Shown piece by piece: positions 1-59,237 of a DNA stretch of 59,237 nucleotides. The notes below the pieces were generated by a model. It ran no database searches. It was given only the letters and a program-made list of their open reading frames with translations, and had not been told where the DNA came from. Made by a program: the position numbers and the translations under genes. Position 1 is the stretch's first letter; each line of letters opens with the position of its first letter. The stretch covers positions 1 through 59,237 of the forward strand of contig NZ_JAGQBF010000018.1 in the NCBI RefSeq assembly GCF_024345495.1, read 5' to 3'. Source of the DNA: Synechococcus sp. RedBA-s (GTDB taxonomy: Bacteria; Cyanobacteriota; Cyanobacteriia; PCC-6307; Cyanobiaceae).

Positions 1-35
1 TGACCTAAACCAACGAACATACCAGATCCAGCGAG

Positions 36-677
36 GTGCCCTCCGCGGCGGTGGGGGTGCGTGGGGCCGCGGTGGGCCAGCAGGAGCGCCGCGGTGGCGG
101 CGGCGGAAACCGTGGCGGCGGCGGCGGCGGTGATCGCCGCGGTGGCGGTGCCGGCGGCGGACGTCGCGGCGACAACCGTCGCGGCCAGGAGCGCGACTCC
201 GAATGGCAGGAGCGGGTGGTTCAGATCCGCCGCGTCTCCAAAACCGTCAAAGGCGGTAAGAAGATGAGCTTCCGCGCCATCGTCGTGGTCGGCAACGAGC
301 GCGGCCAGGTCGGTGTGGGCGTTGGCAAGGCTGGTGATGTGATCGGCGCCGTGCGCAAGGGCGTGGCCGATGGCAAGAAGCACCTGGTCAAGGTTCCCCT
401 GACCCGCACCAGCTCGATCCCCACCGACGGCCGGGGTGTCGACGGTGCCGCCAGCATCCTGATGCGCCCGGCGGCCCCCGGTACCGGTGTGATCGCGGGC
501 GGCTCAATCCGCACGGTGCTTGAGCTGGCCGGAATCAAGAACGTGCTGGCCAAGCGCCTCGGCAGCAAGACCCCCCTCAACAACGCCCGCGCCACCATCC
601 AGGCGCTCCAGTCTCTGCGCACCCACAAAGAGACGGCCAAGGAACGGGGCATCTCCCTCGAGCAGATTTACTCCTGA
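36..677 (+). CDS. rpsE: 30S ribosomal protein S5
   Basis: Small-subunit protein S5, which helps form the decoding region. The conserved core starts near residue 55 ([20 protein letters not shown]) and runs to the end; the glycine-rich S5 loop and [16 protein letters not shown] block are present. The 213-aa product is longer than usual because residues 20-50 are almost pure Gly/Arg/Asn/Asp with RGG-like repeats. The GTG at 36 is the first start after an in-frame TAA at 6-8. The TGA at 1-3 may end the upstream gene (rplR in most genomes), which I infer but cannot see. rplO follows after 5 bp. Confidence 0.96.
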
Positions 678-682
678 GCCCC

Positions 683-1135
683 ATGACCCTCTCACTCAGC
701 ACCCTCACCCCCCAGACCGGTGCCCGCCGCCGCAAGCTGCGCAAAGGTCGCGGCATCGCCGCCGGCCAGGGCGCCAGCTGCGGTTTCGGCATGCGCGGCC
801 AGAAGTCCCGCTCAGGCCGTCCCACTCGCCCCGGCTTCGAGGGTGGCCAGATGCCCCTCTATCGCCGGCTGCCCAAGCTTAAGCACTTTACGCTGGTGAA
901 TCCCAAGCACTTCTCGGTGCTCAACGTGGGCAAACTGGCGCAGCTGGAATCAGGCAGCACCGTCACCATGGATTCCCTGGTGGACGCCGGCCTGGTCACA
1001 AGCCCCAAGTACCCACTGAAGATCCTCGGCAACGGTGAACTGAGCGTGAAGCTCAAGGTCGAAGCGGCCGCCTTTACCGCCTCGGCCCGCGCCAAGATCG
1101 AGGCGGCCGGTGGCACCTGTGAGCTGATCCACTGA
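683..1135 (+). CDS. rplO: 50S ribosomal protein L15
   Basis: Large-subunit protein L15, 150 aa, the normal length. The N-terminal basic glycine-rich tail typical of L15 is clear ([20 protein letters not shown], then [10 protein letters not shown]), followed by the C-terminal L15/L18e-type domain. It starts 5 bp after rpsE and lies in the conserved order rpsE-rplO-secY. It is followed by a perfect hairpin before secY, which may tune read-through into the translocase gene. Confidence 0.97.
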
Positions 1136-1144
1136 TCGGTCCAG

Positions 1145-1174
1145 GTCAGACCCCTGATCCGTCAGGGGTCTGAC
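1145..1174. promoter_or_regulatory. Perfect 13-bp hairpin between rplO and secY
   Basis: Arms 1145-1157 and 1162-1174 are exact reverse complements around a 4-nt loop (TCCG). The hairpin sits 9 bp after the rplO stop and about 95 bp before the secY start. No T-run follows it on the plus strand, so it does not look like a simple intrinsic terminator. An mRNA processing, stability or attenuation element in the ribosomal operon is an inference. Confidence 0.6.
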
Positions 1175-1269
1175 AGGCCACCAGCCGTCTGCCGCCGTTG
1201 ATCGGATGAGCAGGCGGCTTTGCCGTCGCTGCCCGTGCTCCGCCAGCCCGTCCCTCGTCCCTTCTCGCC

Positions 1270-2586
1270 ATGCTCGTCAGCCGGGGCCGTAACCCCAGTG
1301 CCGCGGAAATCATCACCCAGGTGGTTCAGTCCAAGGGACTGAGGGATCGGGTCCTCACCACCCTGGGGCTGCTGTTGCTTGTGCGATTGGGGATCTACAT
1401 CCCCATGCCGGGCATCGACCGGGTGGCCTTCCAGCAGTTCATCCAACAGGGCGGCCAGCTGATCGGCTTCCTCGACATCTTCACCGGCGGTGGCATCTCC
1501 ACCCTGGGGGTGTTCGCCCTCGGGATTCTGCCGTTCATCAACGCCTCGATCATCCTGCAGCTGCTCACCGCGGCCCTGCCCCAGCTCGAAGACTTGCAGA
1601 AGAACGAGGGGGAAGCCGGTCGACGCAAGATCGCCCAGATCACCCGTTACGTGGCCCTGGGCTGGGGACTGCTGCAAAGCACCGTTTTTGCGCTGATCCT
1701 GCGCCAGTACGCCCTTCCCGGTATTCCGGTGCCGGTGTTCGTGATCCAGACCACCCTGGCGCTGGTCACCGGGTCGATGGTGGTGATGTGGATCAGCGAG
1801 GTGATCACCGAACGCGGCATCGGTCAGGGGGCCTCTCTGGTGATCTTTGTGAACATCGTCGCCACCCTGCCCAGGGCCCTCGGCTCCACCGTGAAGCTGG
1901 CTGAAAGCGGCGATCGGGCCACCATCGGCGGGATCGTGGTGCTGGTGCTGATCTTTCTGGTGACCATCGTGGGCATCATCTTCTTGCAGGAGGGCAGCCG
2001 GCGGATTCCGATCGTCAGCGCCAAGCGCCAGGTGGGTCAGGCCAGCCTCACCAGCCGCCAGAGCTACCTTCCGCTCAAGCTCAACGCCGGCGGCGTGATG
2101 CCGATCATCTTCGCTTCGGCGGTGATCTTCCTCCCCCTCACGATCGCCAACATCACCAGGGTCCCCTGGTTGATCCAGCTGGCCGGCTACCTCAACCCCA
2201 ACAGCAGCACACCCTGGCTCTATGCCCTGATCTTCTTCGGACTGATCTGCGGCTTTTCGCTGTTCTACGCGTCCCTGACGATCAATCCGATCGACGTGGC
2301 CACCAACCTCAAGCGCGGGGGAGTCGCCATTCCCGGTGTTAGGCCTGGCTCCGCCACTGCCCAATACCTCAGCGGTGTGCAGAACCGGCTCACCCTGCTG
2401 GGGGGTCTCTTCCTCGGAGCGGTGGCGATCATTCCCTCTGCCGTGGAGGGCGCCACCCAGGTGCGCACCTTCCAGGGTTTGGGGGCCACCTCCCTACTGA
2501 TCCTGGTGGGGGTCGCCATTGACACCGCCAAGCAGGTGCAGACCTACGTGATCTCCCAGCGCTATGAGGGCATGGTGCGGGAATGA
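1270..2586 (+). CDS. secY: Preprotein translocase subunit SecY
   Basis: Channel-forming subunit of the SecYEG translocon; in cyanobacteria it serves the plasma and thylakoid membranes. 438 aa with ten predicted hydrophobic segments. Typical motifs are visible: the plug/TM2 region (LGIYIPMPGID), GIGQGASLVIFVNI, and the cytosolic loop with RQSYLPLKLNAGGVMPIIFA. The C-terminal tail QRYEGMVRE is typical. The location between rplO and adk is the classic one. Start is an ATG after a 134-bp leader that contains the 1145-1174 hairpin. Confidence 0.97.
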   Translation: MLVSRGRNPSAAEIITQVVQSKGLRDRVLTTLGLLLLVRLGIYIPMPGIDRVAFQQFIQQGGQLIGFLDIFTGGGISTLGVFALGILPFINASIILQLLTAALPQLEDLQKNEGEAGRRKIAQITRYVALGWGLLQSTVFALILRQYALPGIPVPVFVIQTTLALVTGSMVVMWISEVITERGIGQGASLVIFVNIVATLPRALGSTVKLAESGDRATIGGIVVLVLIFLVTIVGIIFLQEGSRRIPIVSAKRQVGQASLTSRQSYLPLKLNAGGVMPIIFASAVIFLPLTIANITRVPWLIQLAGYLNPNSSTPWLYALIFFGLICGFSLFYASLTINPIDVATNLKRGGVAIPGVRPGSATAQYLSGVQNRLTLLGGLFLGAVAIIPSAVEGATQVRTFQGLGATSLLILVGVAIDTAKQVQTYVISQRYEGMVRE

Positions 2587-2637
2587 TCCGCAGCGAACCA
2601 CAGCCACCGACCCCCATCCCAGTCACCCCATCCCGCC

Positions 2638-3195
2638 ATGTCCGACCGCCTTCTTTTCCTCGGTCCCCCAGGAGCCGGCAAGGGCACCCAGGCCCAGCTG
2701 CTGGCCGCTGAGCGCAATCTGCTCCACCTCTCCACCGGCGAGCTGTTGCGGGCCGAAGTGCAGGCGGGCACGGAGCTGGGGGCTGAAGCCCAGGCTGTAA
2801 TGACCCGGGGCGAGCTGGTGAGTGATGCCCTGGTGCTGGCGATCGTGAGAGCGCGCCTGCTCAACCACGACGGCGGCTGGTTGCTGGATGGCTTCCCCCG
2901 CAACCTGGCCCAGGCCAAAGCCCTCAGCCAGCTGCTTGAGGAGCTCCAGCAGCCGATCGAGCACGTGGTGCTTCTGCACCTCGACGACGGCATCCTGCTG
3001 CAGCGGCTGCTGAGCCGCGGACGGGACGACGACAACGAAGAGGTGATCCGCAATCGCCTCGAGGTCTATCGCGAGCAGACGGCACCTCTGATCGCCTTGT
3101 ACCGCCAGCTGGGACTGATCCGGGAGGTGGAGGCCGAAGGGGCCGTGGAGGTGGTTGCAGGCAGGGTGAGTCAGTTGGTGGGTCAACCACTGTGA
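2638..3195 (+). CDS. adk: Adenylate kinase (short-LID type)
   Basis: Interconverts ATP + AMP and 2 ADP in the cytoplasm. P-loop GPPGAGKGTQ at residues 8-17, the AMP-binding region LSTGELLRAEV, and the DGFPRN motif near residue 83 are all present. At 185 aa it belongs to the short class: the LID is reduced to a brief loop (SRGRDDDNEEV) without zinc cysteines. The position after secY is conserved in many bacteria. An ATG start with a 51-bp gap from secY suggests cotranscription. Confidence 0.96.
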   Translation: MSDRLLFLGPPGAGKGTQAQLLAAERNLLHLSTGELLRAEVQAGTELGAEAQAVMTRGELVSDALVLAIVRARLLNHDGGWLLDGFPRNLAQAKALSQLLEELQQPIEHVVLLHLDDGILLQRLLSRGRDDDNEEVIRNRLEVYREQTAPLIALYRQLGLIREVEAEGAVEVVAGRVSQLVGQPL

Positions 3196-3231
3196 TAATG
3201 TAGCTGTTTGCAAAATGGAGTGCCACCGCCC

Positions 3232-3345
3232 ATGAAGGTGCGTGCCTCAGTCAAGAAGATGTGCGAAAAGTGCCGGGTGATTCGTCGCCACGGCCGGGTG
3301 ATGGTGATCTGCACCAACCCCAAGCACAAACAACGCCAGGGCTGA
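3232..3345 (+). CDS. rpmJ: 50S ribosomal protein L36
   Basis: A 37-residue protein starting [17 protein letters not shown] and ending KHKQRQG. The zinc-ribbon ligands CxxC (CEKC) and C-x-n-H (CTNPKH) are intact, so this is the zinc-binding C+ form. It lies 36 bp after adk and 95 bp before rpsM, the conserved adk-rpmJ-rpsM order. The A/T-rich stretch before it (GATAATGTAGCTG) could hold a -10 element, but I cannot confirm a promoter. Confidence 0.96.
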
Positions 3346-3430
3346 TCAGCTCCGCGTTCCAGCTCCCCCAGCGCCTTTCGGGGCGCGCCGCCCTGCCCTT
3401 GATGGCCGGGCTCCCTCTGCCCAACTGAAT

Positions 3431-3441
3431 TGTTTTTTTCG
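3431..3441 (+). promoter_or_regulatory. Poly-U leader in place of Shine-Dalgarno before rpsM
   Basis: The mRNA bases just before the GTG start of rpsM read TGTTTTTTTC with no AGGAG-like sequence nearby. A U-rich leader can be bound by ribosomal protein S1. Here it may replace Shine-Dalgarno pairing or make translation depend on upstream ribosomes. The absence of a Shine-Dalgarno is seen; the function is inferred. Confidence 0.4.
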
Positions 3442-3806
3442 TGGCTCGGATTGCCGGTGTCGATATCCCTCGCGACAAGAGGGTTGAGATTTCTCTCACT
3501 TACGTCTACGGGGTTGGGCTTAACCGTGCCCAGAAGATCCTGGCCAAGGCAGGCGTCAACCCCGACATCCGCGTCAAGGATCTCGACGACGGGGATGTCC
3601 AGAAACTGCGGGCGGCGGCTGAAAGCTTCACCCTCGAAGGTGACCTGCGCCGGCAGGAGGGCATGGCCCTCAAGCGCCTTCAGGACATCGGCTGCCTCCG
3701 TGGTCGTCGCCACCGCATGGGGCTGCCCGTGCGCGGTCAACGCACTCGCACCAACGCCCGTACCCGCCGCGGCGCCCGCAAGACCGTGGCCGGCAAGAAG
3801 AAGTAA
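3441..3806 (+). CDS. rpsM: 30S ribosomal protein S13
   Basis: Small-subunit head protein contacting P-site tRNA and forming bridges with the large subunit. 121 aa with the typical N-terminus [20 protein letters not shown], a helix-two-turns-helix core, and the basic tail [24 protein letters not shown]. Start is GTG at 3441. There is no purine-rich Shine-Dalgarno; instead seven T residues (3433-3439) sit just before the start. rpsK follows 67 bp downstream. Confidence 0.96.
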
Positions 3807-3873
3807 TCCGTCCGCCTGAGATCGGCTCCGCCACTCAGTCCCCCCACCCCATCACCCCACCAGGCCCCCGTCC

Positions 3874-4266
3874 ATGGCGAAGCCAGCCAAGAAAACCGGC
3901 GCAAAAAAAACCAAGCGCAATGTGCCCAACGGTGTGGCACACATCCAGAGCACCTTCAACAACACCATCGTGTCGATCACCGACACAGCCGGTGAGGTGA
4001 TCTCCTGGTCCTCGGCCGGCGCCAGCGGCTTCAAGGGAGCTCGCAAGGGCACCCCCTTCGCCGCCCAGACCGCTGCTGAAGCCGCCGGCCGCAGGGCCCT
4101 GGACCAGGGGATGCGTCAGATCGAGGTGCTGGTGCGCGGCCCGGGCTCCGGGCGTGAAACCGCCATCCGGGCCCTGCAGGTAGCCGGCCTCGAGATCACT
4201 CTGATCCGCGATGTCACCCCTCTGCCCCACAACGGTTGCCGCCGCTCCAAGCGCCGCCGGGTCTGA
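3874..4266 (+). CDS. rpsK: 30S ribosomal protein S11
   Basis: Platform protein of the 30S subunit near the E-site. 130 aa. Clear S11 core: [18 protein letters not shown], then [21 protein letters not shown], and the basic C-terminus [13 protein letters not shown]. It lies between rpsM and rpoA as in most bacteria. Start is ATG; the Lys-rich N-terminal tail is normal. Confidence 0.97.
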
Positions 4267-4316
4267 GCCTTCGTTTCCAGCCGCTTTTCGGCGTTCCTCC
4301 TCACCACCTTCAGGCC

Positions 4317-5255
4317 GTGCATCAGTATCAGATCGATCGGGTCGAGCATCACATCGCTGACGACCGCTCCCAGACCGGTGTGTTCGTGATCGGGCCCCTG
4401 GACCGCGGTCAGGCCATCACCCTCGGCAACGCCCTGCGGCGCGTGCTGATGGGCGGCATGGAGGGCAGCGCCATCACCGCGGTGCGCATCTCCGGTGTCA
4501 ACCATGAATACGCCACCATCCCCGGTGTGCGCGAAGACGTCCTCGACATCTTGCTGAACTGCAAGGAAGTGGTCGTCAACAGCCGCAACCGCGACCTGGA
4601 GATCGGCCGGCTGATCGTCAATGGTCCCGCCAGCGTGACCGCTGCCGACCTGCAGTTCTCGTCCCAGGTGCAGGTGATCGATTTCGATCGCCCGATCGCC
4701 ACCGTGGCCGAAGGTCACTCGCTGGAGCTGGAGGTCCATGTGGAGAAGGGCGTCGGCTACCGGCCGGTGAACCGCCACCACGAAGACACCAGCGCCATCG
4801 ATCTACTCCAGATCGATGCGGTGTTCATGCCCGTGCGCCGGGTCAACTACACCGTCGATGAAACGGCCGTCGGTGAAGGCGGTTCAGCCCGTGAGCGCCT
4901 GCGCCTGGAGATCGTCACCAGCGGCTCTATCACGCCCGACGACGCCATGGCCCAGGCCGCCAATCAGCTAATTCAGCTGTTCCAGCCCCTGGCCACTCTG
5001 ACCATGGTCGAGGAGCCGGGCCTGGAACCCGAGCCCTCGGCTGAGAGCCAGATTCCCCTGGAAGAGCTGAACCTCTCGGTTCGGGCCTACAACTGCCTGA
5101 AGCGGGCTCAGGTCAATTCGGTCTCCGACCTGATGGGCTTCAGCTACGAAGATCTCCTTGAGATCAAGAACTTCGGCTCCAAATCAGCGGATGAGGTGAT
5201 TGAAGCGCTGGAGCGCATCGGCATCTCCCTGCCCCAGAGCCGCACCACCGCCTGA
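4317..5255 (+). CDS. rpoA: RNA polymerase alpha subunit
   Basis: Assembles the RNA polymerase core and contacts regulators and UP elements. The GTG at 4317 gives a 312-aa protein beginning [20 protein letters not shown], matching the usual cyanobacterial length. An earlier in-frame start exists at 4236, but it would overlap rpsK and add non-conserved residues. N-terminal dimerisation domain about 1-225 ([18 protein letters not shown]); C-terminal HhH domain about 240-312 ([20 protein letters not shown]). Confidence 0.96.
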
Positions 5256-5298
5256 GCGGCACCGTTTCCCAACCTTTCCCCTGCCATCCCCCGGAACC

Positions 5299-5649
5299 AT
5301 GCGACACCAGTGCCGCGTCCCCCTGCTCGGACTACCCGCCGACCAACGCAAGGCTCTCCTGCGTGGACTCACCACCCAGTTGATCCGCGAAGGCCGAGTC
5401 ACCACCACCAAAACCCGCGCCAAGGCCCTGCGCAACGAGGCCGAGCGGATGATCACCCTCGCCAAGGAGGGCACCCTGGCCGCCCGCCGTCGGGCCATCG
5501 GCTACATCTTCGACAAGCAGCTTGTGCACTCGCTGTTCGACAAAGCCCAGGAGCGCTACGGCGAGCGCAACGGCGGTTACACCCGGATCATCCGCACCGT
5601 CCCCCGTCGCGGTGACAACGCCGAGATGGCCATCATCGAGCTGGTCTGA
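5299..5649 (+). CDS. rplQ: 50S ribosomal protein L17
   Basis: Large-subunit protein L17, 116 aa from the ATG at 5299. The N-terminus [20 protein letters not shown] and block [20 protein letters not shown] are diagnostic. An upstream in-frame start at 5200 lies inside rpoA and is not needed. rplQ follows rpoA after 43 bp and precedes truA by about 20 bp, the usual cyanobacterial order rpoA-rplQ-truA-rplM-rpsI. Confidence 0.97.
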
Positions 5650-5669
5650 CGCCCAACGCCAACCCCATC

Positions 5670-6620
5670 TTGCCCTCGTACTGCAGGCAGAGATCGATCC
5701 AACGGATCGCCCTCTGCCTGCAGTACGAGGGTTCTTCATTTTGTGGTTGGCAGCGCCAGCCCCACCAGGCCAGCGTGCAAGAGACCCTTGAGCAGGCCCT
5801 GGCCAGGCTCGATCCCTACCGCCCCACCAAGGCCCTGGCCGCCGGTCGCACCGACAGCGGGGTCCACGCGGCGGGTCAGGTGGTGCATTTCGAGGCCAGC
5901 GGGCCGATTCCAGTCCAGCGCTGGGCAGCTGCCCTTAATGGCCACCTGCCGGCCTCGATCCGGGTCAGGGCCGCTGCCGCTGTGCCCTCCAGCTGGCACG
6001 CCTGCTTCTCCGCCAGCTACCGCCGCTACCGCTACACGCTTTACAACGGCCGCAGACCCAATCTGTTTCTCGCCCCCTGGAGCTGGCACCGCTACCGGCG
6101 GCGCCTTGATGAGCGCGCCATGGCGGCGTCCCTGCGCGGATTGCTGGGCTTCCATGATTTCAGCGCCTTCCAGCGGGCCGGCAGCCGTCGCCCCCATGCA
6201 CGCACCACCGTGCAGGCGGTGAGCCTGGAGCGCCACGGCGACCTGGTGGTGGCCGAAATCCAGGCCAGCGGCTTTCTCTATGGCATGGTGCGCCTGATCA
6301 TGGGTCAGCTGGTGGCAGTGGGGGAGGGCCAGCTGAGCCGGGCCGGCTTTGAGCGGCGCTGGCGCCAGCGGGCCCGCTCGGAGGTAAAGGAAGCAGCCCC
6401 GGCCCATGGCCTCTGCCTGCTGCGGGTGGGCTATCCCTCGTCTCCTTTCCCGCTGTCTGCCTGGTACGATGGCCAACCGCAGCACTGGCTGGAATGCCAG
6501 GACTCGCCTGAGCGCCCTTCCCTGAGCCCGCCTGCGCTGTCCACCAGCTTCAGGGCGCCTTCCCCTCTGGATCTTCCATCCAGTCATGAGTCCGAAACGG
6601 GCCCATGGGTCAAGGGTTAG
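5670..6620 (+). CDS. truA: tRNA pseudouridine(38-40) synthase TruA
   Basis: Converts uridines 38-40 of the tRNA anticodon arm to pseudouridine. The catalytic Asp lies in [18 protein letters not shown]; the motifs [14 protein letters not shown] near the N-terminus and [19 protein letters not shown] near residue 210 fit the family. No ATG or GTG precedes the conserved start, so TTG at 5670 is the only usable conventional start; a 20-bp perfect hairpin begins right after it. The 316-aa product has an unconserved Pro/Ser-rich tail of about 45 residues. Confidence 0.93.
5673..5731. repeat. 20-bp perfect inverted repeat covering the truA start region
   Basis: Arms 5673-5692 and 5712-5731 are exact reverse complements over 20 bp. 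Inside the 19-nt spacer a further 6-bp stem is possible (5695-5700 with 5704-5709, loop AAC). The TTG start of truA (5670-5672) is immediately 5' of the left arm, and the right arm encodes the conserved LCLQYEG of TruA. Both arms are therefore translated, unlike ordinary intergenic terminators. Confidence 0.9.
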
Positions 6621-6733
6621 GCTCAGGGATTGCGCGCCGTGCCATTGGGGTCTCCCAACGACGCGGCTCTCCGCCCCATGTCCAGCCCCATCCTCCGGGA
6701 TGGTGCCTTACTCCGATCCGGCCCGCCGGTGCG

Positions 6734-7186
6734 ATGAACAAGACCTCCGTTCCCTCCCTCGATTCCCTCGACCGCCAGTGGTTTCTGGTAGACGCCGAGA
6801 ATCAGACCCTCGGCCGCCTGGCCAGCGAGGTGGCCAGTGTGCTGCGGGGCAAGAACAAGCCCACCTTCACGCCCCATCTGGACACCGGTGACTTCGTGGT
6901 CATCATCAACGCCGACAAGATCCGCATCAGCGGCAACAAGGCCAGCCAGAAGATCTACCGCCGTCACTCCGGCCGGCCCGGTGGCATGAAGACGGAAACC
7001 TTCGAGGCCCTGCAGGCTCGCCTGCCCGAGCGGATCGTCGAGAAGGCGATCAAAGGCATGCTTCCCCACAACGCCCTCGGCCGTCAGTTGTTCCGCAAGC
7101 TGAAGGTGTACAAGGGTGCCGAGCATCCCCACACCGCCCAGCAGCCCCAGGTTCTGGCACTCGATCCTTCCGCCTCCGCACAATGA
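6734..7186 (+). CDS. rplM: 50S ribosomal protein L13
   Basis: Early-assembling large-subunit protein, 150 aa from the ATG at 6734. Typical sequence: [37 protein letters not shown], and [20 protein letters not shown] longer in-frame start at 6605 overlaps truA and adds no conserved residues. The stop overlaps the rpsI start in an ATGA (7183-7186), indicating translational coupling of the L13-S9 pair. The 113-bp gap after truA may hold a promoter, but I see no clear one. Confidence 0.97.
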
Positions 7187-7590
7187 GCACAGCTTCCAAC
7201 CGCGTCGTCTACTGGGGAACAGGTCGCCGTAAAACGGCCGTCGCCCGTGTGCGTGTCGTTCCCGGCACCGGCTCGATCACCATCAATGGCCGCCCCGGCG
7301 ATAACTACCTCAACTACAACCCCAGCTATCTGAGCGCGGTGAAGGCACCCCTCGACACCCTGGGGCTCTCCGCCGAGTACGACCTGCTGGTGAACGTCAA
7401 AGGCGGCGGTCTCACCGGTCAGGCGGATGCCATCAAGCAGGGTGCTGCCCGCGCCCTCTGTGAGCTGTCGCCGGACAACCGCAAGCCGCTCAAGACCGAA
7501 GGCCACCTCAGCCGTGATCCCCGGGCCAAGGAACGTCGCAAGTACGGCCTCAAGAAAGCCCGTAAAGCGCCTCAGTTCTCCAAGCGCTGA
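7183..7590 (+). CDS. rpsI: 30S ribosomal protein S9
   Basis: Small-subunit protein S9, whose C-terminal tail reaches the P-site tRNA. 135 aa with [20 protein letters not shown] near the N-terminus, [20 protein letters not shown] in the middle, and the basic C-terminus [11 protein letters not shown]. Overlaps rplM by 4 bp (ATGA). rpmE follows after 32 bp. Confidence 0.97.
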
Positions 7591-7622
7591 TCCTTCCCCT
7601 TCCTATTCAGCCCATTCCAGCC

Positions 7623-7916
7623 ATGCCCAAGGCCGACATCCATCCCACCTGGTATCCCGAAGCCAAGGTGATTTGCAACGGAGAGGTGGTGATGACCACC
7701 GGCTCCACCCACCCCGAACTCCACGTGGACGTGTGGAGTGGCAACCACCCCTTCTACACCGGTACCCAGAAGATCCTCGACACCGAGGGGCGTGTGGATC
7801 GCTTCATGCGCAAGTACGGCATGGGCAGCATGGGAACGGCCGACAGTGCCACCACCAAGCCCAGCGCTGAGGCCAGCAGCGAAGAGCCCAGCTCCGAGGT
7901 CCAGGCTCAGGCCTGA
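7623..7916 (+). CDS. rpmE: 50S ribosomal protein L31 (zinc-free type)
   Basis: L31, part of the bridge between subunits. The N-terminus MPKADIHPTWYPEAKVICNG and the motif HPFYTGTQKILDTEGRVDRF identify it. The zinc-ligand CxxC pair is absent (KVICNGEVV), so this is the C-minus form. The 97 aa include a low-complexity Ser/Glu-rich tail of about 25 residues. A GC-rich hairpin with a short T-run follows at 7939, closing the ribosomal cluster. Confidence 0.95.
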   Translation: MPKADIHPTWYPEAKVICNGEVVMTTGSTHPELHVDVWSGNHPFYTGTQKILDTEGRVDRFMRKYGMGSMGTADSATTKPSAEASSEEPSSEVQAQA

Positions 7917-7938
7917 TCTCCTCTGCTTTGCTCCTCAG

Positions 7939-7965
7939 GCCGGACGCCCACGGGTGTCCGGCTTT
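7939..7965 (+). terminator. Intrinsic terminator after rpmE
   Basis: Arms 7939-7945 (GCCGGAC) and 7956-7962 (GTCCGGC) are complementary, extended inward by a G-U pair and C-G pairs, and followed by TTT. It lies between the rpmE stop and the prfA start at 7989 and probably ends the ribosomal protein transcript. Confidence 0.65.
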
Positions 7966-7988
7966 GTGCTGTCTGCTCTTCCGCCCCC

Positions 7989-9086
7989 ATGGATCCAGCC
8001 CTGCTGCGTGAGCGCCTCGAAGCCGCCGATCGCACGTTCCACATGCTCGAACGGCAGCTGGCCGATCCCTCTGTGGCGGCCGACCCCAGCACATTGCGCC
8101 GCCTCTCCAAGGAGCGCTCCCGGCTGGAGCCGTTGTCCACGGGGCTCAGCCACTGGCAGAACCTGGAGCGGCAGCGGCAGGACGCCCAGCAACTGGCTCG
8201 CCAGAGCAAGGGGGATCTGGAGATGGAGGCCCTGATCCAGGAGGAACTCAGGCAGCTTTCGGGCCAGATTGACGCGCTTGAGCAGCAACTCACCCTCGCC
8301 CTGCTCCCCAGTGATCCCCGCGATGAACGCAGCGTGATGCTGGAGATTCGCGCCGGTACCGGCGGCGATGAAGCAGCTCTCTGGGCAGGCGATCTGGCCC
8401 GGATGTACGAACGCTTCGCCCAGAGCGTGGGCTGGAGCGTGCAGCCCCTGAGCGCCTCGGAATCCGACCTGGGCGGCTTCAAGGAGTTGATCCTGGCGAT
8501 CCGCGGCGATGGCGTCTACAGCCAGCTCAAGTACGAGGCCGGCGTGCACCGGATCCAGCGGGTGCCCGCCACCGAGTCCCAGGGGCGGGTGCACACCTCC
8601 ACCGCCACGGTGGCGGTGATGCCCGAGGCCGATCCGGTGGAGGTCCAACTCGATCCCGCTGATCTCGACATCAGCACGGCCCGCTCCGGCGGCGCCGGTG
8701 GTCAGAACGTCAACAAGGTGGAAACGGCGGTGGATCTGCTGCACAAACCAACGGGCATCCGGGTGTTCTGCACCCAGGAACGCTCGCAGCTGCAGAACCG
8801 GGAGCGGGCCCTGGAAATCCTGCGGGCCAAGCTGCTGGAGCGGCAGCTGGCGGAGGCCGCCGCCGCCGAGAGTTCCGCCCGCCGTGCCCAGGTGGGCAGC
8901 GGCGAGCGCAGCGAGAAGATCCGCACCTACAACGCCAAGGACAACCGGGTCACCGACCACCGGCTGGGGCGCAACTTCGCCCTGGAGCCGGTGCTGCAGG
9001 GTCAGCTCGCCGAAGTGATCGGCGCCTGCGTGGCGGCGGAACAGAGGGCCCTGATGGAGCAGTTGGTGGCCGAGGGTGTGTCCTAG
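7989..9086 (+). CDS. prfA: Peptide chain release factor 1
   Basis: Releases nascent protein at UAA and UAG. 365 aa. The codon-recognition tripeptide PAT is seen in [14 protein letters not shown], and the peptidyl-hydrolysis GGQ motif in [19 protein letters not shown]-terminal coiled-coil about residues 1-95. Its partner RF2 (prfB) is at 50.2 kb, where SPF replaces PAT, so both release factors are present in this window. Confidence 0.97.
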
Positions 9087-9095
9087 GCCGAGGCC

Positions 9096-9593
9096 CTAGG
9101 CCCCGATCACGTACTTGGCCCACTCCTGACGACCGGAGCGGATGTGGCGGGTGGCCTCGAAGTAGAGGGTGCTCACCGGCCGTCGCGGCACCCGGGCCAG
9201 GGGCATGGCCGCTTCCCGGGGGGTGCTGCTGCCCTTGCGCACATTGCAGCGCAGGCAGGCGGTGGTGACGTTCTCCCAGGTGTCGGTCCCGCCGCGGCTA
9301 CGGGGGATCACGTGGTCGATCGAGAGTTGCTCCCCCTGATAGCCGCAGTACTGGCAGCTGTGGCTGTCGCGCTGGAACACGTTCCGGCGGGTCAGAGGCA
9401 GCTGCTTGAAGGGCACACGCACGAACTGGCGCAGGCGGATCACCGACGGCAGCAGCATCTCGCCACGGATGGGGTGCTTTGGGTCGTGCTCAAGACCCTC
9501 GGCCTTGCCCTTGAGCAGCATCACCGTGGCCCGACGCCAGCTGGTGATGTTCAGAGGCTCATAGGACGCATTCAGGACCAGAACCTGGCTCAC
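9096..9593 (-). CDS. HNH endonuclease family protein
   Basis: 165 aa. Begins MSQVLVLNASYEPLNITSWR, the standard N-terminus of a cyanobacterial and actinobacterial HNH family. The nuclease core is in the middle: a CxxC pair (CQYCG), the catalytic region LSIDHVIPRSRGGTDTWENV with His and Asn, and a second CxxC (CLRCN). Biological substrate unknown. Transcribed toward prfA with a 9-bp gap between stops. No phage or mobile genes surround it, so it is probably a housekeeping family member. Confidence 0.88.
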   Translation of the reverse strand: MSQVLVLNASYEPLNITSWRRATVMLLKGKAEGLEHDPKHPIRGEMLLPSVIRLRQFVRVPFKQLPLTRRNVFQRDSHSCQYCGYQGEQLSIDHVIPRSRGGTDTWENVTTACLRCNVRKGSSTPREAAMPLARVPRRPVSTLYFEATRHIRSGRQEWAKYVIGA

Positions 9594-9720
9594 GGCGCAT
9601 GGTCCACGAAAGGGGTGCCAGATCCCCAGATGGCCGCCATGCTAATGGGTCTGAACCATCAGGCATGAGATTGGACTCACGGTTCACATCAGAGTGCCCC
9701 AACCGCGATGCCCGCCTGAA

Positions 9721-10941
9721 ATGGCACCGATGCCCCAGCCCATCCCCCAACGCTCTGTTGAGGATCCCCAGCGGTTGGCCGCACCCGGTCTGCATCCGCG
9801 CCAGCGGGCCTGGGTCGAGGTGGATGAGGCCGCCATCGAGCACAACGCCAGGGCCCTGGGCCGCTGGCTGGCTCCGGACTCGTCGCTGATGGCGGTGGTC
9901 AAGGCCGATGGCTACGGCCACGGCGCCGCCCCGGTGGCTCGCGCCGCCATCGCTGGCGGCGCCACCTCCCTGGGGGTCGCCACCCTGCAGGAAGGCATCG
10001 AGTTGCGTCAGGCGGGCCTGGTGGCGCCGGTGCTGGTGATGGGGAACCTGATCCAGCCGGATGAACTGCGCAGCTGCCTGGAATGGGAGCTCATGCCCAC
10101 CATCAGCGGCATGCGCGAGGCCCTGCTCTGCCAGAACCTAGCCAGTGGCAGCGGCCGCTCCATGGCCCTGCACCTCAAACTCGACACCGGCATGGCCAGG
10201 CTGGGGGTGGACTGGGGTGATGGGGTGAGGCTGCTGCAGGCGCTGCTGGGCCTTGATGCGGTGACGCTGGCGGGGATCTACTCCCACCTGGCCAATGCCG
10301 ACGCTCCCGACCCAGGGGGCGGCGGCCTGACCGCTCTGCAGCAGGAGCGTTTCGAGAGTGTGCTGCGCGGCGCCGGCGAGCTGGGGCTGGCCACCGGCGT
10401 GCGCCATCTCGCCAATTCCGCCGGCACCCTGCGCTGCCAGCAGCTCCATTACGACCTGGTGCGGGTGGGCCTGGCGCTCTACGGCCAGGCGCCCGCCGAA
10501 CACCTCAGCCAGACGGTGCCGTTGCGGCCCGCCATGAGCGTGCGGGCGAGGGTCTGCCTGATCCGCGAGGTGCCGGCCGGGGTGGGGGTGAGCTACGGCC
10601 ACCACTACACCACCCGGCGCCCGAGTCGGTTGGCGGTGGTCACGATCGGCTATGCCGATGGAGTGCCCAGACTGCTCAGCAACCAGCTGGAGGTGCTCTT
10701 CGCCGGGCGCCGGCTGGCCCAGGTGGGGGCGATCACGATGGATCAGTTCCTGGTCGATGCCACCGACGCTCCCGAGCTGGAGGTGGGCTCGGTGGTCACG
10801 CTGCTGGGCCACGACGGCGGTGAGCGCATCGGCCCCCAGGACTGGGCCCAGGCCAGTGGCACCATCCCCTGGGAAATCCTCTGCGGCTTTAAGCACCGTC
10901 TGCCCCGCCTTCGCCTCGGAGAAGGGGAGCACGATCGCTGA
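9721..10941 (+). CDS. alr: Alanine racemase
   Basis: PLP-dependent enzyme making D-alanine for peptidoglycan. The PLP lysine is in VVKADGYGHGAAPVA near residue 55. The second catalytic base (Tyr) is expected in VSYGHHYTTRRPSRLAVVTI, and GYADGVPR is typical. 406 aa from the ATG at 9721; an earlier GTG at 9694 and a later ATG at 9730 are also in frame and cannot be separated with certainty. The gene ends 19 bp before tRNA-Ser. Confidence 0.94.
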   Translation: MAPMPQPIPQRSVEDPQRLAAPGLHPRQRAWVEVDEAAIEHNARALGRWLAPDSSLMAVVKADGYGHGAAPVARAAIAGGATSLGVATLQEGIELRQAGLVAPVLVMGNLIQPDELRSCLEWELMPTISGMREALLCQNLASGSGRSMALHLKLDTGMARLGVDWGDGVRLLQALLGLDAVTLAGIYSHLANADAPDPGGGGLTALQQERFESVLRGAGELGLATGVRHLANSAGTLRCQQLHYDLVRVGLALYGQAPAEHLSQTVPLRPAMSVRARVCLIREVPAGVGVSYGHHYTTRRPSRLAVVTIGYADGVPRLLSNQLEVLFAGRRLAQVGAITMDQFLVDATDAPELEVGSVVTLLGHDGGERIGPQDWAQASGTIPWEILCGFKHRLPRLRLGEGEHDR

Positions 10942-10960
10942 TAAGCTCATTTGGCCCCCT

Positions 10961-11049
10961 GGAGAGGTGGCTGAGTGGTTGAAAGCGGCTCCCTGCTAAG
11001 GAGTTACAGGAGGCAACTTCTGTCGAGGGTTCGAATCCCTCCCTCTCCG
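10961..11049 (+). tRNA. tRNA-Ser (GCU anticodon)
   Basis: 89-nt class II tRNA. Acceptor arms GGAGAGG (10961-10967) and CCTCTCC (11042-11048) pair, with discriminator G at 11049. D-loop GCTGAGTGGTTGAAAGC, anticodon loop CTGCTAA (anticodon GCT), a long variable arm, and a T-arm with GGTTCGAATCC. The CCA end is not encoded. It follows alr closely. Confidence 0.95.
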
Positions 11050-11080
11050 TTCCAAGACCCTGGCTCCAGAGCGCGGCTCC

Positions 11081-12013
11081 TCAGCTCGCCTCACTGCCCG
11101 AGCTGAGCCGGCGGCTCAGCTCGGGCAGCAGTTGCTCATCAGCGGCACGCTCGGCCCCCTCGCTGAAGATCACCAGCAGGAAGGGCGCACGGTCTGGGAT
11201 CTCCACATAGGCCGCGTCATGGCGAGCCTGGCTCATCCAGCCGGCCTTGCTCCATAACCGGGCCGGGGCAGGCAGGCCAGCGCCGATGAACCCATCCACC
11301 TGGTTCTCCGGATCCGCCGCCCGCAGATCGGAATCGAGGGAGCGTCTCAGCAGCTCGCGCATGCGGGCACAGGCGGGCGGCGACACCAGAGCGCCGGCCA
11401 TGATCTCGTGCAGCAACCGGGCGGTGGCATCGGTGCTGAGCCGGTTGCGGTTCTCCAGCTTTGGTCCGTAGAACTGCCGCTCCCGTCCGTAGGGGCCATC
11501 CCCCCAGGTCTTCTGGCAGACGTTGCAGCCCTCGAACTCGCTCCAGCCCAGGGCGGCATACCACTGGTTCACCAATTGACGGCCCTCGATCCAGGCCCGC
11601 AGCGGTCGCTCGGGCAGGTCGGGGCCACTGGTGGTGCCCGTGAGCCAGTCCACCAGCACGGCGGTGGCGTCGTTGCTGGAGTCGCGGATCATGTCGGCCA
11701 TCGCCCGGCGCAGCTCGGCGCCGTCTTCGAGCAACTGGCGCTGCAGCCAGGCTTCAGTGGCCGCCAGATAAAACAGCTTGACCACACTGGCCGGATAGCG
11801 GGGCCTGGAGCCGGCCCAGGAGGCACCCGCCACTGGCTCCGGCCAATCCCTGGGCGATTCACTGGCCTCTGCCGCGCCGATCAGGCTGCGGGGGTAACGC
11901 AACCAGGTGACCGAGACCTGGGAGCCAAGGCCGGGGCGCCCCTGGAGCTCCAGGGCCCGAAGCTGATCCTCGAGCATCGCTCCCATCGCCACATCGGGGC
12001 TGTAGAACGCCAT
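11081..12013 (-). CDS. Serine hydrolase, class A beta-lactamase-like
   Basis: 310 aa from an ATG at 12013. The active-site serine motif S-x-x-K is seen as ASVVKLFY near residue 75, an SDN-like motif as DSSNDAT, and a KTG-like motif as SKAGWMS near the C-terminus. No signal peptide is evident. The fold fits penicillin-interacting hydrolases; true beta-lactamase activity is not implied. It diverges from the NlpC/P60 gene with only about 18 bp between start codons. The open frame continues upstream to 12682 but there it is only the antisense of that gene. Confidence 0.8.
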   Translation of the reverse strand: MAFYSPDVAMGAMLEDQLRALELQGRPGLGSQVSVTWLRYPRSLIGAAEASESPRDWPEPVAGASWAGSRPRYPASVVKLFYLAATEAWLQRQLLEDGAELRRAMADMIRDSSNDATAVLVDWLTGTTSGPDLPERPLRAWIEGRQLVNQWYAALGWSEFEGCNVCQKTWGDGPYGRERQFYGPKLENRNRLSTDATARLLHEIMAGALVSPPACARMRELLRRSLDSDLRAADPENQVDGFIGAGLPAPARLWSKAGWMSQARHDAAYVEIPDRAPFLLVIFSEGAERAADEQLLPELSRRLSSGSEAS

Positions 12014-12031
12014 CGGTATCGCCCTTTTGCC

Positions 12032-12763
12032 ATGGAGAGCGTAGGAAGCGGGATGAGCGCCGATGGGCTGGCGCCGGGCCGCTGCTGTCGCCTGATCGCC
12101 GACATCAACGGCCACGCCCGCTCCAGCGGCCCGGGGCTGGCCACCCAGGCCCGCCGTGGCCGCGGGCTGCAACTGCTCGACCAGCGCCAGGGCAGCCGGC
12201 TGCGGGTCCGCCTGCTGGAGGATGGCTACCCCTGCTGGCTGGAGATCAGCGACCTGCTGGAGCGGGCCATTCCCGCCCCGCCCAGCCGGCCCCTGCCCGT
12301 GGGGGCGAGCCACATCCACACGCTCCTGCCGCAGGTGCTGGCCTTTGGCGAGCGGGCCCGGCAGCAGCCCAACCATTACCTCTGGGGCGGCAGCCTCGGC
12401 CCCGACTACGACTGCTCGGGCTTTGTACAGAGCGCCTTCGCCAGCGCCGGGATCTGGATCCCCCGTGACGCCTACCAGCAGGAGCGCTTCTGTCAGCCGG
12501 TGGCGGTGCGGCCGGGGGTTTTTGCGCTGCTGCGGCCGGGGGATCTGATCTTCTTCGGTCGCCCCCAGCGTTGCAGCCATGTGGGGCTGTACCTGGGCGG
12601 CGGCCGCTACCTGCACAGCTCCGGCCGGGAGCATGGCCGTGATGGCCTCGGCATCGACCAGCTCAGCCCCGAGGCCGACCACCCCGTGTCATGCCACTAC
12701 CGCGGTGAACTGCGCGGCGCCGGACGGGTGCAGCGCTGCCATGACGGAACAACCCTGCCCTGA
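12032..12763 (+). CDS. NlpC/P60 cysteine peptidase with SH3-like domain
   Basis: 243 aa from the ATG at 12032 (an ATG at 12053 is also possible). N-terminal about 60 residues form a bacterial SH3-like domain (CRLIADINGHARSSGPGLAT). The C-terminal NlpC/P60 domain has the catalytic Cys in GPDYDCSGFVQSAF and the His in RCSHVGLYLGGGRYLHSS. The family cuts peptidoglycan stem peptides. It shares a very short divergent promoter region with the beta-lactamase-like gene, suggesting linked wall functions. Confidence 0.86.
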   Translation: MESVGSGMSADGLAPGRCCRLIADINGHARSSGPGLATQARRGRGLQLLDQRQGSRLRVRLLEDGYPCWLEISDLLERAIPAPPSRPLPVGASHIHTLLPQVLAFGERARQQPNHYLWGGSLGPDYDCSGFVQSAFASAGIWIPRDAYQQERFCQPVAVRPGVFALLRPGDLIFFGRPQRCSHVGLYLGGGRYLHSSGREHGRDGLGIDQLSPEADHPVSCHYRGELRGAGRVQRCHDGTTLP

Positions 12764-12826
12764 CGGCGCCAGCCGGGCCCGAGCCCGGGCTCCCGTAGGT
12801 TGCAGCATCGATGAAGCCCCGCCGCC

Positions 12827-13798
12827 ATGACCGCGTCGCACGGCCCAGAGCTCTCGGTCGTGATTCCCCTGTTCAACGAGGAGGAGAGCGTCGGTCCGCT
12901 GGTGGAGCAGGTGCTCGCCAGCCTCAGGCCCCTGGGCCGCCGCTTCGAACTGGTGCTGGTGGACGATGGCTCCAGCGACGACACCACCGCCCGACTGGGG
13001 GAGCTGGCTGCAGTGACACCAGAGCTGGTGGCGGTGCTGCTGCGGCGCAACTACGGCCAGACCGCGGCGATGGCCGCCGGTTTCGATGCCAGCCACGGGG
13101 CCGTGATCGTCACCCTCGATGGCGACCTCCAGAACGATCCCGCCGACATTCCCCTGCTGCTGGACCGGCTTGAGCAGGGCTACGACCTGGTGAGCGGCTG
13201 GCGTCACCAGCGCCAGGATGCGGCCATCAAGCGACTGCTTCCCTCCAAGATCGCCAATCGCCTGATCGCCCGGGTCACCGGGGTGCGCCTGCACGATTAC
13301 GGCTGCTCCCTCAAGGCCTACCGCCGCGAGGTGGTGGCGGACATGAACCTCTACGGCGAGCTGCACCGCTTCCTGCCGGCGCTGGCCTTCATCGAAGGAG
13401 CTCGCATCACCGAGGTGAAGGTGAATCACCACCCCCGGCGGTTCGGAGAGAGCAAATACGGCATCGATCGCACTTTCCGGGTGCTGATGGATCTGCTCAC
13501 GGTCTGGTTCATGAAGCGCTTCCTCACCCGGCCGATGCACGTGTTCGGCTTCGGAGGCCTGGCCTGCCTGGCGATCGGCCTGGTGCTGAGCCTGATCCTG
13601 TTGGGCGAGAAGATTCTCTTCAATGCCGACGTGGGCACCCGCCCCCTACTGATGGTGGCAGTGCTGGCGATCGTGGCTGGCATCCAGCTGTTCTGCTTCG
13701 GGCTGCTGGCGGAGCTGCAGATGCGCACGTATCACGAGAGCCAGGGCCGACCCATCTACCGGGTGCGCACCACGTTGCGCGGCAGCCCAGCGGGCTGA
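12827..13798 (+). CDS. Family 2 glycosyltransferase, DPM1/GtrB-like
   Basis: 323 aa. N-terminal GT-A domain: LSVVIPLFNEEESVGPLVEQ, LVLVDDGSSDDTTARL, and DGDLQNDPADIPLLLD, which carries the metal-binding DxD-type site. Two hydrophobic segments at about residues 235-300 anchor it in the membrane. This architecture is typical of enzymes that load a sugar onto polyprenyl phosphate for lipid- or wall-linked glycans; the actual sugar is unknown. It ends overlapping the convergent gene at 13756 by 43 bp. Confidence 0.88.
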   Translation: MTASHGPELSVVIPLFNEEESVGPLVEQVLASLRPLGRRFELVLVDDGSSDDTTARLGELAAVTPELVAVLLRRNYGQTAAMAAGFDASHGAVIVTLDGDLQNDPADIPLLLDRLEQGYDLVSGWRHQRQDAAIKRLLPSKIANRLIARVTGVRLHDYGCSLKAYRREVVADMNLYGELHRFLPALAFIEGARITEVKVNHHPRRFGESKYGIDRTFRVLMDLLTVWFMKRFLTRPMHVFGFGGLACLAIGLVLSLILLGEKILFNADVGTRPLLMVAVLAIVAGIQLFCFGLLAELQMRTYHESQGRPIYRVRTTLRGSPAG

Positions 13799-14265
13799 GG
13801 AGAGGCCGCCCGCAGGGTCGTTCGTCCTCGAAAGGCCGCGATCCCCTCGGCCGCCAAGGCGGCCACGCGGGGGTCGGGATCGAAGCGAGCGCGCCTGAGC
13901 AGGGGCAGGCTGGCCCGATCGCCCCAGGCCAGGCAGGCGGCCAGAGCAGCCAGCCGCTCGTCCTCACGGCCGGCTGCGGCGGCGCGAAGGTCGGCGAGCA
14001 GCCGTTGGCGCCGGTGCGGATCCAGACGCCCGCAGGGCTCAGGGTCTGCCGGCCAGGGGATGACCCCAGCCGCCTCAGGAGCGGCTGAGCCCGCTGGAAC
14101 GGTTGCTGCAGCTGACGCGACTGGTCGAACGACCCGCTCAAGCTGGGCCCGGTTGATCGCGGCGATGGCCCTGGCGCCATCGAGGGAGGGACGCGGAGTG
14201 CTGCGGCGCCGCAGCAGCCAGAACAGCAGCAGGAGCACCGCGGCGGCGGGGAGGGCCTGCTGCAT
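13756..14265 (-). CDS. Membrane-anchored HEAT-repeat-like protein
   Basis: 169 aa. Starts with a strong N-terminal hydrophobic segment ([17 protein letters not shown]) followed by a charged linker. From about residue 90 there are one or two HEAT-like helical pairs ([20 protein letters not shown], then [20 protein letters not shown]). No enzyme motif is visible. Its 3' end overlaps the convergent glycosyltransferase gene by 43 bp. It diverges from psaI, with about 90 bp between them. Function unknown. Confidence 0.65.
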
Positions 14266-14357
14266 CGGATTGAACTTTTATGTCGCAACGGCAGGCCGAC
14301 AAAGCCTGCCCTGCAGTGATCTTTACAGTATCGGCGGTTGCTGTATTGGCCCTCGCC
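14266..14357. promoter_or_regulatory. Divergent promoter region upstream of psaI
   Basis: 92-bp gap between the HEAT-like gene and psaI. It contains TTTACAGTATCGG, which resembles one half of the direct repeat bound by RpaB (HLR1-type) at photosystem genes, but the second half is poor. It could instead serve as a -35 element with TATTGG as -10. This assignment is tentative. Confidence 0.25.
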
Positions 14358-14474
14358 ATGACTGGAGAATTCGCTGCCGCCTGGCTGCCCTCGTTGTTGG
14401 TCCCCGTGGTGGGGATCCTCGGCCCTGCCGTGGCCATGGCCCTGCTGTTCAACGTGATCGAAGCGCGCGACTGA
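14358..14474 (+). CDS. psaI: Photosystem I subunit VIII (PsaI)
   Basis: 38-residue single-helix membrane protein at the PSI periphery next to PsaL, involved in trimer organisation. It begins [20 protein letters not shown] and ends [11 protein letters not shown], closely matching known PsaI. The open frame reaches back to 14280, but the extra residues are not conserved, so the ATG at 14358 is preferred. psaL starts 47 bp downstream, so the two are probably cotranscribed. Confidence 0.93.
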
Positions 14475-14521
14475 GCGCCTCGCCCGTTCTTCTGCCTTTC
14501 GTTTCCACCACGAGCCCGCCC

Positions 14522-15013
14522 ATGACCGTGCATCCCGTGGCCGACCCCACCGTCGGCAATCTCGCCACCCCCATTAACAGCAGCTACTTCACCAAATCGT
14601 TCCTGAACGCTTTGCCCGCTTATCGCCCGGAGCTGTCCCCCAACCGCCGCGGCCTGGAAGTGGGAATGGCCCACGGGTTCTTCCTCTACGGACCCTTCGC
14701 CCTCACCGGCCCCCTGCGGCACACGGAGTACGCCACCACCGCTGGCCTGCTGGCCACGATCGGCCTGGTGACAATCCTGACGATCTGCCTGTCGATCTAC
14801 GGCACCGCCGGCACCGGCCCCAACGTGCAGCCCCCCGACGCAACGATCGACAATCCCCCCGCTGATCTGTTCACCAAGGCCGGCTGGGCCGAATTCGCCA
14901 GCGGATTCTGGCTGGGTGGCTGCGGTGGCGCCGCCTTTGCCTGGTTCCTGGCCAGCACGGCTCTGGTTTCCCCCCTGGTCGACCTCGTCGGTGGCGGCTG
15001 GAGCGGCGGCTGA
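14522..15013 (+). CDS. psaL: Photosystem I subunit XI (PsaL)
   Basis: 163 aa from the ATG at 14522. PsaL forms the centre of cyanobacterial PSI trimers and binds chlorophyll. Conserved blocks: [60 protein letters not shown], then two further hydrophobic helices. It follows psaI and is closed by a clear terminator at 15075. Confidence 0.96.
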
Positions 15014-15074
15014 GCCGCACACCGCACCGAGCTGATCTCAGCATCCGGCAAGAGCAGCCTCAGCGTTGCACCAG

Positions 15075-15097
15075 GCCCCGCTAACGCGGGGCTTTTT
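15075..15097 (+). terminator. Intrinsic terminator of psaI-psaL
   Basis: Perfect 7-bp GC stem (GCCCCGC at 15075-15081 with GCGGGGC at 15086-15092), loop TAAC, followed by TTTTT at 15093-15097. It lies about 60 bp after the psaL stop. Confidence 0.9.
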
Positions 15098-15190
15098 CAT
15101 GGCCGGGGATCCCCGCTGAGCGTGCCAGGGGGCTCAGCGCCAGTGGCAGGGCGGGCAGACTCTTCCTTCGTGCCCTGAGCAGCCGTTTCG

Positions 15191-18100
15191 ATGTCAGTCT
15201 CTGATCCCTTCCTGCGGCGGCCGGTGCTCACCCTGGTGGTGAGCCTGCTGATCGTGATGGCCGGCCTGATCAGTCTGCCGGGGTTACAAGTAGAGAACCT
15301 GCCCCCGATCGCTCCGATCCGCGTGAACGTCCGCGCCAGTTATCCCGGCGGCGGAGCCACCGCTGTGGAGCAGGGGGTCACCATCCCATTGGAGCGCCAG
15401 CTGAACGGCCTGGAGCGCCTCGAGAGCATCCGCTCCAGCAGTACCGCGAACGGCAGCTCGATCACGCTCACGTTCGAAGGGGGGAATCCAGAGCTCAACC
15501 AGATCAACACCCAAAACGAGGCCACCCTGGCCAACCGACAGCTGCCGCCTCAGGTGTCGCGACTGGGAGTGCAAGTGCGCAGGAGCTCCGACGACCTGTT
15601 GATGGTTCTTGGATTCAGCGCACCGCAAGGCGTCTATGCCCCATCCTTCCTGAGCGGCTGGGTGGATCAGCAGTTGCGTGACAGCCTCCAGCGGGTGCAG
15701 GGTGTCGGCAACATCACAATCGCCGGGGGCGGCGAACTGGCTTTCCGTCTGTGGCTCGACCCGCAGGCGCTGGAGCAGCGCCAGCTCACCATTGGCGACG
15801 TAGAGCGCGCCTTGGCCGAGCAGAACGTGCTGGCTGCCCTTGGCCAAGTGGGGGATGCCCCCAGCCCACCCGGCCAGCAGATCACCCTGCCACTCGAGAT
15901 GGAAGGCCGGCTGCGCAGCGTCAGCGAGCTGGAAGGGCTAGTGGTGAGCAGAACCAGTGAGGGTGGTGTCATCCAACTCAAAGATGTGGGGCGCGCCACC
16001 CTTGACGCCGAGACGTTTGACAACTCCGCCCGGAATTTGGAGGGTAACCCCACTGTGGTGATGCAGATCTTCCAGCGGGACGGCAGCAACGCGCTGGAAG
16101 TGAGCCGCTCAGTGAACGCCGCCCTCACCGAACTGGAAGCCAGCTTTCCTCCAGGCATCGCTCTGCAGCAGATCGTGGATGTGGCTGACAGCGTTCGCGA
16201 CAGCATCGACCTCACCTGGGCGAGCTTGCGAGAGGCTGTGGCTTTGGTACTGCTGGTACTGCTGCTCTCCCTGGGCAACACACGATTAGCCGTCGTCACA
16301 GCCGTGGCGGTACCTGTTTCACTGATCGGCAGCCTCACGATCCTCAGGATCACCGGGAGCTCGATCAACACGCTCACACTGTTCGGAATGGTGCTGGCCA
16401 CGGGGATCTTGGTGGACGACGCCATTGTGGTGAGCGAGGACATCGGTCGGCGACTGGAACTGGGGGAAACGCCGCTGCTGGCTGCCCGCAACGCCATGAA
16501 GGAACTGGGGGGTGCGGTGATCGCCACCTCGCTGGTACTGGTGGTGGTGTTCCTGCCGGTGCTGGTGATGCCAGGCAGCGTGGGGCGGCTCTACCAGCCC
16601 ATCGCCATCACGATCAGCGCCGCGATCCTGTTCTCAACAATCAATGCGCTCACGTTTACACCCGTAGCGGCCAGCTGGTTGCTGGCTCACGGGTGGAAAG
16701 AGCCCCGCTGGTTGCTGAGGATGCTCGCGCATCCTCAGCGCTTGTTCGACAGTCTGAGTCGCCTCTATGGCGGAGCTTTGGAACGCTGTTTCCGCTGGCG
16801 CCGGCTGCTGCTGATGGGGATGGCGGCGGGGCTGATCCTGGCGGTCTGGGGGCTGGGACAGTTGCCCACCGGTTTCATCCCCCAGGAGGACGACGGTCAG
16901 GTGCGCGGTGTGGTGCTGCTTCCAGGCGGTGCCTCCTTGCAAAGCACCGAAGCTGTCTTGGAGCGGGTGCGGCGACTCACGAAGCAGGAGCCTGACGTTC
17001 GTGTGGGAACGTTCAATGCCGGTCGCTCCTTCGGTGACAGCGGCGCAAACCGGGGCTCCTTCTTCCTCCGCCTCAAGCCATTGGAGGAACGTGGGAGAGG
17101 AACCGACCACAGCAACGAGGCTGTGGCCCGCAGGCTCGGACGAGTTCTGAAAGAACGCATTCCGGAGGCGACGGTGCAGGTGAGCGTTCCGCCGACGGTG
17201 CGCGGCTTCAGCGGTGAAGGAGGACTGGAGCTCGAGCTCCTGGACATCAGCGACGGCCGATTGAGCCTGGCTGACTTTGAGCGCGAGGTGCGTGACTTCA
17301 TCGCGGCCGCCAACGCCACGGATAAGTTCGAAAGGGTGAGCACCCGTTTCAGCGCGGATTCACCCTTGCTACGCCTGCAGCCCGACCGACTGCGGATGGC
17401 CTCCCTTGGAGTTGATCTGCAAACAGTTGTCTCCAGCTTGGGGGCCAGCTTCGGCAGCAGGTATGTCAACGACAGCTTCGAGAGCGACCGAGTGCGCCGG
17501 GTGATCGTGCAGCTCGACGGTGCCGATCGCAGCACGGCCCAGGACGTGCTGGCTTTTCCGATTCGCAGCTCCAGTGGCTTGCTGATACCACTGCGGGAAA
17601 TAGCGCAACTGGAACAGGCCAGCGGCCCTACAGCGATCAACCGCAGCAGGCTACGGAGAGCAATCACAGTACAGGCCGTGCCGAGAACGGGAGTGAGCAC
17701 GGGCCAGGCCATCGCCCTGCTGGAGAAGGTCCATCAGCAGCGAGCCAACCCGGTCACCGATCTCGAGTGGGTGGGGCTAGCCCGCGAGGAACAGCAGTCG
17801 GGCGGGCAAACATGGCTGGTGTTCGGCTTCGGTATCGGCGTGATGTTCCTGGTGCTGGCGGCCTTATACGAGAATTTCATCGATCCCCTGATCATTCTGG
17901 TCACGGTCCCCCTTGCTCTGGTCGGAGCGATGGTTGGGCTAGCCAGCCGCGGCCTCTTTCTCGACATCTACGCACAGATGGGAATGCTCGTACTGGTCAG
18001 CCTGGCCGCCAAGAATGCCATCCTTATCGTCGAGTTCGCCAATCAGAGGATGGCGGAGGGGCACGGCCTGCGGGACTCGGTGGAGGAGGCAGCCCTGAGC

Positions 18101-18379
18101 CGTCTGCGGCCGATCCTGCTTACCGCCCTGGCCTCGCTGGCCAGCATCCTCCCGCTCCTGCTGGCCGGTGGAAGCGGAGCCGCTGGGCGGGCCAGCATGA
18201 CCAGCATCAGCACGGTGCTCTTCTACGGGCAACTTGTGGCCACGCTGCTCACCTTGTTCGTGGTGCCGGTGGTCTATCTCGAAGTGAAGCTGCTCGAAGG
18301 TCGGCGCTGGTGGCCCCATCGCCCCGAAGCCATCCCCGGCAACGAAGCGGAGCCTCTGAACAGCACGTCCCGCCGCTGA
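15191..18379 (+). CDS. RND-family (HAE1-type) efflux transporter
   Basis: 1062 aa, the normal AcrB/MexB-like length, with 12 expected transmembrane helices and two large periplasmic loops. The proton-relay Asp pair is visible in TM4 (GILVDDAIVVSED) and the TM10 Lys in LVSLAAKNAILIVEFANQ. It exports amphiphilic compounds across the envelope using proton motive force. No adaptor (MFP) or outer-membrane gene lies beside it, so partners must be elsewhere. It is isolated between terminators, and its codon use looks less GC-biased than its neighbours, hinting at acquisition. Confidence 0.93.
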   Translation: MSVSDPFLRRPVLTLVVSLLIVMAGLISLPGLQVENLPPIAPIRVNVRASYPGGGATAVEQGVTIPLERQLNGLERLESIRSSSTANGSSITLTFEGGNPELNQINTQNEATLANRQLPPQVSRLGVQVRRSSDDLLMVLGFSAPQGVYAPSFLSGWVDQQLRDSLQRVQGVGNITIAGGGELAFRLWLDPQALEQRQLTIGDVERALAEQNVLAALGQVGDAPSPPGQQITLPLEMEGRLRSVSELEGLVVSRTSEGGVIQLKDVGRATLDAETFDNSARNLEGNPTVVMQIFQRDGSNALEVSRSVNAALTELEASFPPGIALQQIVDVADSVRDSIDLTWASLREAVALVLLVLLLSLGNTRLAVVTAVAVPVSLIGSLTILRITGSSINTLTLFGMVLATGILVDDAIVVSEDIGRRLELGETPLLAARNAMKELGGAVIATSLVLVVVFLPVLVMPGSVGRLYQPIAITISAAILFSTINALTFTPVAASWLLAHGWKEPRWLLRMLAHPQRLFDSLSRLYGGALERCFRWRRLLLMGMAAGLILAVWGLGQLPTGFIPQEDDGQVRGVVLLPGGASLQSTEAVLERVRRLTKQEPDVRVGTFNAGRSFGDSGANRGSFFLRLKPLEERGRGTDHSNEAVARRLGRVLKERIPEATVQVSVPPTVRGFSGEGGLELELLDISDGRLSLADFEREVRDFIAAANATDKFERVSTRFSADSPLLRLQPDRLRMASLGVDLQTVVSSLGASFGSRYVNDSFESDRVRRVIVQLDGADRSTAQDVLAFPIRSSSGLLIPLREIAQLEQASGPTAINRSRLRRAITVQAVPRTGVSTGQAIALLEKVHQQRANPVTDLEWVGLAREEQQSGGQTWLVFGFGIGVMFLVLAALYENFIDPLIILVTVPLALVGAMVGLASRGLFLDIYAQMGMLVLVSLAAKNAILIVEFANQRMAEGHGLRDSVEEAALSRLRPILLTALASLASILPLLLAGGSGAAGRASMTSISTVLFYGQLVATLLTLFVVPVVYLEVKLLEGRRWWPHRPEAIPGNEAEPLNSTSRR

Positions 18380-18459
18380 AAGCTCACCTCAGCCTCAGCT
18401 GGCAGAAGGCATTCGGATTCGCCATTCAAGGCCTCGCTCATCATCAGAATCGCGGCATG

Positions 18460-18485
18460 AAAAACCCCCGGAGGGAACCGGGGGT
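18460..18485 (-). terminator. Intrinsic terminator of psaA-psaB
   Basis: On the minus strand a 7-bp stem (18465-18471 with 18478-18484) and 6-nt loop are followed by five T residues (the A run 18460-18464). It sits about 40 bp beyond the psaB stop. The reverse orientation would lack a U-tract, so it acts on the psaAB transcript. Confidence 0.88.
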
Positions 18486-18527
18486 GGTGTCGGAGGTGCG
18501 TCCCTCGAGGTGGCTGATCCTCGGGGA

Positions 18528-20747
18528 TCAGCCGAACTTGCCTGATGTGGAGGCGATCAGGAAGGCCCCGTACGTGAGGATGTAGCCCACCGTGAAGTGA
18601 GCCAGACCAACCACACGGGCCTGGACGATCGAGAGAGCCACGGGCTTGTCGCGCCAGCCAACCAGGTTGGCGAGCGGTGTGCGCTGATGCGCCCAAACGA
18701 TGGTTTCAATCAGCTCCTGCCAGTAACCGCGCCAGGAGATGAGGAACATGAAACCGGTGGCCCACACCAGGTGACCGAACAGGAACATCCAGGCCCAGAC
18801 GGCCAGATTGTTCGAGCCGAACGGGTTGTAACCGTTGATCAGCTGGGAGCTGTTCAGCCAGAGGTAATCGCGGAACCAGCCCATCAGATAGGTGCTGGAT
18901 TCGTTGAACTGAGCCACGTTGCCCTGCCAGATGGCGAGGTGCTTCCAGTGCCAGTAGAAGGTGACCCAACCGACGGTGTTCAGAGCCCAGAAAACCGACA
19001 GGTAGAAGGCGTCCCAAGCAGAGATGTCGCAGGTGCCGCCACGGCCAGGACCGTCGCAGGGGAAGGAATAGCCGAAGTCCTTTTTGTCGGGCATCAGCTT
19101 GGAACCCCGGGCATCTAGGGCACCCTTGACCAGGATCAGGGTGGTGGTGTGCAGTCCAAGGGCGATGGCGTGGTGAACCAGGAAGTCACCGGGGCCGATC
19201 TGCAGGAACACATCGGAGCTGCCGTTGATGGCATCCAACCAGAAGTGTTCGCCAGGGATGTTGGCTGAAGCCAGGCTGGCGGCACTAGCCGGGTTGGAGA
19301 GCAGCACATCGAAGCCATAGATGGCCTTACCACTCGCCGCTTGCACGAACTGGGCAAAGACAGGCTCGATCAGGATCTGCTTCTCGGGAGTACCAAAGGC
19401 CACGACCACATCGTTGTGGACGTAGAGACCAAGGGTGTGGAAGCCGAGGAACAGAGACACCCAGCTCAGGTGGCTGATGATCGCTTCTTTGTGCTCGAGC
19501 ATCCGAGCCAGAACATTGTTCTCGTTGGCTACGGGGTCGTAGTCACGGATGAAGAAGATCGCACCGTGGGCGAAGGCACCGCACATCAGGAAGATGGCGA
19601 TGTACTGGTGGTGGGTGTACAGAGCAGCCTGCGTTGTGTAGTCCTTGGCGATGAACGCATAGGACGGCAGCGCATACATGTGCTGCGCCACCAAGCTGGT
19701 GATCACTCCGAGGCTGGCCAGGGCCAGACCCAGTTGGAAGTGCAGGGAGTTGTTGATCGTGTCGTAGAGACCTTTGTGACCTGCACCGAGCGCACCTCCT
19801 AAAGGAGTGCCCTTGGGGGGATTGTGGGCCTCGAGGATTTCTCGGATCGAGTGACCGATTCCGAAGTTGGTGCGGTACATGTGGCCGGCAATCACGAAGA
19901 TGCAGCCAATCGCCAGGTGGTGGTGGGCGATGTCGGTGAGCCAGAGCGCCTCGGTCTGGGGGTGGAAGCCGCCCAGGAAGGTGAGGATCGCGGTACCGGA
20001 ACCCTCGGAGGTACCGAACACCTGGTTGACGGTGTCGGGATTCTCGGCGTAAACGCCCCAGTTGCCGGTGAAGAACGGAGCCAGACCGGCGGGGTGAGGC
20101 AGCACGTTCAGGAAGTTGTCCCAACCGACGTGCTGTCCGCGGGATTCAGGAATCGCCACGTGAACCAGGTGACCGGTCCAGGCGATGGAACTGAAACCGA
20201 AGAGAACGGCGAGGTGATGGTTGAGGCGGGATTCAGCGTTCTTGAACCAGGCCAGGGAAGGCCGGAACTTGGGCTGAAGGTGGAGCCAACCGGCGAACAG
20301 CGCCCAAGCCGACAGGATCATCATGAAGATGGAACCCTGATACAGCTCGGCGTTGGTTGTCATGCCGATCGTGTACCACCAGTGGTACAGGCCTGAATAC
20401 GCAATGTTGACCGGGGAGGTGGCGCCCGCCTGGGTGAAGGCGGTGATGGCCCCCTGGCCGAAGTGCGGATCCCAGATCGCATGAGCGATGGGACGTACAT
20501 GCAGCGGATCGGCGACCCACTGCTCAAAGTTGCCCTGCCAGGCGATATGGAACAGGTTGCCCGAAACCCAGAGGCCGATGATCGCCAGGTGACCGAAATG
20601 GGTGGAGAAGAGCTTTTGGTAAAGCTTCTCCTCCGTCATTCCGTCGTGGCTCTCGAAGTCGTGAGCCGTGGCGATGCCGTACCAAATACGGCGGGTTGTC
20701 GGGTCCTGTGCCAGACCCTGGCTGAACGAAGGAAATTTCGTTGCCAT
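18528..20747 (-). CDS. psaB: Photosystem I core protein PsaB
   Basis: 739 aa. Second half of the PSI reaction-centre heterodimer, binding P700, A0, the A1 phylloquinone and, with PsaA, the 4Fe-4S cluster FX. The N-terminus [20 protein letters not shown] is diagnostic. The FX ligand region [20 protein letters not shown] is intact, as is the C-terminal block [20 protein letters not shown]. Eleven transmembrane helices are expected. It lies 21 bp after psaA on the same strand and is closed by the terminator at 18460-18485. Confidence 0.98.
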
Positions 20748-20768
20748 TGGGAAAGGTCAGGTGTGAGG

Positions 20769-23072
20769 TCAGCCGACCGCGATGAGTCGGGACAGGAAGA
20801 AGGCCCAGGTGGTAGCGATACCTCCCAGGAGATAGTGGGCTACGCCAACGGCACGGCCCTGGGTGATGCTCAGCGCACGGGGCTGGATGGCGGGTGCCAC
20901 CTTCAGCTTGTTGTGAGCCCAGACGATGGACTCAATCAGCTCCTGCCAGTAGCCGCGGCCACTGAAGAGGAACATCAGGCTGAAGGCCCAGATGAAGTGG
21001 GCGCCGAGGAACATCAGGCCGTAAGCACTGGAGGACGAGCCGTAGCTGTTGATCACCTGTGCGGCCTGAGCCCAGAGGAAATCACGCAGCCAGCCATTGA
21101 TGGTGATGGCACTCTGCGCGAAGTTCCCGTTCGTGATGTGCTGGACGCTGCCGTCCGCATTCACGGTGCCCCAGACATCGCTCTGCATCTTCCAGCTGAA
21201 GTGGAAGATCACAATCGAGATGGAGTTGTACATCCAGAAGAGGCCGAGGAACACGTGGTCCCAAGCCGACACCTGGCAGGTACCGCCACGGCCGGGGCCG
21301 TCGCAGGGGAAGCGGAAGCCCAGGTTCGCCTTGTCGGGAACAAGCCTGGAGCTGCGGCTGTAGAGGACGCCCTTCAGCAGGATCAGCACAGTGACGTGGA
21401 TCGTGAAGGCGTGAATGTGGTGGACCATGAAGTCGGCCGTTCCCAGGGGGATCGGACCGGCAGCCACCTTGCCGCCGACGGCGACGACGGCACCGTTGAA
21501 CACCTCACTTACACCGGCCAGCGCATTGGGTGCGGTGGAACCGGCGGCAGCGGCGTGCAGACCTTGAATCCATTGGGCGAAGACAGGCTGCAGCTGAATG
21601 GCGGTGTCACTGAACATGTCCTGGGGACGACCCAGGGCACTCATGGTGTCGTTGTGTATATAGAGGCCGAAGCTGTGGAATCCCAGGAAGATGCACACCC
21701 AGTTGAGGTGGCTGATCAGGGCATCACGGGCTTTGAGCACCCGATCCAGCACGTTGTCCACATGCAGGGCGGGATCGTAATCGCGGATGAGAGCGATGGC
21801 TGCATGGGCCCCGGCGCCAACGATGATGAAACCGCCGATCCACATGTGGTGGGTGAAGATCGACAGCTGCGTCGGGTAGTCGATACCGATGTAGGGGTAG
21901 GGCGGCATCGCATACATGTGATGCGCCACGATGATGCTCAGCGAACCGAGCAGGGCCAGGTTCACGGCCAACTGGGCATGCCAGGAGGTGGTCATGAACT
22001 CGAACAGGCCATCGTGACCCTTAGGAGCCGGGAACAGCAGGGGATCACCCTTCTGGCCTTCCAGGATCTCCTTGATGCTGTGACCAATCCCCCAGTTGGT
22101 GCGGTACTGGTGGCCAGCAACGATGAAGAGCACCGCAATCGCCAGGTGGTGATGGGCGATGTCGGTCATCCAGAGGCTGCCGGTGACAGGATTCAGCCCA
22201 CCTTTGAAGGTAAGGAAATCGCTGTAGGCAGCCCAGTCGCCGGTGAAGAAAGCGGAGAGGCCCGCTCCGAATCCTGGGTACAGCTGGGTCAGAAGATCCA
22301 GGTTCAGGAATTCGTGGGGGAGGGGGATGTCCGCGACCGAAGCGATGGTCTTGCCGTCGAGCACCAGCGGCTGGCCGGCGTCGATGGCATCCATCAAGGC
22401 CGTGGTCGGCAGGGACACGTGCAGCAGGTGCCCGGTCCAGGACAGGGAGCCCAGGCCCAGCAGGCCAGCAAGGTGGTGGTTGAGCATGGACTCAACGTTC
22501 TGGAACCACTCGAGCTTGGGAGCTGCCTTGTGATAGTGGAAGACGCCGGCATTCAGCATCAGGCCAGCCATCACAAGAGCACCGATGGCGGTGCAGAGGA
22601 GCTGGAACTCATTGGTAAAGCCCCAGGCTCTCCACACATGGAAGAGACCTGAGGTGATCTGGATGCCGTGGAAGCCGGCACCCACATCGGCGTTGAGGAT
22701 TTCCTGGCCGAAAATGGGCCAGACCACCTGAGCACTTGGTTTGACGTGCAGGGGGTCGGCCAGCCAGCCGGTGTAGTTGGAGAAGCGGGCACCGTGGTAG
22801 AAGGCGCCGCTCAGCCAGATAAAAATGACGGCCAAATGGCCGAAGTGAGCGCTGAAGATCTTCCGGGAGACCTCTTCAAGATCGCTCGTGTGGCTGTCGA
22901 AATCGTGAGCGTTGGCGTGGAGGTTCCAAACCCAGGTGGTGGTTTTGGGACCTTTGGCGAGGGTGCGATCGAAATGCCCGGGCTTGCCGAGAACATCGAA
23001 GTCGACGGGAACAGGGTTCCGGTCGACCATGGCCTTCGCCGTTTTCCCACGCTCTGGTGGGCTGATGGTCAT
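20769..23072 (-). CDS. psaA: Photosystem I core protein PsaA
   Basis: 767 aa, full length. N-terminal region [20 protein letters not shown] followed by the PsaA core ([20 protein letters not shown]). The FX cysteine loop [20 protein letters not shown] is intact, and the C-terminal [20 protein letters not shown] matches the quinone-site region. First gene of the psaAB operon. The phylloquinone it binds is made by the men cluster at 39-46 kb. Confidence 0.98.
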
Positions 23073-23532
23073 CGAGACGTTCCTCGAGGGACGGAGTCGA
23101 GGTGGAGGTCCACCCCTCCGGACCGGGCCAGAAGGCCAGGCCGGTGGGCCTCACGGTTCCGCGGATCGAGACCCTTGGAACCATGGGCACCAGTGCGGCT
23201 TGGCTCCGGAAAAGACCGAAAGCCGCTGCCATCACTGGAGCTGGGGCCCCGATGAGGGGACCGCTGGCGGAAGTATAAGGGCGAGTTTCAAGCCTCTTGG
23301 GTGGTAAGTAACAAAGGTTCAATCCGGCGCCACCCCTGTCTGGCACAGGGCTCTGACCGAGGCTCCCTATCACTCATCAGCGGCGCGGTGCTGCGCTTTC
23401 TTTATCCAATTCCCAGCTGAGTTGGGGATACATTCAGCATCATTATTTACGGATCCGAGGCCTGCTGGCCAAACTGTCCCCATGGGTCCCGGCACCAGGG
23501 CCGAAGACCTCCATCAATCAGGAGCGGTGCGC
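23073..23532. promoter_or_regulatory. Divergent intergenic region upstream of psaAB
   Basis: About 460 bp between psaA and the secreted-protein gene, the longest non-coding stretch in the photosystem area. On the minus strand TATACT (23272-23277) is a candidate -10 for psaAB and would give a leader of about 190 nt. No convincing HLR1 repeat was found. On the plus strand AGGAG at 23520-23524 is the likely ribosome-binding site for the gene at 23533. Confidence 0.4.
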
Positions 23533-24936
23533 ATGGCGGCGGCGGGGCTTCGGGGCCTGGGGGCGGTGCTGCTCTGCCTGGCCGTGCTGCTGAGCGGCGG
23601 CTGGAGTCTGCGGCCCGCTGCCGGTCGCCAGGTGGCGCCCCCCACCAGCGGCCGCCCACCCCTGGCCGGGCGGCTGCGGGAGGTGCCCCCACCCAAGGGC
23701 AGCCAGGCCCTGCGCCTGCGCCTGGCGGATCATCATCCCCGCCTGCGCATCCTCTCCCCAGCCGACGACGCCGTGCTGCCTGAGGCCCCCTGGTCGCTGG
23801 AGCTGGCCGTTGATGACTGGCCCCTGACCGATGCCGGCGCTCTCGGTCTTGGTGCCCACCTGGTGGTGCAGCTCGATGACCAGGAACCCCTGCGCCTCGG
23901 CCCCGACGCTGCCAGGACACCGTTAAGTCAGGACAACCGCCTGAGCGTGGCGATGGCGCCGCTCAGGCCAGGCAGCCATCGCCTCACTGTTTATGCAGCC
24001 CGGCCCTGGGGTGAAGCGGTGAAGGATCCCGGCGCCGCAATGCAACTCCGCCTCCATGGCCTGGCCGCCAATCCCCTCAGCCAACCCCGCCGGGGCACTC
24101 CCCAGCTGGTGAGCAGCACCCCCGGCGATCTGATCCACCACGAGCCCGTGCTGATCGACTGGCTGCTGATCGATGCCCCCCTTCAGCGTCTGGCCGGGGA
24201 CAGCTCGCTCTGGCGGCTGCGGGTCACCCTCAACGGCGACAGTTTCCAGGTGGACCGGCAGGAGCCGCTCTGGCTCTCCGGTCTTCACCCCGGCAGCAAC
24301 CCCCTGCAGCTGGAGCTGCTCGACGGGCTGGGGGAACCGCTGAATCCACCCTTTAACAGCCTGGTTCAGAACCTGGAGATGCGTCCTGAAGCGCCCCGCC
24401 CCTGGCAGAGCCCATCGATCTCCACCGAAGACCTGGAGCGCCTGCTGGGCGAGCGGCCGAGCCAATCCACAGAGGCCCCCGGCTCTGAGCCAGTGCTGGA
24501 AGAGTCGGCCGCTGAGGAGCCGGCTGCGGCTGAGCCTGACGCCAAGGAGGCTCCCGAAGCTGAAGCGGCTGAAGACAACAGCTCCCTGGCGCCAGAGGTT
24601 GTGCTGATCGAGCCGGTGCTGCCCATGGAGTCAGCCGAGTCTGTCGAGCTGCGGCAGCCGGCCCAGCTGAGCGAGGAGGTGCTGACGCCCGAAGCCACCG
24701 AGTCGCCAGCCTCTGATCCATCACCGCTGGGGTCCATTTCTCTGGAGGAGCTCTCCGATCTGGCCACAGCTCTGAGCTCCAACCAGCCCCCAGATCTGCC
24801 TCCGGATCTGGCCCCGAATCAGCCCTCCGAGGAGCTGGTGGCCGAGCCGGAGTTGGCGCCTGCAGGGGAGGCGGGTGGGTCCCCTGAAGCGAAGCCGTCG
24901 GCACTGGAGCGACTGCGTGCCAGGTTCGGGAGATGA
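23533..24936 (+). CDS. Secreted proline/glutamate-rich protein of unknown function
   Basis: 467 aa from the ATG at 23533, chosen because AGGAG ends 8 bp upstream and a signal-peptide-like segment follows (LGAVLLCLAVLLSGGWS). Residues about 60-290 contain two Ig-like or beta-rich stretches (HPRLRILSPADDAVLPEAPW; HPGSNPLQLELLDGLGEPL). The last 150 residues are acidic, rich in Glu, Ala, Pro and Ser, and probably disordered. The stop overlaps the cobJ start by 4 bp, so the genes are coupled. The frame extends to a TTG at 23422 that I judge non-coding. No known function. Confidence 0.75.
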   Translation: MAAAGLRGLGAVLLCLAVLLSGGWSLRPAAGRQVAPPTSGRPPLAGRLREVPPPKGSQALRLRLADHHPRLRILSPADDAVLPEAPWSLELAVDDWPLTDAGALGLGAHLVVQLDDQEPLRLGPDAARTPLSQDNRLSVAMAPLRPGSHRLTVYAARPWGEAVKDPGAAMQLRLHGLAANPLSQPRRGTPQLVSSTPGDLIHHEPVLIDWLLIDAPLQRLAGDSSLWRLRVTLNGDSFQVDRQEPLWLSGLHPGSNPLQLELLDGLGEPLNPPFNSLVQNLEMRPEAPRPWQSPSISTEDLERLLGERPSQSTEAPGSEPVLEESAAEEPAAAEPDAKEAPEAEAAEDNSSLAPEVVLIEPVLPMESAESVELRQPAQLSEEVLTPEATESPASDPSPLGSISLEELSDLATALSSNQPPDLPPDLAPNQPSEELVAEPELAPAGEAGGSPEAKPSALERLRARFGR

Positions 24937-26705
24937 GTGACTTCATCTGTTGGGGACTGGCCCTGAGCCGGGCCGGGGCCCCCGTGCTGGAGCGCCTGGA
25001 GCAGGGCGGTCTGCTGAGAGTCCATCCCGAACCTGGCGTCGGGGCCGCCGAGCTGCTCAGCCGCCACTGGAGTGAGGCGTCGGCCTTTGTGGTGGTGGGA
25101 GCCTGCGGGGCGGTGACCAGGCTGGTGGCTCCACTGCTGCAGGGCAAGGAGCAGGACCCGGCGGTGGTGGTGGTGGATCCCCAGGGACGCTTCGCCATTC
25201 CCCTGCTGGGAGGGCATGGGGCAGGAGCCGAACCTCTCAGCCAGCGGGTGGCGGCACTGCTGGGGGGCGAAGCGGTGCTCACGGGCGCCAGCAGTGGCGG
25301 CGGCCAGCTGGCTCTCGATCACTTCGGGCTGGCCTGGGGCTGGTGCAAGGGAGCGGGCGACTGGGATGCCCTGATGAAAGCCGCGGCCCGGGGCGAGCGG
25401 ATCGCTGTTCGGCAGGAGAGCGGCTGCCCCGACTGGCAGGGCCTGGAGGCCGCCGCCCCGCTGCTGGGCTCGACAGCAGTGGATCGGCCGCTGGAGCTGG
25501 TGATCAGCTCCCGCCAGGGCCCCGGCTGTCGCTGGCATCCCCCCAGCCTCTGGCTGGGCCTCGGCTGCGAGCGCGACACCAGCCTCAGCCTGCTGGAGCG
25601 CTTGCTGGAGCAGGCGCTCGATGACGCCCAGCTGGCCCCGGAAGCCGTCGCCGGGCTGGCGAGCATCGACCGCAAAGGGGATGAACCGGCCCTGCTGGAG
25701 CTGGCCCGCCGCCATGGCTGGCCGCTGCGGCTATTCAGTGCCGAGGCTCTCTCGGAGGTACCGGTGCCCAGCCCATCCCAGGCCGTGCTTCGGGAGATGG
25801 GCACCGCCAGCGTGGCTGAAGCGGCCGCCCTGCTGGCCTCATCCCCGCGGCCGGAGCTGCTGCTGGAGAAGCGCATCGAGCGGGCCCAGCCAGGAGAACG
25901 CGGTGCCGCCACCCTGGCGGTGGCCCAGACGGCCGGGCAGTGGGCCCCGCAGCGGGGACGACTTCATCTGGTGGGCAGCGGCCCGGGCCAGCTCAACCTG
26001 CTAACCCCTGACGCCCGCCTCGCCCTGGCCGAGAGCACCGTCTGGGTGGGCTATGGCCTCTACCTGGATCTGCTGGAGCCCCTGCGGCGCCCCGACCAGC
26101 TGCGCCGCGACGGCCAGCTCACCCAGGAGCGGGACCGCTGCCGGCTGGCCCTGGAGCTGGCCGACGCCGGGCTGAGTGTGGCGCTGGTGTCCTCGGGTGA
26201 CAGCGGCATCTACGGCATGGCCGGGCTGGCCCTGGAGCTCTGGCTGGAGCGCGCCCCCCGGACCAGACCTGCTTTCACGGTGCATCCCGGCCTCTCCGCC
26301 CTGCAGGTGGCCGCGGCCAGGGCCGGTGCCCCGTTGATGCACGATTTCTGCACCATCAGCCTCAGCGACCGGCTCACCCCCTGGGAAACGATTGAGCAAC
26401 GGCTGCGGGCTGCCGCCAGCGGCGATTTCGTGGTGGCGCTCTACAACCCCCGCTCCCTCGGTCGCGACTGGCAGCTGGGCCGGGCCCGGGAGCTGCTGCT
26501 GGAGGGACGCAGCGCCGAAACCCCGGTGGTGCTGGCACGGCAGCTGGGTCGGGCCGATGAGAGCGTTCAGCTGTACAGCCTCGGGGAGCTGCCCCTGGAG
26601 CAGGTGGACATGCTCAGCCTGGTGCTGGTGGGCAACAGCACCTCCCGCCGCCAGGACGGGGTGATGGTGACCCCCAGGGGCTACCCGGGCGCTGAACTGA
26701 GCTGA
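24933..26705 (+). CDS. cobJ: CbiG-CobJ fusion: cobalamin ring contraction enzyme
   Basis: 590 aa. Residues 1-330 match CbiG (cobalt-precorrin 5A hydrolase type; [19 protein letters not shown], then [20 protein letters not shown]). Residues about 345-585 are a CobJ/CbiH precorrin-3B C17-methyltransferase with the SAM-binding [37 protein letters not shown] and [18 protein letters not shown]. The fusion joins ring contraction and delta-lactone opening in (pseudo)cobalamin synthesis. Overlaps the upstream gene by 4 bp. CbiG-CobJ fusions are known in cyanobacteria. Confidence 0.92.
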
Positions 26706-26728
26706 GCTGATCAGGGCTGAGCTCAGTT
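26695..26728. terminator. Inverted repeat at the end of cobJ
   Basis: AACTGAGCT (26695-26703) and AGCTCAGTT (26720-26728) are complementary; the left arm overlaps the cobJ stop. There is no T-run, and tRNA-Pro converges on this site from the right. It may act as a weak bidirectional terminator. Confidence 0.35.
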
Positions 26729-26732
26729 GAAA

Positions 26733-26806
26733 TCGGGATGACAGGATTCGAACCTGCGGCCCCTTCGTCCCGAACGAAGTGCGCTACCAAGCTGCGCCAC
26801 ATCCCG
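26733..26806 (-). tRNA. tRNA-Pro (CGG anticodon)
   Basis: 74-nt tRNA on the minus strand. Acceptor CGGGATG pairs with CATCCCG, discriminator A. Anticodon arm CTTCG-TTCGGGA-CGAAG gives anticodon CGG. The T-arm contains GGTTCGAATCC. No encoded CCA. Confidence 0.95.
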
Positions 26807-26875
26807 CCGAAGGCAGTTTACGGGATCGCCCCCGGGGCGGGTTTCTAGACTTCTGCTCCCAGGATTCCGGCAGTG

Positions 26876-27760
26876 ATGGCCCCCGACGCCCTGCTCAAGC
26901 CCGACTGGTTGCGTGTCAAGGCTCCCCAGCGGGAGCGGATCGGTGCGGTGGCCGATCTGCTGGTGGACCTCAAACTGAACACGGTCTGCCAAGAGGCCAG
27001 CTGCCCGAACATCGGCGAGTGCTTCGCCGGCGGCACGGCCACCTTTCTGATCATGGGGCCCGGCTGCACCCGCGCCTGCCCCTACTGCGACATCGACTTC
27101 GACAAGAGTGTCAGGGCCCTCGACCCCAGCGAACCGGAGCGGCTGGGAGAGGCGGTGGCCCGCATGGGCCTCACCCACGTGGTGATCACGTCGGTGAACC
27201 GCGATGACCTCGACGACGGAGGCGCCAGCCAGTTCGTGGCCTGCATCGCCGAGGTGCGACACCGCTCGCCCCGCACCACCATCGAGCTGCTGATCCCCGA
27301 TTTCTGCGGCAACTGGCAGGCCCTGGCCGCCGTGATGGAGGGGGCGCCCGAGGTGCTGAACCACAACATCGAAACCGTGCCCAGGCTCTACCGGCAGGTG
27401 CGGCCCCAGGGGATCTACGAGCGCTCGCTGGACTTGCTGCAGCGGGTGCGCCAGGGTTGGCCCCGCACCTACACCAAATCAGGGCTGATGGTGGGGCTGG
27501 GGGAAACCGACGCGGAGGTGGTGGCGGTGCTGGGGGACCTGCGGGCCCACCAGGTGGACATCGTGACCATCGGCCAATACCTCTCGCCAGGGCCGAAGCA
27601 CCTGGCGGTGCAGCGCTTCGTCACCCCCGCCCAGTTCGACGGCTACAGGGCGAGCGGCGAGGGGGACCTGGGCTTCCTGCAGGTGGTGAGCAGCCCCCTT
27701 ACCCGCAGCAGCTATCACGCCGGAGAGGTGCAGCGGCTGATGCGCCAGCACCCCCGCTGA
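26876..27760 (+). CDS. lipA: Lipoyl synthase
   Basis: Radical-SAM enzyme inserting two sulfurs into protein-bound octanoate to make lipoate. 294 aa from the ATG at 26876 (a GTG lies just before at 26873). The auxiliary cluster cysteines are in [12 protein letters not shown] and the radical-SAM CxxxCxxC in [13 protein letters not shown]. The C-terminal [14 protein letters not shown] carries the conserved Ser ligand. A cysteine desulfurase that could supply its Fe-S clusters lies about 2.4 kb downstream. Confidence 0.96.
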
Positions 27761-27767
27761 AGGGAGC

Positions 27768-28757
27768 TCAGCGCAGCTCCGGGGGCGCCGGGGCCTCTAA
27801 ATCCAGCCAGCCCCCATCGGGCAACGGCAGGCGCAGCCGGTGGGCGTGCAGCCGGTAGCCGCCATCCCCCGGCAGAGCCTCAGCACGGGCCGCCCCGCCC
27901 GGTTGGTAGAGGGGGTCGCCCAGCAGCGGCACACCGACGCTGGCCAGGTGGATGCGGATCTGGTGGGGCCGCCCCGTGCGGATCGCCACCTCCACCAGAT
28001 GTCCCTGGGGACGGCGCTCCAGCAGGCGCAGCTCACTCCAGGCGGCCAGGGCGCCGGGGATTTCGGGCCCGGCAGCGGCGGCCCAGATCTGGCCGAGGCC
28101 GGCATGGGGACACCGGCCGATCGGCGTGGTGATCACCAGGATGTCGCCGGGGTCCAGCGGCAGCGGGGCCGGCACGGTCAGGGCGCGGTACAGCTTGCGG
28201 CAGGCAGCGGCAGGGCTGGCGCTTTCAGGATCGGCTGGGCGGTCGGCGGTGCTCTCACGCAACCTGGCGCTCAACCAGGCGCGGGTCTGGGGCCTCCGGG
28301 CACAGACCAGCAACCCCGACGTGTGGCGCCCGAGCCGGTGCACAGGCCTCGGCAGCGCCTGACCCTCGCAGGAGCGCTCCAGCAGGTGCAGCAGGGTGTG
28401 CTCCAGAAAACCGCCAGCGGGCAGCACCTGAAGGCCGCTGGGCTTGTCGATCACATGGAGATCACCGTCGTCGTGGATCACCCGCCAACGAGCCGGCACC
28501 GCCTCCTCCAGCCAGGGGGGACGCTGCCACTGGAGCCGATCGCCAGCCTTCAGGGGGCCATCGCCATCGAGCCGGCGGCCGTTGAGCAGAATTTCGCCCT
28601 GCTGCAGCCGCTGCCGCCAAAGGGTGGCAGCGGAATGGCGGTGGCGCTCCGCCAGAAATGCACTGATCAACGCCTGGGGCTGGCCCACCCGGTCGCTGTA
28701 GGTCCAGCCGCCGTTGAGCTGGGCCGGCAGCCAGCCCGGCGGCAGTGGCTCAGTCAA
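27768..28757 (-). CDS. RluA-family pseudouridine synthase-like protein without catalytic Asp
   Basis: 329 aa. N-terminal S4-like RNA-binding region (residues 25-85) followed by the RluA fold (LHVIDKPSGLQVLPAGGFLE; GRPHQIRIHLASVGVPLLGD). The catalytic signature normally reads H-R-L-D-x-x-T-S-G; here it is VHRLGRHTSGLL, with Gly in place of the catalytic Asp. Either this subfamily has another activity, or it only binds RNA. It overlaps the downstream response-regulator gene by 8 bp on the same strand. Confidence 0.85.
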   Translation of the reverse strand: MTEPLPPGWLPAQLNGGWTYSDRVGQPQALISAFLAERHRHSAATLWRQRLQQGEILLNGRRLDGDGPLKAGDRLQWQRPPWLEEAVPARWRVIHDDGDLHVIDKPSGLQVLPAGGFLEHTLLHLLERSCEGQALPRPVHRLGRHTSGLLVCARRPQTRAWLSARLRESTADRPADPESASPAAACRKLYRALTVPAPLPLDPGDILVITTPIGRCPHAGLGQIWAAAAGPEIPGALAAWSELRLLERRPQGHLVEVAIRTGRPHQIRIHLASVGVPLLGDPLYQPGGAARAEALPGDGGYRLHAHRLRLPLPDGGWLDLEAPAPPELR

Positions 28758-29508
28758 CCAGACCGTTCTCGAGGGCGTAGCGCACCAGTTCGGTGCGGCT
28801 GGTGGTGCCGGTCTTGGTGAACAGGCGGCTCACGTACTTCTCGACATTGCGGATCGAGGTTTCCAGGCGGCGGGCGATCTCCTTGTTCATCAGTCCCTCG
28901 GCCACCAGCTGGAGCACGCTCCCCTCCCGGGGGGTGAAGGAATGAATGGCCTGCGTGGCGCTCTTTTGGGATCCGGTCTGCTGCAGCAGGGAGCGGATCT
29001 CGGTGATCTGCCGCGCCATCTGGCCGATGTCGGCATCGGCGTAGCGGGCCGCCTCGGCCAGCAGCCGCTCCTGCCGGCGCACCACGTTGCGCACCCGCGC
29101 CACCAGCTCATCGGGATCGAAGGGCTTGGGGATGTAGTCGTCGACCCCGGCCTGGAAACCCTCGATCCGATCGGCCGTCATGCCCTTGGCGGTGAGGAAG
29201 ATCACCGGAGTGCCCCCCAGCCGCTCGTCGCCTCTCAGGCGTTTGAGCAGGCCGTAGCCATCCAGGCGGGGCATCATCACGTCACTGATCACCAGGTCGG
29301 GGATCAACTCCTGGGCCGCCACCCAGCCCTCCTCGCCGTCGTTGGCGGTGGCCACAACGAAGCCCTCATCCTCCAGATAGGCCTGCACGGCCGTGCGCAG
29401 CCCAGGCTCGTCATCGACCAGGAGCAGGCGGGCCGGGGCCGGTGGGCTGATCGGCTCCTCGGCGCTGGTGTCCTCTTCCGGCCTGCTGATGGACTCGTTC
29501 TGGCTCAT
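28750..29508 (-). CDS. Response regulator, REC + LuxR HTH (Ycf29-like)
   Basis: 252 aa. Receiver domain about residues 27-145 with the acidic pocket DDE, the phospho-acceptor Asp in LVISDVMMPRLDGYG and the Lys in YIPKPFDPDEL. A helical linker leads to a C-terminal LuxR/NarL helix-turn-helix (TPREGSVLQLVAEGLMNKEI). This layout matches the cyanobacterial and plastid Ycf29 family, which I infer rather than prove. No histidine kinase is nearby. It overlaps the RluA-like gene. Confidence 0.85.
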   Translation of the reverse strand: MSQNESISRPEEDTSAEEPISPPAPARLLLVDDEPGLRTAVQAYLEDEGFVVATANDGEEGWVAAQELIPDLVISDVMMPRLDGYGLLKRLRGDERLGGTPVIFLTAKGMTADRIEGFQAGVDDYIPKPFDPDELVARVRNVVRRQERLLAEAARYADADIGQMARQITEIRSLLQQTGSQKSATQAIHSFTPREGSVLQLVAEGLMNKEIARRLETSIRNVEKYVSRLFTKTGTTSRTELVRYALENGLVD

Positions 29509-29567
29509 GGACCGGCTGGCGATGGGGGGAATCTATCGAGGCCTGAAGCGCACTCCCTGCACAGCAC

Positions 29568-30110
29568 TCAGAGGTTGCCGGCGGGCACCACCTGCTCCCG
29601 CTCCACCCGGTGGCCGCTGTAGCCCAGCTCCCGGGCCAGGCTGCGCAGGCCGTTGGGGTCCTTGCCCGCCTGCTGGGGGAAACAGGTGGCCCACCAGACC
29701 AGATGGTCGATGCGGTTGGCCGGCGTGACCGCGCCGCCGGGATTGAGTTCCCGCAGGATCAAGTTGCGGCCGTCGTTGGTGACCCGCAGCGGCGCCGAGG
29801 GCGAACACTGGACGGTCTCGGAGCGCACCTTGACGTCGTTGGGCAGCTCCTCCCACACTTTGATGCGCCAGACCTGGGGCTGGACGGGATCCGCGCTGAT
29901 GCCGAACACCCCCAGGGCCTGCTTGCCATCGGCGATGTCCCGCTCCAGCAGAAGGGCCATCCCGGCAGGGCGGTTCTGGTCCGGGCGCACGAACACGCTC
30001 TGGGCTCCAGCGGAGGGGATGGAGAGGAGCACAGCCGGGGCCAGGGCCAGGCCGGCAAGGGACGCGCTCAGGAGCCGCGATTGCGTGGGGGAAGCCATCG
30101 GCTGGTTCAT
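29568..30110 (-). CDS. Exported hypothetical protein
   Basis: 180 aa with a clear signal peptide (LLSASLAGLALAPAVLLSIP, cleavage likely after SAGAQS). The mature part is a small beta-rich domain with two cysteines that may form a disulfide (VQCSPSAPL and WWATCFPQQAG). No recognised family. Located between the response regulator and the divergent cysteine desulfurase gene. Confidence 0.7.
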   Translation of the reverse strand: MNQPMASPTQSRLLSASLAGLALAPAVLLSIPSAGAQSVFVRPDQNRPAGMALLLERDIADGKQALGVFGISADPVQPQVWRIKVWEELPNDVKVRSETVQCSPSAPLRVTNDGRNLILRELNPGGAVTPANRIDHLVWWATCFPQQAGKDPNGLRSLARELGYSGHRVEREQVVPAGNL

Positions 30111-30160
30111 GGCGGCTGGGTTGTCAGCATGGAATGGTTCCGCTGGGATGGAAAGGAGGG

Positions 30161-31291
30161 ATGGCCACCACCTACCTGGACCACCAGGCCACCACCCCCT
30201 GTGATCCAGCCGTGGTGGCGGCGATGGCGCCCTACTGGAGCGAGCTGTTCGCCAATCCCTCCAGCGGCTCCCATCGCCCGGGGCTGGAGGCGGCAGCCGC
30301 GGTGGATCTGGCCCGCTGCAGTCTGGCCCGGCACCTGGGGGTGGCGCCGCAGCAGGTGGTCTTCACCAGTGGAGCCACCGAGGCCAACAATCTGGCGATC
30401 AAGGGGCTGGTGGAGGCCCGCCGCCAGCGGGGGCGCCACCTGCTCACCCTGGCCACGGAGCACCGGGCGGTGCTGGAGCCCCTGCGCTACCTGGCCGGCC
30501 ATGGCTTCGAGCTCACCGTGCTGCCGGTGCAGCCCGATGGCCTGGTGGACCTAAACCGATTCAGCGAGGCCCTGCGCGACGACACCCTGCTGGTGAGCGT
30601 GATGTCCGCCAACAACGAGATCGGCGTGCTGCAGCCCCTCGCCGCCATCGGGGCGCTCTGCCGCGAGCGGGGCATCGCCCTGCACAGCGACGGGGCCCAG
30701 GTCTTCGGTCATCAGGCCATCCACCCTGGCGAGCTGGGCATCGACCTGTTCAGCCTCAGCGGCCACAAGCTCTATGGGCCCAAGGGCATCGGCGCCCTGG
30801 TGATCGCTCCAGGGATCAGCCCGGCACCCCAGCAGCATGGCGGTGGCCAGGAAGGGGGCCTGCGGGGCGGAACACTGCCGGTTCCCCTGATCGTGGGGCT
30901 GCAGCGGGCGGCGGAGCTGGCCAGCCACGACTGGGAGGAGCGACAGCAACGCCTGGGCGGGCTGCGGGATCGGCTGCTGGCGGGGCTGCTGGAGCTGGGA
31001 GGAGTGCAGCTGAACGGCAGCCTGAAGCACCGCCTGGCCCACAACCTCAACATTCAGGTGGAAGGGGTGGATGGCAATCAGCTTCACCGGGCCCTGCGCC
31101 GCCAGCTGGCCGTGAGCGGTGGCTCGGCCTGCAGCAGCGGCAGCCCCTCCCACGTGCTGGCTGCCCTGGGGTTGAGTCCAGCGAAGGCAGCGGCCTCGAT
31201 CCGGTTCGGGCTGGGACGCCCCACCACGGCAGCGGAGATCGACCTGGCCGTGCTGGTGGTGGCGGCGGCCCTGAACGAGCTGCGGGGCTGA
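30161..31291 (+). CDS. Cysteine desulfurase, NifS/IscS family
   Basis: PLP enzyme that moves sulfur from cysteine to Fe-S scaffolds. 376 aa from the ATG at 30161 (MATTYLDHQATTPCDPAVVA); an in-frame start at 30134 adds unconserved residues. The PLP lysine is in SLSGHKLYGPKGIGALVI and the sulfur-carrying Cys in GGSACSSGSPSHVLAALGLS. The long active-site Cys loop puts it in group I (NifS/IscS). No scaffold gene adjoins. Confidence 0.93.
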   Translation: MATTYLDHQATTPCDPAVVAAMAPYWSELFANPSSGSHRPGLEAAAAVDLARCSLARHLGVAPQQVVFTSGATEANNLAIKGLVEARRQRGRHLLTLATEHRAVLEPLRYLAGHGFELTVLPVQPDGLVDLNRFSEALRDDTLLVSVMSANNEIGVLQPLAAIGALCRERGIALHSDGAQVFGHQAIHPGELGIDLFSLSGHKLYGPKGIGALVIAPGISPAPQQHGGGQEGGLRGGTLPVPLIVGLQRAAELASHDWEERQQRLGGLRDRLLAGLLELGGVQLNGSLKHRLAHNLNIQVEGVDGNQLHRALRRQLAVSGGSACSSGSPSHVLAALGLSPAKAAASIRFGLGRPTTAAEIDLAVLVVAAALNELRG

Positions 31292-31384
31292 TGAAGGAAC
31301 CTTGCCTCAAAGGCCACCTTTCCTCAACCTTGAATGAATCATGGTTGATCCTTAACCAACCACACTCAGTTAGGGAGGCATGCC

Positions 31385-32413
31385 TTGCCGAGGTCCATCC
31401 CGATCCGTGCCTCCGCACTGGTTGCAGGGGACCCGATCCTGCCGCCACTGGCAACAACGACGCAGCGGAGGCAGCGGGAGCGCTTCCTTGCCGGGGCGAT
31501 CGACGGACTGCTGGGAGCCTTGGGCGCGGCCCTGATGCTCTCGGCCGCCGGGAGGATCGCCGGCATCGGCGGCAGTCAGCCCACGTCCGTGCAAGCCGTG
31601 GTGGCCGGGTTCGGATTGCTGCTGCTCACAGCCGGCTGGCTGAGACTCGGCCGCGAGCTGATGGATTGGTCGGCCACGTCCAACGGGCGCCGGGGTCTTG
31701 AGCGCCTGCTGGGCTGGTTTCCCTTCGCTGCCATGGCCTTGTTTGCCATTTACAGGATCGGAGTCAGTGACGTGGACGCCTACAAGGTTCTGGTGTCAGA
31801 AGGGAGCGTGGTGGAGTGGCTGACGTTCCTGTTCTTTCTTGCCGCCGGAGTCCTCTTCCTGCTCACCGGCCGCGGGGAATGGGGGCCGGGAAGGGGCAAG
31901 CGACGGCGGGGTCTCGGAGCCCTCTTCCTCACCCTGGGCGTGGTCAGCCTGCTGATCGGCTTCGAGGAGATGAGCTGGGGTCAGACCATCTTCAACTGGG
32001 ATACTCCTGAGCTGCTCATTACCGCCAACGCCCAGAAGGAAACGAACCTGCACAACCTGGCGCTGATTCAGGACCGGATCTGGACCATCACGGCTGCGGT
32101 ATGCGTGGGTGTGACCCTTCTGGTGGGCGTACGTTTCACCCTTGAGGCCAACGGACGCTTGATCCCGCGCTCGCTGGCCGATGCGGTTCTGCCGCACTCC
32201 ACGCTGCTGGGATACTTCCTTTTTGCAGCCCTGCTCTATGTGCCGGTGGTGATGCTCAAGCACGACGTCGCCATTCCTGTGCTGGTGACCCGCGACCAGG
32301 AGGTTGCTGAAGGCCTCTTCTCCCTGGGTGTGCTGCTGCATTCCGGCCGCTGTTACCTCCGCTGGGCCCAGCCCGATCCGACCCAGCTCAACCTGGCAGC
32401 AGCACCCGACTGA
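31385..32413 (+). CDS. Multi-pass membrane protein of unknown function
   Basis: 342 aa with about seven hydrophobic segments. A conserved-looking acidic motif GFEEMSWGQTIFNWDTPELL lies around residue 195. TTG at 31385 is chosen because GGGAGG ends about 8 bp upstream, while the ATG at 31380 is out of frame. No enzyme signature recognised. It stands alone between the cysteine desulfurase and a desaturase remnant. Confidence 0.75.
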   Translation: MPRSIPIRASALVAGDPILPPLATTTQRRQRERFLAGAIDGLLGALGAALMLSAAGRIAGIGGSQPTSVQAVVAGFGLLLLTAGWLRLGRELMDWSATSNGRRGLERLLGWFPFAAMALFAIYRIGVSDVDAYKVLVSEGSVVEWLTFLFFLAAGVLFLLTGRGEWGPGRGKRRRGLGALFLTLGVVSLLIGFEEMSWGQTIFNWDTPELLITANAQKETNLHNLALIQDRIWTITAAVCVGVTLLVGVRFTLEANGRLIPRSLADAVLPHSTLLGYFLFAALLYVPVVMLKHDVAIPVLVTRDQEVAEGLFSLGVLLHSGRCYLRWAQPDPTQLNLAAAPD

Positions 32414-32488
32414 GCAGCATGAACCCCTGATCACGGCCCTCTCACGGGAATGGGTGCACTCAGTCCAGGCGATGGTGGTACTCCTGGT

Positions 32489-32932
32489 TCAGAGCAGCCG
32501 GAGAACCCCTTCGCCGTAGTGACAGAAGCGGGGCAGAGGCTCCAGACCATGCCGTTCCAGCACCGCCGAGAGGCGCGCGCTGGCCTCAGGCAACCGCTGG
32601 AAGGGGATGGCCGGAAACGCGTGGTGGGCAGCGTGATGGGGCAGCCCACCCAGGCAGGCATTGAGCCAGATGCTGGCACCGACGCTGCGGGAGGAGCGCA
32701 GCTGGGTGAGCCGATGGCTCGCTGAGGGAGTCCACAGGCCGTGGTGCTCAATCAAGCCGCGGGTCTGAATGATCACACCGATGATGCGTTCCACCACCAG
32801 CCAGAACAGCAGGTAGCGCAGCAGAACAGCATGGGCGATAGCCAGGCCGAGCATGGCCAGGTGCACCACCAGCACACCGGCCAGATCGAGTCGCAACCGG
32901 GCCGGCAGTCGGGGATCACAGCTGCGCAGCAC
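32489..32932 (-). pseudogene. C-terminal remnant of a fatty-acid desaturase
   Basis: 147-aa open frame whose sequence parallels the C-terminal 40% of the intact desaturase at 47742-48770. Shared landmarks in the same order are VERIIGVIIQTRGLIEHHGLW, the third His box GLPHHAAHHAFPAIPF, and the end GEGVLRLL. The first two His boxes and most membrane segments are missing. Upstream of 32932 none of the three frames shows recognisable desaturase sequence, so this is a truncated duplicate. It cannot form the di-iron site alone. Confidence 0.8.
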
Positions 32933-33216
32933 GACCCCCTTGTGCGCTGTGTCGACGATGCAGCGAGGCGTAGGTGGCGAAGGGCCATCGCCTCAAGTGC
33001 GGCGATCAGCGCGATGGCTCGCCACCATCGCCTGTTGGACGGCAGGTTCTGGGTTCTGGCGGACGGCCCTCACACCCTGACCGACCCCTGGGACGAGGTT
33101 CGCTGCCAAGCGACCGCTGGACCGCTCCAGGCCCCGCAGGTGTCGACAACGGCCGACAGAGCCATCAGCATGTCTGTGGTGAACTCTTCTTCCGCTCCAC
33201 CGCACCCCACCGAGCC
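32933..33216. other. Intergenic stretch with no supported gene
   Basis: About 280 bp between the desaturase remnant and the RimK-like fusion. Short open frames occur on both strands, but none resembles a protein. This is where the missing N-terminal half of the desaturase would lie; it has been replaced or eroded. Confidence 0.5.
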
Positions 33217-34640
33217 ATGACGGGCAGCGAAGGCCAAAAATCATCGTTGGCAGCGAGGAGTGGTGCAGTTTCCCAGAAGCGGGGCTGCCGGCGATCAAGG
33301 CAAGGGTCGATTCTGGCGCGGCCACCTCTTCGCTGCATGCCGTCAACATCGTTCCCTTCCAGAAGGATGGCTGCACCTGGGTCAGCTTTGAAGTCCATCC
33401 GCTACAGGGCGACCGCAGTGTGGTGGTGCGCCATGAGGCCCCCGTGCGCTCCAAGCGGGAGGTGAGGAGCAGCAGCGGCGCCGTGGAAAGCCGCTACCTG
33501 ATCCGGGAGCGCCTGGTGCTCGGGGACCAGAGCTGGGAGGTGGACCTCACCCTCGCCAACCGCGACGCCATGGGATATCGCATGCTGCTGGGCCGGGAGG
33601 CCATGGTGGGCCGGATCCTCGTGGATCCGGAGGGGAGCCATCAACTGCGTGAGGTCAGCCCCGAGGAAAGCCGCGCGTTGTATGCCCATGCGGTGCAGCA
33701 CAAAAGTGGACTGCGCATCGTGCTGCTGGCCAGCAATCCGGATCTCTACAGCAACCGTCGTCTCATTGAAGCTGGCGAGGAGCGCGGCCATGAGATGCAG
33801 TTCTTGAACATCAGGCAGTGCTACATCCGTCTGGATGCCAAGAATCCGGAAGTGCATTACCGCGGCGGCGATGTGCTCGGGGCCGTGGATGCCGTCATCC
33901 CGCGCATCCGTCCGAGCGTCACCTTCTATGGCTGCGCCGTGACACGGCAATTTGAATCCATGGGAGTGGAGGTGCTCAACAGCGCTCAGGCGATCACAGC
34001 CTCCCGCGACAAACTTTATGCCTCCCAGGAGTTCGTCCGCTCCGGTCTCAACTCACCCATCACCGGCTTCGCGGATTCCCCCCATGACACCGTGGATCTG
34101 ATTCAGATGGTGGGCGGTGCTCCGCTGATCGTGAAGTTGTTGGAGGGGGCCCAGGGCAAGGGGGTGGTGCTGGCTGAAACCCAGAAAGCGGCCGAAAGCG
34201 TGATCAATGCCCTGCAAAGTCTGGATGCGAATCTTCTGGTGCAGGAGTTCATCAAGGAAGCGAGTGGCTCGGACCTGCGTTGTTTCGTGGTGGGGGGCAA
34301 GGTGGTGGCAGCGATCGAACGGCGGGCCGCCCAGGGGGAGTACCGCGCCAACCTGCACCAAGGCGGTTCGGCCAGCATGGTGCAACTCGAGCCTGAAGAA
34401 AAACAGATGGCCGTCAAGGCCTGCAAGGTGCTGGGCCTTGATGTGGCCGGCGTGGACATCCTTCGCTCCCACCGGGGGCCGCTGCTGCTGGAAGTCAACT
34501 CCAGCCCGGGGCTGGAGGGGATCGAAGCGGCCACCGGCAAGGATCTGGCCGGCAAGATGATTCAGAAGCTGGAGCGAAAGCTGGGCTGGGTGCGCCCCTT
34601 GGCGCAGGATGCCGCCGCCCAGACCAGCGCTAGTCGGTGA
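33217..34640 (+). CDS. Retropepsin-like zinc protease / RimK-type ATP-grasp fusion with apparent 5' frameshift
   Basis: The main frame from 33420 encodes the end of an RimK-associated aspartyl protease-like domain ([20 protein letters not shown]) and a RimK ATP-grasp ligase ([38 protein letters not shown]). The same frame continues upstream with the missing protease half ([32 protein letters not shown], with the active-site Asp) but has no ATG, GTG or TTG after a TGA at 33180. The ATG at 33217 is one base out of register. One more A in the run 33236-33240 would restore a complete protein. The error may be real, programmed or technical. RimK-type ligases add amino acids to peptides or proteins. 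Confidence 0.8.
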
Positions 34641-34664
34641 AACCACCCCTCCATGCCCAGCCGA

Positions 34665-35207
34665 TCAGACCAGGATCCTGCTGAGCAGCACGAATCCCAG
34701 CACACCGATCACGGACAGGATCACCTGGGCCAGCCGGCTCACCAGCATCCCGGCCACCACCGCCAGTCCCACCAGCAACGAACGCCGCAACCGCCCCAGG
34801 CCTAGTGGTCCCAACTCTGTGGAAGCGGTGATCAGTTCCCCCAGGGAGGCTCCCAGAAGGGGTCCCAACAGGGCCCCCAGCAATGGACCACCGACGGGAA
34901 GTGCGGGCAGCAACCCCAGAAGCCCCACCATCAGGCCGATGGCGGCGCCGATGTAGGCCCAGCGGGTGGCCTGCAGCCGGGCGGCGCCCAGGGCCACCCC
35001 GAGCACATCGGCACCCCAACCCAGCAGCAGGATCAGCGAGGCCAGCAGCAGTTCGGGCCAGGCTGAACTCCAGCCGGCGGCCCACATCCACACTCCGGCG
35101 CCAAGGGGCAGCAGCATCAGACCCGGCAGCACCGGCAGGAAGGTGCCGGGGATCGCCAGCAGCTGGATGGTCAGGGCCAGCCACCAGAACAGCTCCATTC
35201 GGTTCAT
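34665..35207 (-). CDS. DUF456 membrane protein
   Basis: 180 aa with five to six hydrophobic segments rich in Gly, Leu and Ala. The repeated glycine-rich pattern ([40 protein letters not shown]) is characteristic of the DUF456 family. Function unknown. It overlaps the upstream rsmH gene by 4 bp on the same strand, so they are probably co-translated. Confidence 0.85.
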
Positions 35208-36106
35208 CCTTCAACCATCCCTGCCAGAGCGGGCGAACGGCGGCGGGCCATGCGGAATTTGGCCGAGCGGCTGCGGGGATTGTCCTCCTGCTCCGCTTCA
35301 GCGGCCACCAGCGGCTTGCGGGTGAGGCGCTCGAGGCGCTGATCCGCCAGGAATGCCGCCTTCACCCGCCGGTCTTCGAGGGAGTGAAAGCTGATCACAC
35401 CGAACACACCACCCGGCATCAGCCAGTGGGGAGCGTGCTGAAGCAGGCGATCGAGTGCCCCGAGTTCGTCGTTCACGGCGATGCGCAGGGCCTGAAAGGT
35501 GCGGGTGGCGGCATGGATGCGGCCATGGCGGGCCTTGGGGGGGTAGCAACCGGCCACCAGGTAGGCCAGGGCGGCCGTCCCCTGGCTGGAGCCTTGCCAC
35601 GGTCGGGCTTCAACGATACGGCGGGCAATCCGCCGCGACAGCCTCTCCTCGCCATAGGCATAGATGAGATCGGCCAGATCCTTCTCCTCCAGCCGGTCGA
35701 TCAGCTCAGCGGCCGTCTCACCCGCAGCGCTGTTCATGCGCATGTCGAGGGGCCCATCGAGGCGGAAGCTGAACCCCCGCTCGGCACGATCCAGCTGGGG
35801 ACTGCTCACCCCGAGGTCGGCCAGCACCCCCACCAGGGGCCCGCTGGGGGTGTAGGTGGCGAAGTTGGAGGCCACCAGGCTGACCCGATCAGCAAAGGGT
35901 GCCAAGCGCTCAGCGGCCGCCGCCAGGGCCGCTGAATCCTGATCGAGGCCGATCAGACGCAAGCCCGGATGAGCCGCCAGCAACAGGGCGCTGTGGCCAC
36001 CGCCGCCCACGGTGGCATCCAGCAGGGTTCCTTCACAGGGCAAGTCGGTAAAGCCGGCTACCACGGCAGCGGCCAGAACCGGCAGGTGATCGAACGTCTT
36101 CGGCAT
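35204..36106 (-). CDS. rsmH: 16S rRNA (cytosine1402-N4)-methyltransferase
   Basis: 300 aa, MraW/RsmH. The SAM-binding motif is [20 protein letters not shown] near the N-terminus, with [31 protein letters not shown] and [17 protein letters not shown] downstream. It methylates C1402 in the decoding centre. It is not in a division-wall cluster here, as is usual for cyanobacteria. It diverges from ndhH, with 46 bp between starts. Confidence 0.95.
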
Positions 36107-36152
36107 GGTTCCTTCCTAAGATCCGCACGTTCGCCTTCGAGTCCACGGGCCC

Positions 36153-37337
36153 ATGACGCAACTGGAAACGCGCACGGAACCGATGGTGGTCAACTTCGGG
36201 CCCCACCACCCCTCGATGCATGGGGTGTTGCGGCTCGTGGTGACCCTTGATGGGGAAGACGTGGTGGACTGCGAGCCGGTGATCGGCTACCTGCACCGCG
36301 GCATGGAGAAGATCGCCGAGAACCGCACGAACGTGATGTTCGTGCCCTACGTGAGCCGCTGGGACTACGCGGCTGGCATGTTCAACGAGGCGATCACCGT
36401 CAACGCTCCCGAAAAGCTGGCCAACATCCAGGTGCCGAAACGCGCCAGCTACATCCGAGTGCTGATGCTGGAGCTGAACCGCATCGCCAACCACCTGCTC
36501 TGGCTTGGCCCGTTCCTGGCGGATGTGGGCGCCCAGACCCCATTTTTCTACATCTTCCGTGAACGGGAGATGATCTACGACCTCTGGGAAGCGGCCACCG
36601 GCCAGCGGTTGATCAACAACAACTACTTCCGCATCGGCGGTGTCGCCGCTGACCTGCCCTACGGCTGGCTGGAGAAATGTCTCGACTTCTGCGATTACTT
36701 CGGCCCGAAGATCGATGAATACGAGAAGCTAATCACCAACAACCCGATCTTCAAGCGCCGCATCGAGGGCCTGGGGGTGATCAGTCGCGAGATGGCGATC
36801 AACTGGAGTCTCTCGGGTCCGATGCTGCGCGCCTCAGGTGTGCCCTGGGATCTGCGCAAGATTGACAAGTACGAGTGCTACGACGACTTCGACTGGGACG
36901 TGGCCACAGAGACAGAAGGGGATTGCTATGCCCGCTACCGGGTGCGCATCGAGGAGATGCGGCAGTCTCTGAAGATCCTCTACCAGGCCTGCAAGGCGAT
37001 CCCCGGTGGCCCTACCGAAAATCTGGAGGCCAGCCGCATGAGCGAAGGCAAAAAGAGCGAGTGGTATGGCTTCGACTACCAATACGTGGCTAAGAAAGTG
37101 GCCCCGACCTTCAAGATTCCCAGCGGTGAGCTCTACGCCCGGGTGGAATCGGGCAAAGGCGAACTGGGCGTGTTCATCATGGGCAACGATGATGTCACCC
37201 CCTGGCGTTGGAAGATCCGCGCCGCTGATTTCAACAATCTGCAGATTCTTCCCCACATCCTCACCGGGGCCAAGGTGGCCGACATCATGGCGATCCTCGG
37301 CTCGATCGACGTGATCATGGGCTCGGTGGACCGCTGA
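36153..37337 (+). CDS. ndhH: NAD(P)H-quinone oxidoreductase subunit H
   Basis: 394 aa, the 49-kDa-type subunit of the cyanobacterial NDH-1 complex, which carries cyclic electron flow and respiration from ferredoxin to plastoquinone. Conserved blocks: [40 protein letters not shown], and the C-terminus [20 protein letters not shown]. No other ndh gene is adjacent, as is normal for ndhH in cyanobacteria. Confidence 0.97.
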
Positions 37338-37360
37338 ACGCTCGCTCCACCCCTCAAGCC

Positions 37361-37780
37361 TTGAGGCCTACTCCACTGCGGCGCCGCTGGCTCGGACAGT
37401 TGCGTCGCTGCGGTGTGCTGATTCCGGCCGGCTTGACCGGTTATCTCTGGCTCAAAGGCCGCCACCCAGGTTTGCCAGGCCTGGGCTGCCCACTGCGGGC
37501 GCTCACGGGGATTCCTTGCCCCACCTGCTTCCTGACCCGGGCCACCGCCGCCGCCCTGAACGGGGAACTGGGGGAAGCGCTTCAGTGGCACGCCTTCGGG
37601 CCGGCCGCCGCGGCACTGCTTTTGACGTGGTCGGTTCAGGCGTTGCGCAGCGGCCGTCTGGTGCCGAAGGACCTCAGGGAGATCCACCTGGGGCTCACGG
37701 CCGGGCTACTGGTGCTCTACTGGGCGGTGCGCATGGTGTTCACCTATGGGCTCGGCAGGGCTGCGTTTCCGAACCCATAA
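37361..37780 (+). CDS. DUF2752 membrane protein
   Basis: 139 aa with two or three hydrophobic helices. The hallmark of the family is seen: CPLRALTGIPCPTCFLTRAT, with three cysteines around a P-C-P-x-C core. Function unknown; metal or heme binding is sometimes proposed but is not shown here. Start is a TTG-type codon at 37361, 23 bp after ndhH, so cotranscription is likely. It converges on the methyltransferase gene. Confidence 0.8.
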   Translation: MRPTPLRRRWLGQLRRCGVLIPAGLTGYLWLKGRHPGLPGLGCPLRALTGIPCPTCFLTRATAAALNGELGEALQWHAFGPAAAALLLTWSVQALRSGRLVPKDLREIHLGLTAGLLVLYWAVRMVFTYGLGRAAFPNP

Positions 37781-37813
37781 CCTGAGCCTGGGCACCCTGA
37801 GCCCGCCATCGGC

Positions 37814-38953
37814 TCAGGCATGGGTCATCAGGTACTGGCCATTGCCATTGAATTCACCATCGCAGGTGGCAAAAATCGTGCCAAGCAACAACAGATAAAA
37901 CCGCCAGATTCGCCGGAACTTTGCATACTCCATGCCGTAGTCCAGACGACTGCAAATATCCTGCGAGGCATCGAAGCGATTCTGCCAGGCGGCGAGGGTT
38001 TTGTGGTAGTTGATGCCATTCATGTACCACCGCTGAACGGTTTTGAGATCTTTACTGTGACTGGGTACCGCGTCATGACTCCAATAGCGTCCATGGGGAA
38101 AGATGTACTTATGAGTAAAGCCCGACGACATATTGTTTGGGATCCGCACGGTGATGATATGAATCAGAACCTTCCCCTGAGGCTCCAGCAGGGAAGCCAG
38201 CCTGGCGAAAGCCTTGGTGAGATTGCCCACATGGCAAAACACACCAACCGAGATGATCTTGTTGAATTTTTCGGGGAACACCACCTCGTTGATGTCGCCC
38301 TCCACGAGGGTGAACCTGCCCGAGCTCAGTTGGCTGCATGGGTCGTTCATCTTGTCTCGCATGTAGGCACATTGGCCACGGCTGAGGTTGACCCCCGTGC
38401 AGCGCACATTTGGAAATCTTGAAAGGATATAATTGGGAACACAGCCCCAGCCGCAGCCAAAATCGAGAAGATGGTCGCCATCTTCGATCCCCAACCGATC
38501 AATCATCTGATCAATCATGTGTTTCTGGGATGTTTCCAGATCCTCGGCGCCATTTTCCCAGAATCCAGTGCTGTATTTGGGATAAATGGGTTCCCAGTCA
38601 CCCAACATCCGATTCAGCATCTCCTGCGGTCGCTCATACTGAATCGACATCAATTCCTTGGATGATTCAGCAATCTGATCTGACTCATTAAGCACCCATT
38701 CGTAAGGTGCCAGCAGGGCAGGAAAGTGGCGGAACAGGATCGGCATCGAGGCGTGGAGCATACCTCGAAAAAGAGCGTCTGGGATTTCGAGGCCGTTGAT
38801 GTAGGCCTCCGCCATCGCCATCTGGGAGCTGTTCAAGCCCGTGGCCAGGCTGCGGCTCCAGCGATAGCCCATGGACTTAGGCGAAGGCTGACGCAACGCT
38901 TTGGGATCGAAGGCAGAAAGATCGGACGCCTGATCGAAGATGGTGGTCGTCAT
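37814..38953 (-). CDS. SAM-dependent methyltransferase, cyclopropane-fatty-acid-synthase-like
   Basis: 379 aa from the ATG at 38953 (MTTTIFDQASDLSAFDPKAL); an in-frame start exists at 38992. The N-terminal 150 residues lack motifs. The C-terminal domain carries SAM motif I (GDHLLDFGCGWGCVPNYILS) and motifs typical of the CFA/Mmas group (YSTGFWENGAEDLETSQKHM; NLSRGQCAYM). Substrate could be a lipid or small molecule. Base composition is lower in GC than neighbours, which hints at transfer. Confidence 0.82.
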   Translation of the reverse strand: MTTTIFDQASDLSAFDPKALRQPSPKSMGYRWSRSLATGLNSSQMAMAEAYINGLEIPDALFRGMLHASMPILFRHFPALLAPYEWVLNESDQIAESSKELMSIQYERPQEMLNRMLGDWEPIYPKYSTGFWENGAEDLETSQKHMIDQMIDRLGIEDGDHLLDFGCGWGCVPNYILSRFPNVRCTGVNLSRGQCAYMRDKMNDPCSQLSSGRFTLVEGDINEVVFPEKFNKIISVGVFCHVGNLTKAFARLASLLEPQGKVLIHIITVRIPNNMSSGFTHKYIFPHGRYWSHDAVPSHSKDLKTVQRWYMNGINYHKTLAAWQNRFDASQDICSRLDYGMEYAKFRRIWRFYLLLLGTIFATCDGEFNGNGQYLMTHA

Positions 38954-39326
38954 ACAAGCAGACAGCGGAGTGATCATTCCATCCAGCAGCACCAGTCAGC
39001 AGGATGACAAGGCTGGGCAGGCCATCGCATCACGCTGGCTCTACAGCCTCATCTGGACCTTAGCGAGGTGGATCGACTTTGGCCCACTCGCTGTGCGGAC
39101 CCCTGGAGCCGATTTCGATTGCCTGTGGATGGCTGAGCGTCAGCTCAGCACTCCGAGCGGACAACAACGCTGATCCTCAACGCGGTGTTCAGCAATCTCA
39201 AGACAGCTTCAGCAGCACCATCCACGCCCTAAGCTTCGATCAATAGCTGCCCTGCTTGCCGGAGCGACTCCTGAGGAGCAAGGAGCTTGCTATCTCGCGG
39301 AGCTTGCTAGCTCATCAAGAGACGAC
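38954..39326. other. Intergenic region with short direct repeats, no gene
   Basis: About 370 bp without a credible coding frame. An 11-bp direct repeat GGAGCTTGCTA occurs at 39282-39292 and 39299-39309, just upstream of the thioesterase gene. It probably contains the promoters for the two divergent genes. Confidence 0.45.
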
Positions 39327-39863
39327 ATGACCACTGGGGCTGCTGGCACAGAAGCGGATGGCAGCGCGTCATCCAGACTCGATCCCTGCAGCTGGCTGCT
39401 GCTCTGCCGCAGCGTGCGTTTCGGGGAAACGGACGCTGCCGGGGTGATGCATTTCCACCAGCTGCTGCGTTGGTGCCATGAGGCCTATGAGGAGAGCCTC
39501 GAAGCGTTCGGAATCTCGGCCGCTGCGATCTTTCCCACGCCCAGCTGGACCCCTGAGACCCATGGCAAGGGCGTCCCCAGCCAACCGCCGCTGGCCCTAC
39601 CGATCGTGCATTGCCGTGCCGACTTCCTCGCACCTCTGGTGTGCGGTGATCCAGTGGCGATCGCCCTCGCACCACGACGGCTTGATCCCGGAACGTTCGA
39701 AGTGAGTTACAGCTTCGCCCGCACGGACGGGACCAGCCGCCCTGTGGCCTGTGGCCTCACCCGCCACGTGGCGATCGAGGCGGCCAGCCGCCAGCGCTGT
39801 GCCCTGCCGGAGCCGATCGAGCGCTGGCTGGAGGCCTCGGCCAGCGGGATTTCACCGTCCTGA
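39327..39863 (+). CDS. 1,4-dihydroxy-2-naphthoyl-CoA hydrolase (4HBT family)
   Basis: 178 aa hotdog-fold thioesterase. The 4HBT signature has its catalytic Asp in FGETDAAGVMHFHQLLRWCH. It would release DHNA from its CoA ester, the step between MenB and MenA in phylloquinone synthesis. The genomic position supports this strongly: menE, menC, menA and menF follow within 6 kb, with the men operon converging from the right. Confidence 0.85.
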   Translation: MTTGAAGTEADGSASSRLDPCSWLLLCRSVRFGETDAAGVMHFHQLLRWCHEAYEESLEAFGISAAAIFPTPSWTPETHGKGVPSQPPLALPIVHCRADFLAPLVCGDPVAIALAPRRLDPGTFEVSYSFARTDGTSRPVACGLTRHVAIEAASRQRCALPEPIERWLEASASGISPS

Positions 39864-39902
39864 TCCCAGGATCAAGGCCGGAGCCGACGCTGAACGATCC
39901 AG

Positions 39903-40139
39903 TCAGAGGATCGGTGGCCTGAGGGAGACAGCCCAGAGCAGGGCCGCCAGCTGCAACGGGAGCAGGCTGGCCACCAAGGTGAGCGGATGGAAGCCATCCT
40001 CCACCGCCACCCCCGCCAGGGAGAAACTCACCGAGGCCGCCAGGGCGATCAGCAGGGTCAGGCCGAGGCGGCCGGAGAGCCCGGGTGCCCGCAGATTGAG
40101 GGTCCCAGCTTTCAGGGATGTGGGGCCGCGGCCAGCCAT
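39903..40139 (-). CDS. Small hypothetical membrane protein
   Basis: 78 aa from the ATG at 40139 (a start 9 bp upstream is also in frame). Two hydrophobic segments (LTLLIALAASVSFSLAGVAV; PLTLVASLLPLQLAALLWAV). The start overlaps the stop of the TM2 gene, suggesting it is the last gene of the menA-menE operon. No family recognised. Confidence 0.55.
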   Translation of the reverse strand: MAGRGPTSLKAGTLNLRAPGLSGRLGLTLLIALAASVSFSLAGVAVEDGFHPLTLVASLLPLQLAALLWAVSLRPPIL

Positions 40140-40417
40140 CAGAACCACTCCTTCTTCGCGTCGATGTAGGTGGCCTTGAACTCTTCGGGGGTTTTGGTGA
40201 GGTAGATGATTCCCTCGATCAGGCCAATCACCCCCATCACGAAACTGGCGATGCCACAGGTGACCACGCCTCCGGCAACTGACACTACCAGCATGATCAC
40301 GCCCGACGTGGTGTAGCCGAGCACGAACTTGTGGATCCCGAAGGCACCCAGAAAGATTCCCAGCAGCCCTGCGGCGAGCTTCTTGTTGGAGAGTTCCGGA
40401 TCAGCAGAGGAGGTCAT
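40139..40417 (-). CDS. TM2-domain protein
   Basis: 92 aa. The TM2 signature is clear: two hydrophobic helices, the first with GIFLGAFGIHKFVLGYTTSG and the second with GGVVTCGIASFVMGVIGLIE, joined by a short loop. Function of TM2 proteins in bacteria is unknown. It overlaps the menE stop by 4 bp and the next small gene by 1 bp. Confidence 0.85.
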   Translation of the reverse strand: MTSSADPELSNKKLAAGLLGIFLGAFGIHKFVLGYTTSGVIMLVVSVAGGVVTCGIASFVMGVIGLIEGIIYLTKTPEEFKATYIDAKKEWF

Positions 40418-41718
40418 CCAAGGGGCGCGACTGACCAGCTATAGCGGACTTCAGCGGCAGCGTCATCCGCGCGGGCTCCTCCGTCACAGGTCTGGAGCAG
40501 CCAGCCGCTCCAGCGCCCCCGCTCCCACTTGCCAAGGCCGTTGGGGGCCAGATCAGGGCAGGCCAGCCAGTGTTGGGGGCGCTGGGCGGGGGGAAGCCGC
40601 TGGGCTAGCCGCCGGCAATCGGTGATCAGGGCCGCCGTGGTGGCAGTGTCTGCCTCAGGCCCTGGCGGCCCTGGGGCACCGCCGTGACGAACCAGGGCCA
40701 CCAGGCGCTGACCCCAGAGGGGATCGGGGCTAGGCAGCAGCAGCACCTGGGCCAGGGGTAGTCCCTCCGACCGGGCCCAGCCCAGCAGCCGGGCCTCCAC
40801 CTGCTCAGGGAAAACGGTTTCGCCGCCGCTGCTGATCGCCCCATCCAACCGTCCCAGGATTTCGAGGCCGGCAGGGCAGACGCGGGCACCATCACCACTG
40901 CGCCACCAGGCCCCCTGCCGATCCAGCGACTGCAGCTGCCCAGCCTCCAGGCAGCCGGGACTGAGGCGTCCGGTGCGCACCAGCAGAGCGCCATCGGGGT
41001 CAAGTCGCAGCTGCACATCGGCCAGGGGCTGGCCACAGCCATCCTCCCCCGCCAGGAAGCGCTCCGGAGCCAAGGCCGCCACCATCGCGGCGGTTTCGCT
41101 GGCGCCATAACAGGGCGAAAGCCGGATCTCAGCCGCGCGGGCCCGGGCCGCCAGCTCAGCAGAAAGCGCCGCACCTCCGACCCAGACCACGGCGCAGCGC
41201 CGCAGCCAGGCGCAGCCCTCCGCTGCGGCCAGCAGCCGCTCCAGCTGGGTGGGCACCAGGGAGAGCAGCGCCCCGCGGTCGGCTGGGAGGGGAAACGCCG
41301 CCGCCAGCTCCCGGGGCCGGCGCATCAGCTCAGGGGACAACCAGCGCCAGGGTGTTCCCCAGGCCCGGCTCCTCACCAGGGGCATCAGACCGCTGACGTG
41401 ATGGAGTGGCAGAGGGTTGAGCTGCAGCGTCGATGAAGGATCCAGCCCGATCGACTGCAACCACTGCCCAGTGGCGCGAGCTGAGGCCTCCAGGTGGGCC
41501 AGCGGCTGCAGGCACCAGCGGCGGCGGCCGGCGCTGCCACCACTGCCCACCACCACACCGGCCCCGGTCAGGGCCGATCCAGCCAAGGCTGCACCGAGCA
41601 GCTCCTGCTCCTGCTCGGCGCAGAGGCCCACCAGGCGCTCCTCACGCCAGGCCTGCTCCAGGTGCGCCACCAGGGCCTCGGCCGGCGCGACGCTGGTGAG
41701 CAGCAGAGGAGAACCCAT
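40414..41718 (-). CDS. menE: o-Succinylbenzoate-CoA ligase
   Basis: 434 aa acyl-adenylate enzyme (ANL superfamily). Recognisable blocks: VVVGSGGSAGRRRWCLQ (AMP-binding P-loop-like), LSPCYGASETAAMVAALAPE, WWRSGDGARVCPAGLEILGR and DGAISSGGETVFPEQVEARL. It activates o-succinylbenzoate to its CoA thioester. Assignment to menE rests on the ANL motifs plus the adjoining menC and menA. It overlaps the TM2 gene by 4 bp. Confidence 0.88.
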   Translation of the reverse strand: MGSPLLLTSVAPAEALVAHLEQAWREERLVGLCAEQEQELLGAALAGSALTGAGVVVGSGGSAGRRRWCLQPLAHLEASARATGQWLQSIGLDPSSTLQLNPLPLHHVSGLMPLVRSRAWGTPWRWLSPELMRRPRELAAAFPLPADRGALLSLVPTQLERLLAAAEGCAWLRRCAVVWVGGAALSAELAARARAAEIRLSPCYGASETAAMVAALAPERFLAGEDGCGQPLADVQLRLDPDGALLVRTGRLSPGCLEAGQLQSLDRQGAWWRSGDGARVCPAGLEILGRLDGAISSGGETVFPEQVEARLLGWARSEGLPLAQVLLLPSPDPLWGQRLVALVRHGGAPGPPGPEADTATTAALITDCRRLAQRLPPAQRPQHWLACPDLAPNGLGKWERGRWSGWLLQTCDGGARADDAAAEVRYSWSVAPLG

Positions 41719-41735
41719 CAGCGACGATCCCGGGC

Positions 41736-42068
41736 CTAGGCCTGCCGGGCGCGGCGGGCGGCGATCCCCGCCTCCACAGCTGTGACACCGGCCAGCAACA
41801 GCAGACCGAGCAGACCCACCAACTGCTGACGCGGGTCAGTCTGGGCGCCCAGATCGGCCCCGCCCCCCTGGCCCAGCACCAGCCCCAGGGCAAACCAGCC
41901 GGTACTCAAGGCCGAGGTGATCCAGTAGGCCCGCCAGCGCCGTTGATAGATGTAGCCGGTTCCCAGGCCCGGCACCAGGTTGAGGACCACGGCCACCCAG
42001 GGGGCCGAGGCCGCCAGGGTGTCCTGCTTGCTGAGGCTCATGGCGGTGGCGGTGGCAATGTCGTTCAC
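41736..42068 (-). CDS. Small membrane protein within the men operon
   Basis: 110 aa with three hydrophobic segments (VAVVLNLVPGLGTGYIYQRR; ITSALSTGWFALGLVLGQGG; LVGLLGLLLLAGVTAVEAGI). The block NLVPGLGTGYIYQRRWRAYW recalls short membrane proteins of the TM2 kind. Its start overlaps the menC stop by 4 bp and it is followed by menE after 17 bp, so it belongs to the operon. No role in quinone synthesis is known. Confidence 0.75.
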   Translation of the reverse strand: MNDIATATAMSLSKQDTLAASAPWVAVVLNLVPGLGTGYIYQRRWRAYWITSALSTGWFALGLVLGQGGGADLGAQTDPRQQLVGLLGLLLLAGVTAVEAGIAARRARQA

Positions 42069-43147
42069 GCCAACTCTGGCGACTCCGCCCAGCGCCCGGC
42101 GGATGCGGCCCAGACCCGCTCGGGATCGGTACTGGCGAGATCACCGCTGGCGCCCCAGCCCGGGGCCAGACCCGGCGCCGCGGGGGTGGGTCCCCCTGCC
42201 TGAAGGGCAGCCAGGTGGTGCAGCCAGCGACGGCCGATGCCGGTCTCGAAGGCAGTGCTGAGCATCAGCCAGGGCACCCCCGCCTGCAGTTGCGCCAGCA
42301 GGCGCCGGGGGTCTCCCTCCTGGGAGGGCCGTCGCACCTGCCAGCCGCGCCAGCTGTTGCGCAAGCCTGGATCCTGCGCCAACGATTCATCCAGGGCCAC
42401 CCGCAGGGCCGGGGAGCCAGCGGCCAGGGCGAGCAGACCAGCGTGATCGGTAGGAGTCAGTGGTTGCTCCAGCCACTCCAGGCGGGGGTCGGCCGCCAGC
42501 CTTGCCGCCCAGGCCGCGGCCATGGTGCGCCCCCAGCCTCCATTGGCATCGAGGCGGAGTCTGGCGCCGTTCGGCAAGCGCTCCAGCAGCAGCTCCAGCA
42601 GCTGGCGCTCCTGGAGGTCATCGGTGGCCGCCACCTTCCACTTCAACGTGAGGGGGAGACCATCACCGTCCTGCTGAGCCGACTGGCTGCTCTGGTGGTT
42701 GTCCAGGACCCGCTCCAGGGCCGGCAGGGCCGCTGCTGCTGCCGGCAGCAGCCATGCTGGAGCCGGCGGCGGCAGCCAGCCGCCGCTGCCGGCTCCCACC
42801 AGCCCATGGATCTCGCCCAGGGCTGCTCCGAGGGCGAAGGCCAGGGCCGCCGGCAGGGTCGGCAGACGACCCTCCAGCTCTTGGTGATCGATCGTGGAAC
42901 CGAGGGCTTCAATGGCCCTGGCGATGCGGACCAGCTCCGGCTCATCAACGCCTTGATGGGCGCCCAACGGCAGCGGAGCCGCCTCCCCCCAGCCCTGATC
43001 GAGCAACGGCGCCGACTCGGCATCTCCCCCTGCCAGCAGCTCGAGCCGTAACAGCCAGCCGCGCTTGCTCCTCAGCCTGCCCCGGGCAGTGACCAGGGGC
43101 GTGGGCAGGGCCAGCTCGAAGCGCCGCCAGTGCAGGCCCAGCCTCAC
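42065..43147 (-). CDS. menC: o-Succinylbenzoate synthase
   Basis: 360 aa enolase-superfamily dehydratase. KxK motif in LTLKWKVA; metal ligands at RLDANGGWG, LEWLEQPL and VALDESLAQD; AFETGIGRRWLHHLA in the C-terminal part. Where most members have the second catalytic Lys, this protein reads VRRPSQEGDPRR, an Arg. It catalyses dehydration of SHCHC to o-succinylbenzoate. It overlaps menA by 4 bp upstream and the small membrane gene by 4 bp downstream. Confidence 0.88.
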   Translation of the reverse strand: MRLGLHWRRFELALPTPLVTARGRLRSKRGWLLRLELLAGGDAESAPLLDQGWGEAAPLPLGAHQGVDEPELVRIARAIEALGSTIDHQELEGRLPTLPAALAFALGAALGEIHGLVGAGSGGWLPPPAPAWLLPAAAAALPALERVLDNHQSSQSAQQDGDGLPLTLKWKVAATDDLQERQLLELLLERLPNGARLRLDANGGWGRTMAAAWAARLAADPRLEWLEQPLTPTDHAGLLALAAGSPALRVALDESLAQDPGLRNSWRGWQVRRPSQEGDPRRLLAQLQAGVPWLMLSTAFETGIGRRWLHHLAALQAGGPTPAAPGLAPGWGASGDLASTDPERVWAASAGRWAESPELA

Positions 43148-44166
43148 CGCAGTGGCAGCCAGGGGCCGATCGCCAGCCCCAGCGCCAGGCCGAGGCCATT
43201 GAAGGCCTGGAAGCGCAGGGCCAGAAACTTGCTACCGCCGATCCGCTCCGGGGCGTCGTGGTGCTCGCGCAGCAACTGGATCAGGGCCCTGGCGGCGGGC
43301 AGGCCCACCATGCCCAGCAGGGCCGTGAGTGGCCAGCGGCCCAGCAGCACCGGCGCCCACTGCAGGGCCAGGGTCAGGGCGATGAACCAGGGGACCAGGG
43401 CGGCGGCGCCGGCGGTGCCCAGCTTCACCACCGGCGAGAGCTTGCCGTGGCTGGCGTCCTGCTCCACCTGGTGGAAATGGGAGCAGAACAGCACCAGGGT
43501 GGTGGCCAGGGCCGGACCACTGCCCAGCAGCAGGGCGGCCCTCCAGGGGATCCCGGCGGCAGGCAGCGGATCGCCCAGCCCGGCGGCAGCCGTGGGCGCG
43601 AGCGCCAGCAGGGCGGCGGCGGTGGCCAGCGGGCCAAAGGCCAGCCAGCACAGCGGCTCACCCAGGCCGCGGTAGCCCAGCCGCAGAGGAGGTCCCTGGT
43701 AGGCGTAGCCGAGGGCGCAGCAGCCCAGCACCAGCGCCAGCACCAGGGGGGTGCTGCGGGCCGCCACCAGGGCGAACAGGGCCAGGCCGATCACCAGGCA
43801 GCCGTTGGCGAGCAGCGCCACCCGGTCGCGGCGGCCAGTGAGATTCACCAGGGAATGGGGCTTGCCGAGCCGGTCCACGCCGGTGTCGGCATCAAAGACG
43901 TCGTTGGCCAGGTTTTCCCAGGCCAGCAGCAGCACCGCCGCCACCAGGAAGGTCAGCAACTGATCCAGGCGCGGCGCCTGGCCCTGGCCGGCCCACCAGC
44001 CCGCGGCCAGCAGCACCGGCATCACCGCCACCGAGTACATCGGCCATTTGATCGCCGCCTTCCAGAGGCGACGGCGGGCCGGATCGTGGGAGCGGTCGGC
44101 GGGCGAGAGACCACCGCTGGAGTCCCCATCGGCGTAACGGCTTGCGACGACCTGGGGGTCGGACAT
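43144..44166 (-). CDS. menA: 1,4-dihydroxy-2-naphthoate phytyltransferase
   Basis: 340 aa UbiA-family prenyltransferase with about eight membrane helices. The Asp-rich substrate motif is seen in ENLANDVFDADTGVDRLGKP, and the second motif region LGYRGLGEPLCWLAFGPLAT near residue 175. It adds the phytyl chain to DHNA, giving demethylphylloquinone for PSI. First gene of the minus-strand operon; divergent from menF with 75 bp between starts. Confidence 0.92.
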   Translation of the reverse strand: MSDPQVVASRYADGDSSGGLSPADRSHDPARRRLWKAAIKWPMYSVAVMPVLLAAGWWAGQGQAPRLDQLLTFLVAAVLLLAWENLANDVFDADTGVDRLGKPHSLVNLTGRRDRVALLANGCLVIGLALFALVAARSTPLVLALVLGCCALGYAYQGPPLRLGYRGLGEPLCWLAFGPLATAAALLALAPTAAAGLGDPLPAAGIPWRAALLLGSGPALATTLVLFCSHFHQVEQDASHGKLSPVVKLGTAGAAALVPWFIALTLALQWAPVLLGRWPLTALLGMVGLPAARALIQLLREHHDAPERIGGSKFLALRFQAFNGLGLALGLAIGPWLPLR

Positions 44167-44241
44167 GGGCTACAGGGACGGCGAACCGGGAAGGGCCCAT
44201 ACATTTGAGCAGTTTCCCTGGCCACCGCCGCCGTCGTCCTG

Positions 44242-45675
44242 GTGCAGGTCGTTCCTTCCTTCACCGAACTGCTCGCCGCCGCCGCCCAGGGGGCACGGCA
44301 GCTGGAGGAGGAGGGCGTGCTCAGCCTGGCGCTGCCCATGCCCTGCCGGGATCCCCTGGCACTGCTCCCCCTCCTCGATGACGGCGGACGCTTCCGCTTT
44401 CTCTGGGACGGCGCACCGGGACTCTGCCTGGCCGCCAGCGGCACCACCCATCGCCTGGAGCTGAGCGGACCGAGGCGCTTCGAGCTGGCCCAGCGCTTCA
44501 GCGCCATGAGCCTCAGCCGCCTGGGGCAACAGCCCCAGAACGTGCCGCCCCTGGCCAGGCCGCGGGTGCTGCTGGCCTTCTCCTTTTTCGACAGTCCCCT
44601 GCAGGAGGGCAGCGGCACCGTTGCCGGCGTACAGGCCGTGCTGCCCCGCTGGCAGCTGAGCCGCCAGGGACGCCACTGCTGGCTGCGGCTGCAGCGCTGC
44701 ATCGGCGGTGATGTCACCCCCCGCGGCGTGGCCGAGGAACTCTGGGAGCGGGCCCAGCTGCTGAGCCGGCTGCCCGCCGACGGCGATGTCGGGCCGGCGC
44801 CCCACCCCAGGGTGGGCATCACCAGCCGGTCCTGCTGGGAAAGCGACTACCGCGAAGCGATGCGTAAGGCCCTGGCCCTGGTGGAGGAGGGATCCCTGCG
44901 CAAGCTGGTGGTGGCGGTGCGCCAGCAGGTGGGGCTGGATCAACCGCTGGAGCCCCTGGAGATGCTGGCCCGCCTGCGCCGTCACCAACCGGGCAGCTGC
45001 CGCTTCCTCTGGCAGCAACGTCCCGGCGACGCCCTGATCGGCGCCTCCCCCGAGCGGCTGCTGGCGGTGCGCCAGGGGCAACTGCGCTGCGATGCCCTAG
45101 CGGGCACCGCCCCGCTTGGACCACCGGCCGAGCAGCTCACCCAATCGACCAAGGACCGCCATGAGCATGAACTGGTGGTGGAGGCGATCACCCGGGTGCT
45201 CTCGGAGGCGGGCCTAACGCCTCGGAGGCCCCGCCGTCCGCGGCTGGCCCGCCACGGCAGGCTGGTCCATCTACACACCCCCATCACCGCCGCCCTGGCA
45301 GAGCATCAGCCCCTGGCCCTGGCCGAGGCCCTGCATCCCACCCCGGCGGTGGCGGGGCTGCCACGGCGGGAAGCGATGGCCTGGTTGCGCAGCCTCGAAC
45401 CATTTGAGCGGGGCCACTACGCCGCACCGATCGGCTGGATCGACAGTGCCGGCGATGCCGAGCTGCGGGTGGCGATCCGCAGCGGCCGCCTTCACGGCAA
45501 CACGCTCGAGCTCACCGCAGGCGCCGGGCTGGTGCGAGGGTCCGAGCCAGAGCGGGAACTCCAGGAAGTGGCCCTGAAGCTGGGGGTGCTGCAGCAGCAA
45601 CTCGATCTTCCGCTGGAACCCTCCATCCTTCGGGGTGGCCAGCCCCATGGCGAGCGGACGTCCTGGTGGGGATGA
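44242..45675 (+). CDS. menF: Isochorismate synthase
   Basis: 477 aa chorismate-binding enzyme, first committed step of phylloquinone synthesis. C-terminal motifs: CRFLWQQRPGDALIGASPER, DALAGTAPLGPPAEQLTQST, SKDRHEHELV-type block, HYAAPIGWIDSAGDAELRVA and GAGLVRGSEPERELQE. Start is a GTG at 44242. Its stop overlaps the start of the patatin-like gene (ATGA at 45672). Confidence 0.93.
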   Translation: MQVVPSFTELLAAAAQGARQLEEEGVLSLALPMPCRDPLALLPLLDDGGRFRFLWDGAPGLCLAASGTTHRLELSGPRRFELAQRFSAMSLSRLGQQPQNVPPLARPRVLLAFSFFDSPLQEGSGTVAGVQAVLPRWQLSRQGRHCWLRLQRCIGGDVTPRGVAEELWERAQLLSRLPADGDVGPAPHPRVGITSRSCWESDYREAMRKALALVEEGSLRKLVVAVRQQVGLDQPLEPLEMLARLRRHQPGSCRFLWQQRPGDALIGASPERLLAVRQGQLRCDALAGTAPLGPPAEQLTQSTKDRHEHELVVEAITRVLSEAGLTPRRPRRPRLARHGRLVHLHTPITAALAEHQPLALAEALHPTPAVAGLPRREAMAWLRSLEPFERGHYAAPIGWIDSAGDAELRVAIRSGRLHGNTLELTAGAGLVRGSEPERELQEVALKLGVLQQQLDLPLEPSILRGGQPHGERTSWWG

Positions 45676-47411
45676 GCGGCAGCAACGAACCCATCGGCAG
45701 CCTGCCTTCAAGCGCCGACGGTCTATCCCCAGAGCGGCGCCTCCAGAGGGTCTTTGCCAGCTCTCGACTGTTCCGAACCATCCCGCCCGAGTGCCTAAAA
45801 GCCCTGAATCCACATCCGCTCAGCCTCGTGGAGGGGCAGCTGCTCTTCAGGGAAGGTGACAGGGCCGAGCTCGCGTATGTGATCGAGTCGGGCATCCTCG
45901 GCCTGTTCAACGGCCCTCTGAGCCCCAGCACGGCGTGGTTCCGGAAAGTGGTGCGCGGGGATCTGGTGGGGGAATACGGACTGCTGGGCGATGAGCCACG
46001 GTCGGCCTCGGCAATCGCACTCACCGACCTGAGCATCTTTGGCTTCAACCTGGAGAATCTGCGCAAGCTGTTGTCACTGTCGGAAGAGCTTCAATCGCTG
46101 CTGATCACAACCCTGGCGGATGCGGCCTCGATCGGACGTGACCCGCGACGATCGGCTCTGGGCACGATCCTGATTCACAACGCCAGCCCAGACTCCCCCC
46201 TTACCCAGCGGGTCCTAGAGGGGTTGCCAGAGCTGCTGATCAGCCAGGCTGCCGGTGCAATCTCACTGGGCAATGCCCCCCTCCTCAGCCCCTCCACCAA
46301 TGAAGAAGATCTCCATCTGGAGCTGACCCAGGCCACCGGAGCGGGCCGGGTCAGGGTGTTTCTCACGCAAGCTCCAGAGCTGCTGAGCTCCCGCAATCAG
46401 AAGCTGCTCGACCGGCTGGTGATCCTCACGGACGGGACCGCGGATCACGTCCAGATTCCAGAATCAATCAAAGCGGAGTGCATTCTGGTGCGGCTCTGGC
46501 CGAGCGAGCAGGAGCGCCCCAGCTCGAAGCCCTGGTGCAGCGGCAGGCGCGTCTCCTTCGTGCTCAATGTCCGGGCCGGCCAGCTCAGCCATCTGCAGCG
46601 GCTGGCCCGAACGGTGTTGCGTCGTCAGAACGTGCTGGTGCTTGGCGGGGGAGGGGCCAGGGGATTTGCCCATGTGGGAACGATCGCGGCGTTGCAGGAG
46701 CGCCGGACCGATGACATCGACATGGTGATGGGGGTCAGTATCGGAGCGCTGGTGTCGTCGCTGGCCGCCTTCGATCTCAAGGCCGAGGAGATTCTCGGCC
46801 ACCTCGAGCGAGTGATCATCCGTTCACGGCCCTACTCGCTCACCCTTCCGCGCCAATCACTCTTCTCACTGGTCAACTCCGAACGTGAACTCAAGGCCTT
46901 CTTCGGCAGCTCGCGCGTCGAGGACAGCTGGCTGGTGCTGCAGTGCTTCTCCACCAACCTCTCCACCAATCAGCTGCATGCCTGGACCACCGGCGACATC
47001 CCCACCGCCGTGGTGGCCAGCATGTCGGTGCCGGGAATCTTCCCACCCGTGGAAGATGCCACGGGAAACCTGCATGTGGATGGGGGAATCCTGAACAACC
47101 TGCCAATCGCTCCGGCCCGTGCTCTCACCGACGGGCGGATCATTGCGGTATCGCTAGATGTAGAGCCAGATTCGGCAAACAACTATGGTCCGGGTCGCAA
47201 GCGGCAGCGCCCTTCACTGGCTAAAACTCTGATCAATGCGATGATGTGTGCCTCCCACTCCACATCCCAATCCCAGGAGCGATTGGCCGATCTCGTGCTC
47301 AAGCCGGAGATCGGCCACATTCCCTTTCTGGAGTGGAAGAGTTATATTCAGAGTTTCGAGGCTGGCTACAGCCATGCCCGTGAAGCCCTTTCCTTGGTGG
47401 AGGAGTCTTGA
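45672..47411 (+). CDS. cNMP-binding patatin-like phospholipase (NTE-like)
   Basis: 579 aa. N-terminal cyclic-nucleotide-binding domain about residues 15-140 (VEGQLLFREGDRAELAYVIE). Patatin domain from about residue 315: oxyanion loop VLGGGGARGFAHVGTIAALQ, nucleophile GVSIGALVSSLAAF (G-x-S-x-G), and catalytic Asp in VDGGILNNLPIAPA. The combination resembles neuropathy-target-esterase-type lysophospholipases. It overlaps menF by 4 bp, and a DUF962 gene follows. Confidence 0.92.
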   Translation: MSGSNEPIGSLPSSADGLSPERRLQRVFASSRLFRTIPPECLKALNPHPLSLVEGQLLFREGDRAELAYVIESGILGLFNGPLSPSTAWFRKVVRGDLVGEYGLLGDEPRSASAIALTDLSIFGFNLENLRKLLSLSEELQSLLITTLADAASIGRDPRRSALGTILIHNASPDSPLTQRVLEGLPELLISQAAGAISLGNAPLLSPSTNEEDLHLELTQATGAGRVRVFLTQAPELLSSRNQKLLDRLVILTDGTADHVQIPESIKAECILVRLWPSEQERPSSKPWCSGRRVSFVLNVRAGQLSHLQRLARTVLRRQNVLVLGGGGARGFAHVGTIAALQERRTDDIDMVMGVSIGALVSSLAAFDLKAEEILGHLERVIIRSRPYSLTLPRQSLFSLVNSERELKAFFGSSRVEDSWLVLQCFSTNLSTNQLHAWTTGDIPTAVVASMSVPGIFPPVEDATGNLHVDGGILNNLPIAPARALTDGRIIAVSLDVEPDSANNYGPGRKRQRPSLAKTLINAMMCASHSTSQSQERLADLVLKPEIGHIPFLEWKSYIQSFEAGYSHAREALSLVEES

Positions 47412-47416
47412 TCACG

Positions 47417-47716
47417 ATGCTGGACGGACGACCCTGGAGTGAATGGATCGATCGCTACGAGCGGAGCCATCAACACCCGCTGAACCGCACCTGCCATCTC
47501 ATCGGCATCCCCCTGATCGTGATCTCCGTCGGAGCAGCAGCCCTGGCCATCTGGAGACCAGGGCTTTGGGCCCCTGCCCTCGGGCTGTTCCTGGCCGGCT
47601 GGGCTTTCCAGTTCGCCGGTCACGCCGTGGAGGGAACCTTGCCGGAGTTCATGGGCGACCCTCGCTTTCTATTGGTGGGGCTGCGGTGGTGGCTGGGGGC
47701 GATCAGGCGAAGCTGA
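47417..47716 (+). CDS. DUF962/Mpo1-like protein
   Basis: 99 aa from the ATG at 47417; GGAGGAG at 47399-47405 is its likely ribosome-binding site, 11 bp away. A TTG at 47408 is also in frame but too close to it. Motifs fit DUF962: YERSHQHPLNRTCHLIGIPL and GWAFQFAGHAVEGTLPEFMG, with His residues that bind iron in the eukaryotic Mpo1 dioxygenase. In yeast Mpo1 acts on 2-hydroxy fatty acids; here lipid function is inferred, supported by flanking phospholipase and desaturase genes. Confidence 0.8.
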   Translation: MLDGRPWSEWIDRYERSHQHPLNRTCHLIGIPLIVISVGAAALAIWRPGLWAPALGLFLAGWAFQFAGHAVEGTLPEFMGDPRFLLVGLRWWLGAIRRS

Positions 47717-47741
47717 GCAACAGCCTTGAACCAGACAGAGC

Positions 47742-48770
47742 TCAGAGCAGAAGAGCAACCCCCTCGGCGTAGTTGTTCACCGTGGGTAGCGGCGGATGGC
47801 CGTGGCTAGAGAGCACGGCTTCAGCGATTGCCGTGGCCTGAGGCAATTTGTCGTAGGGAATGGAGGGGTAGGCGTGGTGAAGGGAGTGATGGGGCAGTCC
47901 TCCCATCAGCAGATTCACCAGAGTGCCGGCGGCAATGTTGCGGGTGCTGTAGAGCTGCGTGAGTTCGTAGGTAGAGAAGCGCTTCCAGAGGCCATGGTGC
48001 TCGATCATGCCGCGCACCTGCATCAGCGCTCCCACCACCCGCTCCACCACCACCAGCATCAACAACAGCTTGATCACCTGACCATGGCCGATCGCCCAGG
48101 TGAGCATCGCGGCCTGCACCACCAAGATCCCGATCAGATCACTGACCATGCCGCCCATCAACCGGGATTGGCTGTCGCGCAGCTTCCAGCCGAACCAGAT
48201 CATGGAGCCGATCAACTGGATGCCCCCAAGCACCAGAACGCTCAGCCAGAAAGGATGCCTGAAATGGAGCCGCCGCCACGAGCCGGCCCTGGCGAGTTCC
48301 TCTTCGGACGGTTCTCGTCGTTCCGGATCGCGCAGATCCATCCCGTTCATGCGGTGGTGGAGCTGATGCAGATTGCGGTAGGTGCGATAAGGCCAGGCCA
48401 CCGGCCAGCTCAGGACACATCCCAGGGCCTGCTCGGCGCTGCCGAGATCGATCAGGCTGGCGTGGCTGATGTCGTGGGTGCTGATCATCACGAAGGCGTA
48501 GAACACGGCCGCTGCCAACAACCAGAGAACTGCCACCGGCAGATAGGCCTCCCGGACATACATCACGAGGCAGGCCAGGGCCGGGAGGAGCAGGAGAAGG
48601 AGCCGACACCAGCCCAGGGCACGGTTCACCTTGAACAGAGGTTGAACCGCGTCCTCGATCTCTTCAGTCATCAACCGGTCAGCCCGCCGGCTTGCCTTCT
48701 TCGTGGCGTCATCCCTGCTGGCGAGGGTGTCGCTCTGATCGGGATGGATCGGGAGGGAATCGGAGCTCAT
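47742..48770 (-). CDS. Fatty-acid desaturase-family protein
   Basis: 342 aa from the ATG at 48770 (MSSDSLPIHPDQSDTLASRD). The three His boxes are visible: HDISHASLIDL, HQLHHRMNGMDL, and GLPHHSLHHAYPSIPYDKLP. Several hydrophobic segments surround them. It should be a di-iron membrane desaturase or hydroxylase; carotenoid or lipid substrates are both possible. A truncated second copy lies at 32489-32932. The frame extends upstream to 48917, but that part has no similarity. Confidence 0.85.
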   Translation of the reverse strand: MSSDSLPIHPDQSDTLASRDDATKKASRRADRLMTEEIEDAVQPLFKVNRALGWCRLLLLLLPALACLVMYVREAYLPVAVLWLLAAAVFYAFVMISTHDISHASLIDLGSAEQALGCVLSWPVAWPYRTYRNLHQLHHRMNGMDLRDPERREPSEEELARAGSWRRLHFRHPFWLSVLVLGGIQLIGSMIWFGWKLRDSQSRLMGGMVSDLIGILVVQAAMLTWAIGHGQVIKLLLMLVVVERVVGALMQVRGMIEHHGLWKRFSTYELTQLYSTRNIAAGTLVNLLMGGLPHHSLHHAYPSIPYDKLPQATAIAEAVLSSHGHPPLPTVNNYAEGVALLL

Positions 48771-48816
48771 CGGTCCCGCACGGGATGATTCAGCTGCAGA
48801 GTAGTTCGAGTTCCTT

Positions 48817-49830
48817 TCAGCTCGCCAACAGCGCCTCGATGCTGAGATCCGCCAGGGGCACGCCGCCCAGCCGCTCGATCTCGCGCACGCCCGTGGGACT
48901 GGTGACGTTGATCTCACTGAGGCGACCAGCGATCACATCGATGCCCACGAAGAACAGCCCGGCAGCGCGCAGGGCCGGTGCCAGCTCAGCGCAGATGCGG
49001 CGCTCGGCGTCGGTGAGGGCCGTGGCCTCGGGCTCCCCACCCACCGCCAGATTGCTGCGGAACTCCCCAGGCGCTGGGCGCCGGTTCACCGCGCCCAGCG
49101 GTTCACCATTCACCAGCAGGATGCGCTTGTCGCCCGCCACCACTTCGGGCAGGAAGGCCTGGGCCATCACCGGCAGCTGCCCCTGGTGGGTGACCAGCTC
49201 CAGCAGCGCCCGCAACCCCGGTGCCCGCGCTTCGCTGCGCACCACACCCTGGCCGGCACGTCCACCGAGGGGTTTGAGCACCACCTCGCCGTGCTCGGCG
49301 ACAAAGGCCGAGAGCTGCTCGATGTTGCCGCTCACCAGGGTGGGCGCCATCAGATGGCTGAAACGCATGGCGCCGAGCTTCTCGTTCCAGGCCCGCAGGG
49401 AGGCCGGCCGGTTGAGCACTCGCACTCCAGCCTGCTCCGCCAGCTCCAGCAGGTGGGTGGCATAGAGGTAAGCCTCGTCCACGGGCGGATCCTTGCGCAT
49501 CCACACCCAGGGGAAGGCGTCGAGCGGCAACCGCTGTGGTTCCCCCAGCTCCACCCAGGGCTCAGGAATCTCCCAACCGGCCGGAGTGGGGCGGATCTCG
49601 GCGAGGCGGGCGGGCTGGGTCAGCACCGTGGGGCGGTGACCAGGCTGAGTGGCATCGGCTCGCTGCCCTTCCACCGCCAAATCGGCCAGGCCGCAGATCC
49701 AGACCTGATGGCCGGCGCGCTGGGCCGCCTGCATCAGGGCCACGCTCGAATCCTTGACCGGACGCAGACGCTGGATCGGATCGATGACAAAGAGGTGGGA
49801 ACGGCTGGCGGCCTCGGCTCGGCTCGGCAC
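48817..49830 (-). CDS. gshB: Glutathione synthetase
   Basis: 337 aa ATP-grasp ligase joining gamma-glutamylcysteine and glycine. N-terminal [23 protein letters not shown]-grasp motifs [20 protein letters not shown] and [20 protein letters not shown]. grxC lies 3 bp upstream on the same strand, giving a glutathione and glutaredoxin operon. Confidence 0.95.
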
Positions 49831-49832
49831 CT

Positions 49833-50105
49833 TCAGGCCCCTTTCAGCAACGGATCGAGCCGGCCGGCCCGCTCCATGGAATGGAGTTCATCGCAACCGC
49901 CGATGCCCCGGTCGTCGATGAAGATCTGGGGCAGGCTGGAGCGGCCTTCCGCCCGCTGGGCCATGGCGGCGCGGGCCGTCTGATCCCCATCGATGGAGTG
50001 CTCCTCGTAGGCCACACCCTTGCGATCGAGCAGGGCCTTGGCCCGCACGCAGAAGGGGCAGAAGCGCCAGGTATAGATCTCAACTTTCGCCGGTGTGTTC
50101 ACCAC
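49833..50105 (-). CDS. grxC: Glutaredoxin 3
   Basis: 90 aa thioredoxin-fold protein. Active-site CPFC in [20 protein letters not shown], cis-Pro loop [20 protein letters not shown]. It reduces disulfides with glutathione supplied by the adjoining gshB. It is divergent from prfB, separated by about 70 bp that include a GC-rich hairpin-like stretch. Confidence 0.94.
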
Positions 50106-50176
50106 AATCGCCCAGGTGCATGGCAGTGGCGGGATCCTAGAATCCCCGCCTGGAGCCCACCCCCGCTGATACGGTC

Positions 50177-51326
50177 GTGAAAACCGTTGGGCGGCAGCCG
50201 GTGCTCGATCTCACCGATTTCAAACGCGACCTCTCCGAGCTCACCGACCGCCTGGGCCATGCCCAGGACTGTCTTTGACGTACCGGCCCTGAACGCCCGC
50301 CAGCAGGACCTGGAGCAGCTGGCCTCCCAGCCCGACTTCTGGGACGACCAGCAGCAGGCCCAGAAACAGATGCGCCAGCTCGATGAGGTGAAGGCCCAGC
50401 TGGAGCAGCTTCAGCAGTGGCGCAGCGCTGTAGACGATGGCCGCGCCACCCTCGAGCTCTACGACCTCGAAGCGGATGAGGAGCTCCTGGCCGAAGCCAA
50501 CGGCGGCCTGCAGAGCCTCAAGGCCGCCCTCGATCGCTGGGAGCTGGAGCGCCTGCTGAGCGGCCTCTACGACAAGGAGGGCGCCGTGATCTCGATCAAT
50601 GCCGGCGCCGGCGGCACCGACGCCCAGGACTGGGCGCTGATGCTGATGCGCATGTACACCCGCTGGGCCGAGGACCACGGCATGAAGGTGTCCGTCGATG
50701 AGCTCTCGGAAGGGGAGGAAGCGGGCATCAAGAGCTGCACGATCGAGATCGACGGCCGCTACGCCTACGGCTACCTGCGCAATGAGAAGGGCACCCACCG
50801 ACTGGTGCGGATCTCGCCGTTCAACGCCAATGACAAGCGCCAGACCAGCTTCGCAGGGGTGGAGGTGATGCCGATGCTCGATGAGGACGTCAAGCTCGAC
50901 ATCCCCGACAAGGACCTGGAGATCACCACCTCCCGCTCCGGCGGTGCCGGCGGTCAGAACGTCAACAAGGTGGAAACGGCGGTGCGCATCCAGCACTTGC
51001 CCACCGGCCTGGCGGTGCGCTGCACCCAGGAGCGCTCCCAGCTCCAGAACAAGGAGAAGGCGATGGCGCTGCTGATGGCCAAGCTGCTGGTGATCGCCCA
51101 GGAGCAGCGGGCCTCGGAGATCGCCGACATCCGCGGCGACATCGTCGAAGCGGCCTGGGGCAACCAGATCCGCAACTACGTCTTCCACCCCTATCAGATG
51201 GTCAAGGATCTGCGCACCGCCGTGGAGACCACCGATGTGCAGGGCGTTATGGACGGCGACCTCGACCCCTTCATCCAGGCCCTGCTGCGCCAGGGTGTGG
51301 AGATCGCCGCCGATGGGGACACCTGA
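50177..51326 (+). CDS. prfB: Peptide chain release factor 2 with programmed +1 frameshift
   Basis: Releases protein at UGA and UAA. The first segment (GTG at 50177 or 50201, residues such as [20 protein letters not shown]) ends at an in-frame TGA (50276-50278) within CTTTGAC. Reading continues in the +1 frame as [15 protein letters not shown] to the stop at 51326. The recognition tripeptide SPF ([16 protein letters not shown]) and the GGQ ([15 protein letters not shown]) confirm RF2. This is the classic autoregulation: low RF2 favours the shift. Confidence 0.95.
50264..50279 (+). promoter_or_regulatory. Programmed +1 frameshift site in prfB
   Basis: CTT TGA C at 50273-50279 is preceded by AGGA (50264-50267), a Shine-Dalgarno-like stimulator. 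The ribosome slips one base at CTT when RF2 is scarce, skipping the T at 50276 and reading GAC next. Confidence 0.9.
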
Positions 51327-51343
51327 GCCCTGCCGATTTCCCC

Positions 51344-51568
51344 ATGACTGACAGCACGACCCCCCTGGAGCCCAGCCCAGCCCCGACTCCGGAGGTTGCA
51401 ACTCCTGAGGTTGCAGCCAGCCCGCCGCCCAGCTTCGTGAAGCTGGCGATGCGCAACATGGTGCGCAAGGGCCGCCAGAGCCTGCTGCATTTCGGGCTCA
51501 CCGCCGTGGGCTTCAGCACCGTTCTCTTTCTGCTGGCCTGGTTCGGTCGGCCCAGCCTGCCCCAGTGA
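51344..51568 (+). CDS. DUF3285 family protein
   Basis: 74 aa. The family signature PPSFVKLAMRNMVRKGRQSL occupies residues 27-46 and is followed by one transmembrane helix (FGLTAVGFSTVLFLLAWFG). DUF3285 is restricted to cyanobacteria; function unknown. It lies between prfB and ybeY and overlaps the ybeY start by 4 bp (51565-51568). Confidence 0.85.
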   Translation: MTDSTTPLEPSPAPTPEVATPEVAASPPPSFVKLAMRNMVRKGRQSLLHFGLTAVGFSTVLFLLAWFGRPSLPQ

Positions 51569-52173
51569 CGGCCGCTCCACCCGACCTCGACCTGGCCTTC
51601 AGCTGCGATGAAGAGCTGAGCGCCCTGTTGCTGGAGGAGGCTGGCCAGCTGGCCGACCCCGCCAACGCCGAAGGGCCGTGGAGTGATCTGCTGGCGGCCT
51701 GGCTGGAGCAGCTGCAGCCCGAGTTGCCCCAGGCCCTGCGGGCGCCTGCCTACAGCCTCGGGCTGAGCCTGGTGGGCGACGGGGAGATGGCCGAGCTCAA
51801 TGCCAGCTGGCGAAGCCAGCAGGGCCCCACCGATGTGCTGGCCTTCGCCGCCCAGGACGAGGGGCTGGAGGGAGCTCCGGCGATGCCGAAGCCACCGAAG
51901 CAGGCCGCTGATCAGGCGTTGGCCGAGCAGCGGGAACCGCTTGAGCTGGGCGACATCGTGATTTCCCTGGACACAGCGGCCCGTCAGGCCGAGGCGGCGG
52001 GCATGAGCCTGGCGCGGGAGCTGCGTTGGCTGGCCAGCCACGGCCTGCTGCACCTGCTGGGCTGGGACCACCCCGACGACGCCCGCCTGGAGGCCATGCT
52101 GCGCCGCCAGGACCAGCTGCTGGAGAGCAGACCCTGTAGCGACGGCAGCGTGCCCCCTGGACGGCAGCGGTAA
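51565..52173 (+). CDS. ybeY: Endoribonuclease YbeY
   Basis: 202 aa single-strand RNase and 16S rRNA maturation factor. The zinc-binding motif H-x3-H-x5-H is seen as [20 protein letters not shown] near residue 160. Upstream core [20 protein letters not shown] and [20 protein letters not shown] are typical. The start GTG/ATG region overlaps the DUF3285 stop. dgkA follows 47 bp downstream, a common cyanobacterial arrangement (ybeY-dgkA). Confidence 0.93.
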
Positions 52174-52220
52174 CGTTCAACCCGGACGCGCGCAGCAGCG
52201 GAACGCCAGCAGGAGGCAGC

Positions 52221-52694
52221 ATGGTCAACCCGGTCCCCCTCGAACCGGTGCCCCTCGCGCTGGCGGATCCCATGAGCAGCGATTCCCCTCGTCGGGGGCG
52301 GAGCCAGCGCAGCGGGGCCTGGCGGGTGGCCGGCGACCTGCCCCTGAGTTTTCGCTATGCCGCCCAGGGCCTGGCCTATGGCTTCATCAGCCAGCGCAAC
52401 TTCCGCATCCATGCGATCACCGGCGGCTGCGTCTTTGCCCTGGGGGTGTGGCTGCGGCTGAGCACCGAACAGCTGGCGCTGCTGGTGCTCACCGTGGCGG
52501 CGGTGCTGGTGCTGGAGCTGATCAACACGGCCATCGAGTCGGTGGTGGATCTGGCCATCGGCCGCCGCTTCCATCCCCTGGCCCGCATCGCCAAGGACTG
52601 CGCCGCTGCCGCCGTGCTGGTGGCAGCAGTGGCCTCGCTGCTGATCGCCGCGCTGCTGCTGCTGCCGCCCCTGCTGCTGCGCCTGGGCGTTTGA
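52221..52694 (+). CDS. dgkA: Diacylglycerol/undecaprenol kinase (DgkA type)
   Basis: 157 aa. Small membrane kinase with three helices. Motifs: [20 protein letters not shown] with the conserved Asn and Arg, and [20 protein letters not shown], the metal- and ATP-binding helix. A possible later ATG at 52272 removes an unconserved N-terminus. Recycles lipid or undecaprenol precursors. It is followed by the glutamine amidotransferase 23 bp later. Confidence 0.92.
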
Positions 52695-52717
52695 ATGGAG
52701 CACTGGCGGCTGGCCTG

Positions 52718-53350
52718 ATGCTCCTGGTTCTCGACAACTACGACAGCTTCACCTTCAACCTGGTGCAGTACCTCGGCGAACTGGCGGCGAAGCACCCGAT
52801 CGCCGCTGACCTGCGGGTCGAGCGCAACGACGCCCTGAGCGTCGATCAGATCAGAGTCCTGCAGCCGGCGGCGATCCTGATCTCACCGGGCCCTGGCGAC
52901 CCCGACCAGGCTGGGGTTTGCCTGGATGTGATGCGGGAGCTGGGACCGACTGTGCCGACCCTGGGGGTTTGCCTGGGTCACCAGTGCCTGGCCCAGGCGT
53001 TCGGCGGCCGGGTGGTGCGAGCCGCTGAGCTGATGCACGGCAAGACATCCCCGGTGCTGCATGGGGGACTAGGTGTGTTCGCCGGCCTGCCCAGCCCGCT
53101 CACAGCCACCCGCTACCACAGCCTGATCGCGGAGCGGGCCAGCTTGCCGGAGGAGCTGGAGATCAGCGCCTGGCTGGAGGACGGCACGATCATGGGCCTG
53201 CGCCACCGCCACTTCCCGATCGAAGGCGTCCAGTTCCACCCCGAGAGCGTGCTCACCCAGAACGGCCACCAACTGCTGGCCAACTTCCTGCGCCAGGCGA
53301 CCCAGCACCAAGCCGGCGGCGCCAGAGCGCTCACCGGAACCCCCTGCTGA
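52718..53350 (+). CDS. Glutamine amidotransferase, anthranilate/aminodeoxychorismate synthase component II
   Basis: 210 aa class I glutamine amidotransferase. The N-terminus [20 protein letters not shown] is diagnostic for TrpG/PabA. The nucleophile Cys is in [15 protein letters not shown], and the His/Glu pair in [12 protein letters not shown]. It supplies ammonia to chorismate for tryptophan and folate; many cyanobacteria share one subunit for both. No synthase component I is adjacent. Confidence 0.9.
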
Positions 53351-53414
53351 AAGCCCCGGGGCAACGCTGCTAGGTTCGCGCCACGATCGGCGCCTGCGGG
53401 GCGCACCAGCAGGC

Positions 53415-54200
53415 ATGGTCTCCGCATCAGGGCAACCGCACGACGGCCCCTCCAGCTCCGTCAGCAGGCCCCTTCACCGCCGGGCAACAGCCGTGGGCGC
53501 TGCGTCCCTGATGGCGGCTGTGAGTCTGGGTGTGCCTGGCGCCGGGCTGGCCGCCGGTGGCGTCACGGTCACCAGCTACGGCCACAGTGCTCTGCTGATC
53601 CAGGGCGGTGGTGCCACGGTGCTGGTCAATCCCTTCAAGGCCGTCGGTTGCGCCGCCGGCCTGAGCGAGCCGCGGGTGCGCGCCGATGTGATCCTGGCCA
53701 GCAGCCGGCTCCCGGATGAGGGCGCCCCGGTGGCCTCCGGCCGGATGCTGGTGACCCCCGGCTCCTACCGGGTGGCGGGCCTGAAGCTGGAAGGAGCCGC
53801 CATCCCCCACGACCGCGTCGGCGGACGGCGCTTCGGCCAGGCCACCCTCTGGCGCTGGAAGCAGGGCGGCCTGGAAATCGCCCACCTGGGCGGCACGGCC
53901 TCGGCCCTGCGCCCCGAAGACCGGGTGCTGATCGGCAAGCCCGATGTGTTGATCATCGGTGTGGGCGGTGGCGCCAAGGTCTACAACGGAGCCGAGGCGG
54001 CGGTCGTGGTGCGTGCGCTCGAGCCCCGGCGGGTGATCCCGGTGCAATACGTGAGTGGCAGCGCCCCCGCCGGCTGCGACCAAGGCAGCATCGAACCCTT
54101 CCTCGAAGCGATGAGCGGCACGCCGGTGCAGCGGGTGGGACGCACGGCGAGCTTCAGCGCTCCCCTCAGCGATGGGCTCCAGATCAAGGTGTTGCGCTGA
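53415..54200 (+). CDS. MBL-fold-like protein lacking the classic metal motif
   Basis: 261 aa. An N-terminal RRATAVGAASLMAAVSLG looks like a twin-arginine-type signal. Beyond it the fold starts as in UlaG-type metallo-beta-lactamase proteins (VTSYGHSALLIQGGGATVLV), but the HxHxDH motif is replaced by LASSRLPDEG. So it probably does not bind two metals in the usual way. It overlaps hisC by 17 bp at the 3' ends. Confidence 0.75.
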   Translation: MVSASGQPHDGPSSSVSRPLHRRATAVGAASLMAAVSLGVPGAGLAAGGVTVTSYGHSALLIQGGGATVLVNPFKAVGCAAGLSEPRVRADVILASSRLPDEGAPVASGRMLVTPGSYRVAGLKLEGAAIPHDRVGGRRFGQATLWRWKQGGLEIAHLGGTASALRPEDRVLIGKPDVLIIGVGGGAKVYNGAEAAVVVRALEPRRVIPVQYVSGSAPAGCDQGSIEPFLEAMSGTPVQRVGRTASFSAPLSDGLQIKVLR

Positions 54201-55347
54201 GCATCAGCGCTTCGATCGCCTGGTAGGTGTCCCAGAATCGCGCCATCTGCTCGCGGGTGCCCAGGCTCACCCGCAGAGCCCCATCGATCAGGGGCTTGCC
54301 CGCCATGGAGCGCACCAGAATGCCCGCCTGGCGCAGCTCAGCCTCCACCGTCGCCTCCGGCCTGGCGGGCCAGATCAGCAGGTAGTTGCCGCCAGCGGCG
54401 TGGTGGCGCACAGCAGCGGACTGGAGTTGCTCCAGCAGCCAGGCCCTGGCGCGCAGCACTTCGGAGACATAACCATCCACATAGGCCTGATCCGCCAAGG
54501 CGGCGCAGGCGGCCGTGACGGCAAAGCTGTTGATGTCATAGGGACCGGTCACGCGGCTGATCCGGTCCACCAGGGCCGGCGCGCCGATCGCGAAGCCGAT
54601 GCGCAGACCCGCCAGGCCGGCGGTCTTGGCCAGGGAACGCAGCACCACCAGGTTGGGCGTGGCGGCGAAGTCGGCAGTGGGCAGCACGCTGTCGCCGGTG
54701 AAGGCCTCATAGAGCTCATCCACCACCACCAGGGTGCGCGGCGCGGCGGCTGCCAGCTCGAGGATCCGCTCAGGCGCCAGGCGGGTGCCGGTGGGGTTGT
54801 TGGGGTTGCAGAGCAGCAGGATCCGCGGCGGATGCCAGTCGCCGCTCGGTTCGCCACCACCACCGGGACCGAGAAGCGCCGCGCGGATCTCCTCGAGAGG
54901 AAAGCCGAAGTCAGGCAGCCGGTAGGGCAACGCCTCGATCGTCATGCCCTGCATGCGAGCGCAGGGGGTGTAGTAGCCGAAGGTGGGACTGGTGGTGAGC
55001 AGCCGATCGCCCGGGCCGCCGTAGGCATGAAACACGGCATGGAGGGCGGCATCGACACCGTTGAACAGGCCGATGTGGGCCGGGCTCAGGCCCATCCCAC
55101 CCAGAGAGGCCACCACCGCTTCGCGCAGGCCGTCGTACTCGGGATAGATGGCGTAGTGGTCGGCGGGGATGGCACGGATCGCTTCCACCACCTTCGGGCT
55201 GGGGCCCACGGTGTTCTCGTTGAAGTCGAGCCGAAGCAGCCCGCGGCGGCCTTCCAGCGGCGCGCTGTAGGCCACCAGGGCCTCCACCTCGGGCCGGGCC
55301 TGGGGACCATCAGGCAGGCAAGCGGTCAAAGCGGTGCGAGACGACAA
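54184..55347 (-). CDS. hisC: Histidinol-phosphate aminotransferase family
   Basis: 387 aa from a TTG at 55347. PLP fold type I: the N-terminal RLDFNENTVGPSPKVVEAI, the Asn motif CNPNNPTGTRLAPERI, and the PLP lysine in VLRSLAKTAGLAGLRIGFAI. The frame could extend to an ATG at 55470, but those extra residues lie antisense to a decayed integron integrase and match nothing in HisC. It acts in histidine synthesis; a related aminotransferase role is possible. Confidence 0.85.
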   Translation of the reverse strand: MSSRTALTACLPDGPQARPEVEALVAYSAPLEGRRGLLRLDFNENTVGPSPKVVEAIRAIPADHYAIYPEYDGLREAVVASLGGMGLSPAHIGLFNGVDAALHAVFHAYGGPGDRLLTTSPTFGYYTPCARMQGMTIEALPYRLPDFGFPLEEIRAALLGPGGGGEPSGDWHPPRILLLCNPNNPTGTRLAPERILELAAAAPRTLVVVDELYEAFTGDSVLPTADFAATPNLVVLRSLAKTAGLAGLRIGFAIGAPALVDRISRVTGPYDINSFAVTAACAALADQAYVDGYVSEVLRARAWLLEQLQSAAVRHHAAGGNYLLIWPARPEATVEAELRQAGILVRSMAGKPLIDGALRVSLGTREQMARFWDTYQAIEALMLSATP

Positions 55348-55397
55348 CCGCAGGCAGCGTAGGAAGCGAGGTGGATGAAGGACGCAGACCCGATCCG

Positions 55398-55576
55398 CCA
55401 AGCGGGGCTCAGTGCACCTTCCGACAGTCGATTGCCACCCATCGGCTGGAGTGTGGAAGATCAACCGCACGATCTAGGAGTTGATGGAGTCCAGCGACGT
55501 GAAGACCACGATGATCGACACCCATGTGCTGAATCGAGGCCCTTGCGGGATGATGAGCCTAGTGGAACTTCTGTAG
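55398..55576 (+). pseudogene. Degenerate integron integrase (IntI) C-terminal remnant
   Basis: Three frame segments read in order like the IntI C-terminus. The first is IRQAGLSAP (about 55393-55419); the second is TFRQSIATHRLECG (55416-55457), echoing HTxRHSFATHLLExG; the third is INRTI, a TAG stop, then ELMESSDVKTTMIDTHVLNR (55478-55537). Families normally read LGHSDVKTTMIYTHVLNRG. There are at least two frameshifts and a nonsense codon, and the catalytic Tyr before THV is Asp here, so it is dead. It lies in the same direction as the cassettes and overlaps the antisense of the upstream extension of hisC. Confidence 0.75.
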
Positions 55577-55747
55577 CAAAATGAACATATGGTTCGCGGA
55601 CCCACCGATCTTTCCCTCACCCAGGGGCGATACCACGCAAATGCCATACGCTGGAGGGAGTTCCAGGATCAGGCCCACAGTCAGGAGGCGTCTTATACGG
55701 CCGCAGAGCCCCGTGTCGGATGGATACCGGACCCGCCGAAATACTAG
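55577..55747 (+). other. Presumed attI or secondary insertion site of the integron
   Basis: 171 bp between the integrase remnant and the first cassette, without a credible gene. The first cassette joins at G^TTATGC, with the G at 55747. The preceding AATACTA lacks the palindromic arms of an attC, so the site is either attI or a secondary insertion site; which one cannot be decided here. Confidence 0.45.
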
Positions 55748-55777
55748 TTATGCCCCATTGAGATTAAAGGTTTGCCC

Positions 55778-57382
55778 ATGCTCAAAAACTACAAGTTAAC
55801 TTTGCCGACAAAAGACAAAGGCAACATCGAAATTGAAACCTCAAACAGTTTGTTGCTCGTCGGCGCGAATGGGGCGGGTAAAACAAGACTCGGTAGCTGG
55901 ATTGAGTTCAGTTCTCCGGACGCGGCGCGCGTCCACAGAATTTCCGCTCAAAAATCTCTGACCATGCCAGACACTTCGACGCCAACAGCACTCGATTTGG
56001 CGGAGACGGATCTTCTATTCGGCAACCCGACTCACGGGAGGCAAAACAAGCAGGCATATCGCTGGGGTGATAAGCCCGCTGTTTCATTCCTAAGCGACTT
56101 CCAGAAGCTGATGGTCTATCTCTTCTCCGACCACACGGAAGAAAGCGCAAAATATTTAGCCGCCTCGAAATCAACTGATATTCGCGTAAGCCCACCAATA
56201 ACAAAGCTAGATCAGGTGAAGGCCGTTTGGGAAAGAATTCTGCCGCACAGAAGGTTAATCATTGGCGGCCTCAAGATTGAAACGTCAGTTGCAAGCGACG
56301 ATACCAAGAAATACAACTCGTCAGATATGAGTGATGGAGAGAGAGTAGTTTTTTACCTCGTAGGTCAGTGTTTAGCAGCGCCCCTGAACGGAATCGTTGT
56401 AATTGACGAGCCAGAGTTGCATTTGCATAAATCCATTCAAACCCCACTCTGGACAGAGATAGAACGTCTACGGCCGGATTGCCTGTTTGTCTATCTCACT
56501 CACGATGTTGATTTTGCAGCAGCTAAAGAAAGCGCCAAGAAGATCTGGCTAAAATCCTTTGATGGAACGACGTGGGACTGGGAGCCTTTTAGTCCAAGCG
56601 ACGACATTCCAGAAGATCTACTTCTCGAGATACTTGGCAGCAGGAAGCCGGTGGTGTTTGTCGAGGGAGTGAACGGGAGTTACGACTCCGCCCTTTACGC
56701 AGCAGTCCTAAAGGATTTTCTTGTAATTCCTGTAGGCAGCTGCTCTCAAGTCATTCAGTCGGTAAAAGCGCTAAAGAAGAACAACCAGCTTCATCATTTG
56801 GACGTATATGGACTTATTGATCGTGACAGGCGGGTTGCCGTTGAGATTCAGAAGCTAGAGGAAGGCGCAATCTTCGTTCTCTCAGTTGCTGAGGTCGAGA
56901 ATCTTTTTTGCGTTCGGGAAGTTCTGGCCGTAGTTAGCAACCGATTGGCGCGCGATGTCAATGCTGATTTTCAGACGGTTTCTGAAGCAATATTCAACCG
57001 TCTGCAAGCAGAACTCGAAGCACAAGTTTCGCTCAGAGCCGTGAGCGAAATTAAATTTCAACTCAACATGCTGGACGAGAAACAAAAAGGTCCTGTCGCA
57101 CTGAAGGCAGCCTTGCAATCGTTAGCAAATGGCATCGATGTAGACGCCATATATTCTCAGGCACTAACTGCATTTAACCAAGTGATCTCTGCGAAGGACT
57201 TTGAGGGCCTGCTAGCACTCTACAATCGCAAGTCTCTGTCCTCACAAGCTAGTGGAGCACTTGGCTTGGCTAATGGTGGCCTACCGGAGTTGGTTGTTCG
57301 ACTCGCCAAGGGCGATCATTGCAACGAAATATCTGATGCATTAAGAAAATATTTCGGGAATTTCGCAGCGCACATTGCGTAA
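55778..57382 (+). CDS. ABC-type ATPase fused to DUF4435 domain (PARIS/OLD-like defence candidate)
   Basis: 534 aa from the ATG at 55778, with AAAGG 7 bp upstream (a TTG at 55772 is also in frame). N-terminal ATPase about residues 1-270: Walker A LLVGANGAGKTRLGSW, signature SDMSDGERVVFYLVGQCLAA, Walker B VVIDEPELHLHKSIQTPLW and switch His in LTHDVDFAAA. C-terminal DUF4435/TOPRIM-like part: VVFVEGVNGSYDSALYAAVL, YGLIDRDRRVAVEI (D-x-D) and VAEVENLFCVREVLAVV. This joins the two parts of PARIS (AriA and AriB) in one protein. First gene of cassette 1; AT-rich compared with the host. Confidence 0.88.
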   Translation: MLKNYKLTLPTKDKGNIEIETSNSLLLVGANGAGKTRLGSWIEFSSPDAARVHRISAQKSLTMPDTSTPTALDLAETDLLFGNPTHGRQNKQAYRWGDKPAVSFLSDFQKLMVYLFSDHTEESAKYLAASKSTDIRVSPPITKLDQVKAVWERILPHRRLIIGGLKIETSVASDDTKKYNSSDMSDGERVVFYLVGQCLAAPLNGIVVIDEPELHLHKSIQTPLWTEIERLRPDCLFVYLTHDVDFAAAKESAKKIWLKSFDGTTWDWEPFSPSDDIPEDLLLEILGSRKPVVFVEGVNGSYDSALYAAVLKDFLVIPVGSCSQVIQSVKALKKNNQLHHLDVYGLIDRDRRVAVEIQKLEEGAIFVLSVAEVENLFCVREVLAVVSNRLARDVNADFQTVSEAIFNRLQAELEAQVSLRAVSEIKFQLNMLDEKQKGPVALKAALQSLANGIDVDAIYSQALTAFNQVISAKDFEGLLALYNRKSLSSQASGALGLANGGLPELVVRLAKGDHCNEISDALRKYFGNFAAHIA

Positions 57383-57445
57383 CGGGGCGCTCTTTTCTCA
57401 CGTGCGCACAGCCCTTGAGCAATGGCACGTTGGGGTTCACTGGGT

Positions 57446-57508
57446 GGGGCATAACAATTCATTCAAGCCGAAGCCGCTTCGCGGCTCGGCTTAACTCAGC
57501 CGTTGGAA
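57446..57508 (+). repeat. Integron attC site of cassette 1
   Basis: R'' GCATAAC (57449-57455) and R' GTTGGAA (57502-57508) bound the site. The hairpin arms AAGCCGA (57465-57471) with TCGGCTT (57486-57492) and GCCGC (57473-57477) with GCGGC (57481-57485) pair around loop TTC, with one extrahelical A at 57472. Sequences such as AACAATTCATTCAAGCCGA and GGCTTAACTCAGCCGTT match the classic 57-60-bp attC consensus. R'' is the exact complement of GTTATGC at the cassette start (55747). Confidence 0.93.
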
Positions 57509-57534
57509 GGACAATCTGACCTTATACTCTGGAT

Positions 57535-58368
57535 ATGAAGTCATCTGACCTGTTCCCCGAGATAGCCCAAGCTCTTGCCGCTGATGTTGAGAGTGCGTCG
57601 TCGGATTCAAAGCGGCTAAAGCTTCGCACCCTGCTGGCCAAGTTTGGCTACGAGAAGAGATCAGACAGTAATACCGCAGAAATTACTAGGGTTCTAAGCG
57701 AAGCGGGCCTCACTGTTAATCCGCCTTTGGTGAGGTATGGCGACAGCTGGGAGATCAGCACAGAAGACTGGATTTATCTATCTATTGTCAAAGGGACACG
57801 CGAGAGTTCAGAAACGAAGCAACTTTCTCCTCCCCGAGACTGGAATTCAGATGGGTGGTTTGACAAAGTCGCTGGCCTGCTACTAAGAACTGAAAGGGAA
57901 GTAGAGATAAAATTTGCAGTTCCGCTTCTCATCCGGCTTGGATACACCGACGAGGACAGGTTTGATGGAATGCCTGTTCCAGCGTCCCACGGCTCACGCG
58001 GCTCTACCTTGGTAATTGATCACGCTGCATTCAACTCACAGCTTGATGCTTTGAAAGGCCAGCCACTATTGACAATAGAAGCCAAGCGCGATAGTTATCT
58101 GTCAAAAGCCAAGCAGCTCCAGAAAGCGCATGATCAAGCAAAAAGCTACTGCTACTGGACGCAGTGTGAATTCTTTTTGGTAACTGATGGCCAGATAGTC
58201 CATGTATACCGAGTTGGTCGCGGCAAGTTTGGTGATATTGAGCCACTCTTTGAATGCTCGCGACAAGAGCTAAAGCACAAGTTCTCAGAGCTGTTTGCGC
58301 TTGTATCCAAGGAATCCCTGGCCAGCCACTACCTCAAAAAGCTTTCATCCACCGAAGAGGCAACATGA
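57535..58368 (+). CDS. HsdR N-terminal-like PD-(D/E)XK nuclease-type protein
   Basis: 277 aa. Residues 1-95 look like a small helical regulatory part (SKRLKLRTLLAKFGYEKRSD). The C-terminal part matches the N-terminal nuclease domain of type I restriction HsdR: EREVEIKFAVPLLIRLGYTD, then the Asp in STLVIDHAAF and the E-x-K in PLLTIEAKRDSYLSKA, with Gln/Ser-rich helix residues after. No helicase is present. Sole gene of cassette 2; cassette begins 32 bp upstream, so no promoter of its own is evident and it may be read from cassette 1. Confidence 0.85.
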   Translation: MKSSDLFPEIAQALAADVESASSDSKRLKLRTLLAKFGYEKRSDSNTAEITRVLSEAGLTVNPPLVRYGDSWEISTEDWIYLSIVKGTRESSETKQLSPPRDWNSDGWFDKVAGLLLRTEREVEIKFAVPLLIRLGYTDEDRFDGMPVPASHGSRGSTLVIDHAAFNSQLDALKGQPLLTIEAKRDSYLSKAKQLQKAHDQAKSYCYWTQCEFFLVTDGQIVHVYRVGRGKFGDIEPLFECSRQELKHKFSELFALVSKESLASHYLKKLSSTEEAT

Positions 58369-58379
58369 CCAAACCGTTG

Positions 58380-58468
58380 CCTTCCAACATCAAGATTCAG
58401 CGGTCGGGCCTACCTGTTCTTGAATACGGCACAGAGGATCTTCCCGCCGCTGATCTTGAGCGTTAGAT
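58380..58468 (+). repeat. Integron attC site of cassette 2
   Basis: R'' TTCCAAC (58382-58388) is the exact complement of GTTGGAA at the cassette start (57502); the match extends to 9 nt. R' GTTAGAT (58462-58468) fits GTTRRRY. Arms TCAAGAT (58390-58396) with ATCTTGA (58453-58459), CAGCGG (58398-58403) with CCGCTG (58447-58452), and CGGG (58405-58408) with CCCG (58443-58446) leave extrahelical T at 58397 and T at 58404. These are the asymmetries IntI uses to choose the bottom strand. Confidence 0.92.
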
Positions 58469-58510
58469 CATGAACCTGTTAGGCTTCCTCCACAAACATT
58501 GGCGTATCAC

Positions 58511-59200
58511 ATGAGTGAGCTTATTCCTACCGGTGCGGCAAGCCAGATTCAGCTCCTAGACCCACAGGCGCAAAGAATTGTCGATTTCCTTCAGAATATT
58601 GGCCTACCTCACGAGAATATTATTGCAGCACAAGATCAACGGCAAATAATCTCACTGAATTTACCTCAGTTAGTTGAATGCTTGCCGGCGGAGGCAAAGC
58701 AAGGTGTGCGGTACCTTTCAAAGTTTGTGGTTGGGGCAGGCATAGGGTTATTTGACTATGCACTAAACTCTGTTTGGAACGAGGTTGTCCTAGATCTACG
58801 CAAAAAAGCGATTGCATACAGCCTTGACATTTTTTACGATGCCGCAGTAGGTGGCACAAAGAGAGCGTTCTACGAAAGCGAAGATGATCTGCCGGCACTC
58901 AGTGACTCAGTATTATTAAACACTTGCAGAAAGCTTGAGCTTATCAGTGACATAACTCACAAGAAGCTTAAGCATATCTTGGATATGAGGAATGATATAG
59001 GTATATCTCACCCTACAAACTATACCATCAACGCTTTTGAGCTTCTTGGATGGCTCCAGACGTGCATCCAAGATGTCTTAACTGATAGGCCAACAGAAGC
59101 GGTGACTTTCAGGGAAGGTGACACTCCTTGGCAGCCACTCAGGCAACCCGAATTAATGGTAGCGCCAGGATCGGTTCTGAGTCCTCTGGTGGCTTGTTGA
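58511..59200 (+). CDS. Hypothetical protein of cassette 3
   Basis: 229 aa from the ATG at 58511, which is 48 bp into cassette 3. The body is helical: FVVGAGIGLFDYALNSVWNE, LRKKAIAYSLDIFYDAAVGG, RKLELISDITHKKLKHILDM and MRNDIGISHPTNYTINAFEL. There is no enzyme motif I recognise. The last 35 residues change character and look unlike the rest, so the gene may be truncated or chimeric near 59100. The attC expected after it (R'' CATGATCTAAC-like) is not in the window. Confidence 0.6.
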   Translation: MSELIPTGAASQIQLLDPQAQRIVDFLQNIGLPHENIIAAQDQRQIISLNLPQLVECLPAEAKQGVRYLSKFVVGAGIGLFDYALNSVWNEVVLDLRKKAIAYSLDIFYDAAVGGTKRAFYESEDDLPALSDSVLLNTCRKLELISDITHKKLKHILDMRNDIGISHPTNYTINAFELLGWLQTCIQDVLTDRPTEAVTFREGDTPWQPLRQPELMVAPGSVLSPLVAC

Positions 59201-59237
59201 TCCACACTTCTTCCGGTTGACGCCAGCAGCGAATGCT

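Follow-up and report, generated by a model that had tools for sequence, protein, structure and literature searches.

A Single-Gene PARIS (AriAB) Protein, Probably an Anti-Phage System, in the First Cassette of a Decayed Integron of Synechococcus sp. RedBA-s

Introduction

The closest described relatives of the gene studied here belong to the PARIS anti-phage systems. In the two-gene form, as in Escherichia coli B185 (structures 8ux9 and 8v45), an ABC ATPase, AriA, accompanies a separate DUF4435/Toprim nuclease, AriB. A hexamer of AriA holds three AriB, and in response to triggers such as Ocr, AriB forms dimers that cleave tRNA (PMC11455837; excerpts of PMC12409363). The same excerpts of PMC12409363 describe an AriB that AriA sequesters and that a trigger frees, state that its activation is unresolved, add that it seems to be activated and not simply released, and report that the Toprim mutant E26A is inactive. 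According to excerpts of Rousset et al. 2022 (PMC9122126), 5.2% of genomes have ariAB, either as two genes or fused into one. Single-gene fusions (AAA_21 and DUF4435) share their domain order and full-length profile with the protein described below, whose vehicle, a cyanobacterial integron cassette, is a difference that goes unmentioned in those excerpts.

Defence genes that are trimmed in size and borne by integrons are also known (Darracq, Kieffer and Getz 2025, through excerpts of PMC12409362, PMC12444791 and PMC13064858). Like the cassettes in these excerpts, the one described here is a small defence-gene cassette, in this case in first position; it differs from them by its cyanobacterial host and by an intI that reads towards the cassettes. 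An intI of that orientation is also found in Treponema, where it groups with those of Synechococcus and others (excerpts of PMC3607928). The word PARIS is absent from the text of PMC12409362 and PMC12444791, and no PARIS integron cassette was among the best literature matches; the 2025 studies could contain one. Protein and vehicle are thus each of a known kind, and the literature searched held no description of the two together in such a host.

Results

A Fused PARIS Protein

The window, by which we mean the whole stretch of 59,237 bases that was analysed, is the entire contig C10 of the host genome (G000). A preliminary description, made from the letters of the sequence, had proposed that one of its ORFs joins an ABC ATPase to a DUF4435/TOPRIM-like half, and the Pfam domains and motif residues found at 55778-57382 agree with this (Table 1). 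The frame opens with an ATG at 55778, closes with a stop at 57380-57382 and has no internal stop. An ABC ATPase occupies about residues 1-270 and a DUF4435/Toprim nuclease about 289-534. Two Pfam matches were above cut-off, AAA_21 (E = 1e-11) and DUF4435 (E = 3.9e-18, residues 289-422), the latter placing the C-terminal half far above background; AAA_15 (1e-4) fell below it. A linker of 46 residues separates the AAA_21 match, which ends at 242, from the DUF4435 match, which begins at 289. Where the preliminary description had spoken of a "PARIS-like" protein, the kinship proved stronger: the best PADLOC model was AriAB (PDLC02982, single-gene PARIS), with an E-value of 1.1e-209 over residues 2-531.

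The ATPase half carries Walker A (GANGAGKT, 29-36), the signature MSDGER (184-189), Walker B with D210/E211 and the switch H242, while the Toprim motifs are E296-G297, D348-x-D350 and E372/E374-N375. In an alignment of 12 sequences that spans homologues down to 32% identity, G29-G32, G34-T36, D210, E211, H242, E296, D348, D350, E372 and E374 are invariant, the sole exception among the motif positions being Walker A residue 33 (A, S or other). The motifs are mostly kept in a wider set of 25 sequences, in which the distant L089 and L096 have a divergent ENL motif and other sequences differ at single positions. A PADLOC search with nine of the other 24 fused homologues gave AriAB as the sole match below 1e-30 for all nine. 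Judged from its sequence, the ORF is a member of the described single-gene AriAB (PARIS) family, since its match to AriAB is full length and its catalytic residues are kept.

The fused ATPase is compact. The distance from Walker A to Walker B is 166-207 residues in 25/25 fused homologues, compared with 340-392 in 10 two-gene AriA (the ORFs in which both motifs were found by pattern, from 22 control loci). Likewise, the signature block spans 366-429 in the solved E. coli AriA (464 aa) and 185-248 in the window AriAB. As the fused ATPase half is about 180 residues shorter between its Walker motifs than two-gene AriA, its trigger and assembly may differ, and we infer that sensing or ring contacts would be altered.

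Table 1. Features of the integron locus in the window.
Feature	Position	Strand	Evidence
Aminotransferase gene, presumably hisC-like, chromosomal neighbour of the integron locus	54184..55470	-	ORF
Integron integrase remnant (C-terminal end), reads towards cassettes	55415..55558	+	blastn, tblastn, TIGR02249
attI region; crossover between G55747 and T55748	55560..55749	+	homology to C45
Integron gene cassette 1, 1755 bp, carries AriAB	55748..57502	+	start/R'' complementarity, 11 bp
Fused PARIS protein AriAB, 534 aa	55778..57382	+	PADLOC AriAB, Pfam DUF4435 and AAA_21
attC of cassette 1, short	57449..57508	+	scan, fold, plasmid matches
Integron gene cassette 2; ORF 57535-58368	57503..58462	+	signature GTTGGAA, 9 bp
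attC of cassette 2, host type	58382..58468	+	scan, fold, by-eye likeness
Cassette 3 start; ORF 58514-59200; ends with contig	58463..59237	+	follows second attC

An Integron Gene Cassette

A mobile cassette in a cyanobacterium had also been proposed, its type left unsaid. The cyanobacterial host agrees with fused genes in genomes of the same class, whose match equals exactly that of named Pseudanabaena and Synechocystis records. The attI crossover, the attC and the complementarity of start and end support the cassette and identify it as an integron gene cassette. Upstream of it, 55415-55749 matches contig C45 with 72% identity (blastn), over the attI there and the 3' end of its intact intI. This homology stops at ACTAG^TT, the attI crossover, and the last 29 bp of the window attI are 96.6% identical to the end of the C45 attI. 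The intI remnant was recovered by tblastn in two pieces (262-275 and 279-309) and matched TIGR02249 with an E-value of 1.8e-5, which another tyrosine recombinase might give as well. At E ≤ 0.001 this model had matches in 14/14 control genomes, none of them above cut-off, so that weak partial matches alone prove little and the DNA match to C45 is the stronger evidence for the remnant.

The ends of cassette 1 are complementary over 11 bp (GTTATGCCCCA / TGGGGCATAAC). Its start, GTTATGC, pairs with the R'' GCATAAC of its own attC, which is found 66 bases past the AriAB stop (the signature scan covered 120 bases downstream at all loci). Complementarity of at least 8 bp between start and R'' occurred in 36/514 ORFs (loci of at least 3 kb, repeats included), and those of exactly 8 bp include evident chance matches such as window 24933-26705. 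The attC of cassette 1 forms 7/8 L pairs, and shuffled sequences folded at least as well in 2/200 cases for the bottom strand and 1/200 for the top. A stricter attC scan of 40000-59237 returned this site and that of cassette 2 only, and the same scan had no match in one strand of 300 kb of simulated sequence; looser scans have a background of 0.2-0.5 per 10 kb. The ORF of cassette 2 matches Pfam HSDR_N_2 (E = 3.4e-6), a type I restriction family, and is possibly another defence cassette. No Pfam match was found for the ORF of cassette 3, where the array is interrupted by the end of the contig at 59237.

The Locus in the Host Genome and Its Relatives

The host genome has one IntI above cut-off, on C45, which scores 461.9 bits where the cut-off is 265. 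Five other matches are partial, one of them inside the window. Partial intI matches were seen on contigs C19, C50, C59 and C6 (L010-L013), and on C50 an attC of the host type adjoins the intI fragment by eye. The genome may hold several decayed integrons.

All nine genomes of the genus have an IntI above cut-off and a match to the stretch on the side of the aminotransferase gene, which we take to be hisC-like. This side was compared in five of the eight genus relatives. By tblastn, an intact IntI lies beside hisC in G157, a partial one in G182 and a short remnant in G035, and no IntI was found at the loci of G102 and G170. Looser attC scans gave three candidates at the G182 locus and none at those of G157 (9.5 kb around the intact IntI), G035, G102 and G170. 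Most simply, the window locus would be a decayed copy of a chromosomal integron on the hisC side.

The AriAB profile (E ≤ 1e-60) matched 4/400 family genomes, the host included, and 0/8 other genomes of the genus. The gene is therefore accessory, present in 1/9 genus genomes, and does not behave as a housekeeping gene at a fixed position, which the preliminary description had named as a finding that would speak against it. IntI was present in 42/201 genomes.

Signs of a Foreign Origin

The GC content is 48.1% in AriAB, 49.3% in the ORF of cassette 2 and 46.1% in that of cassette 3, compared with 66.6% in window 1-55400. Low GC is thus a property of the array as a whole, shared by cassettes 2 and 3, and not peculiar to PARIS. 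What does set PARIS apart is its attC: matches of 80-99% identity occur in at least 5000 plasmid records, and the two such records that were inspected are arrays of resistance cassettes (fosE, aadA1, VIM-2, IMP-1). From these matches, the attC is of a kind that resistance cassettes of class 1 integrons carry. The attC of cassette 2 had no match among the plasmid records and by eye resembles attC sites on C45 and C50. These observations point to, but do not prove, an origin of the PARIS cassette outside the host lineage.

A phage-gene origin of AriAB was considered and set aside: among viral contigs, nine stretches matched a pattern and none was confirmed as a close relative, and the one phage match was a partial one of 28% to an Oenococcus phage (two records).

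Fused Homologues

We assembled 25 fused homologues: four from the survey of family genomes, five of the six loci from a second search, and the rest from the top three of 50 plasmid records and the fused matches of two further searches. The plasmid records outside this set came from Agrobacterium, Parabacteroides, Rhizobium, Campylobacter, Psychrobacter, E. coli and others. L023 (partial), L090 and L094 (no tblastn match) were dropped, as were repeats of the same place (L014-L017, L044, L046, L048, L049, L057, L082, L083, L088, L099, L100, L127-L129, L131-L133, L135, L136); L028/L046 and L018/L048, each with an identical match, were merged as one.

A cassette start/end signature of at least 9 bp is carried by 9/25 fused homologues, namely those of the window, Thiomicrorhabdus, Thalassotalea, Marinobacter, Pseudoalteromonas, G140, G234, G581 and G926; in G926 the hairpin is present and R' is unclear by eye. 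Three more (the Synechocystis plasmid, G005 and G955) have partial signs, by eye or as an upstream attC, and in 13/25 no cassette sign was counted. A weak attC-like match 181 bases upstream in L084 was scored as no cassette. IntI was above cut-off in 8/12 and 6/13 of the genomes or records with fused genes, including some with a cassette-less fused gene (Pseudanabaena, G549, G603 and G656).

Between Thiomicrorhabdus, Thalassotalea and Marinobacter, DNA similarity of 77-80% runs from 0-5 bases before the cassette start to 3-4 past R''. In L020 (7593-7740) and L022 (7575-7720) similarity is lost 3-4 bases past R'' and the signature is kept, with the attC hairpin absent; the third cassette-like fused copy, L019, unlike these two, has the hairpin. 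The ratio dN/dS is 0.04-0.07 between gammaproteobacterial copies, a rough value as dS exceeds 1 in every pair, and purifying selection acts on these related copies. For the window AriAB dS is saturated and gives no ratio.

On the tree, cassette state changes seven times, at least six of them by well-supported branches; the mean of shuffled states is 7.6, and 196/500 shuffles do as well as the tree. With seven changes scattered over the tree, we reject, for this sample, a single cassette origin followed by plain vertical inheritance.

Two plasmid loci have further neighbours. Near the fused PARIS gene of the Synechocystis plasmid, a gene of the dihydrofolate reductase family (L028, 9075-9620) has a 10-bp cassette signature, and no IntI was found on this plasmid. 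On a Paraburkholderia plasmid (L026, 3363-7638), genes for an AAA ATPase and a DUF4435 protein lie directly upstream of the fused PARIS gene.

Unfused Loci as a Control

As a control we used 22 unfused DUF4435 loci (21 cyanobacterial, one gammaproteobacterial), with the upstream ORF visible in 21. Their DUF4435 proteins measure 278-328 aa and the upstream ORF about 427-504 aa in 21/22, so that the two genes of 21 loci together encode about 705-815 residues, compared with 534 for the fused window protein. No cassette signature or attC was found by scan in any of the 22. A set of 26 unfused loci with short flanks likewise gave none; it was superseded by these 22, as the central ORF had been wrongly assigned in L045 at least and was truncated in L043.

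The difference between 9/25 fused and 0/22 unfused loci has a Fisher p-value of 0.0019; it is 0.012 in cyanobacteria only (4/12 and 0/21) and 0.083 in one evenly drawn class sample (2/9 and 0/21). The link between fusion and cassette is suggestive only, because the hosts compared are unmatched for integron ownership and the fused set is an uneven sample. Among 369 gammaproteobacterial genomes there were 10 DUF4435 matches, eight in long (fused) frames and two in short; short DUF4435 frames prevail in the cyanobacterial class sample.

Discussion

We consider it probable that the window holds a chromosomal integron of a cyanobacterium, now decayed, whose first cassette is a compact anti-phage system of the single-gene PARIS (AriAB) type. 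This reading draws on what is observed directly: the gene family with its intact catalytic motifs; at the locus, the ends of the cassette, the attI crossover and an attC that is not of the host type; on another contig, an intact integrase; and, in related gammaproteobacterial copies, purifying selection. Against it count the 13/25 fused homologues without a cassette, the lack of a detected promoter, the weak similarity to AriA, the shorter ATPase half, the poor structural model described below and the attC scans of the G157, G035, G102 and G170 loci, which gave no candidate.

By analogy with two-gene PARIS, the most likely function of AriAB is an abortive one, in which a phage protein triggers the cleavage of tRNA and the AriB part is activated in place and not released. 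The ATPase half would form a ring that keeps the Toprim nuclease half silent until a protein made by the phage triggers it. Two-gene PARIS has a separate AriB, whereas the window protein is one chain from which the AriB part cannot leave; since the nuclease is tethered, we prefer a step in which the nuclease halves pair while still attached. The paired halves would then cut host tRNA, and translation and phage growth would stop. The cassette itself would have come from another lineage; the IntI of C45, which is intact, may have placed it in trans or could still move it.

It is unlikely, but worth weighing, that AriAB is a stored, silent or dead cassette without a present function in this host. 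The IntI at the locus is decayed, and only one of the nine genus genomes has the gene. A search for sigma-70-like promoters in 55300-57600, attI included, found none where 1.9 were expected by chance, so AriAB may be silent. Nonetheless, the reading frame and catalytic residues are intact, the gene is in first position beside attI, where a promoter usually ensures expression (excerpts of PMC12409362), and dN/dS is low in related copies, the window copy being saturated in dS.

The same protein could instead be a nuclease for DNA or another target, of the OLD or retron-ATPase kind and not a tRNA cutter, with an ATPase that would sense phage DNA ends or nucleotides and a Toprim half that would cut DNA; we give this rather little credence. 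A profile search of solved structures does rank the retron Ec83 ATPase (1.4e-5) and OLD nuclease (2.5e-4) above AriA, whose match is weak (0.0034), and the Foldseek matches listed from the PDB for an AlphaFold model were led by retron ATPases and PtuA and also included heads of SMC/RecN type. That model of the monomer, from a 7-sequence alignment, was poor (mean pLDDT 58.6) and the TM-scores were near 0.2, and we dropped any structural claim for AriAB. The ATPase matches can be read as a shared ABC head: OLD, Gabija and retron-PtuA systems have a related one, but another partner or nuclease domain and profile matches far weaker than that of AriAB. Against a DNA nuclease, the C-terminal half is DUF4435 and the whole chain matches AriAB.

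That AriAB is no cassette and lies beside the integron by coincidence is very improbable: the 13/25 fused homologues without a cassette signature would allow it, but the gene is flanked by an attI crossover and by a folding attC, with 11 bp of start/end complementarity, and the stricter scan of 300 kb of simulated sequence gave no attC of this kind.

Returning to the reading of a functional PARIS cassette, a wider interpretation can be offered tentatively, as one that is possible and falls short of probable. AriAB may represent a PARIS lineage that is adapted to travel by integron, has been captured in cassettes repeatedly, in cyanobacteria and Gammaproteobacteria, and would work without release of a toxin, because its nuclease is permanently tethered. 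If true, such a lineage would show that the release of AriB is unnecessary for PARIS immunity. The fused protein, with its nuclease bound to the chain through a 46-residue linker, makes this question directly testable. The link to cassettes also describes a route by which PARIS could cross phyla, on a recombination site of the kind used by resistance cassettes.
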